From NCBI GenBank assembly GCA_020466095.1, contig CM035807.1:51550752-51614751 (forward strand): a DNA stretch of 64,000 nt, in the 5' to 3' direction. Each line of letters starts with the position of its first letter. Within the stretch, counting starts at the first letter, position 1. The notes beneath the pieces were generated by a model that saw only the letters and a program-made list of their open reading frames with translations, did not search any database and was not told where the DNA came from. Below, piece by piece: positions 1 to 64,000 of the stretch. Position numbers and translations under genes: made by a program. Origin of the DNA: Chlorops oryzae (Eukaryota > Arthropoda > Insecta > Diptera > Chloropidae).

Positions 1-367
1 CCATTTTATTTTGGTTGTAATCCGAATCAACTATAAAATTTTTATTTGCAAAGTTTTTTGTAGTTTTGGCACTAGGAATAGTGGCTGCAGCTGAAACAGA
101 TTTAATACTATTGGCAGTGCTGTTTGAGTTATTTTCTTTAATTGCATAGCAATTTATTCCACTCACGGAGTGTGATCTTTGCCTCTCGAATTGGCTTTTT
201 ATGTTTGAAATTTGACTTGTACCTGATTGTACACCGGTGGACAGGTCTAGTTTGGCATCATCTGGTGTAATTTTCCTAGTGGGAAGTTGCTGAACTTGAT
301 TTAGTACTCCAGACTTATGGTTCGTTTCGAGGCTACTGCTTGGTGGAGGTGATCTATCAATTGGCAT
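1..367 (-). CDS. Partial hypothetical protein, runs off left edge
   Basis: Reading the minus strand from an ATG at 367-365, 122 codons stay open to the window edge with no stop. The start follows a purine at -3 in a reasonable eukaryotic context. The peptide is rich in Ser, Thr, Asn, Gln and Lys, begins with a short SPPPSSS run, and shows no zinc knuckle, membrane segment or catalytic motif. I do not recognise it. It could be the N-terminal part of a host protein or the ORF1/Gag-like start of a retroelement, which the low-complexity polar composition would also fit. Its neighbour to the right is a broken copia element on the same strand. The length of the open frame in AT-rich DNA is the main argument that it is coding. 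Confidence 0.4.
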   Translation of the reverse strand, partial: MPIDRSPPPSSSLETNHKSGVLNQVQQLPTRKITPDDAKLDLSTGVQSGTSQISNIKSQFERQRSHSVSGINCYAIKENNSNSTANSIKSVSAAATIPSAKTTKNFANKNFIVDSDYNQNKM

Positions 368-751
368 CACTTCTTCTTAGAGCAGCTGACAGCTGTAAAC
401 AGCTGCAGAGACCAGTTGTCTCTGTCTAGTATGTGTCTGTAATTGGATTACGATGTTAAACGAAAACACGTACGTATGTATGATTGTCACGATGCTTATA
501 TTTATTTACAGCGCCGCAAAATCCACAAATTGAATAGCGCGACACCGAATTCGGGACGAAACCTTATAGCTGGTTCCCCTTTGGAATCCAGTTGGACAAC
601 GTCTTCACTTTCTTCATATTTTTTTTTTTATTTAAATTTAAATTTGCTTCCTCGAGCGCAAAATTTTTCGCTTTTTCACTTGAAATAAAAACGATTATAG
701 CCTAATTCTGTGTCATCTTTAAACAATCTTTAGTATAACTATCATGGTGTA
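368..751. other. Non-coding gap
   Basis: Nothing recognisable. CAGCTG boxes cluster at about 382-408, just upstream of the minus-strand ORF start, and could belong to its promoter or 5' leader. The open frame at 443-688 on the plus strand has no protein-like features. Confidence 0.4.
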
Positions 752-1299
752 TTAAAGATAGATGTATGTTTCTGAGTAATCGACACCGTATTGTTGTTGA
801 CAACCCCTGGCAAAGAGTCGCGCTCGATAAGTAGTAGGTTTTCCGTTCTTGTCTGTCTTCAACTGGAAAACCCATCGACAACTAGTAACTTTCATCTCGG
901 TGGTTCGCTTCACAATCTCATATGTTTTGCTTTTCTCCAACGAACTAAGCTCTTCAGTAATCGCAGCATACCCAAACCTCGATCTGGTCTTTTGCATAAT
1001 TCGCCATAGGATTTCGGTTCAGCTGAAATATCGAACTCCGACAGATTTATTTCCTCAAAATTATTATCATACATTAACTTGCCTGGACATTTTTGAAGAC
1101 TTTCCCTTTCTTGTGAAGCCAGATGCTCGCGGCGCGCTTTCGATTCGCTGTTTTTATCACCGCTTTCTGAATCGCCTTCTCCTTCACTCGCCGACTGCAA
1201 AACATCATTGTTCCTTTCAAAGTAGTCTTCCGTCATATTTTTTGGGTCTCCTTCTTCTTGAGACGTATTAACAGACTCAACTGAGCTTGGTCCTTCCAA
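752..1299 (-). pseudogene. Copia RT N-terminus and integrase-RT linker
   Basis: Two overlapping minus-strand frames. The frame ending at 752 contains the first conserved block of the copia-type reverse transcriptase (RVT_2): WVFQLKTD, then YRARLFARG and a DYSETY end. It stops there, so the catalytic YVDD region is missing. The frame at 910-1299 is acidic and Ser/Glu-rich, as copia integrase-RT linkers are. It ends with the residues leading into RT, so a frameshift separates linker from RT near 950-1000. Confidence 0.75.
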
Positions 1300-1311
1300 A
1301 TATCTGCATCC

Positions 1312-2246
1312 TTAGATAACACAATATTCATTATTATCCTTAACTTGCGTCTTTAATGGAAATTTAGTTTCATCGAACTTGACGTTTCGAGCTACACTGA
1401 TTTTTCTTTTAGTGGGCTCCCATAAACGATAGCCATTCACTGCGTAGCCAACCAAAACCATAGCCTTACTTTTGGAATAAAACTTTGAACGCTTTTCTTT
1501 CGGTTGTAAGACATAAGCTTGACATCCAAATATTCGTAGTTTGCTTATATCCGGTTTCAAGCCGTAGCGAAATTCAGCTGGTGTTTTATTTACGATTTGT
1601 TGGATTTCGATTCAGCAAATATGTTGCAGTAAGGACTGCCTCTCTCCACATATTCATTTGCATGCCAGCATCAATCAGCATTGATCTCGCGTTTTCGACA
1701 ACACTGCGATTAAATTGCTCCGCAAGTCCATTTTGCTTTGGACAATAAACAACAGTTGTTTCAAATTCGATGCCGTTTTCTCTATAAAAATTTTCTTGTT
1801 CTTTTGACAGATATTCTCTACGTCTGTCTTATCTCAAATATGCTATCCTACAATTAAATTTTGTAGAGACCAATCGGGCATAGTTCTTAAATATCGCAAA
1901 CGTATCTGATTTTTGTTTTATCAGATAACGCATGCAAAGTGGCTGTTATCATCGATGAAGCTAACCAATATTTAAATCCGTCGTGAGTATTTGGAGTAAT
2001 CGGCCGACATATGTTCGTATGCACTCTTTCCAAAACCCTTGATGTTTTTGGTCCCTGCTTTTTGTATGGCAGTTCAGCTTGTTTACCTTCTACACATGTT
2101 TCACACTCAACCTTTTCTTCTTTTTGTTTCACTAAACCAGTCACCATCTCAGTGTTCTGCATTTGGTTCAAATATTCTTTGTTAATATGGCAGTCGGCGA
2201 TGCCATAATTTATCTGATTCACTCAAATATGCTTTCTCACTGAATA
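1312..2246 (-). pseudogene. Copia integrase, frameshifted
   Basis: The minus strand carries the end of the GAG-pre-integrase domain (INKEYLNQM, then CETCVEGKQAELPY, the zinc-binding tail) and the start of the integrase core at 2222-1887. At about 1800-1620 follows PKQNGLAEQFNRSVVENAR, with the core glutamate. The integrase C-terminal block (LRIFGCQAYV, then KSKAMVLVGY) is at 1560-1312. Stops and frame changes separate these blocks, so no active integrase could be made. The right end is interrupted by the mariner at 2249. Confidence 0.75.
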
Positions 2247-2248
2247 TA

Positions 2249-3535
2249 TTAGGTGTAGTAAAAAGAAATCCATTATTTTTGCATTAAATTGAGGGCTTTA
2301 TTTAAGATAGTTAGAATGACCCGATTTAGGTCAAATATGCGCCGTTTTGTTCGATAACTTGTTGCCATTTTAAAGGTAATTTCATTGTGCCTCTCTCATA
2401 GAAGCCCTCGTTCCTATTAGCAAAAAATTGAGACAGTCGAATTTCAGAAGCCTCTCTTGAAGCGAATGTTTCACCAGCAAAATTGTTCGCCATGGACAGG
2501 AACAGATGGTAATCACTTGGTGCCAGGTCCGGACTATAAGGTGGATGCAAAAGAACCTCCCAACCAAACTCCCGGAGCTTCTGGCGAGTCACTATCGATG
2601 TGTGTGGCCTGGCGTTGTCCTGATGGAACACAATTCCTCTCCTATTGGCCAAAGCTGGCCGCTTATGGGCGATTGCTTCCTTCAGACGGTCCAATTGTTG
2701 ACAGTAGAGTTCCGAGTTAAGAGTTTTGCCGTATGGGAGCAGCTCATAGTAGATAATTCCCTGCCAATCCCACCAAACACACAGCAAAACCTTCCTGGCC
2801 GTCAATCCTGGCTTGGCCACCGTTTCCGCCGGTTCACCGTGTTTCGACCTCGACCGTTTTCGCTTGACGTTGTCGTAAGTGACCTACTTTTCATCACCAG
2901 TCACCAACCGCTTCAGAAATGGGTCGATTTTGTTGCGGTTCAGCAGCGATTCGCAGATGGAAATTCGGTCTATGAGGTTTTTTTGCGTTAACTCGTGTGG
3001 CACCCATACATCGAGCTTCTTTGTGTATCCAGCCTTATTCAAATGGTTCCAAACGGTTTTTTGTGCAATCTTTAGCTCTTTTGCAATCGAAACAGTGCTA
3101 ACATGACGGTCGGACTCGATAATTTCCATGAATTTATGGACATTTTCGACAATTGGCCTTCCAGTGCGTGGTGCATCCTTGACATCGAAGTTACCGGAAC
3201 GGAATCGACGAAACCAAAATTGCGCATGATTGGCTGTTACAGTATCAGGTCCATAAACGCTATTCACATTTTCAGCCGCCTGGCTTGCATTTTCTCCCTT
3301 ATCGAAGAAAAACTGTAAAATGTAGCGAATTTTCTCTTTGCTGATGTCCATCTTTGACAAGCTCTCAAACAAAACTGAATCAATCAATCAAAAAAGTGTC
3401 AAACAGTTTTATTAGTAGGAACTGTCATCTTTCTAATGCCCCCTAGCGGAACACGATCGGACTTATACAACGCGAGATGCAGATAAATAACGCCATCTAT
3501 TGGAAAAATAATGGATTTCTTTTTACTACACCTAA
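2249..3535 (-). mobile_element. mariner element copy 1, complete, inverted repeats intact
   Basis: Both ends carry the same 32-bp inverted repeat, starting TTAGGTGTAG and running to CCATTATTTTT, and both are flanked by TA (2247-2248 and 3536-3537). Length is 1287 bp, the usual mariner size. The transposase runs on the minus strand. The element is nearly identical to the copies at 32587-33874 and 35096-36383. It sits inside the copia pre-integrase region, so it arrived after that element. Confidence 0.95.
2326..3351 (-). pseudogene. mariner transposase with a single nonsense codon
   Basis: The frame is 342 codons from the ATG at 3351 to the stop at 2326, with no indel against the two intact copies. 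The only obvious lesion is TAG at 2886-2884 replacing the Trp codon directly after VTGDEK, that is, right after the first catalytic Asp block. The rest is intact: helix-turn-helix N-terminus, WVPHELTQKN linker motif, HQDNARPHTS with the second Asp, and YSPDLAPSDYHLF with the third Asp, 34 residues on (D,D34D). The product would stop before two of the three catalytic residues. The sequence is clearly different from the irritans/Himar1-type copies elsewhere in this window. Confidence 0.92.
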
Positions 3536-3537
3536 TA

Positions 3538-3803
3538 TAAAGCTCCAATTCATATAAGCCGTTACATAATCTTACATGTGCCACTGTTTCAGAATTTAAT
3601 TTAATCAAAACTTTGATATCCTTTATAAAATGCAATTTCAGCCCTCTTTCATGAAGTGCACGAAGCGATAACAAGCTCGCTCTCAACTTTTTTGAAAAAT
3701 ATGCACTTTCCATAATGATTTGTTTTTTCTTTCCATTAACAAGAGTATATCCCTTAAAAACACCTATATGTCGATAGCTTCGGATAGAACGCACGCAACT
3801 CAT
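3538..3803 (-). pseudogene. Copia protease-integrase spacer fragment
   Basis: The minus-strand frame reads VFKGYTLVNGKKKQIIMESAYFS split by one difference, then LRASLLSLRALHERGLKLHF and CNGLYELEL. This is the pattern seen between protease and the GAG-pre-integrase domain in copia elements (a 'vlyVP.L..NLLS' stretch followed by 'glY.l'). The frame continues into the mariner inverted repeat at 3535, so the apparent C-terminus of the longer open frame is mariner sequence. Confidence 0.65.
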
Positions 3804-5282
3804 TATTTTGCTACTTTACAGGAGAAGGAAAAAACTTCATAAAATTGCAAAGGTTAGATATTTAAAAAAAAGTTTAAACGCAAAGTCAATTAAATACTAC
3901 GCACGAAATTTGTTTTAGGCTTGAATTTTTATTTTTTCTGTGTTTCGAGCAGTTTTCTGAATTAGGGCTTTTTGATATCAATTTTCGTTCAAAACACGTG
4001 AGTTAGGTCTTTGTACGCAAAGTTTAAAATATAAATAAAACAGGAACCGTAACAGTTAGAACTTTTATAATAAAAGTTTAACAAAAACAGACAATTTTTG
4101 ACTTTTATTTTATTTGAAAAAATTTTACTGTTAAATATTGACTTTTATATTTCTTGTCAAACGATAACTGTTAAGGCTTAACAGTAAGACTGAGACAAAT
4201 ATTTTTTTGTCAAAAATAAAAGTCTGCGAGATTAAAATTCAACCATTTATCCAATTTAAAGAAATTTGAGACCAATCGATAGGTTCTTGGATACTACAAG
4301 TTTAAACCTTTTATTTTTTTAAATTGGATAAATGGTTGAATTTTAATCTCGCAGTCTTTTAATTTTGACAATTGACAATAATTAGGTAATATTAGACTTT
4401 TTTGAAAAAGTTAAAAAAAAAAGCATCTCAGATTCTCATAGAGAATGGCCTGAAGATTGCAATGGTATCAAAAATATTCCTGTGTGTAAATTTTTTGGTG
4501 CTGCTTTTTAAAAATTTGAAAAACATCGAAACTGTTATTTTCAGTCCCTGAAATAAAATTATAGGATCCGACCCAGCATTTAAGAATAAATTATATAAAC
4601 TTAGAAAAATATTCATAATATTTACATGAAAATCAGGGACCATAACTGTTATAAGTTATATTTTAAAAATTACAATTTAAGTGATATTTTAAGAGTTTCA
4701 ATCAATAAATAAAAATTATTTTTCGAGTTTTATTTTTTGCTTATAAGATAAAAATTATTCTTAATTATATTTTTTACTCAAAAACTAAACATTAGTTTTT
4801 AAGTTTTTTTTTTTTACTCAGAAAAATAAAACTCTTACATATATTACCACTTTCATCAAGATAACGCCTGATGCTGTGTAGAGTTAATAGTGTGTTATGA
4901 CTTATCATTTTAAAAGTTTTTAGCCTTACAAAAATATCGCTATTTTCCGGGTTCACTAATTTTCTTTCACAAATAAAATAGGACGAAAACGGGACATTTT
5001 TGTAAGACAGATTTTTATCTTTTACGAAACGAAAAAATCGTGGGAACGCAAAATATGCAAAGCACCATTTCAAGGGAATTATTTATCAAATTTAAAAAGG
5101 CACTTGCAAGAAAAACAGAACGAATTTTAAAAATTGTCGCATAATACTTTCATTTTGTGAGTAAGATCAAAAACTTGAAAAAATTTGTTATTTTCTGATT
5201 AAAAACTAAAACTCCAAAAATAATTTTTAGCATCCGAGCAAAAAATAAGACTCTAAAAGCAATTTATATTTTCTGAGTTATA
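3804..5282. other. AT-rich non-coding stretch
   Basis: No gene seen. The small open frames at 4428-4643 and 4792-5073 are made of AT-rich low-complexity codons. Phrases such as TTTTTGAC/GTCAAAAA recur in both orientations around 4090-4220. A perfect inverted repeat lies at 4224-4354 (listed separately). Confidence 0.5.
4224..4354. repeat. Perfect 37-bp inverted repeat with 57-bp loop
   Basis: 4224-4260 and 4318-4354 are exact reverse complements over 37 bases (the right arm starts TTTAAATTGGATAAATGG). The loop contains ACCAATCGATAGG. This could be a small foldback element or the ends of a MITE; no target duplication was identified. Confidence 0.75.
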
Positions 5283-5927
5283 ACAGGTTGGCTGATAAGT
5301 CCCCGGTCTAACAAAGAAAAACAAATTTTTTTGTCAAAATTCGTTTTTATTATTCAACATAGTTCCCTTCAAGAGCGATACAACGATTATAACGACTTTC
5401 CAATTTTTCGATACCATTTTGGTAGTACTCCTTCGGTTTTGCCTCAAAATAGGCCTCAGTTTTGGTGATCACCTCTTAATTGCAGCCAAATTTTTCCCTG
5501 CGAGCATCCTTTTGAGGTCTGAGAACAAGAAAAAGTCGCTGGGGGCCAGATCTGGAGAATACGGTGGGTGGGGAAGCAATTCGAAGCCTAATTCATGAAT
5601 TTTTGCCATCGTTCTCAATGACTTGTGGCACGGTGCGTTGTCTTGGTGGAACAACACTTTTTTCTTCTTCATATGGGGCCGTTTTGCCGCGATTTCGACC
5701 TTCAAACGCTCCAATAACGACATATAGTCACTGTTGATGGTTTTTCCCTTCTCAAGATAATCGATAAAAATTATTCCATGCCCATCCCAAAAAACAGAGG
5801 CCATTACTTTGCCAGCGGACTTTTGAGTCTTTCCACGCTTCGGAGACGGTTCACCGATCGCTGTCCACTCAGCCGACTGTCGATTGGACTCAGGAGTGTA
5901 GTGATAGAGCCATGTTCATCCATTGTC
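5283..5927 (-). mobile_element. irritans (Himar1-like) mariner, 5'-truncated
   Basis: The left end has the ACAGGTTGGCTGATAAGTCC inverted repeat known from irritans-subfamily mariners, preceded by TA. Homology runs to about 5927 in the minus-strand direction and stops at the TMDE block, so the N-terminal half of the transposase and the other inverted repeat are missing. Confidence 0.9.
5469..5925 (-). pseudogene. irritans mariner transposase, C-terminal part
   Basis: Minus-strand frames give MASVFWDGHGIIFIDYLEKG, then LFHQDNAPCHKSL with the second catalytic Asp, and PYSPDLAPSDFFLFSDL with the third, 34 residues later. Upstream, the ESNRQSAEW and GEPSPKRGKTQ segments are present but in a shifted frame. 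The C-terminus breaks after LAGK by a frameshift. This is a dead remnant, same lineage as the fragments at 48090-49917. Confidence 0.88.
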
Positions 5928-6484
5928 ACATGTAAAAAATGTGCGCTACTCGAAGGGAAGCACGACATCGTATAAAGCACTTCGGCTCGTTTGCTACACT
6001 CATCACGCATATACGAAACCGAACAAGAGAATCAGAAAACAGAAATTTTCTCGACTTTACTGCTTTGAAAACGCTACATACACACAACCTCCTACAAATA
6101 TATGCATGCATACCGATTTATAAGTCCCGTCATTGACAAAGCCAAAACGAACCAAAGGTTGCGTCAAACACAATTTCTTGTTTGATCAACCACATGCCAA
6201 TCTAAAAAAGCGGTTTGAAAGCGGTTGTGAGTTACGTTCAAGTTGGGTGGGAGCTATTGGAATAGTTTTGCAGGGCTACATTTCGTTGTATGAAATGGAA
6301 CATCTATATATTATTTGGTTAGTGCTATGAGTAAGGGCTTTTTTAAAAGTAACCATAACTTCGGTATTTTCGATCAAAGGTCGTCAATTTTTTTGGAGGG
6401 GATGTTTTTGAGAGTCGACCATCAGAAAATGCAAAAATCTCGTTAGAAAAAAATTAGTTACGCCCTTTCTATCCGAAGCTAACG
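5928..6484. other. Unassigned sequence
   Basis: No recognisable domain. Several short frames on both strands overlap here, none with a protein family signature. It lies between a truncated mariner and the copia protease and may be copia-derived or an older insertion. Confidence 0.4.
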
Positions 6485-7094
6485 ATGTGTTGCATTTATA
6501 TGACCACCTCTTTCAGCGATATTGATAACCAATGGCTCTTCGAATTGTTTGATGTTCGACAACATGTCGTGTAATTCCAGAATCTAGGTACCAAATGTAC
6601 GATTGCACATTGTTCCTTTCAAACATAAACGCAATGGCACTGCTCGCCTGATTGTCTTTCTGCTCCTCTTTTTCATTCGATTTGGTATTCTTTTTGCTCG
6701 CCTTCTTACTCCTATTCTGCGGACAATTGAAACTCTTATGCTCTTTCTTCTTACATTTATAACATTCACCCGAGAATGCAGCCGCATAGGCAGAGTGATT
6801 GCTACCGCCGTTTTGGTTGTTGTCTTTGATCGTTTGTGGTCTCTTTTATTCAGTCAGCAATCGCGACTTTGCACATTCCAATGTCAAAGTTTCGTCCGGT
6901 AAATTTTCAAGTGTTGTTATAAGGGGTTGCAACTCTTCGTGGAATGTTTTGAACAAGTAATAAATGACCTCGTTGACCTCAACTTTCCCACCCGCAGCGC
7001 CCAACTCTCGTATGCATTCATCAAACTTAGAGAGATGAAACTTCATATCACTTCCAAGATCATACCTTAATCGATCCAAACGCGATCGCAACAT
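6485..7094 (-). pseudogene. Copia Gag C-terminal half with zinc knuckle, and protease start
   Basis: From 7094 leftward the minus strand gives a UBN2-type Gag stretch (HLSKFDECIRELGAAGGKV, then FHEELQPLITTLENLPDE). It is followed near 6780-6740 in another frame by a CX2CX4HX4C knuckle, CYKCKKKEHKSFNC. At about 6600-6545 WYLDSGITRHVV is the protease active-site block (family pattern W.lDSGAs.HM), with the catalytic D-S-G kept. The frame ends in a stop soon after. The frameshift between Gag and knuckle and the missing Gag N-terminus make it non-functional. Confidence 0.8.
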
Positions 7095-7186
7095 AAAGAC
7101 TGTCCCAGAAATAACTGTCCTTTTGTTTTTTTTTTTTATTGCAAAAAAACCAATGATGTTTATTTAAAAATTCTTTCAGTTTATAA

Positions 7187-8145
7187 TTAAGTGAACATTA
7201 CGAAATAAATAAAAAATTTAATTACACTAAAAAAAATACACTTAAAAATATTATACACTTTTTTATTAAGGTCCTCCATTAGGTTTTTTACCGACCTTTC
7301 GTTCACCTTAGTGTATGCCCGACGCCATTTATGTCGAAATATTTCGATGTTCTTCGCAGTTTGTTTGGTCTTCTTAAGGTTCCTTTTCATTAAAGCCCAA
7401 TATTTTTCTATTGGACGAAGTTCATGGCAATTCGGAGGATTTGCTTCTGTTGGTACCACAGTGACATTATTGGCTTGGTACCAATCTATCGTTCTCTGGG
7501 CGTAGTGAGATGTTGCTAGGTCAGGCCAAAACAGTACTGAACCTTGGTGTTGACGTATAAAAGGCAGCAAACGCCGGTCCAGACACTCTCTGATGTAAAT
7601 TTCGGCGTTGATTGTGCGATCCGTCACAAATTCCTTACTTCGAAGGCCACATTTGCAAATGGCCTGCCACACCATGTATTTCTTTCTTAATTTGGTATGT
7701 TTTTCGGTGGTAAATTTAGAGGATGCTCCACCCCTTCTAATCGCAGTATAATATCCGCGTCCAGGTTACTGCTTGAAATCCGCTTTGCAATATGTTTCAT
7801 CGTCCATGATCACGCAATCAAATTTGGGTTGTAAAATTTTTTAATCCGTTGAACACTTGATTTCGATGTTCCCGCTTTTGCTGCCATATCACGAACCGAA
7901 GTGCCTGGATTCTGAGTAAACAGCCGCTTAACGTTCTGGGCCACCGCTTGGTTCGCTGGACCACTTTTTCTCCCTGATCCTGGTGTTTTGGATAAAGGGG
8001 TAAGCTGTCTTTATCGTTTTATGGTCCTACCGACAGTTTTTTCGCACACGCCAACTTCCTTAGCGATCTTTTTGTACGTGGTGTTTGGATTTTCCAGGTG
8101 TTTGTAAATAATTGCTTTCCGCTTTTCTTCTTGTTGAGACGACAT
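7187..8145 (-). pseudogene. DD37E (ITmD37E-type) transposase, deleted and frameshifted
   Basis: The frame starts at the ATG at 8145 with MSSQQEEKRKAIIYKHLENP and a first helix-turn-helix (TYKKIAKEVGVCEKTV). It hits a stop near 8011. A second HTH follows in other frames (SVRDMAAKAGTSKSSVQRIK), then MDDETYCKADF with the first catalytic Asp near 7800. From 7675 the frame is open: MVWQAICKCGLRSK, FWPDLATSHYA (second Asp) and LRPIEKYWALMKRNL (Glu). I count 37 residues between Asp and Glu, which is the ITmD37E spacing known from mosquitoes and other insects. A stretch between the second HTH and the MDDET block appears to be deleted. The 7093-7140 end starts with CAGTCCCAGAAATAACTGTCC read near the edge, possibly the terminal repeat. 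Confidence 0.82.
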
Positions 8146-8605
8146 CTTTTCAGTAGCTCTTTTATTTAACGTTATCTCATCGTATGTGCAAACAAATTTT
8201 TTTTTTAAGAAACATTTTTTTATGTTAATTTTAAATAAAAAAAGATTTATTCGTGTCAAAAAAAAAAACAAAAGAAGCAAAAAAAAAAAACAATTCTCAT
8301 AGTAACACTCCTACAAAAATTTTCATTCTGAAAATAATGTGGAATGCTTATTATTAGACAGCGGATTTTATGCACTTTTTTGTTTTAAGTCAGAATGAAA
8401 TAAAATTTTGAATTTGGACTTCTTGAAACACCTATTTTTGATTTAAGACTGCATATCCAAAAAATGCAAAAATATATGCAAGAATATGCAAAAACATATG
8501 CAAGAATATGCAGGAATATGCAGAATAGAAACAGTATATTTTGTATATAAAATTGAGATATTTTATTTTCGTTGACATTTGGAAAATAAAATCATTGGTA
8601 ACATA

Positions 8606-8680
8606 GGCTTCGTAGCGTAGTTGTCTGAGATGCCAACTTACGATTTGGAAGTATGTGGGTTCGATTCCCACCCTGGTCGC
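8606..8680 (+). other. tRNA-like Pol III promoter block (SINE head or tRNA pseudogene)
   Basis: Exact A box (TAGCGTAGTTG, 8613-8623) and B box (GGTTCGATTCC, 8658-8668), 34 bp apart, as in a tRNA. The T arm pairs perfectly (GTGGG/CCCAC) and the D stem forms 4 pairs. The acceptor stem has at least two mismatches, and the anticodon arm makes only about four pairs, so it is not a functional tRNA. A long T run at about 8681-8690 would terminate Pol III. Most likely the head of a tRNA-derived SINE. Confidence 0.65.
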
Positions 8681-8892
8681 GTTTTTTTTTCTTTTATTTT
8701 ATTAATTGAAAACTTCGCCTAAGCGGCCAACCTTGGGGGCTTAAGTTTAACTTGAGCGGTACTATTTAGAGCACTCTGAAATTTATTTTGTCGCTTAAGC
8801 AACGTTGAATCATTAAGGGAAGGTAAGTGTGCACTGTGAAACTGGGCATGAGAAAACTCTATGCTTTGGTTCAATAAGAAAACTCAAATATT

Positions 8893-9053
8893 TTTATACC
8901 CAGCGTAAGCGGGGTATATTAGCTTTGTGCGAATCTTGTAACAGGGAGAACTAAGCTCCGGAGATATAGACATATATATATATATAGATATGATCAGGAT
9001 CAATAACTGAATCGATTTAGACATGTCCGTCCGTCCGTCTGTCCGTCCGTTTC
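8893..9053 (+). repeat. mini-me-like core with TATATA and GTCC microsatellites
   Basis: TTTTTATACCC...GGGGTATATTA forms a hairpin at about 8891-8920. It is followed by a (TA)n run (8970-8985), GATCAGGATCAATAACTGA, ACATGTCCGTCC and a GTCY microsatellite (9025-9051). This order matches the microsatellite-bearing mini-me repeats of Drosophila and related flies as I know them. It lies inside the hAT-like element. Confidence 0.65.
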
Positions 9054-9372
9054 AAATGACAAATATTTGCAACGGTTTTGCATTTGCCTACTAAATCAAC
9101 AGTTGTATTTCGCGTAAGACAAGTCGAAAACAATTATTTCATAAGCTTTTTTGCGTGCATATTAGTGCACATACGTGCATATTCCTGCATATTTTTGCAT
9201 ATTGGAAATATGCTCGAATATTCAGGAATATGCATTTATGCAAAATATGCAAAATGAAATAGGGCTCATTTGCAATATTTCCTTATGAAACGAATTTGTG
9301 TGCAAACAAAATTTAAATCCTATCATCCGTTAAAGATATGCATTTGCATATTATCCGCTGTCTACTTATTAT

Positions 9373-10869
9373 ACTTAGAATATAACGAATTCCATTTCAT
9401 TAAATTTATAATATAAAAAGTTATATTAAATTTTTACTTTGTTGATATTGTTTTGAAGACCATAGCCGAGTGTATTATGTTTAACGTCATCTTGTAACAC
9501 TACAGATCACGCCGCTCGATCAAGCGCTGTAAATACGTCCGCACGCTCACTGTTCCTTTTAATAGAATACTATAAGATACTTTTGATTTATTTTTCTTCG
9601 TTTTTGTTATTGTCGGGCTAGACCGATTATAGATTCCTGACTTGCTTATTTCAAAGACAAACGGGAATGAATTCAAAACAGCACAACAAAGCTAATTCAG
9701 GTACAGTTTCGTTCTACCAACAACAATACCCATATCAATTCCTTATTTGTAGCTTAGTTGCTTACATTACATATAATAATTTAATTTTCCTAACAAAAAT
9801 ACGAAATCTAATTTTTTTTTTTTTTTTAGAAATCTGTGGCTGAGAAGAAGAACGACTTAACTCCACTTTTCTGTTTTTTGAGAAAAATCTATTTGAAAGG
9901 TGTAAATGTTTAGGTCACGGGAAAAGAATAAGAAGATAAATGTGTATCATTTAAATAGGCACATTTTTAAGGTAGCAGGTATGACTTTTGAATGCTACCT
10001 TTAACGTATAAAAAAAATTTCGCTATTTGATGCAGTGGCAAGTCGTTTTTCTCAGAAAATGCGGAGTTAAGTCATTTTTCAACAATAAGATTATGATTTG
10101 GACTCCTTTTTTTATTTTGAAATGTAAAAAGGATACTCAAATAACAAATTTCCAATATAAACTCATTTAAAAAAAATTGAGTTATGTCGTTTTTCGTGTC
10201 AAAAAAAATAAAACAAAAAAAATTTTTCAAATCTTTATTAAATCATTTGCTCGTATATCCACTTTCCAACACAGGTTGCAAAAAAAGTGGCGTATACGAT
10301 GAATTTTCAAAAATTCTTGGAATGAAAAAAACCCTATAACTTAAATAATTTTCCAAGTAACTTGAAATTAATGATCAGAAATAATAAAAAGTAAAGCATT
10401 TTATATAAGGAAAACAGAATCAACGATTTTCAACGAGCAATTTTTTTTATATTCCATGTTAAACTTTAAACTTCAATTTCCCAACAAAAAGTTGATTGTG
10501 ATATACGAGGAGATAACTCCGGGATGACGATATGGCTACCAGTTTTTAATTTAATATTTCCACACAAATTTTTAGCATTTTAACCTTTTTCAAAATTTTT
10601 AACCATAAACGAGAACATTTCCTAAAAAGCTCCCGTTACAATATTTGTAATTTTTAATGGATAACAACGAAATTTATTGTATTACTTCTTACTACTCGTG
10701 GACTTTCGAAGTTGAGCTTTTCTAGCATTTTCTTTGTAAGCAAATTTAAGTTAATATTGGTTTAACGAAAAAAAAAATTTTTTTTGGTAATTGGAATGTT
10801 AAGTTAACTTTATTATTAATAAATAAAGTTTAAAAAAAAGTTTTACACGCTAAATAAAGCTGAAATGTA
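9373..10869. other. AT-rich intergenic sequence
   Basis: No gene. Poly-T and poly-A runs are frequent. A TATGGCTACC motif at 10531-10540 resembles the inverted repeats of the adjacent piggyBac-like element and may be part of its outer end. Confidence 0.45.
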
Positions 10870-12855
10870 ATGGTAGCCAAATGGCTACATTGGGCTGATA
10901 TGGTAACGTTTTTCCCATCAGCTGTGATATCAATTGTTTTTATGTTTTTAACCAAAATGGCAAGCAACGTAAATAATTTCTGTGGAAAAGAAAGAGAAAT
11001 CGTAAAAATTTTGCAAGGCGATGTGTCCGAAGAAGAATTTGGTGAAGATAGTGACGACGAATATGAATTATATATAATTAATATTGTTCAAGATGAATCG
11101 CTTGTGGGAAATTTTGACGAAGAAACTGTTTTGGCGAGTATGGTTGGCAGAACTTTTATATTGGTTTCAATTAATTGTATCTACTATTAGGCTGCAATGA
11201 CTTTGAAATACATTTGGAAGAAATGCAGGAGACTGAAGGAGTTGCAGTTACAGGACAAAGAAAAATAAAGTGGCGCAAAGTTGATATAGAAAAAATAAAA
11301 AGGGTCTGCGATCGTCCGTCTCCTGAAGAAGTTGAAGTACAAACTCCCCTTAAATATTTTAAGCTTTTCATTTCGGATGCCATCCTAACAGATATAGTGT
11401 TCCAGACAAATCTTTTTTCTGTTCAAAATTCTGCCAACACCCCACTAAATACTGATTTTTCGGAAATGTCAAAATTTATTGGTGTGATTTTACTCACCAG
11501 CATAGTCAAACTGCCACAGTACCGAATGTATTGGGCAAAATCAACAAGATTTCCGAAAATCGCAGATATCATGCCCAGGAATAGGTTCGATATGATAAAA
11601 AAAAATTTTCACTTGAATGACAATAGTAACATAAAAAAAAAATCTGATCCAGAATACGATCCACTCTTTAAAGTTCGTCCATTCCTAACCGAGGTGCGAA
11701 AAAGTTTTTTAAAAATTGCACCTGTGGAGATGAATTCCATTGACGAAGTCCTCATTCCAACCAAATGCAAGAGTAATCTCAAACAATATATTTGTAACAA
11801 ACCCCACAAATGGGGGATAAAAATGTTTGCAAGGACTGCTTCAAATGGAATGATGTATGACTTTGAAGTGTAGGCGGCAAGGCTACGATCAAAACAAAAA
11901 CTCCATTGGGTATAAGTGGAGATATTGTAATCAAACTTTGTGCGACGCTCCCCAAACACAAAAACTTCAAGGTTTTTACAGATAACTGGTTTACGTCATA
12001 CAATTTGATTAAGGCGCTAAAAGAAGACGGTATTTTCCTAACAGGAACAGTAAGACCCAATAGATTACCAAAGTGCGATCTGGCTTGTGATAAGACTTTG
12101 AAGACCAAAGGAAGGGGATCCTTCGATTACCGTACAGAAAAAAACGAAAATATAACTGCCGTCAAATGGCTTGACAATAAGCCTGTTCATTTAGCATCAT
12201 CAATTTATGGAATTGACCCACTGAGTGATATCTCGAGATGGTCGTCCAAGGAAAAAAAGTATGTAGATGTTCCACGGCCTGATATAGTAACCCAATACGT
12301 TCGCTATATGGGTGGCGTCGACCTAAGCGACATGCTGGTTGCACTCTATAGAACGAAAATAGGAACCAAAAAATACTACCTAAGAATATTTTACCATTTT
12401 CTGGACGTTTGTGTTGTAAATGCGTGGCTGCTTTATAGAAATCAGTGCTCCCAAAAACAGATAGAAGCAAAGACATCTCTATTGGATTTTAAATCCGAAA
12501 TTGCTGACGGCATGATAAATGCTGGCTTTGTCAGCAACGAAAGGAAAAGAGGCAGACCGTCAGACCGACAAAACAGCCAGCAATCCAAAAATACGGGAAC
12601 ATATTCAAAAAGGCCTATTGCTGAAGTTCAAGTTGACTGTATAAGCCATTGGCCTACGCCCGTGGAAAAAAAGGAGAGATGCAAATATTGCACTAGTAGG
12701 GCAGCATTTTCTAGAATAAAATGCCAAAAATGTAATGTTGCTTTGTGCTTAACAAAGGACAAAAATTGCTTTATCTTGTTCCGCAACAAATAATCACTCA
12801 ATAAAAAATATTTAAACAAAGAAATCCGTGCTAAATGTAGCCATACGGCTACCAT
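10870..12855 (+). mobile_element. piggyBac-like element, inner inverted repeats
   Basis: 10870-10891 (starting ATGGTAGCC) and 12834-12855 are inverted repeats matching at 20 of 22 positions. They closely flank the transposase, and each is also a small palindrome (TAGCCAnnTGGCTA type). No flanking TTAA with CC ends was seen right next to them, so the true termini may lie further out. Confidence 0.6.
10957..12793 (+). pseudogene. piggyBac-like transposase (DDE_Tnp_1_7), one frameshift, possible intron
   Basis: Start chosen at 10957 (CCAAAATGG). The first part is acidic (SEEEFGEDSDDEYE), as in many PGBD proteins. The second block (11193-11873) has the conserved YFKLFISD..., FIGVILLTSIVKLP and MPRNRFDMIKKNFH stretches, and the first catalytic Asp in SIDEVLIPTK, followed by NKPHKWGIKMF. 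The third block (to 12793) has FTDNWFTSYNL with the second Asp and YMGGVDLSDM with the third. A C-terminal Cys cluster follows (CKYC, CQKCNVALC), as in piggyBac RING-like tails. Frames 1 and 2 join in phase if 11138-11190 is removed as a 53-nt GT...AG intron. Frames 2 and 3 are separated by an apparent single-base loss near 11873. All catalytic residues seem kept. Confidence 0.85.
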
Positions 12856-14123
12856 GTTCCAGAATCCAATCGGAGATCGGAATAACTAAAATTTGAATGG
12901 ATTATGATTTTAGGCACTCATATCATTCATAATTACCTTACTATATTTTTTTTTCTCTGGCTTCTTCATAATTCGGGAAGGAAAGGGTTGATGTAAGATA
13001 AAAGTCATTTTTATTATGATTAAAATATCACAATTTATTTTTTATAATGTTACAAAAAAGCTTCTTTATATGTATCGAAATTTACTTTACACTTTTAGTT
13101 ACAAAAGAAATAAAGCAAAAAAGAGAGTTTAAAGGGTTGCGGCGAGAACACGAGTCAAATGCACTGTCGGTGGCGGCGGGAGATCGAGAGACTAGTCGGT
13201 TTCCGATGCACTTGGCCGTTGCCGCTTGGAAGTCCTCCTTGGAAAAGGGCCTGAGAGTATCGCTGTTGCATCGTTCCGTGACGTTAAGCCTGGGCTTTAC
13301 GATCGCTGCTATCGCGAACCTTTCGACGGGTTTAGATTGTCGCAACTCAGCAATCGTTGTCGAAAGGTAATCGACGGGTATAGGTCGATGTAATAGTAAT
13401 CATTAACACGTTCCGTACCAATTACCGGTAGTATATCGCTGAAAAACCCTACCGTTATAAAAAAATGTACCTTTTCCTAGCCGATAGTATGTGAATTTTT
13501 TGTTGTATGAAAAATAGTTGATGCAGCCTCGAAAATTTTGCACGCCTACTGGGATGCGTAAAATTGGCGCGATATTCACGTTTTGTCCTTTCACCACAGT
13601 AAGCATCGAAACCAGCTTTTTCCGCAAAATTTCTACACACACTAATATTAAATAAATTATAGCACTAGGTTAAGTAGAACAGTTTTTAAGATATAGGCCA
13701 TTTTCCGATTTTTGAGTTTTGAAAAATATTAGGGTTGGTTAATTCCAATTATCTCCCGATACACCGATTTAAGGTTCTTAGCTATTAAATTTTAGGTTAT
13801 TTAATTCCCTATCAACGATAACTAGACCCCTTTTTGATCCACCCATTGGCTTTGAAGCTTTTAATAAAAATTTTTCATAAATTTGATTTAATTTTTTATA
13901 AATTTGATCAACAGAAAATCACTTTTGGTCTAGTTTTTCACATGAAAAAATTCTTTAAAGGTTTGTTTCTTCTTTTAACATCAAAGAATGATGTTTAACG
14001 AAATAAAAAATTCCATCAAATTCGCATGAAAATGTGGCATTTATAAGCTTTTAAGTAAAAATTCTCCAAACTTATAGGCTATTTCCATTGCGTACTTATC
14101 GCCCGCACTCTTTTCATTCATAG
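12856..14123. other. Intergenic stretch with one GC-richer island
   Basis: Mostly AT-rich. 13133-13370 is conspicuously richer in G and C and is open in frames on both strands (13047-13370 plus, 13082-13345 minus) without family resemblance. A minus-strand frame at 13403-13642 is likewise unrecognised. No repeats or RNA genes were identified. Confidence 0.4.
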
Positions 14124-14228
14124 TGTTTAGGCCAACAGATTGGCAACCCTTTTTTAATCTCATTTCGATAAATTTTAAGAGACTTAGAAAGAGAAGCCTT
14201 CAAAGACAGATACCGCTCCTATTTCCCT
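14124..14228 (+). repeat. Truncated BEL 5' LTR
   Basis: 105 bp matching 40182-40286 with about five differences. It is followed directly by Gag sequence, showing an internal deletion. The long ORF that appears to start here (14123) is therefore partly LTR. Confidence 0.75.
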
Positions 14229-14860
14229 ACTACTACAACAAACTTCAAGGCATCGATATGAATTCGTGGGATTCCATGCTCGTGTACTTCTACTCCACGC
14301 GTTTACCAAATACCACTCTCACTCTCTGGGAGCAGTCGTTGCCTAGTAAAGATATTTTACCCACATGGCAACAATTCGATTCTTTTTTGACCAGTCGATA
14401 TCAAATATTAGATACGCTGAGCAACATTAGAAGTACCAATCAAAAGCAATCCGATGCTTCGAATCCACGAAATATTAAATCGCATGCGGCGAATGTTTCG
14501 GCTCCTCATTGTGGGCTCTGTCGAAAGGAAAAACATCCGATCAGGACGTGTCCAATCTTTCTTAAAATGTCAGTTGACAATCGACTGGCGTCTATCCGAA
14601 AGCAGGGCCTCGGTTTTAATTGTTTCGCTCGTTCGCATGTAGTTAAAGGGTGCAAGATCAATTATAATTGCTTTACGTGTCACAAGAGGCATAACACTTT
14701 ACTTCATCGGGAACCCGCCACGCCCTCAAACAACACAAAAAGCGACAGAAATAGTTCCTCCACAGGCGGCTCCGCTCAACAAAAAGCACATTCCGCTCAG
14801 ATCACACCAACCACCGAACCCCCCACGTCTACCGTCCAAACATGCGTCGCATCGCACTAA
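14229..14860 (+). pseudogene. BEL/Pao Gag, N-terminally deleted
   Basis: After the LTR piece the frame reads IDMNSWDSMLVYFYSTRL, then LTLWEQSLPS and PTWQQFDSFLTSRYQ, a typical Pao-type Gag (DUF1759) stretch. It is followed by cysteine motifs: CGLCRKEKHPIRTCPIFLKM, then LGFNCFARSHVVKGC and CFTCHKRHNTLLH. The second motif has lost its first Cys (FNCF, with L for C further out). The tail is Ser/Thr/Pro-rich and the frame stops at 14860, close before the protease frame. Confidence 0.8.
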
Positions 14861-14867
14861 AAGTGTT

Positions 14868-16211
14868 TTGTTGGGTACGGCGATAATAAAATTACAAAAT
14901 AAAGACAACATTCTTTACGTCAGAGCTCTGTTAGACTCAGGTTCCGAAGGCACTTTTATTTCCAAAAAAATCCAGAGGAAACTCAAGCTACTTGCGTATT
15001 CCGTAAATGCCAATGTAACCGGGGTAGAGGCGTCTGTGAGCGCCAATTCCATGAAAGCTTGTCGCATTTTAAAAGGTTCCACCCGATGTTCCGACTTGAA
15101 CATAGAAACCACCGCGTTTGTGTTACCGAAGATCACAGGTGATCTTCCCTCCTGCTTCATAGAGCCCTCGTATTTTTTAATCATGCCTAAAATTCCGCTA
15201 GCAGACAAAGATTTTGCGAAAAGAGCTTCCGTTGAGGTCCTCCTAGGTGCCGATCTCTTTTCAACAATTCTCCGTAGTGGCATCAAACGCAATATTTGTG
15301 GGTCCTTGGTAGCGCAAGAGACAGTTATCGGGTGGATTTTAACGGGTCCAATCAAGCTACAGCATCCTATTTCTGTAACCGCTAATTTCTGCTCATGTGA
15401 TGTCGTTCCTTTAGAAAGAGCACTTACTCGTTTTTGGGAGGGGGAGGATCTTCGGCAGCAGAGACTCGAGTCCGAAGAAGATCAGTATTTTGAGGAATTA
15501 TTCAAAAGGACCACCAGAAGAAGTGAAGAGGGGCGCTATATAGTTTCTCTACCCATTAAACTCGGTTTTCCAACACAAATTCAGATAGGCGCGTCGCGTA
15601 AAATTGCATTAGCGCAAATCTTTCGCAATGAAGCGCGGTTAAATAAAAACGTTCAGGCTAAGGATGAATTTGACGGCGTACTTCGGGAATGTTTAGAGCT
15701 CGCGCATATGGTTCAAATTCCACAAAATTTCACTGATCCCATCGAGTCCTCTTTCTCTTTGCCACATCACGCTGTTATAAAGGCGGAAAGTACCACCACG
15801 AAGGCTCGCGTTGTATTCAATGCATCGAGTCCGTCCGATAATTCTGTGGGTCTCAACGATGTACTGCATACCGGTGCTGTGCTGCAATCTGATTTGACGA
15901 TGCTCATTCTTCAATGGCGATTTTTCAGATATGTTTTCAATGCTGATATACAAAAAATGTATAGGCAGATTCTTGTTACGCATAATCACACTCCATTCCA
16001 AAGAATTCTATTTCGTCAGGCAGCACGACGAAATGACGAAGATTTCGAATTAAAAACCGTTACTTTTGGCGTTAATTGTGCACCTTATCTCGCTATTCGC
16101 ACACTTCTGCAGCTAGCAGAAGATGTGAAGGAATCTCTTCCTCTAGCAAGCGAAATATTGACAAAATACATGTTTGTTGATGATGTATTAGCAGGTGGTC
16201 ATTCGATATAA
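14868..16211 (+). CDS. BEL/Pao Pol part 1: protease, DUF1758, reverse transcriptase
   Basis: A 447-codon open frame. RALLDSGSEGTFISKK is the aspartic protease active site (D-S-G). EVLLGADLFSTIL and QETVIGWILTGPI are the DUF1758 hallmarks of Pao elements. RT follows, with VVFNASSPSDNSVGLND, NADIQKMYRQI (first Asp) and KYMFVDDVLAGG (catalytic YVDD type, here FVDD). The frame ends at 16211 shortly after the RT palm, where a complete element would continue. The first codon at 14868 is not an ATG, so expression as in other BEL elements would need the Gag-Pol fusion. Confidence 0.82.
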   Translation: MLGTAIIKLQNKDNILYVRALLDSGSEGTFISKKIQRKLKLLAYSVNANVTGVEASVSANSMKACRILKGSTRCSDLNIETTAFVLPKITGDLPSCFIEPSYFLIMPKIPLADKDFAKRASVEVLLGADLFSTILRSGIKRNICGSLVAQETVIGWILTGPIKLQHPISVTANFCSCDVVPLERALTRFWEGEDLRQQRLESEEDQYFEELFKRTTRRSEEGRYIVSLPIKLGFPTQIQIGASRKIALAQIFRNEARLNKNVQAKDEFDGVLRECLELAHMVQIPQNFTDPIESSFSLPHHAVIKAESTTTKARVVFNASSPSDNSVGLNDVLHTGAVLQSDLTMLILQWRFFRYVFNADIQKMYRQILVTHNHTPFQRILFRQAARRNDEDFELKTVTFGVNCAPYLAIRTLLQLAEDVKESLPLASEILTKYMFVDDVLAGGHSI

Positions 16212-16247
16212 GTAACAATTGCTGCGCGCAATGAATAACTGTCCGCG

Positions 16248-17528
16248 TTGAACTCGGCTAGATTTCCACTACGAAAATGGGCGGCGAATGCTAGAGAATT
16301 GTTACATGACATTCGTAAAAACCATCTTCTTCGCGAAGCTTTCCTTTCTTTAAACGAACATAGTGTCGCCAAAACTCTTGGCATCAGATGGAATGCTCAA
16401 TCTGATGGTTTTATTTCCATCCAGATCCGTTGCCAGACCACCCCAATTATACCAAAAGGGAGAATTTGTCGCAAATCTCCAAATTGTTTGATCCCGCCGG
16501 CTGGCTCGCTCCCATAATCGTTTGTGCAAAATTGTTGATGCAGGAAATTTGGCTAGTGAGGATTGACTGGGACGCTCCGCTCCCTGCTCCATGTCTTACC
16601 AAGTGGAATTTGTTCCGAGACAATTTTTCATTCATTCAGGATATTACCGTTTTGCGGTGGGTTAACTATCTGCCTGAAGGGGACGTCGAAATCCACGGTT
16701 TCTGTGATGCTTCCAAAAAAGCATACGCAACTGCGATTTATGTCCGCGTGCAGTTAGGCGACAAAATTTCCTCACACCTGCTCACAGCTAAAAGTCGAGT
16801 AGCCCCCGTTAAAACTTTGTCTGTGCCTCGGTTGGAACTGTGTGGCGCGGTCCTCCTCGCTGAAATGATTCAGGCTTTTCTAACCACCTACCTTTCAATC
16901 ACGAAAAGCTGTTTTTATGGACAGACTCAACCATTGTCCTTGCATGGCTCGAAAACCCCCCCTGCCATTGGAAGAATTTTTCCGAATCTAATCCTGCTGA
17001 TGTAGCAAGCCGAGGTATGACCGCTAGGGAACTTAGGGTTAACGATTTGTGGTGGCAAGGCCCAGCTTGGCTTCCGTTACTCTTGGCGCATTGGCGAACT
17101 CCCAGCGCGGCCTCTCCCATCGAAACTGATTTAGAAAAGAAACCACTTCGAGTCCATGCAGTCATTGAAGATAATACTAAGGACATTCTGGAGAGATTTT
17201 CTAATTATTCTAGAGCCGTTAGGGTTCTCTCGTACGTCAATCGTTTCGTGCTCCGGACATGGAAAAACCAACAAGTGCCTTAAGCGAAGTTAGACTGCAA
17301 AACTTTACATTTAGATAGTCGCAAAATTTCTGAAGTTCAATTTATGATTATAAAACTAGCTCAACGAAAGGAATACGCAATCGAATACGCGGCTCTCCAA
17401 AACAATAAATCCATAACCTCAGCTAGCTCGATCTTAAGTTTGAACCCATTCCTCGACTCGCGACAGATAATCCGTGTGAATGGCCGACTAGCGGCTAGTT
17501 CTAGCCTCACCTACAATGAACGTCATCC
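16248..17528 (+). pseudogene. BEL/Pao Pol part 2: RT thumb, A17 region, RNase H-like, frameshifted
   Basis: Frame pieces at 16248-16517, 16430-17005, 17017-17283 and 17344-17528. FPLRKWAANARELLHDI and KTLGIRWNAQSD are the post-RT motifs of Pao elements. DPAGWLAPIIVCAKLLMQEIW belongs to the A17 family region. IHGFCDASKKAYATAIYVR is the RNase H-like Asp block, and VPRLELCGAVLLAEM follows. Further pieces with RGMTARELR and NGRLAASSSL lead up to the integrase zinc domain. At least three frame changes and the gypsy insertion at 17529 interrupt it. Confidence 0.8.
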
Positions 17529-18606
17529 TGTTGTGAGTCAAAAAGCGTCACGTCACACGCTAACGTAACGCTACCAGCACTAGTATCAACGTCACACTAT
17601 CAGCACTAAGCCAAAAGAAGCGCAATAAAAGAATGTAGAACAAACGAATGCAGCGACACCGCTTCAGCTCGAAACCTAACACCTTGGACAACAACAGCAC
17701 GAGCGAGCGTGAAATCGAACGCCATAAACAAAACAACAACGGTCGGCACTCGAAGTCAAAGAAAGCAGAAGCAAGGAAAAGATACTGTAACCAAAGAAGG
17801 CAACAACAACAATACATGCTCGCAACAACAAACAAACCATCGATGGCAATGCCAACTGATAATCGATCGTTCAAGGCCACCGATCGAAAGGGAAAGCAGG
17901 CAGACGAAAGTCGAAAGAATACGAGCCGCCGAGTCAGCATGTGGACGACACACAAACAAGGGATGTGTGCGGCATGGATTGTCATGTTCTTATTGCACTT
18001 CATTACGTCTTTTGTGTGTGCATTTGGCTTGCCCTAAATTGTATGTATGTCAAATGGCTTTGGGTCGATTTGCGTATGCAGCTCATTGTCAATATACATA
18101 CGCTACACCTAAACAAGAATGGCACGATGAATAAATAGAAAGCAACAGCACTTACGCAATCGCCGAAAACGCCGAAATGCAGAATAGACGGTGACCGAGG
18201 GACGCTTGCGGGGAGGATAGCTCTAGAGGAAAACTAAGACGCCAGCAACTATCGATATTGCTAACGGAGCAATATTGGACTATAACATCGAAGTTCGATC
18301 TACGAATAGGGGAATTGCACTCCGAGTACAAAGCAGTAAAGAAGATCTCAACTTTGGCGCACCTACTTACGAGCCAGGACGACAAAGTGTGGATCTCAGT
18401 GTTAGCAAGGAAATAAGGCAGTAAAGTAAGCTAGAGTAGAACCTTAAAAAGTATCTGAATGAACTTTAATAAAGAAACTGAATAAACTTGAATAAATAAA
18501 CAATTATACGAAATACGAACGAAATAAAAGAGTGTTTTATTTGGAAAATAAACAAGTTCATCGTTGGAGCTTTACAGAGGTCCTTCTCCCCAGCAGACAC
18601 GCAACA
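17529..18606 (+). repeat. 5' LTR of gypsy element
   Basis: 1078 bp, TG...CA ends, about 97-98% identical by eye to the right LTR (I count roughly 25 substitutions). Polyadenylation-type AATAAA motifs cluster at about 18468-18530 near its 3' end. The open frames inside it, on both strands, have no protein family features and are preserved simply because the LTRs are similar. Confidence 0.92.
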
Positions 18607-18610
18607 TTTA

Positions 18611-18628
18611 TGGCGCAGCCGGTATTCG
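18611..18628 (+). promoter_or_regulatory. Primer binding site, tRNA-Ser-like
   Basis: TGGCGCAGCCGGTATTCG starts four bases after the LTR end. It resembles the tRNA-Ser primer site used by 17.6/297-type gypsy elements (TGGCGCAGTCGG as I know it), with a mismatch. This assignment rests on memory of that motif. Confidence 0.65.
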
Positions 18629-19117
18629 ACTAAGGATAGTCGGGAGGATACTACAATCTTGAAGTATAAAATTAATAAAGTTAAAAAGTGCAAACAAAAT
18701 TTTGGAAAATAAGGGTCGAAATCGATATCGATTGCGAATACTGAAGTCCTTCATTAAAAAACCATTGAACAGCAACCACGTTTCATTTATTGGTGCTTGG
18801 GAGGAAGAACTGTTTCCAAAAGGCGTTTTAACGAAAAAGACTAAAGTGTTCAATATCATACCGATATTTCTGTCGAGTCAAATTGCACTATAAATGCAAT
18901 TTGGGAGCGATAGGGTGCCCAAAACAAATTAACTTATAACACAAGTTTTTATAATTAACAAACAACAACTTTTATAACATATTCCTCACAGGCTTCACAT
19001 CAATTTCAAATTTTGATCTTAAATTTTTGAATTAATAAATTTTTGAAACTTTAAAAAAAAAGAGAGGTAAATTCAATTGTTATGCGTCTTTTTATAAGCG
19101 GAGTTTTCCGTTGGACA
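18629..19117 (+). other. 5' leader of gypsy element
   Basis: Non-coding leader between primer site and gag. AGGGTAATTT at 19099-19108 lies just before the first gag ATG (about 19109-19115) and could act as a splice donor for a spliced env or Ulp1 message. Confidence 0.4.
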
Positions 19118-20985
19118 GGGTAATTTATGGATAGAGAGTACGAAGATCTAAAGCAAAAGTTCAGTGTCTGAAGGGCATGCGACTACATTACAGGCAGAAG
19201 CGTGGGAATTAATAAGGGAAATAAACCCGAATAGAGAATTTTTGACTTTAATAAAAAATCAGTAATCAGTTAGAAAGGCCAGTTTTTCCGATAGATACAG
19301 CTAGAAGGACAGTGAGCGCTACCAACAATTCCGCAAAAAGCAAAATAGAAGATCTAGAAGAGACAGTTGCGCATTTACAGAAGAGTTGCAAAGATCTGAG
19401 GGAGAGAATAGCTACCGAAACTCGATTAATAGAAGAGGCGGAGGACGAAAACGGAACCTTAAAAAAAGCTCTCCAATCAGCAGTAGGGGGTGAACTTTCA
19501 GAATCCATAGAAAAGATAAAGCAGATCTTAAGGAAAAGGAAAAAGAAATCCGTTTCCTAAAAATAGAAGTAGGAAATCTAAAATGAGAGTTAAGGGTAGT
19601 CTGCGGCACGTCCCCACTTCCGACAAGAACGGAGTCACTCCTTTTGAACAGCACAACGATCGAAGTTCCGCCAAAAAACAGGCTAACGATGGCGACTCCA
19701 CAAAACATGAAAGATATCATCAGAATAGTCCACGATGTAGTCCCAAGTTTTACGGGAACTAGAGGGCCTGGATTCAACGACGAGGTGTCAAAATTCATCG
19801 AAGGCCTCGCTCTACTAAATGAGACTATCGAAAGAGCAAATGTAACACAGGCAATACGCATAGTCAAACAAAAACTAATGGGGCCGGCATACCCGCAGAT
19901 CAACAACAGAAAATTTGAAACATTGGAGGAACTCCAAGAATATGTAAGACGAACCTATGCAACAATCCGGACATTAGAGGACATTCGAGCGGAAATAATA
20001 AACGCTAAACAACAAAAGGACGAGTCCGCGGCCTTGTTCGGAGGAAGAATGGAAACATACCTCAATGAAGCGGAAATGATAATTTCCCAAAGATGGGGGG
20101 CGCAGAAGCAAAAGCACTACTGTGGGAATACGACGACCTAGCAAAAAAACATTTCATATTAGGGCTTAAAAGGGAATCCTTACAACAATCACTGGTAAAC
20201 ATGGGTGACCTAAGCCTAAAGGATATGATAGAGGCAGCAGAGGATTCGGAAAATATACTTAAATCAGGCCGAATCTATATAAACACAATAAGCTCCGCAG
20301 CCGAAGAAAGGTTGGTGTGTGCTTTTTGTTAACAACCAGGCCACATGAGAGATGTGTGCATAAAGAGGAGAAACACAGCATACTGCACGTGTGGTGTATT
20401 TGGGCATGACGAGACCCCCGGGTGCCGGAGGGACAATCCAAGACGGACAGAAGATAGAAATCCCGCTAGAGCTGAATGCACTCACCGTGGGAAGGCGTTC
20501 CATAAGGAGGAAGACTGTTGGGCGAAGTTAGTCGCCCTATTCTGCGAAAAATGCCAAGTGAAGGGCCATAAGACCAATAAGTTCTGTAGTAGAGAGAAAA
20601 GGCAACAGAATGTGCAGCCACGGCCTACACCGAACGACCAGAGAAGGCCTAACGAAACCAGCCAAATACAGTGCTTCATGTGCAGAGAAATAGGACATAT
20701 GGCCCGAAATTTCCCACAACAGACACAGGGTATCCAGGCACTCCCCGCACCTCACACGGGAAACGCCCAGCGGCCTAGTCTCGGCCGGTAGACTGGAATG
20801 CCCAAAAAGAAGATATAGAACGGCCAAACCCTGCCCTGGGGAACAGCCGGTAACCATGGGCAGGAGTAGGGGAAGAGCCAGGGTGCAAAGAAGATCTTTT
20901 GGACAGCCTAGGCGCAGAACGACGGGAAGAGCCGGGGGTGCCAAGAAGTGCCTTTGGACAGCCTGGGAGCAAGAAAATTAAGACC
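19118..20985 (+). pseudogene. gypsy Gag with coiled coil and several zinc knuckles, broken
   Basis: The frame is broken early by a stop and again near 19258-19267, where AATCAGT is present twice in tandem. The 19312-19560 piece is a charged heptad region (IEDLEETVAHLQKSCKDLRE). 19644-20141 and 20093-20332 carry the capsid-like part (FTGTRGPGFNDEVSKFIEGL, MGPAYPQI, ALFGGRMETYL) and are separated by a frameshift at a run of six G near 20095. A stop (TAA, about 20330) interrupts the first knuckle (CAFC, then QPGHMRDVC). Further Cys/His groups follow: YCTCGVFGHDETPGC, ECTHRGKAFHKEEDC, CEKCQVKGHKTNKFC and CFMCREIGHMARNF. The last lacks its final Cys and others deviate in spacing. The 3' end holds two degenerate 53-bp repeats (20872-20978). 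Confidence 0.78.
20872..20978 (+). repeat. Two imperfect 53-bp tandem repeats in gag tail
   Basis: GGAAGAGCC then GAAG... and TTTGGACAGCCT recur at a 53-bp spacing (20872-20923 and 20925-20978). In the coding frames this gives Arg/Gly-rich peptide, typical of the basic tail of nucleocapsids. Confidence 0.55.
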
Positions 20986-21382
20986 AAAATGGGGAAAATC
21001 GATAAGACAGATTCCGATAGAAGAGATCGAAAATGAAATAAAAGAAAAAATGAACATAGGCATTGGTCAGGAGACTAATGCAATGAAATCACGAAAAAAG
21101 GGCAAACGAGTGACTATTAAACACACAGTCAAGGTGTTTGTATACCCAATATGCGTGATGGAAGCTGCCGGGACAAAGGAAAAGTTGGAAAAATGGAAAG
21201 AAAACGCAAGATGAATAAAAAGGTTGTATATCAATGTATGGCTTATGTTTTTCTTTCTTCTAAGCGAGCTTCTCCAAATCACGAAACAACTTTTGGCGGT
21301 TGAATACAATGGGCCAAAAGGAGATGAATGCGTTGAATTATCCTGCTAACAGGCTATCAACGACGAAATCGGAATAGCGGAT

Positions 21383-22558
21383 TTGCAAGACAAAGTAGAA
21401 CCGGATTGGATCGCTGTAACTGCGACTCGAGAGGACGATGCGTACATCGAAATACCCTGTAGCCAGGCTATCGACGGCAGCATCACCCTATTGATCGATT
21501 CAGGAGCAGAGGCAAGTCTGGTAAAAAGAGAGATACTGATAGAATACGTTCCAAAAAACCGGAAGGATACGAAGTCCTTGAGAGGAGCGTTTGGAGGAAA
21601 TTTGACTACGATTGGATCAATAAAAGTGAAGCACAAGGCAATTCCAGCTTTGGAGATGGTGATGCACGTGGTGCCACGAAATAGCAGCCTGCAAGCAGAT
21701 GGACTCCTGGGGAGGGATATGCTCTGGAACAGGACTATACTAGATTCAATCAGAAAGGAGTTGATCTTCAAAGAAAAAGGCAATCTGGTGGCCACGATGC
21801 CTTTGAGGATAAGAGGAGAGAAAATAGATATTGCAGAGACGATTAGAGTCCCACCAAGATCCACGAGGATAGTACGCATAAATACAGGGCTACTCACGGA
21901 GGAAGTAGTCGTGCAGAAGAAACAATTAGCCGAACATATATATATTGGGGAAAGCCTCACGAAACCCAAAAACGGTATTGGGTTTGCGACAATACTTAAC
22001 GCGTCTGAAAAAATCACCGAAATAGGGGAAGGAATGGAAGTAAAATACTCACTCTTGAGAGATTACAGGATCCTAAGCATTTCGGAAATAAATGCAATCG
22101 ATAGTACCCAAGCAGACGAGAGGATGAATCTGCTAACAAATTCCCTAAAGTTAGAGCAGAATTTGAACGAAGAGGAAAGACAGTCCATAGTCGCAGTATG
22201 CAAGGACTATGCCGATGTATTTCACCTGAAGGGCGACAAATTGAGTTACACCAGTGTGCTCAAACATGAAATATCTACAGAAACAGGAAAGGCACCAATA
22301 AATATAAGACAGTATCGCTTGCCGGAGGCGCACAAGGAAGAAATAAATAAGCAGGTGGAAGAAATGCTGGATCAAGGCATAATCGCTCCAAGCAAATCGC
22401 CATGGAACGCGCCAATTATCCTAGTCCCGAAAAAAACAGGATCGGACGGGAAAAAGAAATGGCGATTGGTAGTAGATTTCCGCCAATTGAACGAAATCAC
22501 AATGAAACAGGTATTCCCAATACCACGAATCGATGAGATCCTCGACCAACTGGGTTGA
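21383..22558 (+). CDS. gypsy Pol part 1: protease and RT N-terminus
   Basis: Open for 391 codons. ITLLIDSGAEASLVKRE is the retropepsin active site with D-S-G. LQADGLLGRDMLW is the flap/hydrophobic ILGRD-type block. RT begins with INIRQYRLPEAHKEEINKQV, then GIIAPSKSPWNAPIILVPKK and WRLVVDFRQLNEIT. It ends in DEILDQLG followed by TGA (22556-22558), where the family reads straight on into FSTLDLASGYHQ, seen a few bases later in the same frame. The nonsense codon truncates RT before its catalytic residues. Confidence 0.85.
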   Translation: MQDKVEPDWIAVTATREDDAYIEIPCSQAIDGSITLLIDSGAEASLVKREILIEYVPKNRKDTKSLRGAFGGNLTTIGSIKVKHKAIPALEMVMHVVPRNSSLQADGLLGRDMLWNRTILDSIRKELIFKEKGNLVATMPLRIRGEKIDIAETIRVPPRSTRIVRINTGLLTEEVVVQKKQLAEHIYIGESLTKPKNGIGFATILNASEKITEIGEGMEVKYSLLRDYRILSISEINAIDSTQADERMNLLTNSLKLEQNLNEEERQSIVAVCKDYADVFHLKGDKLSYTSVLKHEISTETGKAPINIRQYRLPEAHKEEINKQVEEMLDQGIIAPSKSPWNAPIILVPKKTGSDGKKKWRLVVDFRQLNEITMKQVFPIPRIDEILDQLG

Positions 22559-23179
22559 AGTCGATATTTTAGTACCTTAGATCTGGCAAGCGGATATCAC
22601 CAGGTACTGGAAGATGAAAAAGCTAGAGGGAAAACAGCTTTCAGAACACTTTTAGGACACTACGAATTCGTGCGAATGCCATTTGGACTCTCTGGAGCGC
22701 CGGCGACTTTTCAACGAGTCATGAACAGCGTCCTAACCGGCCTACAAGGAGTCGATTGTTTCGTCTATTTGGATGATATTGTCATTTATGGGAGCAACCT
22801 AGAGCAACATGAACTCAGACTCCGAAAGGTACTGCAAGCTCTGCGAGAAAACAAACTTAAAAATCAGACGGAAAAATGTCAGTTTTTGCGGAAGGAAGTA
22901 GTCTATTTGGGTCACAAGTGTTCCGACCAAGGCGTCCGACCAGACCCTGGGAAAGTAGAATGCGTGGAAAAATTCCCAATTCCCAAAAACAAGAAGGAAT
23001 TGCAGTCTTTCTTGGGATTAGCAAACAATTACAGAAAGTTCATACCGAACGCAGCGGAACTTTTTATGCCATTAACATCTCTACTGAGAAAGGACAGCGA
23101 ATTCGTGTGGACAGAGAAATGCGAAAATGCGGTAGGAGAAATTAAAACTGCAATCACCAACCCACCGCTATTGAAATAA
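22559..23179 (+). pseudogene. gypsy RT catalytic part
   Basis: In frame with part 1 after the TGA. FSTLDLASGYHQVLEDE contains the first catalytic Asp, FVRMPFGLSGAPATFQRVMN the fingers/palm motif, and CFVYLDDIVIYG the YLDD box. The thumb and connection follow (FLGLANNYRKFIPNAAE) down to the stop TAA at 23177-23179. Except for the two flanking stops it looks well kept. Confidence 0.88.
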
Positions 23180-23775
23180 GCCGATTTTACTAAGCCATTC
23201 CTGTTAATAACGAATGCAAGTAACGAAGCGCTAGGAGCGGTACTCTCACAAGGCGAGCCGGGCGACGATCAGCCAATTGCGTTTGCAAGTCGAGCTTTAA
23301 GCGCAACGGAAAAAGGTACTCGACAATCGAAAAGGAATTCCTAGCCATTGTATGGGCGACAAAAAATTTCGTTCCTACCTTTTAGGCCGCCCATTTACGG
23401 TTTACATAGACCACAAACCCCTAAAGGGCATAGCAAATTCGAAAGATCAGACATACCGATTGGCCAGATTCCGCCATCAACTCTCGGAAATTGAGTTCGA
23501 AATTTGTTACAAAGCAGGAAAAGCGAACATGAATGCTGACGCGCTAAGTCACTTACCGTATGAAAGTGCTATGATATCAGTAACAACGAGGTCAAAAACA
23601 AACAGTAGACAAGAGGAGTCGAAAAGAGAGGAAGAAATTACACCCAAACACGAGGAAGAAGACATCCATCGCAGCACAACCGCACGAGGAGGACTTAGCG
23701 GTATTTTTGACCAACAGAAAGGATATCGACGAGGTCCTCAGAAATTTTCACGACGGACCATTAGGAGGACATAAA
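23180..23775 (+). pseudogene. gypsy RNase H (copy 1)
   Basis: FTKPFLLITNASNEALGAVL with the first RNase H Asp replaced (TNAS where the family has TDAS), then QPIAFASRALSATEK and a frameshift at about 23310-23345. In the 23352 frame follow KKFRSYLLGRPFTVYIDHKPL with the conserved D-H-K-P-L, FEICYKAGKANMNADALSHL (last Asp) and a charged linker. A further frame change occurs before the integrase at about 23707. Confidence 0.85.
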
Positions 23776-24750
23776 GGGGCACTGAAGACATATTTCCGCA
23801 TCCGACGGCAGTATAAATGGAGCGGCATGCAAAGACAGATCAGGGATTATGTAAAGAATTGCAAAAAATTCCAACAAAACAAGTGTTCCAAGGTGGAGAG
23901 GATGCCGATGGTACGATGGATGGTATATATGGATATAGTGGGACCCCTGCTGGAATCGTCACGAGGGAACAAATACATTCTGACCTTTATAGACGATTTT
24001 TCGAAATTCTTCACCTGCACAGCAATCGCTGATGGAGAAGCCGCAACAGTGGCAAGAGCGTTTTTCAATGAAATAATATCAAAACTCTAAATACCTAAAG
24101 TCTTGATTACCGACAAAGGCGCAAATTTCACATCAAAATTGTTTAACGAAGTATGCAAAATTCTTGGAATAAGGAAGTATCAAACCTCTCGTTACCACTC
24201 GCAAGATAATGGGGCTCTCGAAAGGAGCCACCGACCACTTGCAGAATTTCTCCGAAATTTTGTGAACGAAGTTGGCACAAATTGGGACGAGTGGCTGCAC
24301 CATGCTATGCACGTACAGAACAACACAGTCCACTCATCAACCAAACAAACGCCCTGCAAGATACTTTTTGGATTTGAAGCCGATATTCCATTTAAACTAA
24401 AAGGAACACCGGAGCCACTGTATAATACCGACGATTTCTCGAAAATATTGAAATATCAAATACAGCGCACCCATCATTTAGTACGAGAGAACCAAAATAT
24501 AGCCAAAGAAAAATCCAAGCGATACTACGATAAGGGCTCAAAAGTCAGAGAATTTCAGACGGGAGACAAAGTGTGGCTAAAGAACCAAAACCGAAAAAAT
24601 AAATTCTTACCCATTTGGGAAGGCCCTTATTCGATTGTATCAGTTCCAACGCCGGTGAATGTAAAATTTAAAATCAAAGGAAAAGAAAAAACATTCCACC
24701 GAAACCTAATAAAGCTACATTATCAAAAAGAACAGCAAACAAAACAATAA
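23707..24750 (+). pseudogene. gypsy integrase (copy 1)
   Basis: Zinc-binding domain: FHDGPLGGHKGALKTYFRI supplies the His pair, but the Cys pair reads NCKKFQQNK, so the second Cys is Phe. Core: YMDIVGPLLESSRGN (first Asp), then TAA at 24088-24090, ITDKGANFTSKLF (second Asp) and GALERSHRPLAEFL (Glu), 35 residues apart (DD35E). C-terminal GPY/F block: IWEGPYSIVSVPTPVNVKF. The frame ends at 24750. The stop and the lost zinc ligand argue against activity. Confidence 0.87.
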
Positions 24751-25098
24751 CCCTTGCCTTACGGCAATAAAAAAATTTTTATATTTTCTCCAAGTAAATT
24801 ACAATTCAATGATTTAAACCACCGAAAGCATAAATCAGTACTTAATATGCCAACCAATGCATTTACACAATTCAAGGTGTATCAAATTCTTCGACCAAAG
24901 GAGAAGAGGCGTTTGTTTTTCTTTATTTTCACACACAATTTCAGTTCGATCGTCTGTGATTGGAATCGAACTCACGTCAGCTAAAATTCTTGCAATCAAT
25001 AAAACCCTTAACCTATCAACGTGTTCGGCGGAAGAAGAAATTTTTCAATACAACAAGTTAAACCACCGAAGACAATAAACACGATAAGTAAACTCTAA
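24751..25098 (+). other. Spacer between integrase and Ulp1-like ORF (copy 1)
   Basis: No coding signature. Copy 2 equivalent is about 29972-30321. The two copies differ only by one-base homopolymer indels. Confidence 0.5.
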
Positions 25099-25760
25099 AC
25101 AAACGCGATTTCAAGCAGAATAAATAAAATAAATTGGAATTTGAATAGAGTCAATGAGAAAAATTGGCTGAACGACGACCATATCAACTCCCTGCTGCCA
25201 TGGTTGATGAGAAAGGCTAACAACAAGAAGATTCACGTATTCGACACACACTTTTATGCATGCGCAACCGCATCAAAGGAAAACTCACTGCCGGAACAAA
25301 TACGATTGAACGGTTTTCTAAAAAGGGTGAACATCTTCGAGTGCGAAAGCCTAGTGATCCCAGTACACGAGCGAAACCACTTGATGCTGGCGATCGTAAC
25401 ATGGCCAGCGATGTACGTACTGGACTCCCTTAAACCGCACGACGCAAAGAAAATCGCGGAAAAAATAAGGTCAATTGTGCAATGGGAGGCGAAAAGAAAA
25501 TGCTCAACAGACACCACGGAGTACTCGGAAAACAAAAAATGTAAATGATTGCGGAATATATTTGCTGCGGTTTGCGGAAAAATACCGAGACGTCGTAAGA
25601 GCAGGACGAGCCTTTTTGCCCCGAGACGCCCTTGTGGAGGAAAGTAAAATTTCAAGAATATTCCTCGACCAGTTAATAACGGAGCAAAAGATGACTCGCG
25701 CAGAATGGAATGAGACGGAGGAAGAGCGAAAGTTCTTGCAGAATGAAATTCAAAGAATTT
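25099..25760 (+). pseudogene. Ulp1/SENP-like (C48) cysteine protease ORF in gypsy element, copy 1
   Basis: The frame is open from 25099 to 25548 and then continues in another frame to 25760 after an indel of one or two bases around 25480-25545. The first part has NWLNDDHINSLLPWLMRKAN, matching the 'WLnDe.Inf...l' opening of Ulp1 domains, then VFDTHFYACAT, VNIFECESLVIPVHERNHLM (catalytic His region, HW replaced by HL) and YVLDSLKP (Asp). After the shift comes NVNDCGIYLLRFAEKY, the Q..N.DCG block with the nucleophile Cys; copy 1 has Lys where copy 2 has Gln. Family role: Ulp1/SENP enzymes cut SUMO or Nedd8 isopeptide bonds, and adenain-like relatives process viral proteins. No in-frame ATG precedes the domain, so splicing or a non-AUG start would be needed. 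There is no such gene in the ordinary gypsy layout. The frame break is present in both copies. Confidence 0.78.
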
Positions 25761-25957
25761 GAGCAAATTGTAAGCCAGGGAATCGAAAGTACTGTAAAAT
25801 AATATATAAGACTAAAATATATTCCGTATTTATCTCACGCAAAGGGGATGTTGGGTATAAACAATTTAAATGCGCAATAACATATCACCATGCAAATTAA
25901 TAAATAAAAAAAAAATGGGAGAGATAGAGCGTTCTTTTAAGAATATTTTCAAAACCA
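25761..25957 (+). other. Spacer between Ulp1-like ORF and env (copy 1)
   Basis: About 200 bp of AT-rich sequence; copy 2 equivalent is 30985-31181. No gene seen. Confidence 0.4.
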
Positions 25958-26737
25958 TTGTTTTATTTGTCCAGAGGAAATAGGTGGAGAATAGTGGAGG
26001 AGCCTTTGTGGAAGCGACAAAGGGCGAAGATGTTTGTGCGAATTCCGTTTCCTTTTTCTTTTCAGGAAAAAATAATCATCTTGGTGTTAATAACAACAGT
26101 CAACTACGGACGACTTCAAATAACGCCAGTAGACGAACAAGGAGGATTTGTCCAGATCCACATAAAAGAAACAGAAATTATAGAGGATTTCTACACCGTG
26201 CTACATGTGATACACCCAGCGGAAATTCTGAAGGTTATCAACACAATCAATGAGTATGTCGACACGGTGGAAATAAAAAACAGAGAACTGCTGCTGGCAG
26301 AAATTAGAACCATCAGATCAAAACTTAGCTCCTCAATACCAAGAGAGAATGATCGATCTCGAAGAGGACTTCTGAACGCGGTAGGTACGGCCGCCAACTG
26401 GATATTTGGCGTCATGGACGACGACGACCGAAAAGAAATCCTAGAGCACCTGACATTGGCAGACCAGAATAGCCATAACGCCATAAAAGGGTTGAACGAA
26501 CAAATATACATAAACGATTTTTTCAACGAAACAATTTCAACGATAAAAAGGACGATGGAAAAGGATCTGGGCATGGTTAACGAAGTATTCACCACAGTAA
26601 AAAGGCAAAACGATGAAATCACTAAGCATGTCCGTTATAGACCAGATGCTAAAACTAAAAAGTTAGAGGAAAAGGTCAACATCATCCAGGACAGTATTCA
26701 TCAGCAAAAAACGGGGTGGCGCATCCCAACATACTAA
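25958..26737 (+). pseudogene. env-like fusion protein, N-terminal part (copy 1)
   Basis: Baculovirus-F/errantivirus-type envelope protein. A strong polypyrimidine tract ending CAG at 26065 could be a 3' splice site. It falls exactly on a codon boundary and is followed by a hydrophobic stretch (KIIILVLITTVNYG) that fits a signal peptide. ENDRSRRGLLNAVGTAANW is a furin-type cleavage site followed by the presumed fusion peptide. A heptad-rich region follows. The last 30 codons diverge from copy 2 by indels where the sequence quality drops. The C-terminal half is only traceable as degraded fragments after 26740. Confidence 0.8.
26064..26065 (+). promoter_or_regulatory. Candidate env 3' splice site
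   Basis: A run of 14 pyrimidine-rich bases (TTTCCTTTTTCTTTT) precedes CAG/G. Env of gypsy-type errantiviruses is made from a spliced RNA, so this is where an acceptor is expected. The copy 2 equivalent is 31288-31289. Confidence 0.55.
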
Positions 26738-27299
26738 CGACGGAGGAGATAGAAAGATTCAAATGGACTATTACAAAGTAAAACTAATCGAGGGGAGTGA
26801 TGTATACGTAAACAAAGCACTTTCGCAGTAAAAATCCCAAGAAATTCCGGAAATAGAAGTAAAATGGTTACCCCCTCTTCCAAACAAAAAATACAAGAAA
26901 ATAATAGAAAGGGACGAACATATCACAACAATAGTAACCAACTTTAGTTTCACGGAAAATTCAGTACGGAAGGAATTGAAAAAGAGTAGAAAATGCGTTT
27001 TTTTAAACATGTAGATCCGTATAATAACAAAATCTCCATACAATACATAAGAATCAACACTACTAATAAAAAACGGGAGGCAAACGCAGTCTCACACGAT
27101 TGCGACACGCGCAACATTACACTTAACAAGAACGTACTTATCTCCTTCTCCAATTGCACCATAGTCATTAAGGCCAAAATTTTACGAATACTCAGATTAT
27201 AATGAAGAAAAATATTTTTACCCAGAAGACGAAAAACACAATATCAAATTCAACGACACCATCAACTTCGAAGAAATTCAAAAAAAAGTTTAAAAACCG

Positions 27300-28326
27300 A
27301 AAAACTCATTGAAGAATTAACATTACACAGAAATTTTTATAAAAAGAAACCATTATCCTGGAGGGTATTTTTGTTTCTGCTTGAAACAAAACTTTTTCCG
27401 CCTGGCTTGAAAGGCCATCCAAAAAAAAAGTTTTACACTTTTTGAATTTGAGAAAAAGGGGAAGAACCTTAAAAAAAAACAACGCAAAAAATTTTCCTTT
27501 TCTTTTAAAACAGTTTTCTCATAAAAAAAACCAAACAGGCCTGGGAAAAAAGGAAAAGTTTATATAACCCGCACCAACAGGGGTTTCCGGCGCCGCTAAC
27601 TCCCATTAAATAAAAAAAGCATAACCAATTTTGTTTTTAATTCATTTTTTTTCTCCTTTTTTAATTTTTTTATTTCAAGCCCAGGAGACCAAACGGTTGG
27701 CCCAATTGAATTGGGCCGGTCCCCCAAGAGGCTGAAAGTGGGGCCACGGGAACCGCCAAAAACCCTCCATAGGGACCGAAAACATCCAATCGGGCTGTGC
27801 GGGAAAGGGCCATTCCCCTAATTTTGTACTTAAAAGTCAACGAAACGCAACAAAAGGTTCGCCAAAAAACACAAAAAAAAAAAACGGCAACCAAAATTGA
27901 CGGCAAAATTTTTTTTTTTGTGGCAAAAATTTTTTTTTTCCCTCTTTGACCCGCCATACGCAAAAACACCGGACCATGTCAAAACAAAAAAAAACCCAAA
28001 AAGGGGGAAAACTTTGCAAAGAAAATGTGTTCACAGGAAAAAAAATCAAGTGAAAATTTCCAAAAGCTGGGATTTTTTGGGGTTCTTTATATTTTTTGGA
28101 AATGGCACCAAAACCCACTTCTTAAAGGGAAAATTTGCTGGTAAAATTTTTGAAAGCTTCCGTTCAAACCCATTTTTGTAATAAAAAAAAAAAGGGTTAT
28201 TTGGGACAAATAAATTACAAAATTTGAAAAATTATGAACAAAAAAAACCCCTTATTTCCTAAATGGGTTATTTACATCTTTAAATAAAGCCCTTTTTTTA
28301 AGGGGCAAAAAATGAATTTTTTTTTC
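27300..28326. other. Error-rich sequence, probable assembly artefact
   Basis: Homopolymer-rich, with runs of A, T, C and G inflated. Recognisable phrases align in order with clean sequence at 33880-34950, for example AGGGCCATTCCCCT and AATTTTGTACTTAAAAG. Open frames here (27670-28181) are meaningless. The tract ends abruptly at 28326, where clean RNase H sequence restarts. Confidence 0.85.
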
Positions 28327-28996
28327 TGTGGACAGAGAAATGCGAAAATGCGGTAGGAGAAATTAAAACTGCAATCACCAACCCACCGCTATTGAAATAA
28401 GCCGATTTTACTAAGCCATTCCTGTTAATAACGAATGCAAGTAACGAAGCGCTAGGAGCGGTACTCTCACAAGGCGAGCCGGGCGACGATCAGCCAATTG
28501 CGTTTGCAAGTCGAGCTTTAAGCGCAACGGAAAAAGGTACTCGACAATCGAAAAGGAATTCCTAGCCATTGTATGGGCGACAAAAAATTTCGTTCCTACC
28601 TTTTAGGCCGCCCATTTACGGTTTACATAGACCACAAACCCCTAAAGGGCATAGCAAATTCGAAAGATCAGACATACCGATTGGCCAGATTCCGCCATCA
28701 ACTCTCGGAAATTGAGTTCGAAATTTGTTACAAAGCAGGAAAAGCGAACATGAATGCTGACGCGCTAAGTCACTTACCGTATGAAAGTGCTATGATATCA
28801 GTAACAACGAGGTCAAAAACAAACAGTAGACAAGAGGAGTCGAAAAGAGAGGAAGAAATTACACCCAAACACGAGGAAGAAGACATCCATCGCAGCACAA
28901 CCGCACGAGGAGGACTTAGCGGTATTTTTGACCAACAGAAAGGATATCGACGAGGTCCTCAGAAATTTTCACGACGGACCATTAGGAGGACATAAA
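28327..28996 (+). pseudogene. gypsy RNase H (copy 2)
   Basis: Same sequence as copy 1, including the TAA (28398-28400) and the frameshifts. It starts in mid-domain at 28327, immediately after the noisy tract, so the preceding RT is absent on this side. Confidence 0.85.
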
Positions 28997-29971
28997 GGGG
29001 CACTGAAGACATATTTCCGCATCCGACGGCAGTATAAATGGAGCGGCATGCAAAGACAGATCAGGGATTATGTAAAGAATTGCAAAAAATTCCAACAAAA
29101 CAAGTGTTCCAAGGTGGAGAGGATGCCGATGGTACGATGGATGGTATATATGGATATAGTGGGACCCCTGCTGGAATCGTCACGAGGGAACAAATACATT
29201 CTGACCTTTATAGACGATTTTTCGAAATTCTTCACCTGCACAGCAATCGCTGATGGAGAAGCCGCAACAGTGGCAAGAGCGTTTTTCAATGAAATAATAT
29301 CAAAACTCTAAATACCTAAAGTCTTGATTACCGACAAAGGCGCAAATTTCACATCAAAATTGTTTAACGAAGTATGCAAAATTCTTGGAATAAGGAAGTA
29401 TCAAACCTCTCGTTACCACTCGCAAGATAATGGGGCTCTCGAAAGGAGCCACCGACCACTTGCAGAATTTCTCCGAAATTTTGTGAACGAAGTTGGCACA
29501 AATTGGGACGAGTGGCTGCACCATGCTATGCACGTACAGAACAACACAGTCCACTCATCAACCAAACAAACGCCCTGCAAGATACTTTTTGGATTTGAAG
29601 CCGATATTCCATTTAAACTAAAAGGAACACCGGAGCCACTGTATAATACCGACGATTTCTCGAAAATATTGAAATATCAAATACAGCGCACCCATCATTT
29701 AGTACGAGAGAACCAAAATATAGCCAAAGAAAAATCCAAGCGATACTACGATAAGGGCTCAAAAGTCAGAGAATTTCAGACGGGAGACAAAGTGTGGCTA
29801 AAGAACCAAAACCGAAAAAATAAATTCTTACCCATTTGGGAAGGCCCTTATTCGATTGTATCAGTTCCAACGCCGGTGAATGTAAAATTTAAAATCAAAG
29901 GAAAAGAAAAAACATTCCACCGAAACCTAATAAAGCTACATTATCAAAAAGAACAGCAAACAAAACAATAA
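28928..29971 (+). pseudogene. gypsy integrase (copy 2)
   Basis: Identical to copy 1 over the whole translated length: same His pair, missing second Cys, internal TAA (29309-29311), DD35E residues and GPY block. Total identity at this length indicates a very recent or artificial duplication rather than two old copies. Confidence 0.87.
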
Positions 29972-30321
29972 CCCTTGCCTTACGGCAATAAAAAAAATTT
30001 TTATATTTTCTCCAAGTAAATTACAATTCAATGATTTAAACCACCGAAAGCATAAATCAGTACTTAATATGCCAACCAATGCATTTACACAATTCAAGGT
30101 GTATCAAATTCTTCGACCAAAGGAGAAGAGGCGTTTGTTTTTCTTTATTTTCACACACAATTTCAGTTCGATCGTCTGTGATTGGAATCGAACTCACGTC
30201 AGCTAAAAATTCTTGCAATCAATAAAACCCTTAACCTATCAACGTGTTCGGCGGAAGAAGAAATTTTTCAATACAACAAGTTAAACCACCGAAGACAATA
30301 AACACGATAAGTAAACTCTAA

Positions 30322-30986
30322 ACAAACGCGATTTCAAGCAGAATAAATAAAATAAATTGGAATTTGAATAGAGTCAATGAGAAAAATTGGCTGAACGACG
30401 ACCATATCAACTCCCTGCTGCCATGGTTGATGAGAAAGGCTAACAACAAGAAGATTCACGTATTCGACACACACTTTTATGCATGCGCAACCGCATCAAA
30501 GGAAAACTCACTGCCGGAACAAATACGATTGAACGGTTTTCTAAAAAGGGTGAACATCTTCGAGTGCGAAAGCCTAGTGATCCCAGTACACGAGCGAAAC
30601 CACTTGATGCTGGCGATCGTAACATGGCCAGCGATGTACGTACTGGACTCCCTTAAACCGCACGACGCAAAGAAAATCGCGGAAAAAATAAGGTCAATTG
30701 TGCAATGGGAGGCGAAAAGAAAATGTCCAGCAGACACCACGGAGTACTCGGAAAACAACAAAATGTAAATGATTGCGGAATATATTTGCTGCGGTTTGCG
30801 GAAAAATACCGAGACGTCGTAAGAGCAGGACGAGCCTTTTTGCCCCGAGACGCCCTTGTGGAGGAAAGTAAAATTTCAAGAATATTCCTCGACCAGTTAA
30901 TAACGGAGCAAAAGATGACTCGCGCAGAATGGAATGAGACGGAGGAAGAGCGAAAGTTCTTGCAGAATGAAATTCAAAGAATTTGA
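30322..30986 (+). pseudogene. Ulp1/SENP-like (C48) cysteine protease ORF, copy 2
   Basis: The first frame runs to 30768 and the second frame from about 30705 to 30986. The motifs equal copy 1, but the active-site block reads QQNVNDCGIYLL, with the Gln that forms the oxyanion hole in Ulp1 enzymes retained. I count 15 residues from the proposed catalytic His to the Asp, close to the 16-17 seen in known family members. The C-terminal tail after the Cys block is acidic and ends in EEERKFLQNEIQRI. A one-base frame break lies between Asp and Cys blocks (30705-30760). Whether it is real, a programmed shift or a base error cannot be told from sequence alone. Confidence 0.8.
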
Positions 30987-31181
30987 GCAAATTGTAAGCC
31001 AGGGAATCGAAAGTACTGTAAAATAATATATAAGACTAAAATATATTCCGTATTTATCTCACGCAAAGGGGATGTTGGGTATAAACAATTTAAATGCGCA
31101 ATAACATATCACCATGCAAATTAATAAATAAAAAAAAAATGGGAGAGATAGAGCGTTCTTTTAAGAATATTTTCAAAACCA

Positions 31182-32009
31182 TTGTTTTATTTGTCCAGAG
31201 GAAATAGGTGGAGAATAGTGGAGGAGCCTTTGTGGAAGCGACAAAGGGCGAAGATGTTTGTGCGAATTCCGTTTCCTTTTTCTTTTCAGGAAAAAATAAT
31301 CATCTTGGTGTTAATAACAACAGTCAACTACGGACGACTTCAAATAACGCCAGTAGACGAACAAGGAGGATTTGTCCAGATCCACATAAAAGAAACAGAA
31401 ATTATAGAGGATTTCTACACCGTGCTACATGTGATACACCCAGCGGAAATTCTGAAGGTTATCAACACAATCAATGAGTATGTCGACACGGTGGAAATAA
31501 AAAACAGAGAACTGCTGCTGGCAGAAATTAGAACCATCAGATCAAAACTTAGCTCCTCAATACCAAGAGAGAATGATCGATCTCGAAGAGGACTTCTGAA
31601 CGCGGTAGGTACGGCCGCCAACTGGATATTTGGCGTCATGGACGACGACGACCGAAAAGAAATCCTAGAGCACCTGACATTGGCAGACCAGAATAGCCAT
31701 AACGCCATAAAAGGGTTGAACGAACAAATATACATAAACGATTTTTTCAACGAAACAATTTCAACGATAAAAAGGACGATGGAAAAGGATCTGGGCATGG
31801 TTAACGAAGTATTCACCACAGTAAAAAGGCAAAACGATGAAATCACTAAGCATGTCCGTTATCATGACCAGATGCTAAAACTAAAAAGTATAGAGGAAAA
31901 GGTCAACATCATCCAGGACAGTATCTCATCAGCAAAAAACGGGGTGGCGCATCCCAACATACTAACGACGGAGGAGATAGAAAGATTCAAATGGACTATT
32001 ACAAAGTAA
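31182..32009 (+). CDS. env-like fusion protein, N-terminal part (copy 2)
   Basis: 275 open codons; clean version of the 25958 frame. Features in order: upstream segment before the candidate splice acceptor (31288-31289), signal-peptide-like hydrophobic stretch (about residues 37-50), furin-type RSRR site (about residue 137) with GLLNAVGTAANWIFG behind it, and an acidic DDDD turn. A long helical heptad region follows to KSIEEKVNIIQDSI. It ends at a stop (32007-32009) in the middle of the ectodomain. Membrane fusion for cell entry is the known role of the family. The gene here is broken and further split by a mariner. Confidence 0.8.
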   Translation: MFYLSRGNRWRIVEEPLWKRQRAKMFVRIPFPFSFQEKIIILVLITTVNYGRLQITPVDEQGGFVQIHIKETEIIEDFYTVLHVIHPAEILKVINTINEYVDTVEIKNRELLLAEIRTIRSKLSSSIPRENDRSRRGLLNAVGTAANWIFGVMDDDDRKEILEHLTLADQNSHNAIKGLNEQIYINDFFNETISTIKRTMEKDLGMVNEVFTTVKRQNDEITKHVRYHDQMLKLKSIEEKVNIIQDSISSAKNGVAHPNILTTEEIERFKWTITK

Positions 32010-32586
32010 AACTAATCAGAGTGGGAGTGATGTCATACGTAAACAAAGCACTAGTAATCGCAGTAAAAATCCCAAGAAACTTCCGGAAAATAGAAGTAAA
32101 ATGGTTACCCCCTCTTCCAAACAAAAAATCACAAGAAAATAATAGAAAGGGACGAACATATCACAACAATAGATAACACAACTTATAGTTTCACGGAAAA
32201 TTCAGTACGGAAGGAATTGAAAAAGAGTAGAAAATGCGTTTTTCTTAACACATGTAGACTCCAGTATAATAACAAAATCTCCATACAATACATAGACGAA
32301 TCAACACTACTAATAAAAAACGGGAGGCAAACGCAGATCTCACACGATTGCGACACGCGCAACATTACACTTAACAAGAACGTACTTATCTCCTTCTCCA
32401 ATTGCACCATAGTCATTCAAGGCCAAAATTTTACGAATACTCAGATTATAATGAACGAAAAATATTTTTACCCAGAAGACGAAAAACACAATATCAAATT
32501 CAACGACACCATCAACTTCGAAGAAATTCAAATAAAAAGTGTTAAAAACCGAAAACTCATTGAAGAATTAACATTACACAGAAATA

Positions 32587-33874
32587 TTAGGTGTAGTAAA
32601 AAGAAATCCATTATTTTTCCAATAGATGGCGTTATTTATCTGCATCTCGCGTTGTATAAGTCCGATCGTGTTCCGCTAGGGGGCATTAGAAAGATGACAG
32701 TTCCTACTAAAAAAGCTTTTTTGACACTTTTTTGATTGATTGATTCAGTTTTGTTTGAGAGCTTGTCAAAGATGGACATCAGCAAAGAGAAAATTCGCTA
32801 CATTTTACAGTTTTTCTTCGATAAGGGAGAAAACGCAAGCCAGGCGGCTGAAAATGTGAATAGCGTTTATGGACCTGATACTGTAACAGCCAATCATGCG
32901 CAATTTTGGTTTCGTCGATTCCGTTCCGGTAACTTCGATGTCAAGGATGCACCACGCACTGGAAGGCCAATTGTCGAAAATGTCCATAAATTCATGGAAA
33001 TTATCGAGTCCGACCGTCATGTTAGCACTGTTTCGATTGCAAAAGAGCTAAAGATTGCACAAAAAACCGTTTGGAACCATTTGAATAAGGCTGGATACAC
33101 AAAGAAGCTCGATGTATGGGTGCCACACGAGTTAACGCAAAAAAACCTCATAGACCGAATTTCCATCTGCGAATCGCTGCTGAACCGCAACAAAATCGAC
33201 CCATTTCTGAAGCGGTTGGTGACTGGTGATGAAAAGTGGGTCACTTACGACAACGTCAAGCGAAAACGGTCGTGGTCGAAACACGGTGAACCGGCGGAAA
33301 CGGTGGCCAAGCCAGGATTGACGGCCAGGAAGGTTTTGCTGTGTGTTTGGTGGGATTGGCAGGGAATTATCTACTTTGAGCTGCTCCCATACGGCAAAAC
33401 TCTTAACTCGGAACTCTACTGTCAACAATTGGACCGTCTGAAGGAAGCAATCGCCCATAAGCGGCCAGCTTTGGCCAATAGGAGAGGAATTGTGTTCCAT
33501 CAGGACAACGCCAGGCCACACACATCGATAGTGACTCGCCAGAAGCTCCGGGAGTTTGGTTGGGAGGTTCTTCTGCATCCACCTTATAGTCCGGACCTGG
33601 CACCAAGTGATTACCATCTGTTCCTGTCCATGGCGAACAATTTTGCTGGTGAAACATTCGCTTCAAGAGAGGCTTCTGAAATTCGACTGTCTCAATTTTT
33701 TGCTAATAGGAACGAGGGCTTCTATGAGAGAGGCATAATGAAATTACCTTTAAAATGGCAACAAGTTATCGAACAAAACGGCGCATATTTGACCTAAATC
33801 GGGTCATTCTAACTATCTTAAATAAAGCCCTCAATTTAATGCAAAAATAATGGATTTCTTTTTACTACACCTAA
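32587..33874 (+). mobile_element. mariner element copy 2, complete
   Basis: Ends TTAGGTGTAG...CTACACCTAA with the same 32-bp inverted repeats as copy 1, flanked by TA (32585-32586 and 33875-33876), 1288 bp. Inserted in env. The corresponding env in the noisy copy 1 (about 27330) lacks it. Confidence 0.95.
32772..33797 (+). CDS. mariner transposase, apparently intact
   Basis: 341 codons from the ATG at 32772 (MDISKEKIRY). The 12 extra codons upstream begin with TTG and are probably not translated. N-terminal paired-type HTH (FFDKGENASQAAENV, then second HTH SIAKELKIAQKTVWNHL), WVPHELTQKN linker, VTGDEKWVTYD (first Asp), HQDNARPHTS (second Asp) and YSPDLAPSDYHLF (third Asp, 34 residues on). 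It ends in IEQNGAYLT. Length, spacing and motif order are all as expected for a full mariner transposase (usual size about 345). It catalyses cut-and-paste transposition at TA sites in the nucleus. With intact inverted repeats, this copy could be autonomous. Confidence 0.93.
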   Translation: MDISKEKIRYILQFFFDKGENASQAAENVNSVYGPDTVTANHAQFWFRRFRSGNFDVKDAPRTGRPIVENVHKFMEIIESDRHVSTVSIAKELKIAQKTVWNHLNKAGYTKKLDVWVPHELTQKNLIDRISICESLLNRNKIDPFLKRLVTGDEKWVTYDNVKRKRSWSKHGEPAETVAKPGLTARKVLLCVWWDWQGIIYFELLPYGKTLNSELYCQQLDRLKEAIAHKRPALANRRGIVFHQDNARPHTSIVTRQKLREFGWEVLLHPPYSPDLAPSDYHLFLSMANNFAGETFASREASEIRLSQFFANRNEGFYERGIMKLPLKWQQVIEQNGAYLT

Positions 33875-34171
33875 TATATCATATGGCATAAGCACCACGC
33901 TCGTCATAGCAGCAATGGTAGGAGTCATATTCCTGTGTTTCTGTCTCCGAAACAAAAGCGTTAATATCAAAAACAGCCTGGAACTCCTGGAAAGGCCACC
34001 ACAAAGAAGAACAAGTATTCGGACACTTAATAAGCAATTTAGAGAAAAAGCGACGAACGCAACGACACTTAAAAAAAAACAAGCAGCAACAATTGTTCTC
34101 TTTTCAAAAGTAACGAACACGACACCACTCACTATGTCTCATGAAACAAAAATCTACAAACAGCGCACATA

Positions 34172-35009
34172 AGGAAAAACAGGAAGAAGAAAAAAAATAT
34201 ATATATATACCCGCACCAGACAGGGGTCCGGCGCGCAGAAACTAACGTCCACTTAAATAAAAAAAAGCATAACCGATATTTTGTTTTTAATTCTATTTTT
34301 TTTTCTCTTTTCTTTTTTCATATTTTTTTTGTATTTCTTATTTTTAGTCCCAGGATTCTACGCTAAACTGGTAGTGCCCAATCCGTGAGAGGTTGGGCAC
34401 GGTCCCCCTAAGAGGCATGAAAGCTGGCGGCCGACGAGGAAGCCGACCAAGATCATACCTGGCGTCCACCTCAGGCACCGAAAACATCCACATCGGGTCT
34501 AGCATGCTGTGGAAGAGGGCCATTCCCCTCAATTTTGTACTTAAAAGAAATCAACGAAGACGCAACTATATATAGGAAAATTCAGACACAAAAAACACAA
34601 AAAAAAAAAAAACGAGCAACCAATTTTTATTGACGAAGTCAAAATTTATTTCCCACACATATTTTCGTGGCAAAATTTTTTTTCCTCTCTTTGATCCCAA
34701 TGACACACGTGCACGCACAAAACACGCGGACACATGTGCAAAACAAAAAAAAAAAAAACCAACAAAAAGGGTAAGGAAAAAGCATTTGCAAGCAAAATGC
34801 ATGCTTGCACATGGTTAATAATTATAATCGAAGTAGAAAATTTCCAATAATGCATCGACGGTTTAATATTTTTTTTGTTTGTGTCTTCTACACTGCAATA
34901 TTTTGGCAAATCAGCACAAAACCTCAACCTTCATTCAAGGGGGGAAGGGGTAATAGCATAGTAATAATATAAAGAATCATGCTCCGTGCAAAGCCTATAG
35001 AATAATATA

Positions 35010-35041
<32 letters not shown>

Positions 35042-35093
35042 TAATTCGAAGTTCACAAATAAGCGATTCACTTAACATTTTTCGACTCCAAAA
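34172..35093 (+). other. Gypsy 3' non-coding region, first part
   Basis: No gene. Includes a (TA)n run, CCCGCACCAGACAGGGGTCC, AT-rich tracts and a 25-plus base poly-A run (about 35008-35035). A degraded version is found at about 27540-28320. Confidence 0.5.
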
Positions 35094-35095
35094 TA

Positions 35096-36383
35096 TTAGG
35101 TGTACTAAAAAGAAATCCATTATTTTTCCAATAGATGGCGTTATTTATCTGCATCTCGCGTTGTATAAGTCCGATCGTGTTCCGCTAGGGGGCATTAGAA
35201 AGATGACAGTTCCTACTAAAAAAGCTTTTTTGACACTTTTTTGATTGATTGATTCAGTTTTGTTTGAGAGCTTGTCAAAGATGGACATCAGCAAAGAGAA
35301 AATTCGCTACATTTTACAGTTTTTCTTCGATAAGGGAGAAAACGCAAGCCAGGCGGCTGAAAATGTGAATAGCGTTTATGGACCTGATACTGTAACAGTC
35401 AATCATGCGCAATTTTGGTTTCGTCGATTCCGTTCCGGTAACTTCGATGTCAAGGATGCACCACGCACTGGAAGGCCAATTCTCGAAAATGTCGATAAAA
35501 TCATGGAAATTATTGAGTCCGACCGTCATGTTAGCATTGTTTCGATTGCAAAAGAGCTAAAGATTGCACAAAAAACCGTTTGGAACCATTTGAATAAGGC
35601 TGGATACACAAAGAAGCTCGATGTATGGGTGCCACACGAGTTAACGCAAAAAAACCTCATAGACCGAATTTCCATCTGCGAATCGCTGCTGAACCGCAAC
35701 AAAATCGACCCATTTCTGAAGCGGTTGGTGACTGGTGATGAAAAGTGGGTCACTTACGACAACGTCAAGCGAAAACGGTCGTGGTCGAAACACGGTGAAC
35801 CGGCGGAAACGGTGGCCAAGCCAGGATTGACGGCCAGGAAGGTTTTGCTGTGTGTTTGGTGGGATTGGCAGGGAATTATCTACTATGAGCTGCTCCCATA
35901 CGGCAAAACTCTTAACTCGGAACTCTACTGTCAACAATTGGACCGTCTGAAGGAAGCAATCGCCCATAAGCGGCCAGCTTTAGCCAATAGGAGAGGAATT
36001 GTGTTCCATCAGGACAACGCCAGGCCACACACATCGATAGTGACTCGCCAGAAGCTCCGGGAGTTTGGTTGGGAGGTTCTTCTGCATCCACCTTATAGTC
36101 CGGACCTGGCACCAAGTGATTACCATCTGTTCCTGTCCATGGCGAACAATTTTGCTGGTGAAACCTTCGCTTCAAGAGAGGCTTCTGAAATTCGACTGTC
36201 TCATTTTTTTGCTAATAGGAACGAGGGCTTCTATGAGAGAGGCATAATGAAATTACCTTTAAAATGGCAACAAGTTATCGAACAAAACGGCGCATATTTG
36301 ACCTAAATCGGGTCATTCTAACTATCTTAAATAAAGCCCTCAATTTAATGCAAAAATAATGGATTTCTTTTTACTACACCTAA
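35096..36383 (+). mobile_element. mariner element copy 3, complete
   Basis: 1288 bp, flanked by TA (35094-35095 and 36384-36385). The left inverted repeat has one change (TTAGGTGTAC instead of TTAGGTGTAG); the right one is standard. Confidence 0.95.
35281..36306 (+). CDS. mariner transposase, apparently intact
   Basis: 341 codons from ATG. Differs from copy 2 by a handful of residues (for example VTVNHAQ for VTANHAQ, ILENVDKIM for IVENVHKFM, SIVSIAK for STVSIAK). The D,D34D residues, WVPHEL and SPDLAPSDYHLF motifs are all unchanged. The clean frame and close similarity suggest recent arrival. Confidence 0.93.
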   Translation: MDISKEKIRYILQFFFDKGENASQAAENVNSVYGPDTVTVNHAQFWFRRFRSGNFDVKDAPRTGRPILENVDKIMEIIESDRHVSIVSIAKELKIAQKTVWNHLNKAGYTKKLDVWVPHELTQKNLIDRISICESLLNRNKIDPFLKRLVTGDEKWVTYDNVKRKRSWSKHGEPAETVAKPGLTARKVLLCVWWDWQGIIYYELLPYGKTLNSELYCQQLDRLKEAIAHKRPALANRRGIVFHQDNARPHTSIVTRQKLREFGWEVLLHPPYSPDLAPSDYHLFLSMANNFAGETFASREASEIRLSHFFANRNEGFYERGIMKLPLKWQQVIEQNGAYLT

Positions 36384-36385
36384 TA

Positions 36386-37143
36386 TATGAAAAGGAAGTC
36401 AGCAAGCCTAATTAAGAATTATATAAAAAGCATACATAAGCAATTTTTATTGTCACTCTCAAAAATGTCGAGTTATTGATTGTACCTCAGACGAATTTAA
36501 AAAAAAAATCTCAAAAAAAAAGGGTTTTAATGAAGTACTAAGAATTGAATTAGAAAAAAATATATATTTAAGTATTTTCATTTACAATTAAAAAAATCAT
36601 TACAAATACTGATATATTAGAAACTGTACGAATTCCAAAAAAAAAAAATATATATATATAGTAGCAAAGTTTTCGATCCAATGAAAAAAAATATATATAA
36701 AAGAAAACTAATATATATCACGGTTTGAAGGAAAATATGAATTAAAATTCATAAAATATTGAATACCTATTAATTCTATTATAAAATAAAAAGTAAAGTA
36801 AAACATACATATGAGAATATTGTTAATATCGAAATGTTAAAAAACAAATTGAGCAAACATAACAATAGTTTTAAGGTAGAAACTACAATTCTAAATCTTC
36901 AAATCACTGAGATCCTACACCGGAACAGCAACAATCAAGACACAACAACATTTACAGCATCAGCATCTATCGGCGCAAGCAGCACAACAACAAGCGAATG
37001 ATACAATAAGTTCGCCTATTGCAACCACAGCAACAGAGTCAAACACACCAGCACCATCAAAAGCATTATCAGACAAAAACAGTGTGGCCGAAACTATTTT
37101 ATAAACAGTCACGATGCTCGTGACATGCCGAGGAGGGGAGGGA
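36386..37143 (+). other. Gypsy 3' non-coding region with polypurine tract
   Basis: AT-rich, then a CAA-rich stretch (36910-37080), then GCCGAGGAGGGGAGGGA at 37127-37143. That is a purine tract immediately before the right LTR, as required for plus-strand priming. No gene seen. Confidence 0.7.
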
Positions 37144-38221
37144 TGTTGTGAGTCAAAAAGCGTCACGTCACACGCTAACGTAACGCTACCAGTACTAGTA
37201 TCAACGTCACACTATCAGCACTAAGCCAAAAGAAGCGCAATAAAAGAATGTAGAACAAACGAATGCAGCGACACCGCTTCAGCTCGAAACCTAACACCTT
37301 GGACAACAACAGCACGAGCGAGCGTGAAATCGAACGCCATAAACAAGACAACAACGGTCGGCGCTCGAAGTCAAAGAAAGCAGAAACAAGGAAAAGACAC
37401 AGTAACCAAAGAAGGCAACAACAACAATACATGCTCGCAACAACAAACAAACCATCGATGGCAATGCCAACTGATAATCGATCGTTCAAGGCCACCGATC
37501 GAAAGGGAAAGCAGGCAGACGAAAGTCGAAAGAACACGAGCCGCCGAGTCAGCATGTGGACGACACACAAACAAGGGATGTGTGCGGCATGGATTGTCAT
37601 GTTCTTATTGCACTTCATTACGTCTTTTGTGTGTGCATTTGGCTTGCCCTAAATTGTATGTATGTCAAATGGCTTTGGGGTCATTTGCGTATGCAGCTCA
37701 TTGTCAATATACATACGCTACACCTAAACAAGAATGGCACGATGAATAAATAGAAAGCAACAGCACTTACGCAATCGCCGAAAACGCCGAAATGCAGAAT
37801 AGACGGTGACCGAGGGACGCTTGCGGGGAGGATAGCTCTAGAGGAAAACTAAGACGCCAGCAACTATCGATATTGCTAACGGAGCAATATTGGAATATAA
37901 AAGCGAAGTTCGATCTACGAATAGGGGAAGTGCACTCCGAGTACGAAGCAGTAAAGAAGATCTCAACTTTGGTGCACCTACTTACGAGCTAGGACGACAA
38001 AGTGTGGATCTCAGTGTTAGCAAGGAAATAAGGCAGTAAAGTAACCTAAAGTAGAAACTTAAAAAGTATCTGAATGAACTTTAATAAATAAACTGAATAA
38101 ACTTGAATAAATAAACAATTATACTAAATACGAACGAAATAAAAGAATGTTTTATTTGGAAAATATACAAGTTCATCGTTGGCGCTTTACAGAGGTCCTT
38201 CTCCCCAGTAGATACGCAACA
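37144..38221 (+). repeat. 3' LTR of gypsy element
   Basis: 1078 bp, same length and ends as the left LTR, about 25 substitutions apart. LTRs are identical at insertion, so this divergence means the insertion is old compared with the near-identical pol duplication inside it. Confidence 0.92.
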
Positions 38222-38990
38222 ATACAACAACTATTCCGTTAATTATCAACTATCTCGCCTTTTGGTAAAATTTCATCATGAAATTTCTTTGCACGGAGGC
38301 AACTCCTTAGTCCTGCATTTAATAAGAACACAGTTTTGGATTCCTAAAAAGAAAAATCTTATCAAAACGACTACACACAAATGTAAAACGTGTGTTATTC
38401 ATAAACATAAAGTCCGCTCCCAATTAATAGGGTTACTGAACGCACGATATTGGCAAAACCATTTTTCCACACCGGACTCGACTTCGCCGGTCCGTTTGAC
38501 ATCAAAGGTGCGGCTGGGAGATCTAGGATAATAACTGATATGTTTGTATCTTTGTATGCTTTGCAACCAAAGCCATCCATCTGGAGGCTGTTTCCGATCT
38601 TTCCACCCCCGCCGGTCACTTCTTGACCGGTGGACCTTTGCTCGCTCCTCCGGAACCTCATATTGACGAAAATCCGTTATCGATCATTAACCGTTGACAA
38701 CGTCTGAAAGCCCTCCAACAAGAATTCTGTATCCGGTGAAAGAATGAATATTCAACTTAATTTCATAAGCGCACCAAATGGAAACAGGCACAGGATGACT
38801 TAAAGTTAGGGTCTTTAGTCGTCATGCGGGAAGAAATCTTACCGGTGATGCAATGGCGTCTTGGTCGCGTAATCAAGGTGTATACCGGAAGGGACAACCG
38901 CGTTCGTGTCGCGGATGTTCGAACGGAACGAGGTATTATCACGCGTCCGATTGTCAAATTAGTCAGCCTTCCGGCCGAGTAAGTTGTGTT
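38222..38990 (+). pseudogene. BEL/Pao integrase zinc domain and DUF5641 tail
   Basis: The BEL reading frame resumes exactly after the gypsy LTR. YNNYSVNYQLSRLLVKFHHE, then HGGNSLVLHLIRTQFWIP and CKTCVIHKHK give the HHCC zinc domain. In a shifted frame GLDFAGPFDIKG is the first integrase Asp block. The rest of the catalytic core is missing (deleted about 38540-38800). VVMREEILPVMQWRLGRVIK and VYTGRDNRVRVADVRTERG (to about 38990) form the DUF5641 domain that closes BEL integrases. Confidence 0.78.
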
Positions 38991-39078
38991 GTCCAATACG
39001 TGTCGTCTTCGTTCGTTCTCTTTTCGTCACCTGACGACTTCCATTTTTTCATATCTTCATATACAAAATACACCACAA

Positions 39079-39833
39079 TGCCTAAAGTCGTGACCGCAAC
39101 GCCACAAACGAATGAATACGCATGCCGGGTACGTCGGAGAACGCATTCGTTGCGTTATTGCACCACGTTTCTCGCAATGAATACGGAAAAATGCATGCGA
39201 GCAGTGCTTCTGCATCGCTATTGCCCGAACTGTCTCGCGCATTGTTATTCCACTGGTACTTGCCGAAGCCGTGCTCGCTGTCGCTACTGTGAGGAGAAGC
39301 ACCACACCCTTCTTAACATGGACGAACGCATGCGCCACCTAGCTCGGCAAACATCCCTCCGACGGGTCGACGTAGCGGAATTGCTGCACCGCCAAACAGC
39401 CATCCTTCTTCCGACCGCTCACGTTCGCATACATCTGGGTGACAGTTTCCATCTAGCGCGGGCATTAATTGATGCATGTAGTCCGGTCAATCGCATCCAT
39501 GCTTCGTTAGTCCGAGACCTGCGGATCCCTACCACTCCTCTCGGCACCGAAAAAATATGCTCGCTAATCCTTCGAGCGAGACACGATCTCAATGTGAAGA
39601 TGGAAATCATTCTGCAGGTGCATGAGGAAATTGCGGTGCGATCTCCGTCCCAGGCAGTGAGCTCGGTGATAGCATCATGCTATCGCAACCAAATACTGGC
39701 GGATCCCCTATTTTATGAAGCGAGTCCGATCACTATCGTCCTCGACAACGAAATCTATCCTAGGATTATGCTCGAATGTATCCGACAGGCCCAAGGCAAT
39801 GAGCCTTTTGGTCAAAACACGGTGTTCGGGTGA
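39079..39833 (+). CDS. Gag-like zinc-knuckle protein with degenerate retropepsin (DUF1758), 3' of BEL pol
   Basis: The 251-codon frame is intact from the ATG at 39079 (CACAATGCC). The open frame further upstream (from 38853) is BEL integrase tail read in another frame. The N-terminal third has Cys/His groups: RVRRRTHSLRYC, LLHRYCPNCLAHCYSTGTC and CRYCEEKHHTLL, similar to BEL Gag knuckles. The remainder resembles the DUF1758 aspartic protease region. HLARALIDACSPVNRIHASL corresponds to the active site, but DSG is changed to DAC, so it should be catalytically dead, and QAQGNEPFGQNTVFG matches the Pao 'QNT.FGW' block. It lies between the BEL integrase and 3' LTR, the env position. It may be a captured second Gag-protease or a separate insertion. 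It is clean while the surrounding pol is decayed. Confidence 0.65.
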
Positions 39834-40167
39834 TATCCGGCACCTATTCGACTCATCTCCATTGATGATACTGCTACTCCATTAGCGTAAACATAGCTAC
39901 TCGATTAGCTTAAATTCAGCTATTCCACCAGCTCCGTGTTCCTACCTATTCCACTACCACTTTCAAAAAAAAATAAAACAAATCCATATTGAACTAAAAG
40001 GCACCTTACACATATGCAAACGACAAATAATTTATTACTTTTCTTTTCCAGAATTCCAATGGGCTCATCTTTATATGCTTCTCTTTCATCACTCCAATGG
40101 GTCTCGCACCGGAAATTCATTGCCATTTTTTTCATGGCTTCAGTCGAAACTTATTGCACTATCCTGC

Positions 40168-40181
40168 AAGGCGGGCGGCGA
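40168..40181 (+). promoter_or_regulatory. BEL polypurine tract
   Basis: AAGGCGGGCGGCGA immediately before TGTTTAG at 40182, the LTR start. Interrupted by single pyrimidines but in the right place. Confidence 0.5.
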
Positions 40182-40506
40182 TGTTTAGACCAACAGATTG
40201 GCAACCCCTTTTTAATCTCATTTCGATAAATTCTAAGAGAATTAGAAAGAGAAGCCTTCAAAGACAGACACCGCTCCTATTTCCCTTACCATTCAACTCT
40301 TAGTCTTTAAGTCTACTTGAACTTGCAGTTCGTGTTCTCCATCCAACCATTCCGGTAATAAAGCGCTCCTTCGCTAAAACATTTAAATTCTTGGCTTGTC
40401 TAATACTTGGTTTTTTCCGTCTTTCTTTGGTGAATTTGATTGTTGCTCTGCACAAGTCAAATTCAATTACTATTTCCTTACAGTCCACTTTCCTCCAGAA
40501 TAAAAA
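40182..40506 (+). repeat. BEL 3' LTR, right end approximate
   Basis: Starts TGTTTAG and shares 105 bp with 14124-14228. AATAAAGCG at about 40357 could be a polyadenylation signal. The end is placed at ATAAAAACACA, uncertain because the left LTR is truncated and no 5-bp target duplication was found. Confidence 0.5.
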
Positions 40507-41147
40507 CACAGCAATCAGAATTGCAATTTATAGAAAACTATCGATATTCGTTACATACCCCGAATGCAACTATGTGAAATTTTTGTACTTTGTACTTTGC
40601 AGTAAAAGTGCACTTATCTACTGTCAGATTTTTTAAGGGTAAGAAAATCTGTAAGTCAACTTTTACAAGGAAAGTATAAAACATAAGATAAGTACGCAGG
40701 GGAAACAGCAATAAATTTTATTAAAAGTCAGATTTTACACTAACGTATGTCTATGTGCATACACAAAACTTCGTATATGTGTATAAGTGCGGCACACAAT
40801 TGACAGACAAGTGCGGGACTGCCGAAAAACAATAAGAATAAAAACCATTTCACTTGATCTCTTCTACGAATTGCCTGATTTCACCTTGTCTTTCCTTCCT
40901 CTATTTCATGCTTTTTCAGTGTTTGATTTTCCACAGCGAAGAATATCATGATAGTATCATCGAAAACTAAAGAAAAATTAAATCAACGAAAGAGTACATT
41001 ATAGCCTGTTTCAGCTTTAAATACTCTTTGTATATGTGTACATGCAAATTTGAAAAAAAAAATCATTATTGAAAGATAGGGAGTGATCCGCACCGCGACC
41101 GCAAAGGATTTTTTGTTCTACGAAACAAAGACACAATGCATCCTGTA
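40507..41147. other. Intergenic
   Basis: No gene, tRNA or repeat recognised. Contains alternating TATATGTGTATA-type runs. Confidence 0.4.
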
Positions 41148-42103
41148 TAGAGCTCTTAACATTCGGACATTCGAATGCTCGATTTATTCGAGTACGATTT
41201 TATTCGAATAGTTAAGTTCGATTTTCTGTATTCGAATATTCGTTCTCCGTCGAATATTCGAATAGTCGGAAGAAAGCAACTATTCGAATAGTCGCTTCTG
41301 ACTATTCGAATGTTTCGAATTCTAACGGTAAAATTTTGACCATGACCACCAATCGCGAAATTCGCAAAAATTTGATATTCACTATTTTGAATGGAGTATT
41401 TCGCAGCTAGACAAAATGTCCTCTAACGGTTAAAATTTGACCATGACCACCATTCGCGAAATTCGCAAAAATTTGATTTTCACTATTTTGAATGGAGTAT
41501 TTCGCAGCTAGACAAAATGTCCTCTAACGGTTAAAATTTTACCATGACCACCATTCGCGAAATTCGCAAAAATTTGATTTCCACTATTTTGAATGGAGTA
41601 TTTCGCAGCTAGAAAAAATATCCTCTTATGGTTAAAATTCGACCATGGCCACCATTCGCGAAAATATTGTGCTTAATAATAATTTCGAGTTTTTGAAGCT
41701 AAATCGAAGCACAGATAAGGTGTAGCGAGATATCCAAGCTAGAACAGCAAAAACGGCAGGAATTTTTGTTAGGGTAATGTTTTAACATATTTTAGGCTGA
41801 GGAAAAGGTATGTGTGCAATCGGCTTAGCCGATGTAAACTTCTTTGCTTTTTTAGAATTCATTTTAGCAAAGAATAAAATTTTAAAATTCTTACTCAGTG
41901 CATATTGTCATGACAAGTGCCGGTTGCTTCGATCATTCGATTTTGAACGAATCCGAACATTCGAATTCTAACAACTATTCGAATAATCGCAGTATGTCAA
42001 CTATTCGAATAGTGCTATTCGATTGAGAATCGTACATAAAATCGAGATTCGAAAGTTCGAGAATTCGAACATTCGAACTATTCGAATAATTTTTATAGCC
42101 CTA
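41148..42103. mobile_element. hAT-like MITE with 8-bp duplication and internal 101-bp tandem repeats
   Basis: Ends TAGAGCTCT and (reverse complement of the right end) TAGGGCTAT, each flanked by ATCCTGTA (41140-41147 and 42104-42111). Both termini, over about 190 bp, are packed with TTCGAATA-type palindromes and are roughly mirror images. The centre holds 3.4 copies of a 101-bp tandem repeat. There is no coding capacity. TIR and 8-bp duplication point to hAT. Confidence 0.85.
41321..41665 (+). repeat. 101-bp tandem repeat, about 3.4 units
   Basis: Units begin TCTAACGG at 41321, 41422 and 41523, and TCTTATGG at 41624, exactly 101 apart. Each contains GACCATGACCACC, TTCGCGAAATTCGC and AATGGAGTATTTCGCAGCTAG. 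The last unit is partial. Differences are few. Confidence 0.93.
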
Positions 42104-42200
42104 ATCCTGTAATTTTAAAAATATTTTCGCTCCCCCGCTAACTCTATAGAAATTTTTAAAATTTTTAAAATTTTTTTTTCGCTATTCATTTGGATAAGCA

Positions 42201-42348
42201 TAAGGCTGCAATTATAGCGAAAATAAAGCTGAAGGTGAAGCGTAAGTTTTCATGTGTTTGTTAATTTTTCGCAACAACAAATTGAAACAAACACCTGAAA
42301 CGCTCACGCTTCAGCATCAGCTTTAGCCTCTTTATAATTGTAGCCTTA
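42201..42348. mobile_element. Small foldback MITE, TA-flanked
   Basis: The left arm AAGGCTGCAATTATAGCG... and right arm ...ATAATTGTAGCCT are imperfect inverted repeats of about 60 bp around a 27-bp loop, with TA at both ends (42201-42202 and 42347-42348). The repeats match in blocks (AAGCTGA, GTGAAGCG, TTTGTT) with several mismatches. Fits a Tc1/mariner-type MITE. Confidence 0.65.
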
Positions 42349-43012
42349 GACATTTTATTAGTTAAACAGTTTTTTCTTAAAATCGCAAGCGGAAAAACGG
42401 AAACATGAATCGGGAATTGGTGACTTTGTTTTTTTTTTGCTTTTCGATTAAATATCCATTTCGTTTTAAGTTATTGTTTGCAAAAAAACAAAACAAAAAA
42501 TATTAATGTATTAATATATAAATAAAAACAAAATCATCTCATTGTACGCCCTTGCTTTATGATTGCTTTGCATGCCTTTTAGAGTTAACTATTTATAGGA
42601 AAAGTTTGTTATGCTTTTAACAATTACAATTGATTCTTTTATGACCTTTTTATTGTCATGTTGACCTGTTGTTGTTTTTGCATTGTTCTATATTAACTTC
42701 GCATGCATCTCCTACGAACATCAAACGGGCCATTTTAAATTCATTTTGAAAGCATAAAATATAGATCCGAAAAAAATGTCGTCTTGGTGTTTAGGCTCTT
42801 GGGCTTTTAATACTCGAAGCTGATGAAACAACTCTTTTTTTCAGTCCTCATGGCGACTAGGTTTGCCGTTTTTTAAGAAGCCTCTTTTAAAAGAGAAGCT
42901 TAATATTTCAGTCTGTTATATGTTGCATATATGCTTCTTACATCTCTCTTCAAACTCAATATATCAAACATTCTGATAAAGCGTATATGGTAAACTTTTC
43001 AAGAATACTTAC
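42349..43012. other. Intronic sequence of the ABHD17-like gene
   Basis: AT-rich, no second coding exon seen. The 5' splice site GTAAGTAT (minus strand, from 43012 leftward) starts here. Confidence 0.5.
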
Positions 43013-43493
43013 CGAGTCCTTAAAATCTGCCAAGCAGCTTCAACATCTGCGTAAAGATTTTTTTCCGATGGCTTTCCACCACTCATTCCGTAACCAGAAT
43101 AATCGTATCCGAAAATATTGCAGTTAAGCTGTGTTCCTAACGATATATAAAAACTGCTCATTTGCCCCAAATCAACTGCATTCCCATGAGAGAAGAGAAG
43201 AGTATATTTCGCATTTTTGCTGCAGCGAACGTAAATGCAAGCAATCAAATTGCCCCGTTGGGTTCGTGTAAAAAATGCTTCCACTTTCGATTTGTCTCGT
43301 TCGGAGTATTGCCATTCGGCGCGGTCTGTAAGTTGAAGCTGGTACCTTGTATTCGCATCATCCGTTGGAGTAAGTTTATAGGTGGGTTCAGGAGGTTGGA
43401 AAGCTAACTTTGCAGCTATCGGTCCCGGGCATGGTGGACAACAAAACATACAACACAGCTCGCTTAAACTAAACATTTTTATCGCTCATAAAC
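43013..43493 (-). CDS. ABHD17-type depalmitoylase, first coding exon
   Basis: From the ATG at 43476, 154 codons run leftward to the exon end at 43013. The sequence starts [20 protein letters not shown], the Cys-rich N-terminus that is palmitoylated in ABHD17 proteins. [13 protein letters not shown] follows, then the hydrolase fold with [14 protein letters not shown] (oxyanion loop) and [15 protein letters not shown], ending in AAWQILRTR. The splice donor is CG/GTAAGTAT, and ABHD17 family members continue here with YG. The exon also has a 3' acceptor (TTTTATTACAG, boundary 43494/43493) 17 bases before ATG, so at least one untranslated exon lies to the right. The catalytic Ser (GQSIG), Asp and His exons are absent from this window as far as I can see. 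Known role: removes palmitate from membrane proteins such as Ras and synaptic scaffolds. Confidence 0.93.
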
Positions 43494-43740
43494 CTGTAAT
43501 AAAAGAGTATATATTATTTTTTTTTTTATGTAACAAACAACACATTTAAAGTAAATATTAATTTAAGCTGAAAACGGAGAGCATTTAATAGAATACAGGA
43601 TCATACAGGCTCGCAAAATCTCTTCATAAGTTTTGTGATCTCAAATTTTGCGACTTTGAATGACTGACCCTTCGTGGGCGCTTTGCAAAATATGTTTATT
43701 TTATATAAATCTTCTTTGCTTTTTCGAATTAAAGCTAAGA

Positions 43741-44603
43741 TAGGGTAGCCAGACGTCCTGATTTCCCAGGACATGTCCTGTTTTTTTCACTGCTTGTCCT
43801 GCTGTCCTGTTTTTCTCTGAAATGTCCTGATTTTTTTTTTTTTTGTCGCGAAGCAAAAACAGGTTTCGGAAATCATTTTTTTGTACCTACAAGAATAGCG
43901 CTTGCGCACTGTAAGCATCAGACGGAGGCTTTTGATTCGACACGCTCAGAGACTTTGTGCTGCGTTCCAAAACTCGACTGAACTCGACCAAGTTCAATTC
44001 GCGCAGGTTTCTATCGGTATAAAATTCCAGCGCGAGTTGAACTCGGTCGAGTTTTGAAATGTTTTGAAACGCACACTTGGAAGTTTGGTGCTTGTTTTGC
44101 TAGTATGTTTTACCAACGTGAATTTGTCAGTTGAAACAGTGTCAAGAATTTCATAAATACATGCTCCTGGCGAAAATTGAGGCTTTGATAAGCAAAATCG
44201 GTAGTTCATTGAAGTATTCTTTTTGAAATTTCTTATTAAAACCTATAATGATTGATTGATAACTCACAATTCTGGAAGTAGTTTGCGCATCGTATAAGTT
44301 GTATAATATAACTATAACTATACTTATGCGCTTCTATATTTAATTGTACTCAACTTTTAACAGCACGCATGTAAAATTATTACCAGCAATAAAATGTACA
44401 CTTATTACATAAATTTATCGCTGTTTATTCGTCTCACAAGTCTACTGCAGGGAGAAGAGAGCCATCTGCAATATTCTGAATAACTTCAGATTCATGAATG
44501 TGAGTTAACCTATCATACGTAATTGCGAAATGGTTTTTTGATCTCTAAAAAAAAGGGCATCCAGACTGTCCTGATTTTTCATTGTGCTGATATGGCCACC
44601 CTA
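43741..44603. mobile_element. hAT-like non-autonomous element with TGTCCTG subterminal repeats
   Basis: Ends TAGGGTAGCCAGAC and TAGGGTGGCCATAT (reverse complement of the right end). Flanks AGCTAAGA (43733-43740) and ACTAAGAC (44604 on) match as an 8-bp duplication that has lost one base on the right. TGTCCTG occurs at least five times in the left 120 bp, and GTCCTGATTTT recurs at the right end. There is no transposase. Confidence 0.7.
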
Positions 44604-46044
44604 ACTAAGACCCATTTTACCTTACGCTTAAGGTTGGTCAACTCGATATAAAAAGCTTACAACGATTTGCGAGGCAAACCCATTGAGAAAGTTTTTTATG
44701 CCTCGTAAAGATTTTCGATACAAATTTGGTAAGCTGACTTCCCATTTCGAAAAATTTTCGATTTCGTAAAAAAATCCAAATAACATGAATCAAAAATATT
44801 TTAAAAGTATAAAATTTTTTTTTGCTTAAGCAATGGTTATCTATTGTTTAAACGATTAAGATGGGAAAAATCTTGAATAGTTTTGCTTAGTTATGTTGTG
44901 AGCCATTATAGCTGATCTCCACCTCGAGGTCCATTGAGGCAGAAAACTGAAGACCAAAGACATTACTGAATCTACTATTGAGATCTTTTATCAATTGCTT
45001 TCTGCTACAATGGAGCACCAGGTGGAGCTCATCTGTCAAGGCGACGTTCGGTCACTGTTGTGCATTGCCACGAACGACAGCAGGCGCACACACTACATTG
45101 GCACGTTATGTAATGACGATATAGCCCAGCATAGGTCCAATAAACATCTCAAGATGCTGACTTGTATATTTGTCGCTGAATCTAAGTTTTGCAAAACAAA
45201 AGCGATTTACGGTACTGTTGTGCGAGTGCTATGGAGGTAGCACACCAAGTAGGGCATGTCAAGTATAAAAAACGTTACTTAATCCCCGATTGGGGTCTTT
45301 TTTCTACGCTTGTCTGCCGATGTACTAATGAAGTTAATCTGTAATAGCGCTGTTCGATCACCGTTGTACAAAGGAACGCGGGTTTCACGGTAGTTACATA
45401 TTTGTAACAACAATATGTACGGTAACCGTTTAAAGTCAATTAATTCTACAACCAACATGAATCAAGTTTTTTCCCACTGGGAGTGCTGGGAGTAGGGTAA
45501 CTCGATTTCAGAAACAAGTTTCATTACTGTCATCGGATCCATTACCTGTTGAGATCATTCTGATAGGCACTGGGACACAAAATGGCGTAAAGATATTTTG
45601 AAAAATCAATAAAAACGATTTTAAACACGATAAAAACGATTGAAATAATTCTGCCAGGCCCTGGGAAATGTCTTCAATACACCAAAAAAGGAAGTAAATC
45701 CTTTTAGATTTATGAAGGTACAAATTTACGTCAATCAACTTTTTAGTGTGAGCCAAAGTACATCGCTTGAAGGACTGGCAAGATAACTAATACTATAGTT
45801 CTCACTGATAGGTTGCATTGTGCGGTCCCATTTCGTCTAGGTGTTCAATGTCTAGCGTCTCGTAACTGTTAAATATTCTCAACACGTAGTTTTGTGGTAC
45901 GCCGGCTAAAAAGTACTCTTATATTAAAGCAATATTTCAGCGAAGAATACAACAAAAAACTTGGAATATCATACCACGCATATAAAATTCAATTCAATAT
46001 GTTGTTTGTGGAGGACATGTAAGACAAAAGTCTTTTGAAGTCCA
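44604..46044. other. Intergenic or 5' intron sequence
   Basis: Open frames at 44995-45240 (plus) and 45508-45756 (minus) have no recognisable motifs. No repeats found by eye. Confidence 0.4.
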
Positions 46045-46720
46045 TGTTGCGAACTCGCATCAACAACGCATGATCGCTGACGTGTTAATTTACCGTTCGT
46101 CGAACTGCAGGCGTCGAATTTCCTTATATGCATTTTTGACTTTATCTTTTATTTGGTCGTTCTTTTGGCGGTCGTCAAATGCATTTTTGGAAATTCGACA
46201 GTCTCAGCGTTTATTCAACAGCTAATCAAGCTGATTAATTTGCATCTCAGCGGTTCGCCAAATTCAAATTCTCAAATTGGAGTTTTTCCGTTTGCGTTCG
46301 GAAGGGTTGTCTTCTGAAATGGAAAGGTAACTTGAGTCGTTTCTTTCTTCAATGAGGCTTTCACTTCACTGATAGTTTATTGACAAAAAGCATTTATTTA
46401 ATACTCTCTTAACGCCAGATTTAGAAGTTAAAATTAAAATTAATTTGTCTTAAAGTTCTAAATTCAAAATTGCGTGCTCGCAAAAATGGACACATGCCTG
46501 TTATGGAAAACTTAAATAAGTTTAATTCAAAAAGCAAAATTAATTTCAAGGGGCTCTGTGACGTTTTCTGCAAACGCGGAAATTAATCTATAAAAATGCA
46601 AAAAGAACGAAAAAATAAAAGATAAACGCAACAAATGCATTTTAAGAAATCGACGGTCACACTGCCGAACGCCGAATTAACACGTAAGGGATCATGCGTC
46701 GTTGATGCGGCGTAGCAACA
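46045..46720. repeat. Inverted LTR-like arms, about 120 bp, around 430 bp
   Basis: TGTTGCGAACTCGCATCAAC at 46045 (plus) and TGTTGCTACGCCGCATCAAC at 46720 (minus) start two imperfect inverted arms. They share ACGCATGATC, ACGTGTTAATT, ATGCATTT and TTTATCTTTTATTT. The right arm is preceded on its strand by a purine tract (CGGGGGAGTA) and an env tail, so it looks like the start of a retroviral-type 3' LTR. The left arm would then be a second LTR piece in opposite orientation. Confidence 0.7.
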
Positions 46721-46837
46721 TACTCCCCCGTTAAAGTGTTGCTTCAACACTTGAAATCGGTGGATAGGCAGTATAGACAACAAAACTATCTTGCTGTCGT
46801 GGCGCTGGGGTTGGATTCGTGATCATTCTACTTCTTT

Positions 46838-47045
46838 TGAAATACGATGAACCCGACGGCAAGTACGATGGCGATAATGATGGCTGCGTAGCTCGTGACA
46901 ACATGATGTTCCGGTGTTTCGTAGTCGAAGGACACAATTGCAGTTTTCGCGAGACTATTTAGTAGATTTCCGATTTCTTCAAGACCTACACTGTATGTTG
47001 ATGGATTTTACGATATAGTTGGCAATTCTAGTGGTGTGTCATCCT
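46838..47045 (-). pseudogene. env C-terminal remnant, gypsy-type
   Basis: Minus strand: LEEIGNLLNSLAKTAIVSFD, then a transmembrane segment TSYAAIIIAIVLAVGFIVFQ and a stop soon after. It sits just upstream of the LTR start at 46720, as env does in errantivirus-like elements. Only the tail is left, with an internal stop. Confidence 0.65.
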
Positions 47046-47357
47046 ACCAGCTGCGCCATAAAATGTTCCGAGCTGGGGATGGACGTCTAAGCGAAGACCA
47101 CACAGTAGGCGCGCCAAAGTTGAGATCTGATAATAACTTTCGATTCCAAACCGCAAGTCCTCTTTCGTCGCTTAAATAAATCCATAAAAAGGAAAACGAA
47201 AATTTAAGTGTTAAGGAAGAAAAGTTCAAAATATATGAAGCGCTATGCAAATATGAAGTAAAAAGACTTGTCCAGCTCATCTTCACCCCACCAAAACTAG
47301 TTTTGAGAAAAGGAAAGAAGATTTTTAGCTTTATTTATATTGATGACCTTTTTGTGA
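47046..47357 (+). other. Unassigned, probably retroelement sequence
   Basis: Frames here give Lys-rich peptides continuous in style with the RNase H/integrase linker that follows. No motif identified. Confidence 0.35.
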
Positions 47358-48087
47358 ATGAAAAAATTCACTAAGGACATTTTTTCTAGGCTTAACGCAA
47401 AAGCCGGCAGTTTAGGCATCAACAAACTACACATTTCCATGGAAGATAATTTATTCGAATATATCAACATAGATGAATTTAAAGAAAAGGACAATTATAC
47501 ACTTAAGAAACTGATCATTGCAATAACTCGCAGAATTAATCATATTACGGACATAGAATCCATACAAAATATAGTTAGACAATCCCTATCCTGTTAATGG
47601 TGGCCACCCAGGTATCAATCGAATGAGTAATAAAATAAAACAGTACTACTAATGGAAAAACATGTCACGAGACATTAAAAAATTCGTTAAACAATATATA
47701 AGCTGTAATAAAAATAAATAGTGCAGCGTAACAAAGTTCCGATGAAAATTATTCACACTCCTATTAAAACTTTTGAAATAGTGCAGATTTACACTATAGG
47801 ACCATTACCAAGACCGGAAAATGAAAATGAATAAGTCATCACAATTTTATGTAATTTATCAAAGTACATAGTTACAATCCCAGTAATATCAAAAGAAATA
47901 TTTGATAATTTTATTCTCACTTTCGGTCAATTATAACTGACATGGGAACGGAATATAAGAATTCTGTCCTTTAAGAAGTATACAAACTTCTAAATATCGA
48001 ACATCGAAAGTCGACACCCAACCATCATCGAACGTAAGGCTCAGTAGAATGAGTACATCGAACATTTAATGAATACGTGCGTAGTTA
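47358..48087 (+). pseudogene. gypsy integrase remnant
   Basis: The 47358 frame runs KDIFSRLNAKAGSLGINKLH to NIVRQSLSC. Further frames give GHPGINRMSNKIKQYY and FVKQYISCNKNK (zinc domain, one Cys lost), then FEIVQIYTIGPLPRPE (the first catalytic Asp is replaced by Tyr). IITDMGTEYKNSVL (second Asp) and a GSVE block follow. Multiple stops (for example 47645 and 47832). It ends where a mariner inserted at TA 48088. Confidence 0.75.
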
Positions 48088-48089
48088 TA

Positions 48090-49197
48090 ACAGGTTGGCT
48101 GATAAGTCCCCGGTCTAACAAAGAAAAACACATTTTTTTGTCAAAATTCGTTTTTATTATTCAACATAGTTCCCTTCAAGAGCGATACAACGATTATAAC
48201 GACCTTCCAACTTTTTTATACCATTTTGGTAGTACTCCTTCGGTTTTGCCTCAAAATAGGCCTCAGTTTCGGCGATCACCTCTTGATTGCAGCCAAATTT
48301 TTTCCCTGCGAGCATCCTTTTGAGGTCTGAGGTCCAATAACGACATATAATAGTCACTGTTGATGGTTTTTCCCTTCTCAAGATAATCGATAAAAATTAT
48401 TCCATGCCCATCCCAAAAAACAGAGGCCATTACTTTGCCAGCGGACTTTTGAGTCTTTCCACGCTTCGGAGACGGTTCACCGATCGCTGTCCACTCAGCC
48501 GACTGTCGATTGGACTCAGGAGTGTAGTGATAGAGCCATTTTTCATCCATTGTCGAATATCGTCGCAAAAACTCGGGTGCATTGCGAGTTAACAGCTGCA
48601 AACACCGCTCAGAATCATCAACAAGTTGTTGTTTTTGGTCAAATGTGAGCTCGCGCGGCACCCATTTTGCACAGAGCTTTTTCATATCCAAATATTGATG
48701 AATGATATGACCAACACGTTCCTTTGATATCTTTAAGGCCTCTGCTATCTCGATCAACTTCATTTTACGGTCATTCAAAATCATTTTGTGAATTTTTTTG
48801 ATGTTTTCGTCTGTAACCACCTCTTTCGGGCGTCCACTGCGTTCACCGTCATCCGTGCTCATTTCACCACGCTTGAATTTTGCATACCAATCAATTATTG
48901 TTGATTTTCCTGGGGCAGAGTCCGGAAACTCATTATCAAGCCAAGTTTTTGCTTCCACTGTATTTTTTCCCTTCAGAAAACAGTATTTCATCAAAACACG
49001 AAATTCCTTTTTTTCCATTTTTTTCACAATAACAAAAGTTGCTTCACAAAAGACGCTCTATCTCACAAACTAGTTGACTTACAGACATCAAATTTTGACA
49101 CGAATCATTTGAAGGTTGCCACTATATAAAAATAATATGCATTTAATACTAGCGACGCCATCTATGTGTCAGACCGGGGACTTATCAGCCAACCTGT
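48090..49197 (-). mobile_element. irritans mariner with 180-bp internal deletion
   Basis: Both ends carry ACAGGTTGGCTGATAAGTCC inverted repeats flanked by TA (48088-48089 and 49198-49199). The element is 1108 bp rather than about 1288, an internal-deletion derivative that keeps both ends and could be mobilised in trans. Confidence 0.92.
48263..49018 (-). pseudogene. irritans (Himar1-like) mariner transposase, internal deletion
   Basis: Start MEKKEFRVLMKYCFLKGKN. The two N-terminal HTH motifs are intact (NTVEAKTWLDNEF, then LIEIAEALKISKERVGHII), as are WVPRELTFDQKQQ and STMDEKWLYHYTPESN (first Asp). After INSDYYMSLL the frame jumps directly to DLRPQKDARREKIW. About 60 residues, including HQDN and SPDLAPSDF with the second and third Asp, are deleted, and the tail is out of the family frame. 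The remaining DNA-binding half could still bind mariner ends. Confidence 0.92.
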
Positions 49198-49200
49198 TAT

Positions 49201-49917
49201 TTTGAGGCAAAACCGAAGGAGTACTACCAAAATGGTATCAACAAATTGGAAGGTCGTTATAATCGTTGTATCGCTCTTGAAGGGATTTATGTTGAATAAT
49301 AAAAACGAATTTTGACAAAAAAAATGTGTTTTTCTTTGTTAGACCGGGGACTTATTGCGTGGAAAGACTCAAAAGTCCGCTGGCAAAGTAATGGCCTCTG
49401 TTTTTTGGGATGGGCATGGAATAATTTTTATCGATTATCTTGAGAAGGGAAAAACCATCAACAGTGACTATTATATGTCGTTATTGGAGCGTTTGAAGGT
49501 CGAAATCGCGGCAAAACGGCCCCATATGAAGAAGAAAAATGTGTTGTTCCACCAAGACAACGCACCGTGCCACAAGTCATTGAGAACGATGGCAAAAATT
49601 CATGAATTAGGCTTCGAATTGCTTCCGCACCCACCGTATTCTCCAGATCTGGCCCCCAGCGACTTTTTTTTTGTTCTCAGACCTCAAAAGGATGCTCGCA
49701 GGGAAAAAATTTGGCTGCAATGAAGAGGTGATCGCCGAAACTGAGGCCTATTTTGAGGCAAAACCGAAGGAGTACTACCAAAATGGTATCAAAAAATTGG
49801 AAGGTCGTTATAATCGTTGTATCGCTCTTGAAGGGAACTATGTTGAATAATAAAAACGAATTTTGACAAAAATATGTCTTTTTCTTTGTTAGACCGGGGA
49901 CTTATCAGCCAACCTGT
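49201..49917 (+). mobile_element. Two truncated irritans mariner 3' ends in tandem
   Basis: 49201-49354 is the last coding part plus a cut inverted repeat (AGACCGGGGACTTA, then TGCGTGG). 49355-49917 starts inside the transposase and runs to a complete 3' inverted repeat, with TA at 49918-49919. Both are on the plus strand and abut the minus-strand copy at 49198. Repeated insertion and recombination among mariner copies would produce this. Confidence 0.85.
49355..49723 (+). pseudogene. irritans mariner transposase, middle fragment
   Basis: GKTQKSAGKVMASVFWDGHG to LERLKVEIAAKRPHMKKKNV, then LFHQDNAPCHKSLRTMAKI and HPPYSPDLAPSDFFFVLRPQ. The second and third Asp and D34D spacing are kept, but the N-terminus is absent and a frameshift after SDFFF ruins the C-terminus. 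Confidence 0.88.
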
Positions 49918-50121
49918 TATAACGTTTTAAAAGGATCTTATCAAAGAAATTAAAATCTCCCAAGTATTGAGTACATCTTATGAAATAATCTGTGTTATTG
50001 CTTGAAATAAACTTTTGGTAAAATTTATTTCTTAAACTTTTTATCTTTCTTAATCCATTAGTAGACCAAGGAATTGCAGATTTACGAGATTTTCTACGCG
50101 GAACAATTTGTTGAGCTTAAT
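49918..50121. other. Non-coding gap
   Basis: Unassigned AT-rich sequence between the mariner fragment and the LINE remnant. Confidence 0.4.
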
Positions 50122-51874
50122 TCAATAATAATTTTTTATAATAGTCACATAAATTAAATCAAGCAACCTATCAAGAAAATTCAAGCAAAAACTAATCTGA
50201 TGCATATCAACACTTAGAAGACTATCAACAAAAAACAATTCAACATAACTCGTTACATAAGAGGGCGACAAGCTATACGACTCGGGACGTATATTCCATT
50301 GCAGTTTAGAAAGATCCAAATCGCCAATAACACAAAAAGGATTGTCCACTGTTCGACTTTCCGCAACTTCCACTATATTTTCCACATTGTTTTCATATAA
50401 TTCGATACAACGGTTAGGAGGAACATACGATACGCAAGTTTAAAATTTTCGTGTTGTGCCATGAACAACAACACAAAGTTGATCTAGGAATGAGTCCGGA
50501 TTTTTCAGCATTACAAAGGACGCAACAAAAGTACGCTTGATGGCAATTCGAACTCCCCCACCACACAGGAAACCATTTTTAGCGCACCACGGTCTTTATG
50601 AAAGACTGGGTATAAGCTCGCATTATAGAATTCTTCATCATTAAAGCTGGAGCTAAGCCACGTTTCAGTTAAAGCAATGATATCGAAATCACAGTGAAAA
50701 GTTTCACTATATATCATATCTGCCTTTGTTCTCATCCCCCCAAGATTTTAATAATAGATTTTAAGACAGTTCCATTTTGCATTTGAGAGAGCATCTGAAC
50801 GAGAACTTAACGTAGAACTCAAATTTATAACATGATTTATTTAAATGATGGGATCTTGATCCAACGCTGTATCTAATACTGTAGAAGAGCATCCGAGTTT
50901 AAAAATAACTCTTTTAACCGCCTGAATATCCGCGTCTTTTTTAACAAGCTTATAGCACGATAAGAGAGTTATGTCAATACTCTTATGCTTACATATGTAC
51001 TCAATGATATTATCAGCATACACTGCCGGATGAAAGGAAGACAAGTGCAGCCACTTCAGACGAATAGCAACATTGAACTCCAAGATAGCATTGACATTAG
51101 ATCCAAAAACATTTTTAATTTTAGAGCGCTTATTAATCACAACTGTAGACTACTGCGAGACATTTTCATTTTGCTTAGTAAGAGAGTCCGAAGTAACATC
51201 CGCATAAGAGCCAATTGGGGCAACAGTTCCCACAGCAATATCAACATTATTAATTTGAGAGGCGGCATCAGCTAAGAAATCCGAAGTAGTTTGTCCAACA
51301 CTATGTGCAGTAGAATTTTCGGATAAGAGAGAATTATTTGGAGCATTCTCCGCAGTCGACAAAAGAGCTAGAGGAGCCAAGTTTGCATTCACCTGCCGAA
51401 CAGGTTCAATAGCCTTTGCCTGTGCGCGAGTAAGCACAGTTAGACTTGTGCCAGGTGAATTACCTTTAGCAGCGTTTTCATTTAAGCAAGGAGAGTTTAA
51501 CGGCGAACTAATAGAGACAGACTTTTTAACGGCGGATTTTTTATTAAGTAACGAATTAAGAGATTTGTGACAAGATAGCACTTGCCTATTAAGCGATGAA
51601 TTAAGATATTTTTGTGCTGAGAACTGTTCGGTTGATTTCGCGAAGCCCAGCTTTCATTCCTCAAACTCCCGCAATAGAGTTAAGACATTTGTAGGCAAAC
51701 TTTGTGATGAATTTGGGCAGTTATTGCAATTGAAGTGTAACAAGGAAATTCTTTTAGAGCATCCAACACAAATCCATTAATATTAGAACAATCTCTACAA
51801 AGTCGTTTTTCTGTCGGTTTGGTATTGTGAAAAACGCTAGACAGGAGAATAAAATCAGCTGTATCCAATTTCAT
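50122..51874 (-). pseudogene. Non-LTR retrotransposon: ORF1 and endonuclease start, no RT
   Basis: On the minus strand, right to left. CRDCSNINGFVLDALKEF (51874-51680) and a Ser/Thr/Asn-rich ORF1 (51581-51150) come first, then its C-terminal half with WLHLSSFHPAVYADNIIEYI and KKDADIQAVKRVIFKLG (51140-50841). The AP-endonuclease follows: DIIALTETWLSSSFNDEEFY (50735 on), then CVIGDLDLSKLQWN and DLIYV (50385-50122). The order ORF1 then endonuclease fits Jockey/CR1-type LINEs. Frames change several times. The RT is missing at the 3' side, the reverse of ordinary 5' truncation. Confidence 0.72.
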
Positions 51875-52463
51875 TCACATGCCTTCAGAAGACTGGCACA
51901 AAAATGCTTTTGGTAAGCTCACTGCTCAATGTCTTAAAATCCTAGGATACTGAAAATAGGAAAGTTTTACTCCAAATGAGGAGGGATAGGAGGCGCATTA
52001 GAGACCATTTTAATCTGTTGGAAATCAATGCGAATTCGTAGATTACACATGTAAACACGATTTTTGTGTCTGACTTCTGTATATCAAATTTGAAGGAAAA
52101 TAGTTTTTTTTTTAAGTTTTATTTTGTGGTCAGGAGGACGAGTTTTGAAATTTCCGCGTCAATTTCTAGATTCATATTTTTAGATATTTTTTAAAATTCA
52201 TTTTGATATATTTATTCGGTAAATACTGAAAATATTTTTTTTTTTTGCATTGAAATAATAACTTCGTATTTACGTTTTTAAAATTTGATTGAGTATGCAA
52301 GCTAAGAAGTTCTGATATTTTTGACTCCGGTATATTTTTATCAACTTTCTTTAAGAATAACTAGAATCGTGGTGCTTTCGGTCTTTACTTTGCTGTTCTT
52401 TACGGTCGAGCTTTTCACTGATTTTCTCTGAAAAAAATTCAACTTAAATAATAGAAGACAAAA
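51875..52463. other. Non-coding, probable LINE 5' leader
   Basis: No gene seen. TTTCTTTAAG... and GAGCTTTTCACTG precede the plus-strand LINE ORF1 and may be its 5' untranslated region. Confidence 0.4.
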
Positions 52464-53250
52464 ATGAGCAAAACTCGTAACACCGCAAAGAAAGATTTGC
52501 CGACTGCTGCAACAACAAGACCTGTTTCGAGGCAATTGCAGGCTCCCACGCAAACTGAGAGTCCCGTACCGTCAAGTTGGGTGACATCGATAAACACTAA
52601 ACTTGATGATATTGGTTCTCGTATTACGGACTCAGAGATCCGAGTCATGCAGCAAATAAACGAAATCGTCGCTGAACTAGTTAATCCGAATGATGTCGTT
52701 AGTTCTAATGGGCGCAGGCTGGCTGCAGTGGAAGAGCGTGCGAAAGTAGAGGTGAAGATCTTGAGCGCAGAGATCATTAAAATAAACAGTATGATAAAGC
52801 AGTATGAGAACAAGTCTCTGGAGACTGTTATATCTCATTTATGCAGTGCTGTACGTTCAAAAGCTCCTGCAGTTCGTAGTGCTTTTCGAGTTCGCTCTAA
52901 ACATAATGCAAAGTCAGCTCGTATTATAGTGAAGCTCCACAAAGCTTATGAACGAAAGCAACTATTTAAGGCTATTACTGGCTTCTGTAGAACTAATAAG
53001 AGATCGTTAGTGCTTTCTAATATTGGACTCTCTGGATGTGAAAGCGTCTTTGTACCTGTCTAAATCCAATCGTGCGCTAATGCACTACGCCACTCAGCTG
53101 AAGAGACGTAAATTGCTCTCAGGAGTCTTTTCAATCAGAGGACAGGTTTTTATAAGAGCGGGTGTTAACGATGAAATGAAACTAGTAAAGAAACCCTCCG
53201 AAGTTGATATAATTGCGGATACCAACAATCATAAAAAAATTATGATGTCG
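52464..53250 (+). pseudogene. LINE ORF1 (plus strand), frameshifted
   Basis: Starts with an ATG at 52464. The N-terminal part is Thr/Pro-rich, followed by a coiled-coil-like region (TKLDDIGSRITDSEIRVMQQ, then VEERAKVEVKILSAEIIKIN). The second half is RRM-like: ARIIVKLHKAYERKQLFKAI and RSLVLSNIGLSGC. A frameshift near 53040 continues into SNRALMHYATQLKRRKLLSG and VFSIRGQVFIRAG, the C-terminal ORF1 domain of CR1/Jockey-type LINEs. Confidence 0.7.
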
Positions 53251-53519
53251 AACAGCAGTGCATTATACTTACTTAAACTCTCAGTACAACCTTTTTCCTA
53301 TATTCATCTCTTATATTTTATACTCTTCTTTTTCCTCTTCTCTATTCATCTCTTTAATGATATGCTTTGCCAATGAGTAGGTGCTGTGAAAAAATGCGAT
53401 CATGGTTGATTGATAGTCGTCTTGTAACACTGACATTGACTATTTGATGACAGTTTTGAGACTTTCATCTTGAAGCAAGCCTGGCTTTTAGATTTTTCAT
53501 TTTAATGCTCTTAGTCTGA

Positions 53520-53800
53520 ATGCTGATAAGCTTGACTATTTTATTGATGTCTTCAGTGAATTAAATTTGGACGTTGTGTGTCACGGAGACGTGGTTTAAA
53601 TCAGATTTCGCGCATGACGTTTATGGCCTATGCAACTAAAACTTGATTCGATGCGATTGTGACAGTAGGGCCCGAGGAGGTGGCGTCGCTGTTTATAGCA
53701 AAAAGTATCTTCGGCAAAAAGTTTTTTTTTTAAACTTTGCTTCTCTTTACTGGATCTTCCTTTGGGTGGGAACTAACAGTAATTATTCTAATCTAAATTC
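53520..53800 (+). pseudogene. LINE endonuclease fragment
   Basis: In alternating frames YFIDVFSELNLDVVC, a TETW-like site (out of frame), and RARGGGVAVYSKKYL, the RGGGVa.Y motif of AP endonucleases in LINEs. Short and broken; probably continuous with the ORF1 at 52464. Confidence 0.65.
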
Positions 53801-53829
53801 TTAAATATAACTTAACTATTTATACAGAG

Positions 53830-55640
53830 ATATACATAAATAGTTTTTTGATTCCAATGGGCCTCTATTTGAGAAACTGGGTTGCTGAGGACTTATTACT
53901 GTTAAGCCGCATCCGTTGGTAGGATGATTCTTGATCATGCACGAGCAAGGTGCGTTAATCTTAGTAAATTCTTGGTTGGATAAGCGTACGGCGCGCACGA
54001 GCGAGGTGCGTTAAATTGATTGGCTGGAACGGCTACTCTGATGGTAGTTAGGACCATTGAGCGTTGAGCTTGCACGAGCGAGGTGCCTCAATCTGTATGA
54101 TTCCTTAATTGGCCAAACGTCTGGCATGCACGAGCGAAGTGCAGATAACAGAATATCGGTGTTTTGTTTCCAAAACACTAGAAGCGGACGGAAGGTCCTG
54201 TCTTCTTAACCGTGTTTGACGTGTTGTATTGTTAAGGCCTCTTGCCAACTGATTCGAGTGATTCCATAGTTTTTCACTGTAGGCTGATTTTAGATCGCAG
54301 ATCAAGATGAATGCTTGCATAACGAATGTACCATGGAGCACCTGAAATTATTCTAAGAATTTTTGATTGAGCTCTTTGGATTATTTCTATAGAGGATGCG
54401 CAGGCATTTCCCCACAACTGAATACCATAAGACCAGATTGGCTTTAATACATTTTTTATATAATAGAACTTTATACTCCTTATTAAGAGGGTGGCGATAG
54501 TTAATTAGCCAGTGAATTTTTGATGCTTTAAGTTTCAGGTTGGTCCTCTTTGCTTCGATGTGCTTTCGCCAAGTTAATCGTTTATCTGAGTGGAATAGTT
54601 TACACTATCTACTTGGGGGATGGAGACACCTTTAAGGAGAATAGTAGGGCTTATACCTCTTCTAAGCGTAAATTTAATGTGTTTACATTTACCTTCGTTT
54701 ACATTAATTCGTCAGGTAGAGAGCCAATTTTCAATCAATTGCATATGCTTTTGTAGGATTCTTGATGCTTTCATGGGATCGCAGCTCAATAATGCTGTGT
54801 CGTCGGCAAAAGTTCACATTACAATATTGTCACTAGTGGGGATGTCGGCTGTTAGAAGCAGGTAAAGAGAGGGGCCTAATACACTTCCTTGCGGGACTCC
54901 TGCTTTAATTTCAAATTTATCCGTTATAAATTCATTAACTCTTACTCTAAAGAATCTATTTTGGAGGTATGATATAAGAATTTCGTAAAAATTTTGAGGG
55001 AGAAGAGACTTTATTTTAGCAATAACACCCCCATGCCACACTTTATCGAAAGCTTGAGCGATATCTAGGAATACTGCAGAACAATATTCTTTTTTTTCGA
55101 AGGCGTTACGAATCTCAAGAGTGATGAAATTTACCTGTTCAATAGTTCCATGTTTTTTCCTAAAGCCAAATTTATGAGCAGGGATTAAGTTATTCTCGTG
55201 AATGTATGGCGTTATTTTTATAAGAAGAGCTTTTTCAAAAAGCTAAGATAAGCAGGGGAGAAGGCTTATTGGGCGATATGAGCTGGCTGTCGTCGGGTCT
55301 TTCCCGGGCTTCAGTATCATCATGATGACCGATTCTTTCGATATCTCAGGATGTGGGAGAGAAGCTCACAATAGCATAAAAAAGCCGTGCTGCATACGTA
55401 AGATCAATGTATGGCAATTCCTTGATCATTTTTGGGGTTATATAGTCATAGCCTGGAGATTTTTTCTCGGAAAAAATTTTCAATAATTATGCATTTTATT
55501 TCATTGGCATTAAATGTTATAGGGGTAATTTGGTTGTTCACCTCGCAGAGGGGAAATCTATAGCCGGTTTTCGGTGGGTTTGGTAGAAACACTGAGCACA
55601 AGTGTTGAGCAAAGACGGATGCTTTTTTCTCGTCACTTCT
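53830..55640 (-). pseudogene. Jockey-type LINE reverse transcriptase, decayed
   Basis: Minus strand. ILKPGKDPTTASSYRPISLL and EKALLIKITPYIHENNLIPA are at 55320-55200. QAFDKVWHGGVIAKIKSLLP, the first Asp region, runs through the 55041 frame. IKAGVPQGSVLGPSLYLLLT follows, and after a stop TFADDTALLSCD has the catalytic FADD (54815-54790). VNYLGIHLDKRLTWRKHI and the C-terminal AQSKILRIISGAPWYI are also present. Stops and frame changes throughout. It faces the opposite way from the adjoining LINE pieces. Confidence 0.8.
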
Positions 55641-55880
55641 TGCCCAATTTTACTCTAATGTCCAAAACAGTGCTGCCAACTTAGTTGTTTTCCCTAGATT
55701 TTTATGGGGAAATTTTTTTAACAGTTGGACTGCGCCGAAAAGGAATGTCGAGTAACGCGTAAAATGCAAAGTGACACAATATATTTATTTCTTGGCGAGA
55801 AGCCAAAATCGGACCTGTCGGACCTAGGTTTGAAAAATCGGACCTAGTCCGACAAAATCGGACCACCTGGTCACGTTATG
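55641..55880. other. Possible MITE remnant
   Basis: CAGTGCTGCCAACTTAG at 55670 and a right part rich in TCGGACCT motifs ending CCACCTGGTCACG. hAT-like ends are possible, but matching inverted repeats and target duplication were not found. Confidence 0.35.
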
Positions 55881-57585
55881 CTAGACGGAACAGAAAAACC
55901 AGCAGAGAAGAACTACTACCAGATAGAGAAGAAGGCATTGTCTTTGGCCTTCGCTGTAAGTTTCACCGAATGGTTTACGGACGTAAGTTTATACTCCGCA
56001 CTGATCATAAGCCATTGGTAATAAGAAAGGCATACCAGTATACACAGCCAGCAGATTGCAACGCTGGGCCTTGATTTTGATGACGAATGATTTTGAGATT
56101 GAAAATGTCAAAACAGCTAATTTTGGAAATGTTGACGTTCTCTCTCGGCTATTGTCGAAAGAGAATATTGAAGAGGATTGCATTATTGCCTGTGCGCGAT
56201 TGGAGCTCAACACTAAATCCGTCATACATCAGAACATTGAGAAACTTCTAATTACGTTTCACATAGTGCAAGATGAATCGAAGAAAGACACAACAATAAT
56301 AAAAGCGATGGATTATGTTACGAATGGATGGCCAGCAAAAGCAAATACACTCGAGGAGGCGTCGCTAATTCCACTTTTTAACCGGAAAGGTTCATTATCG
56401 ATTGTAGATGGCGTTTTGTCATTTGGCGACCGAATTGTCATTCCAGCCGCATTTTAAGCGCGCATTTTGAAATCCATGCACAAGGGACATCAGGGTCAGT
56501 AGAAGATGAAATCGCTTGCAAAAAGCTATATTTTCTGGCAGGGTATCGACGCAGATATAGAAAGATATGTTCAACATTGTTCACAGTGTCAGCGTAGTAG
56601 GAAAGCACCGGTTAAAGCAAAATTGAGTTCGTGGCCAGTATCAGAACGACCAATGCAGAGAGTTCATATCGACATAGCCGGACCAGTCAAGTCTCAAAAT
56701 TATTTGCTCATTGTTGACTCATACTCAAAATGGCCTGAAGCGTATCAAACCGATACTATAACGTCCAGCAAAATGAAAGAACTTCTTTCAGATTTTTTCA
56801 GCAAATTTGGGTATCCAGAAATCATCGTGTCTGAAAATGGCACTCAGTTTGTAAGTTCGGATTTTAGATTATTCTGTGAGGAGCGCGGAATCAATCATAT
56901 TAGAATAGCTGCATATCATCCCCAATGCAATGGACAAGCGGAAAAATATGTCGAAACCATCAAGAGGGCGCTGGAGAAAGCAGGAGAGGTAAATCCTAAA
57001 ATCATCCTCGCTTCATTTATCGGAAAACACAAAATTTCAATTGTCCCGATGAAAAATCGCCAGTAGAAGTGTTCCTGGGGAGGAAAATATGGATTTGATA
57101 TGTAAACCACAGCCCAGTAAATTGCAGCATAATAAAAAGATGGAAAGGCAGTTCAAGGATAAACACGGGGCGAAACTACGATCTTTTGAAGTTAACGATA
57201 AGGTATTCGTCAGAAGTTTTAGATCCAAAAAGTCCTTTTGGTATCCTGGCACGGTCTTAAGTAAAATCGGTAATGTTATCTATGAAGTGGAAATGTTTAA
57301 CGGCGCAGGCAAAAGGAAACAAAAGGGGCATATCAATCAAAATATCAGGAAGCTGAAGAACTTGATTCCGATATTAAATTGCAATGGCTTCCATTTTGCC
57401 CTGACACATACCCACCCGATTCCACACAAGAAAAATCGCAGCTTCGAGCTCAACAGGATACTGAATTAATCGATACCACACAGATTGACGCTGAACATGA
57501 CTCGTCCGACATTAAAAACGACCAACAGCAGCCACGCCGATCGAAACGCAATCGTAGACCACCAAGGCGGTACACCGATTTATAA
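55881..57585 (+). pseudogene. gypsy RNase H, integrase and Pol tail
   Basis: YYQIEKKALSLAFAV and, in a shifted frame, GRKFILRTDHKPLVI are RNase H. 56056-56457 has NVKTANFGNVDVLSRLLSKE (end of RNase H) and the linker. After a stop, 56506-57066 gives the integrase: HCSQCQRSRKAPVKA (Cys pair), HIDIAGPVKSQNYLLIVDSY (first Asp), VSENGTQFVSSDF and GQAEKYVETIKRAL. The second catalytic Asp reads Glu (SENG for SDNG). 57089-57469 carries the C-terminal module, and the tail RRSKRNRRPPRRYTDL ends at 57585. Several frame changes make it dead. Confidence 0.8.
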
Positions 57586-57770
57586 GAAAGGGAGATGTTG
57601 GGATGAAATAAGTGGCAACGCCAAATGAAGAAGAAGAAGCTAACGAGCGTCTGGAAGTTATTCGGAATTGTCAGTTGAGTCATTGAGCGTTAGCTGTAAA
57701 CTATTATTGAAATAAAGCTTACAAAATTAAGTAGTAAAATCTTGTATTGAATTTATAGTGTTTGGGGCAC
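57586..57770 (+). repeat. PPT and 3' LTR of this gypsy element
   Basis: GAAAGGGAGA (57586-57595) directly follows the Pol stop and precedes TGTTGGGATG at 57596, the usual PPT-TG arrangement. AATAAAGC at about 57712 fits a polyadenylation signal. The right boundary is not defined (next element's coding sequence starts by about 57790). Confidence 0.65.
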
Positions 57771-57801
57771 ACCTGACGTTGTAAGTCTCCAATACGGAAA
57801 A

Positions 57802-58152
57802 TTGGGACATTTTAAAAGCGATTGCACGGAGACCATTAAATGCTACAAATGTAATCAAAGCGGCCATTCACGTAAGAATTGCAAGCTACTTGCAGAAACG
57901 GACACAACCAGAAGCAAAGGGGACGTAGCCGTGGTAAATAGAAATAGCGAAACAACAACTTCAAAGGAAAAATATTTTCAAAATGCGATATTGAGCGACA
58001 ACAAAGTGAAGTCGTACATAGATCCGGGAAGCACTTTTGTCATCATGAGAGAGCATGATGTAAAAACTCTTGAAATTGAATACAAACCATTAAAACCCGA
58101 ATGCCAAATAGTAATGAAGAGGTTCAGAAACGGACGAGTTATGCATTTATAA
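57802..58152 (+). pseudogene. gypsy nucleocapsid and protease fragment
   Basis: LGHFKSDC and CYKCNQSGHSRKNC are CX2CX4HX4C-type knuckles (the first is partial). KVKSYIDPGSTFVIM is the protease active-site position, but the D-S/T-G is changed to D-P-G. The reading frame goes on after the inserted element at 60823 (GIFNANLKVD, DVDIYEVDDNV-like), then stops. Confidence 0.72.
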
Positions 58153-58381
58153 TGATACCAACTGTTCTGATTTAGGCAGGACAAGTTCTGATTTGCAGAA
58201 GCGAGTTCTGATTTAGTTTTAAGAAAAATCAGAACTCTGATTTTCCGGTATGTGTTCTGATTTGTTCTGATTTTCCATTGATATCTAAATATGGGATTCC
58301 GCATGTCCACCAACATTCATTTAAATGAACATTCACCCATTATTTCTTTTTTAAATTTAAAATCGAATAATCGATAGCATA

Positions 58382-59465
58382 TGGGGCATTCCACGCGAAG
58401 CGGGCAACGAAAAAAAGGTGATGTTCTGAAAATCGTTCATATTCGGCTCAATTGTACCTCTATGAGATATGAATTAGGGGGCAAAAAATTTTGACTGAAA
58501 ATCCGTTAGTTTTGAAAATATGGGCTTCTAAACATTGCCGCACATGAAAATAAGGTTTTGTTTGAATGCAAATATTCTAACTAAATTTTTTTTTCTCAAA
58601 AATAAATAGTAGTGATCTGTTTAGAAAATTTAACAAATTTTTTAATAATAAGAACAAAATCACAAATATAATTTTTTTTTCAGTGTAAAATCAGAGATAA
58701 AAATTTCAAAGCAAAATCTAAACAACTTAGCCTTTTTTAATTTTTTTTTAATTTTTTTGTATTAAAGCCCAAAATGTAAAGAACATACTGTATAAGTTTA
58801 ATAATGGGCCCAAAAGTGGTTTGGGAGCTAGAGCACTTAAAGCACACACGCATCGCCCTAAAATGGTACGTTGCGCTTATGCTTTGCGATGTTTAGAGCA
58901 ATAAACAATCATAAGCGCCATCTCTAGGAATCGAAAGTAATTTTTTTTATACTGAATAACAATGGGAAATATATTGTTCATTCATAATAAGCGATGCGTG
59001 TGTGCTTTAAGTGCTCTAGCTCCCAAACCACTTTCGGGCCCATTATTAAACTTATACAGTATGTTCTTAACATTTTGGGCTTTAATACAAAAAAATTAAA
59101 AAAAAATTAAAAAAGGCTAAGTTGTTTAGATTTTGCTTTGAAATTTTTATCTCTGATTTTACACTGAAAAAAAAATTATATTTGTGATTTTGTTCTTATT
59201 ATTAAAAAATTTGTTAAATTTGCTATACAAATCACTACTATTTATTTTTGAGAAAAAAAAATTTAGTTAGAATATTTGCATTCAAACAAAACCTTATTTT
59301 CATGTGCGGCAATGTTTAGAAGCCTATATTTTCAAAACTAACGGATTTTCAGCCAAAATTTTTTGCCCCCTAATTCATATCCCATAATGGTACAATTGAG
59401 CCGAATATGAACGATTTTCAGAACATCACCTTTTTTTCGTTGCCCGCTTCGCGTGGAATGCACCA
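58382..59465. mobile_element. TA-flanked foldback element with about 474-bp arms
   Basis: The left arm (58382-58856) and right arm (58991-59465) are near-perfect reverse complements from GCATTCCACGCGAAGCGGGC to GCACACACGCATCGC, around a 134-bp loop. TA lies at each edge (58380-58381 and 59466-59467). A transcript across it would form a 470-bp double-stranded stem. No coding capacity. Confidence 0.9.
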
Positions 59466-59467
59466 TA

Positions 59468-60814
59468 TACATATGTATATCGAAGCACATTGCAACACTA
59501 TAAGACATACAGTGACATCCCTATTCGCTAATTCATTTTCTTCTTCGTTTTCTTCGCTTGAACAAACGCAATATTACATGATCAATCGAAATATGATTTT
59601 AAAGCAAGCAAAGAAGTAACGGCAGCCACTACAAGTGCTAACAGCACAAGCACTTCAGCAAGCCACCACTGCACTAAGGGCTAGAAAGTCATTTTTTTTG
59701 GCAAAAAGTCTAGAAAAGGAGAAAGAGCATCGAATTTTTGCACAAAGGTGCAGAGAACAACTCTTAGATCGATGTTAAAATTAAATTTTTATTGGAAGAT
59801 TTTTAAGGGTACCTCCAGTACTAGGGTGTGTTCGGGACAACACATAAAAGCGTCCAAAATCCGCAATTCCTAATTTTTTTCAATGAAAATCGGTGTGTGA
59901 GTTCGTTTTGTTTGGGACTTAATAGACAACATTCTGGAGCTTCATTTCTGTATAGGTTTTATGGACTGCCAAAGACTGCTTCATATTTTGTGTTCTCACA
60001 GAACATAAGGAAAATTCAAAAATTTATTTAAAAAAAGCTTCAAGTGTTTAGCTAAACTTGTTTCATATACTAAAAAAAAACCCCACACAAAAGAGTGATG
60101 AGGTTTTATTGTATACCTGATTGCTACTATCCATATTTAAAAAAAATTAAGTTTCGAAGAAATTGATTAAAGAATTTGAACAGGCAATCTCACTTAATTT
60201 CAATTATTTGGAACGCCAAGCCGCACGTTGTTTGCTTTGTGAACTTTGACAGGCTGTCAAATTAAAAGGGTTACCAATAGAAAAAAATGAAGTCGTTTTT
60301 ATAATGGTCAGAGTATTTTCTTACTATACGCATACTAATTTTTTCCAAATTACTACACAAAAATTTCGATTTTTTGTCAAAAAAAGCGGCCAGCTGGCAC
60401 ATAGTGCCCTGGAGGAAGTCTTATATCGGTGTGCATAAATGATTCAGAAGAAAATAAGTAGCCAGTATCGGGGATATAAAAGTTTTAATTGTTATGGAAA
60501 TGTATTTCTTTTTATGTTCAGCAGAATCCTGGGGTTTAGGTTTTATTGTTGGTTTAATAAAAGTGATCTCAAAAATAAGGTTAATTTGGTTTGATTTCCC
60601 TAATGTTTTAATAACTGGCCCTTATTTTTTGTTAAGATTCGCCTAGAGGTGTAAAAAATGTACTAAAATGTACATTCAGATTTTAAAATGTAGTCTGATT
60701 TTTGTTCTGATTTATGTTCTGATTTTTCTAGCCCATGTTCTGAATAGTTCTGCCTTTTGAATTCGATTTGTGGCCGAAGTTCTGCTTTTTCTTTTCAAAC
60801 AGTTGGTATCATTA
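59468..60814. other. Right part of the 58150 hAT-like element
   Basis: AT-rich with no coding signature. Small frames at 59407-59619 and 59828-60031 lie in repeat DNA. Confidence 0.5.
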
Positions 60815-60950
60815 TGCATTTAGGAATTTTTAACGCAAACCTGAAAGTAGATCAACCAACTGCAAATGTTGACATATACGAGGTAGATGACAATGTATAA
60901 GCGTTCCTCTTCTTATAAGACAGCCATTTACCAAGCAGAAACACATCACC

Positions 60951-61511
60951 ATGGTTGGTCGACGAAACGCGTTGCGATTCTTCGAACAGCAGTCCATTGA
61001 AGAAGACAATTGTTTGAAGAAAATGCAAAATCCATATTTACCGTCAACGAGTTTGCGAATTCGGGCGAAAAATTCAACAGTAATACCACCGAATTTTATT
61101 GGATTTGTGGAATCCTATGAGAACAATAATTTCGACACTAACATATTTATAGAGAAAAATGAAAATAAATGCGGATCGATGATTCCAAACTTCATTGTGG
61201 GTAGTGAGAATAATGAACTCAGAGTGCCAGTTATAAATATCAAATCAGCACCAATAACGTTTGAGCAGAATCATAAATTGGCAAATGGCAAAATATGCAT
61301 ACAAGCAAACGATGACTGGAACGATGACCATAGTCAACTAAGCGAAATTTGCACAATACAGGAAACAAGGGCTACAATATGTATACATGCATTAAAAATT
61401 GGAGAAAAAGTGAGCAATGCAGGAAGAGAGAGAATTCTAAAACAAGTAAATAACAATATTGACTGCTTTGCGAAGAATACGAAACGAGAAACATTTTCGG
61501 AGTGGCACTAG
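60951..61511 (+). pseudogene. gypsy pol spacer (protease-RT)
   Basis: SLRIRAKNSTVIPPNFIGFV and NELRVPVINIKSAPITFEQN are the pattern seen between protease and RT in gypsy elements (host-like 'v.iP......v' segment). The tail VNNNIDCFAKNTKRETF leads up to the RT start but is then joined to integrase C-terminal sequence. Confidence 0.6.
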
Positions 61512-62065
61512 AAGATGGAATACGAGACTTAACTCAAAATGAGATGACAAATATAGAAACATCAAGACAAAAAGCGTTCGACAACATACGAGAGGACCAG
61601 CCAAAGCAGAAAATAGACTTCGACCAAAAAAGCTGCAAAGCGGAAAATTTTATAAGAAGCGATATAGTTTACATAAAGCGAACAACTATGCCATCACCAG
61701 GTGACGCAATGCAACTTCTGCCACATTACAAGGGACCTTACATCATAACGGAAGTGCTACCGAACGATCGGTACAGAGTGTCGGATACTTCTACCATCCA
61801 AAGAACAACAAAGTTTTACGAGGGAATAACAGCAGTTGACCAAATTAAACGATTCTTACAGCCAGAAATAAAAGGAGGCGAAGAAGAACTGCAACAAGCC
61901 GAATTTGAAGATGATAAGGTGATAAAAGAATCACTTAAAACAAAGTTAAATCTATTTTCAGAAGCAGACGTCGAGAAAGAACAGAACTGTAATTCAGAGG
62001 TTGTCAGGGTACGATACATACGCATAAGTGTCTATGTGTTGAGAGCTTTTAAAAGCTTAAAGTGA
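61502..62065 (+). pseudogene. gypsy integrase C-terminal fragment
   Basis: LEDGIRDLTQNEMTNIETSR, then NFIRSDIVYIKRTTMPSPGD and HYKGPYIITEVLPNDRYRVS, the GPY/F module of Ty3/gypsy integrases, followed by an acidic tail (KGGEEELQQAEFEDD). No catalytic residues remain. Confidence 0.78.
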
Positions 62066-62199
62066 AAAAAAAACTTGTACGTCAAATTGAAAAACCAACT
62101 TTCATTTTTGTGCAAATTTTTCTGACTGCAAAAAATGTAGAGGTATAAGAAAAGTAATGAAAGGAAATTTTAAAAAATATGAAAATATATAGAAGTCAT

Positions 62200-62410
62200 T
62201 TAATGCGGCGAAGAAGGAGTATGTTCAACAAAGCAATTGAGATCTTTATCATTCTGGTAGCATTTGATGCGAAGTAAATCCTGAAGGTGTTTATTTGTCA
62301 GTTTACTTCAATGACGTGTTTGAATTAGTTTGAGGAAGGAGAAGGAACTTTCACATAAGTAGGTGGTGTTAAACATCGACAGCAATTTGTGCATAGCTTC
62401 CTTTGTTTGA
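62200..62410 (-). pseudogene. hAT transposase C-terminal dimerisation fragment (ZBED/GTF2I-like)
   Basis: On the minus strand one frame reads HKLLSMFNTTYLCESSFSFL, then LIQTRH, a stop, SKLTNKHLQDLLRIKCYQND and CFVEHTPSSPH. This matches the hAT dimerisation pattern 'l.sm f gstY.CE..FS.mk..k...R..LtdehL...LR'. It is a fragment of about 65 codons with at least one stop. Confidence 0.65.
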
Positions 62411-62569
62411 CCATACTTTCCTTCGTCAATATTTTTCTAAAAATTAATTCCTATGTGAATTGGAACTGTCAAATCTGATTGCATCATTAAAATTTAATTT
62501 TATAGTGGAATATCATATGATTTTCTATTCTGCTATGCAACAAGTATTTTTAAAAAACGTCAGTTTCGC

Positions 62570-62977
62570 ATGAGCACTATCGAAGGAAAGAATTCGCCAG
62601 TGGCGACTCGCCATGCTCATATTTTAGCGTGTACTAGCACAAAAACAACAAGCATACGAAAAAAAGAGCGTCAGTTGCGCTGCTCTCTTGCATTCTCTCA
62701 AAATTTTAAAAAACAGCTTTCGAACTCACATGTACACGCTGTCGGTGTGAAAGCTATAAAACAGCGTTTAATGGGCCTGACAACCTCTGCTCTAATTACA
62801 CAGGCCAGCGATGAACTCCCCTTCTTAATTAAAAGTATTTTTTCTCGTAGGTTTTTGTCTCCTAAAAAATGCAAAAATAGTGAAAAAACTGCATCACGTC
62901 GAGGTTTCGAGGAAACCACCAATAAAGTTTTTTCTACCAGACATTTCTATGAACGAGAATTTCTAAATTGTGATTGA
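62570..62977 (+). CDS. Unrecognised ORF, 135 codons
   Basis: Basic, with no cysteine pattern or membrane segment. The reading frame is longer than chance for this AT content but has no recognised family. Could be a degraded transposon frame. Low confidence that it is expressed. Confidence 0.2.
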   Translation: MSTIEGKNSPVATRHAHILACTSTKTTSIRKKERQLRCSLAFSQNFKKQLSNSHVHAVGVKAIKQRLMGLTTSALITQASDELPFLIKSIFSRRFLSPKKCKNSEKTASRRGFEETTNKVFSTRHFYEREFLNCD

Positions 62978-63442
62978 ATATTGTTAGAATTTCTCAATGA
63001 TTTTGTGTCCTAAGATAACACTGTGTGTAATTTTTTAAGTCACGGCAAAATAACCATACACGGACACCACTACCTGATAAAAGACTAAAAAAAAAAGACC
63101 CGTGTCTCCCAATTTTCCACAAAGTCATGCACTTTTTGTTTTATGGGCCCCCAAAGATTTGGGGCCTTGGTATCATTTTCGTAAAAATGTGATCATTTTC
63201 TCAGGCTCATATCTTGTAAACCGTTCAGAATTTCGATTTACTCTCTGAGGCAAAGTTGTAGCTCTTGTCATAAGGAACAAAAATTGCCATCATATAAAAT
63301 CCAAAAAACTTCACCTTCCAGGTCAAAATCGCAAAAAACTTAAAAAATTTCGATTTTTTTTTACCTTTTTTCCCGTGTTCAGGTCCATAGGTAGCAATCT
63401 GACTCTGCTTCAGAAATTTTTTTTTGCAGCCTACCGACATAA
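62978..63442. other. Non-coding gap
   Basis: AT-rich sequence with homopolymer runs; no gene seen. Confidence 0.4.
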
Positions 63443-63667
63443 GCAAACATCTGCATTGAATTCACATAAACACAAGCCAAAATATAAAAATACCTGGAAA
63501 CACATTGTCATAAAGATGAAATTGTGAACATATGAAATCAAAAAACTTCTATCAAAAAACTACCTGGAAGCAAACATCTGCATTTAATTCACATAAACAC
63601 AAGCCAAAATATAAAAATACCAGGAAACACATTGTCATAAAGATGAAATTGTGAGCATATAAAAGCG
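63443..63667 (+). repeat. 127-bp spaced direct duplication
   Basis: GCAAACATCTGCATT at 63443 and 63570 start two units that match over about 97 bases (both contain CACAAGCCAAAATATAAAAATACC and CATTGTCATAAAGATG). The first unit ends GAACATATGAAATC, the second GAGCATATAAAAGC. Confidence 0.88.
63658..63665 (+). promoter_or_regulatory. TATA-like box
   Basis: TATAAAAG at 63658-63665, in the second repeat unit. A start site would be expected near 63690. The sequence after it is richer in G and C and leads to the ORF at 63812. The corresponding position of the first repeat unit (CATATGAAA) lacks a TATA box. Confidence 0.5.
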
Positions 63668-63811
63668 ACACGACGCTCCCATCGAGGCATTGCACAGCGC
63701 GACGTCAACGAGAGCTCAGCGGTGAAAGTTATAAAGTGACAGTGAAAGTAAAAAAAAGTGAAAGTGCTACTGTATAATTCGCACACAACATTGGCAACTG
63801 ACAATTTCAAT

Positions 63812-63997
63812 ATGCAGTGTGAAAAAAAGGATTTATTTTGCTACGTTTGCGGTCATCAAACCAGAAAAATAACATCTACAAGATTTCAAAAGGAAAAGAA
63901 TCCTTTAACTACTGAATTCAAAAGAGCATATACATTGTTTTTCGACGAAATGGACTTGACTGGTGAAAATTACACACCTAATACAGTGTGTCGCTAA
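63812..63997 (+). CDS. Short Cys-containing ORF near right edge
   Basis: 61 codons from the ATG at 63812: MQCEKKDLFCYVCGHQTRKI, then FKRAYTLFFDEMDLTGENYT and PNTVCR, ending in TAA. The FCYVCG...PNTVC arrangement resembles the N-terminal zinc-binding module of a group of uncharacterised insect proteins (C-x-x-C followed after 40-50 residues by a second Cys pair). The second pair is incomplete because of the stop, so this may be a truncated or frameshifted copy, or the first exon of something beyond the window. It lies about 120 bp downstream of the start expected from the TATA box. Confidence 0.4.
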   Translation: MQCEKKDLFCYVCGHQTRKITSTRFQKEKNPLTTEFKRAYTLFFDEMDLTGENYTPNTVCR

Positions 63998-64000
63998 TGT

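What the first reader, a model, noticed from the sequence alone, without database searches (positions are those of the whole stretch)
25099..30986. Ulp1/SENP-like cysteine protease ORF carried by a gypsy env-type retroelement
Seen: between integrase and env, both copies of the duplicated segment encode a stretch opening with WLNDDHINSLLPWL. A His in PVHERNHL, an Asp in VLDSL and a Cys in QNVNDCGIYLL follow (copy 2; copy 1 has K for Q). Known: this is the order of the C48 (Ulp1/adenain) catalytic residues; such enzymes cleave SUMO/Nedd8 conjugates or process viral proteins. Inference: the element captured or evolved a deconjugating or processing protease, possibly against host SUMO-dependent piRNA silencing. 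I do not know of a described gypsy/errantivirus element with this layout. The frame is broken between the Asp and Cys blocks in both copies.
Basis: partly seen in the sequence, partly recalled or inferred. Interest (0 to 1): 0.88.

Follow-up and report, generated by a model that had tools for sequence, protein, structure and literature searches.

The report
Endogenous retroviruses carrying a SUMO protease
A large group of virus-like jumping elements in this (probably insect) genome carries its own gene for an enzyme that looks able to strip the regulatory tag SUMO from host proteins; the copy in this window is broken, but intact copies exist elsewhere in the same genome.

Summary
In detail: a C48 (Ulp1/SENP) domain lies between integrase and env of an env-bearing Ty3/gypsy element (Pfam 5e-7, SENP1 2.5e-9). 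The window copy is dead: it and one relative (L009) share a frame-breaking 34-nt deletion between Asp and Cys. The window's 'two copies' are probably one element assembled twice.

The gene is no one-off. The same genome holds 228 listed element C48 places (capped lists). Of 40 fetched loci, 27 keep one open frame with HW, Asp, Gln and Cys. Position follows the clade: A, INT-ULP-env (72 of 89 env matches); B, env-ULP in sense; C, env-ULP antisense before the 3' LTR (15 of 28 env matches have a ULP, all 15 antisense). One locus shows ULP in another gypsy lineage.

dN/dS between subfamilies is 0.08-0.26 (env 0.08-0.18). The AlphaFold model matches SENP7, SENP1 and Ulp1. Best reading: a long-kept accessory de-SUMOylase of endogenous retroviruses, possibly against SUMO-dependent piRNA silencing (target untested). 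Ten paper searches found Ulp1 in DNA transposons, not in an LTR element.

The parts
17529..18606 (+). 5' LTR (TGTTGTGAG...CAACA)
   Evidence: 97.6% identical to 37144-38221, K2P 0.0255
18611..18624 (+). primer-binding-site-like motif TGGCGCAGCCGGTA
   Evidence: read; likeness to the tRNA-Ser site of some errantiviruses is recalled, not tested
19587..20791 (+). gag remnants in three frames, zinc knuckle near the end
   Evidence: ORFs; weak zinc-knuckle hits below cut-off
21350..23179 (+). aspartic protease and reverse transcriptase, one in-frame stop
   Evidence: RVP E 0.0015 just below cut-off; RVT_1 1.7e-27
23584..24750 (+). integrase (two ORFs), copy 1
   Evidence: Integrase_H2C2 2.9e-18; rve and MLVIN_C below cut-off; 64% identical to P0001
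25099..25548 (+). ULP copy 1, N-terminal piece (W, His, Asp blocks)
   Evidence: PF02902 5.2e-7; SENP1 2.5e-9
25469..25762 (+). ULP copy 1, Cys block in another frame
   Evidence: read; no Pfam hit of its own
25928..26737 (+). env N-terminal part, copy 1
   Evidence: Baculo_F 1.1e-10
27357..28323 (.). noisy filler: low-identity version of 34187-34848 and of a mariner end; probable mis-join
   Evidence: 45 mismatches, 151 gap positions in 666 columns; highest homopolymer content of 22000-36999
28805..29971 (+). integrase, copy 2
   Evidence: ORFs identical to copy 1
30322..30768 (+). ULP copy 2, N-terminal piece
   Evidence: PF02902 6.1e-7
30657..30986 (+). ULP copy 2, Cys block in another frame
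   Evidence: PF02902 0.042, below cut-off; SENP7 0.28
31152..32581 (+). env, copy 2, up to the mariner insertion
   Evidence: Baculo_F 1.3e-10
32582..33879 (+). mariner insertion inside env
   Evidence: Transposase_1 4.9e-27; repeats
33880..34172 (+). probable env C-terminus (hydrophobic stretch and tail)
   Evidence: read; no Pfam hit above cut-off
35091..36388 (+). second mariner copy
   Evidence: 99% identical to the first
37131..37143 (+). polypurine tract AGGAGGGGAGGGA
   Evidence: read
37144..38221 (+). 3' LTR

Best explanation
The ORF is a decayed copy of an accessory gene of env-bearing Ty3/gypsy endogenous retroviruses. The gene encodes a Ulp1/SENP-type cysteine protease: a C48 catalytic domain plus a small basic C-terminal tail. 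SHOWN by sequence: the domain, its catalytic residues in relatives, a predicted SENP fold, its fixed place beside INT and env in many copies, purifying selection, and three clade-specific positions, one of them antisense. INFERRED: the protein is made from the provirus (spliced message in type A, an antisense promoter in type C), and removes SUMO from host nuclear proteins, most plausibly those that SUMO-dependent, piRNA-guided silencing needs. The enzyme class I hold at about 0.75, the silencing target at about 0.3; the number given covers an accessory de-SUMOylase acting on host conjugates.
For: C48 in 9 of 9 tested open frames of relatives, E 9.6e-14 to 4.2e-17, and 3.6e-21 for L052. 27 of 40 fetched loci keep one open frame with W, HW, Asp, Gln and Cys. 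His, Trp, Asp, both Gln and Cys invariant in 24 aligned proteins. Model mc7f053f8c60e (pLDDT 76.5) matches SENP7-SUMO2 at 1.6e-11, then SENP1, SENP5, SENP2, Ulp1. Layout: 31 of 34 loci, 72 of 89 env matches, 15 of 15 antisense in clade C. dN/dS 0.08-0.26 for ULP pairs with dS above 0.3. Among INT matches of at least 85% identity, env and ULP go together: both 28, neither 23, ULP alone 6, env alone 0 (Fisher 1.1e-10). SUMO machinery is needed for Piwi-guided silencing in fly ovary (PMC8733420, passages).
Against: No enzyme, expression or phenotype data. Many INT copies lack a listed ULP (23 of 57 at 85% identity or more; 63 of 70 below 78%), so it is not needed for every copy's spread; those lists are capped. 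One deletion could remove ULP and env together, so co-loss is weak evidence of a joint role. The closest ULP pairs have dN/dS of 0.13-0.85, as expected for dead recent copies. The window copy itself is broken. SUMO specificity over ubiquitin or NEDD8 rests on fold likeness alone.
Confidence: 0.55

Rival explanations
1. A second maturation protease: the C48 enzyme cuts the element's own Gag, Pol or Env, as Ulp1-like proteases of large DNA viruses do with their core proteins.
For: Fold hits include the monkeypox core protease (1.6e-5) and poxvirus and giant-virus proteins.
Against: SENP and Ulp1 structures rank far higher (1.6e-11). The element keeps an aspartic-protease domain (E 0.0015 with its DSGA motif). 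INT matches of at least 85% identity without env and ULP are common (23 of 57).
Confidence: 0.12
2. A deconjugating enzyme with another target or role: ubiquitin or NEDD8 instead of SUMO, or SUMO in entry, nuclear import, integration or antiviral signalling rather than transposon silencing.
For: Den1-Nedd8 and ubiquitin-bound XopD structures also match. ULP is lost together with env, which points to the infectious form rather than to silencing as such.
Against: SENP7, SENP1, SENP5, SENP2 and Ulp1 rank above them.
Confidence: 0.28
3. Host gene or pseudogene inserted by chance in this one element.
For: The host has a SENP1-like gene (L051, 162 bits).
Against: 228 listed element places and fixed layouts; the host exon is only 21-29% identical in tblastn to the element proteins tried.
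Confidence: 0.01
4. Passenger gene without function for the element.
For: Many copies are broken or lack it.
Against: dN/dS 0.08-0.26 between subfamilies, close to env 0.08-0.18; catalytic residues invariant in 24 proteins.
Confidence: 0.03
5. The window's tandem repeat 23102-27356 / 28324-32614 is a true duplication, not a mis-join (a separate question from the gene).
For: The window sits in a 118-Mb contig; a few substitutions separate the copies.
Against: Gap-rich differences after 26637 and filler that is a noisy version of clean sequence further on.
Confidence: 0.2

Closest known systems
SENP/Ulp1 SUMO proteases (peptidase C48; SENP7, SENP1, yeast Ulp1)
   Same: Catalytic residues, predicted fold, sequence similarity to SENP1 and SENP7
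   Different: Encoded by a retroelement; own basic C-terminal tail that has no PDB match; only distantly like the host SENP1
Errantiviruses (gypsy group, Ty3/gypsy with env)
   Same: LTRs, RT, INT, env matching Pfam Gypsy protein (8.9e-19 in L050) and Baculo_F
   Different: Extra C48 gene between INT and env, after env, or antisense after env. That the known ones lack it is recalled and not contradicted by the paper searches
Ginger1 DNA transposons and ULP-bearing Mutator elements
   Same: Ulp1 domain in a mobile element with a gypsy-like integrase (PMC2836005, passages)
   Different: There the domain is fused to the transposase of a cut-and-paste element with terminal inverted repeats; here it is a separate gene of an LTR element with RT and env
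Antisense additional ORFs of plant LTR elements (Grande, RIRE2, Retand)
   Same: Gene between pol and 3' LTR, antisense (PMC7264820, passages), as in type C
   Different: Those proteins have no clear similarity to known proteins according to that review; here it is a recognised enzyme, in an env-bearing element, also found in sense
Accessory genes of other Ty3/gypsy elements (MDG1-group sORF1 and sORF2; AlkB-like domain of orchid Gypsy)
   Same: Accessory ORFs beyond gag, pol and env with a proposed or tested role (PMC11952523, PMC9289625, passages)
   Different: Other proteins and positions; SUMO does not occur in either text, nor Ulp1 in the orchid one (Ulp1 was not asked of PMC11952523)

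Membership tests
Peptidase C48 (Ulp1/SENP) | Profile match above Pfam's gathering score | tested here: met
   Window N-terminal pieces 30.1 and 29.9 bits against 20.7; 9 of 9 relatives
Peptidase C48 (Ulp1/SENP) | His-Asp-Cys triad plus Gln in one open frame, in the window copy | tested here: not met
   Frame broken between Asp and Cys
Peptidase C48 (Ulp1/SENP) | His-Asp-Cys triad plus Gln in one open frame, in relatives | tested here: met
   27 of 40 fetched loci; which residues are catalytic is recalled from SENP1
Peptidase C48 (Ulp1/SENP) | SENP-type fold | tested here: met
   Predicted model only, best match SENP7 1.6e-11, TM 0.49/0.62
Peptidase C48 (Ulp1/SENP) | Cuts SUMO | not testable with these tools
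   Needs an enzyme assay
Errantivirus (Ty3/gypsy with env) | LTR pair, RT, INT in gypsy order | tested here: met
Errantivirus (Ty3/gypsy with env) | Gypsy-type (F-like) env downstream | tested here: met
   Baculo_F 1.1e-10 in the window; PF07253 8.9e-19 in L050 and 1.4e-12 in L048
Errantivirus (Ty3/gypsy with env) | Place in an RT tree with named errantiviruses | not tested
   No named reference sequences were fetched
Errantivirus (Ty3/gypsy with env) | Target-site duplication | tested here: not met
   Ten bases on either side of the LTR pair show none; the LTRs may come from different insertions or the site has decayed
Ginger1 DNA transposon | Terminal inverted repeats, INT fused to Ulp1, no RT or env | tested here: not met
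   LTRs, RT and env present, ULP in a separate ORF
Adenain-type protease (C5, Polinton and adenovirus) | C5 rather than C48 profile match | tested here: not met
   Pfam returns C48 and no adenain-type family for 9 of 9 frames

The most novel reading that the evidence does not exclude
An old de-SUMOylase gene has become a standard accessory gene of several endogenous-retrovirus clades of one insect lineage. It has been moved to three positions, including an antisense gene convergent with env, and is swapped between elements by recombination. It serves as a counter-defence that erases the SUMO marks which piRNA-guided silencing needs.
Probability: 0.3. Interest if true: 0.93.

Novelty: new variant of a known kind. 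Interest (0 to 1): 0.82.

Why it matters
Insect endogenous retroviruses are usually pictured with gag, pol and env (recalled). An enzyme gene kept under selection beside env, and in one clade antisense to it, would make these elements comparable to complex retroviruses with accessory genes. If the enzyme removes SUMO, it offers a concrete candidate for how such elements might resist SUMO-dependent silencing, testable with existing fly reporters (assay described in PMC8733420, passages). I know of no such effector in print; my searches were made, in an open-licence library only.

Tried and rejected
Led nowhere: protein search with the ULP piece (8 candidates, none at E 0.001). Viral-contig scans with ULP, INT and an INT alignment (9, 5 and 141 pattern matches, none confirmed). 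Genome-contig scan with INT (27 matches, none confirmed). Rfam (0 matches). An intron across the frame break was considered by eye and dropped when the deletion shared with L009 was seen. A chance host-gene insertion was rejected.

Limits: whole-genome lists are capped (scored of candidates: ULP 150 of 597, PF02902 150 of 513, INT 150 of 4355, env 149 of 1098, type C env 85 of 1230), so places without a ULP may be over-counted. The two window copies are among the counted rows. The chance figure ignores that ULP, INT and env places crowd in the same chromosome parts. Unanswered because the machine was busy: type C ULP search, tyrosine-phosphatase search, type D integrase search. Type D layout rests on L052 alone.

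Full report
WHAT IS IN THE WINDOW. The window is C2:51550752-51614751 of a 442-Mb assembly whose three fetched large contigs are 173, 118 and 97 Mb long. An LTR element runs from 17529 to 38221: LTRs 97.6% identical (K2P 0.0255), a PBS-like motif and a polypurine tract, gag remnants, PR, RT, INT and env. No target-site duplication is seen in ten bases on either side. Between INT and env lies a C48 domain broken into two frames.

THE 'DUPLICATION'. 23102-27356 and 28324-32614 are the same sequence. To 26637 the copies differ by four one-base indels and three substituted bases, the latter and one indel clustered at 25503-25535. Beyond that copy 1 has many short gaps. 27545-28063 aligns to 34187-34848 at 70% with 45 mismatches and 151 gap positions, and a noisy mariner end follows. 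Homopolymer content is highest there among the 30 bins from 22000 to 36999. I read this as unpolished filler at a mis-join (inference), so the two broken copies are not independent evidence.

THE BREAK. Between the Asp and Cys motifs, copy 2 and L009 have 114 nt and copy 1 has 113, against 148 in 14 of 18 other loci measured; 4 gave no motif pair. The window also has HL where L009 and the others have HW. The window holds a dead copy of a gene that is open elsewhere.

COPIES IN THE GENOME. The ULP piece finds 151 matches (597 candidates, 150 scored). PF02902 finds 150 places, all above its cut-off (513 candidates, 150 scored). Merged by hand these give 228 distinct places without the host gene. 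The best PF02902 place (162 bits) is a SENP1-like exon, probably the host gene (L051). The other 149 score 54-79 bits; 33 of them score 76.7-79.0, 14 with the same E-value, which suggests recent spread. One of these 33, L052, shows the end of a different gypsy-type integrase, then ULP in sense, and no match to four env queries in the 0.9 kb that follow.

LAYOUT. Of the 34 fetched loci with at least 48% ULP identity (L009-L042), 31 have INT upstream and env downstream on the same strand; L023 and L042 lack env and L033 lacks INT. By coordinates: env matches at least 58% identical to the window's env have ULP upstream in sense in 72 of 89, 17 have none listed, none downstream. Below 58%, 12 of 60 have it downstream in sense, 3 upstream, 45 none. 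With a type C env as query, matches of at least 58% identity have a ULP in 15 of 28, all downstream and antisense (14 places; three of them lie 2.9-3.4 kb off); at 49-58%, 6 of 12, all downstream in sense; below 49%, 1 sense, 1 antisense, 46 none. The chance of a listed ULP within 3.5 kb of a random point is 0.0036, higher in the crowded regions. L047 and L050, 97.8% alike over 5.4 kb, show INT, env, antisense ULP, then (in L047) polypurine tract and an LTR that starts TGTTGTGAG like the window's. L043 is a third, diverged case. L049 is a rearranged copy. L044 shows no INT or env in reach.

PROTEIN. Fifteen aligned ORFs share W..D, NHW, DSL, QQxN and CG. In 24, His, Trp, Asp, both Gln and Cys are invariant. 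In 27 of 40 fetched loci all these lie in one open frame. The 24-row AlphaFold model (pLDDT 76.5; residues 1-50 unreliable) matches SENP7-SUMO2, SENP1, SENP5, SENP2 and Ulp1 first; the poxvirus core protease comes at rank 36. Among viral models the best is an algal-virus protein (1e-8), then pox- and giant-virus proteins. A basic C-terminal tail, helix and three strands in the model, is shared weakly by types A to D: one Arg and one Gly invariant in 14 rows, and no PDB match. In the ULP tree types A, B and C are each one group (100/100, 100/100, 83/98); host SENP1 and L052 are very long branches that attract each other, so the number of captures is open. The env tree has the same groups, B and C on one side of a 100/100 branch from A.

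SELECTION AND LINKAGE. dN/dS of ULP pairs with dS above 0.3 is 0.08-0.26; the closest pairs give 0.13-0.85; many deeper pairs are saturated. Env gives 0.08-0.18 (5 pairs with unsaturated dS), the pol ORF that holds INT 0.04-0.125 (15 pairs). Among 57 INT matches of at least 85% identity: env and ULP 28, neither 23, ULP alone 6, env alone 0 (Fisher 1.1e-10). At 78-85% the same counts are 4, 15, 2 and 2; below 78%, 6, 60, 1 and 3, with env lists capped. One deletion could remove both genes. Pol and ULP distances conflict (L011/L023: dS 0.06 and 1.07; L022/L030: 0.18 and 2.04), so the ULP region has been exchanged between elements.

MECHANISM. Sequence shows that these elements have kept a SUMO-type protease gene. 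That it acts in the nucleus on silencing factors is inference from two facts in print: SUMO E1 and the E3 Su(var)2-10 are needed for silencing by the Piwi-directed SFiNX complex (PMC8733420, passages), and env-bearing insect elements co-evolve with piRNA clusters (PMC12992720, abstract). Polyprotein cleavage and other ubiquitin-like targets remain open.

PRINT. Ten paper searches gave Ginger1 and Mutator-type DNA transposons with Ulp1 (PMC2836005, passages), antisense ORFs of unknown function in plant elements (PMC7264820, passages) and other accessory ORFs (PMC9289625, PMC11952523, passages), but no LTR element with a C48 gene. The library holds open-licence papers only and Repbase is not in it, so an earlier description cannot be excluded.

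Noticed in passing
P0002 (found), compared with window 24971-25000: A relative's integrase (58% identical) runs on in one frame into the start of a protein-tyrosine-phosphatase domain (E 1.9e-11; PDB). The stretch before it resembles the window's INT-ULP spacer (7 of 10 residues; 0 of 2000 control segments reached 7, 48 reached 6; copy 2 of the window reaches 6). The slot after INT may take different host-like enzymes. One database entry only; it could be a chimera.
   Followed up: partly
L011, L015, L020, L022, L023, L030: Pol and ULP synonymous distances conflict between element pairs: recombination swaps the ULP region.
   Followed up: partly
L032:2875-4887: A natural 671-aa frame in which ULP runs into env (C48 1.9e-15, Baculo_F 1.2e-9).
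   Followed up: no
L052:1007-1972 and 32 further rows: ULP of 322 aa (306-325 aa in most similar rows) behind a different gypsy-type integrase; 14 rows with the same E-value suggest recent activity.
   Followed up: partly
G000, INT matches of about 72% identity: Many near-identical integrase copies in frames of up to 1309 aa, few with a listed ULP (7 of 70 INT matches below 78% identity): a recently spread form without it.
   Followed up: partly
G000: The strongest Baculo_F places lie in very long frames (up to 2497 aa), apparently env fused to pol in other elements; 79 matches, 72 of 1105 candidates scored.
   Followed up: no
C1, C2 and C3 of G000: ULP, INT and env places crowd in mid-chromosome parts of C1 and C2 and the distal half of C3, perhaps pericentromeric.
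   Followed up: no
window 2244-3538 (-), 32582-33879 and 35091-36388 (+): Three nearly identical mariner copies.
   Followed up: no
window 58379-58856 and 58991-59468: 478-nt inverted repeat, 98% complementary, 134 nt apart.
   Followed up: no
window 41321-41663 and 48068-49923: A 101-nt tandem repeat and a cluster of inverted and direct repeats.
   Followed up: no
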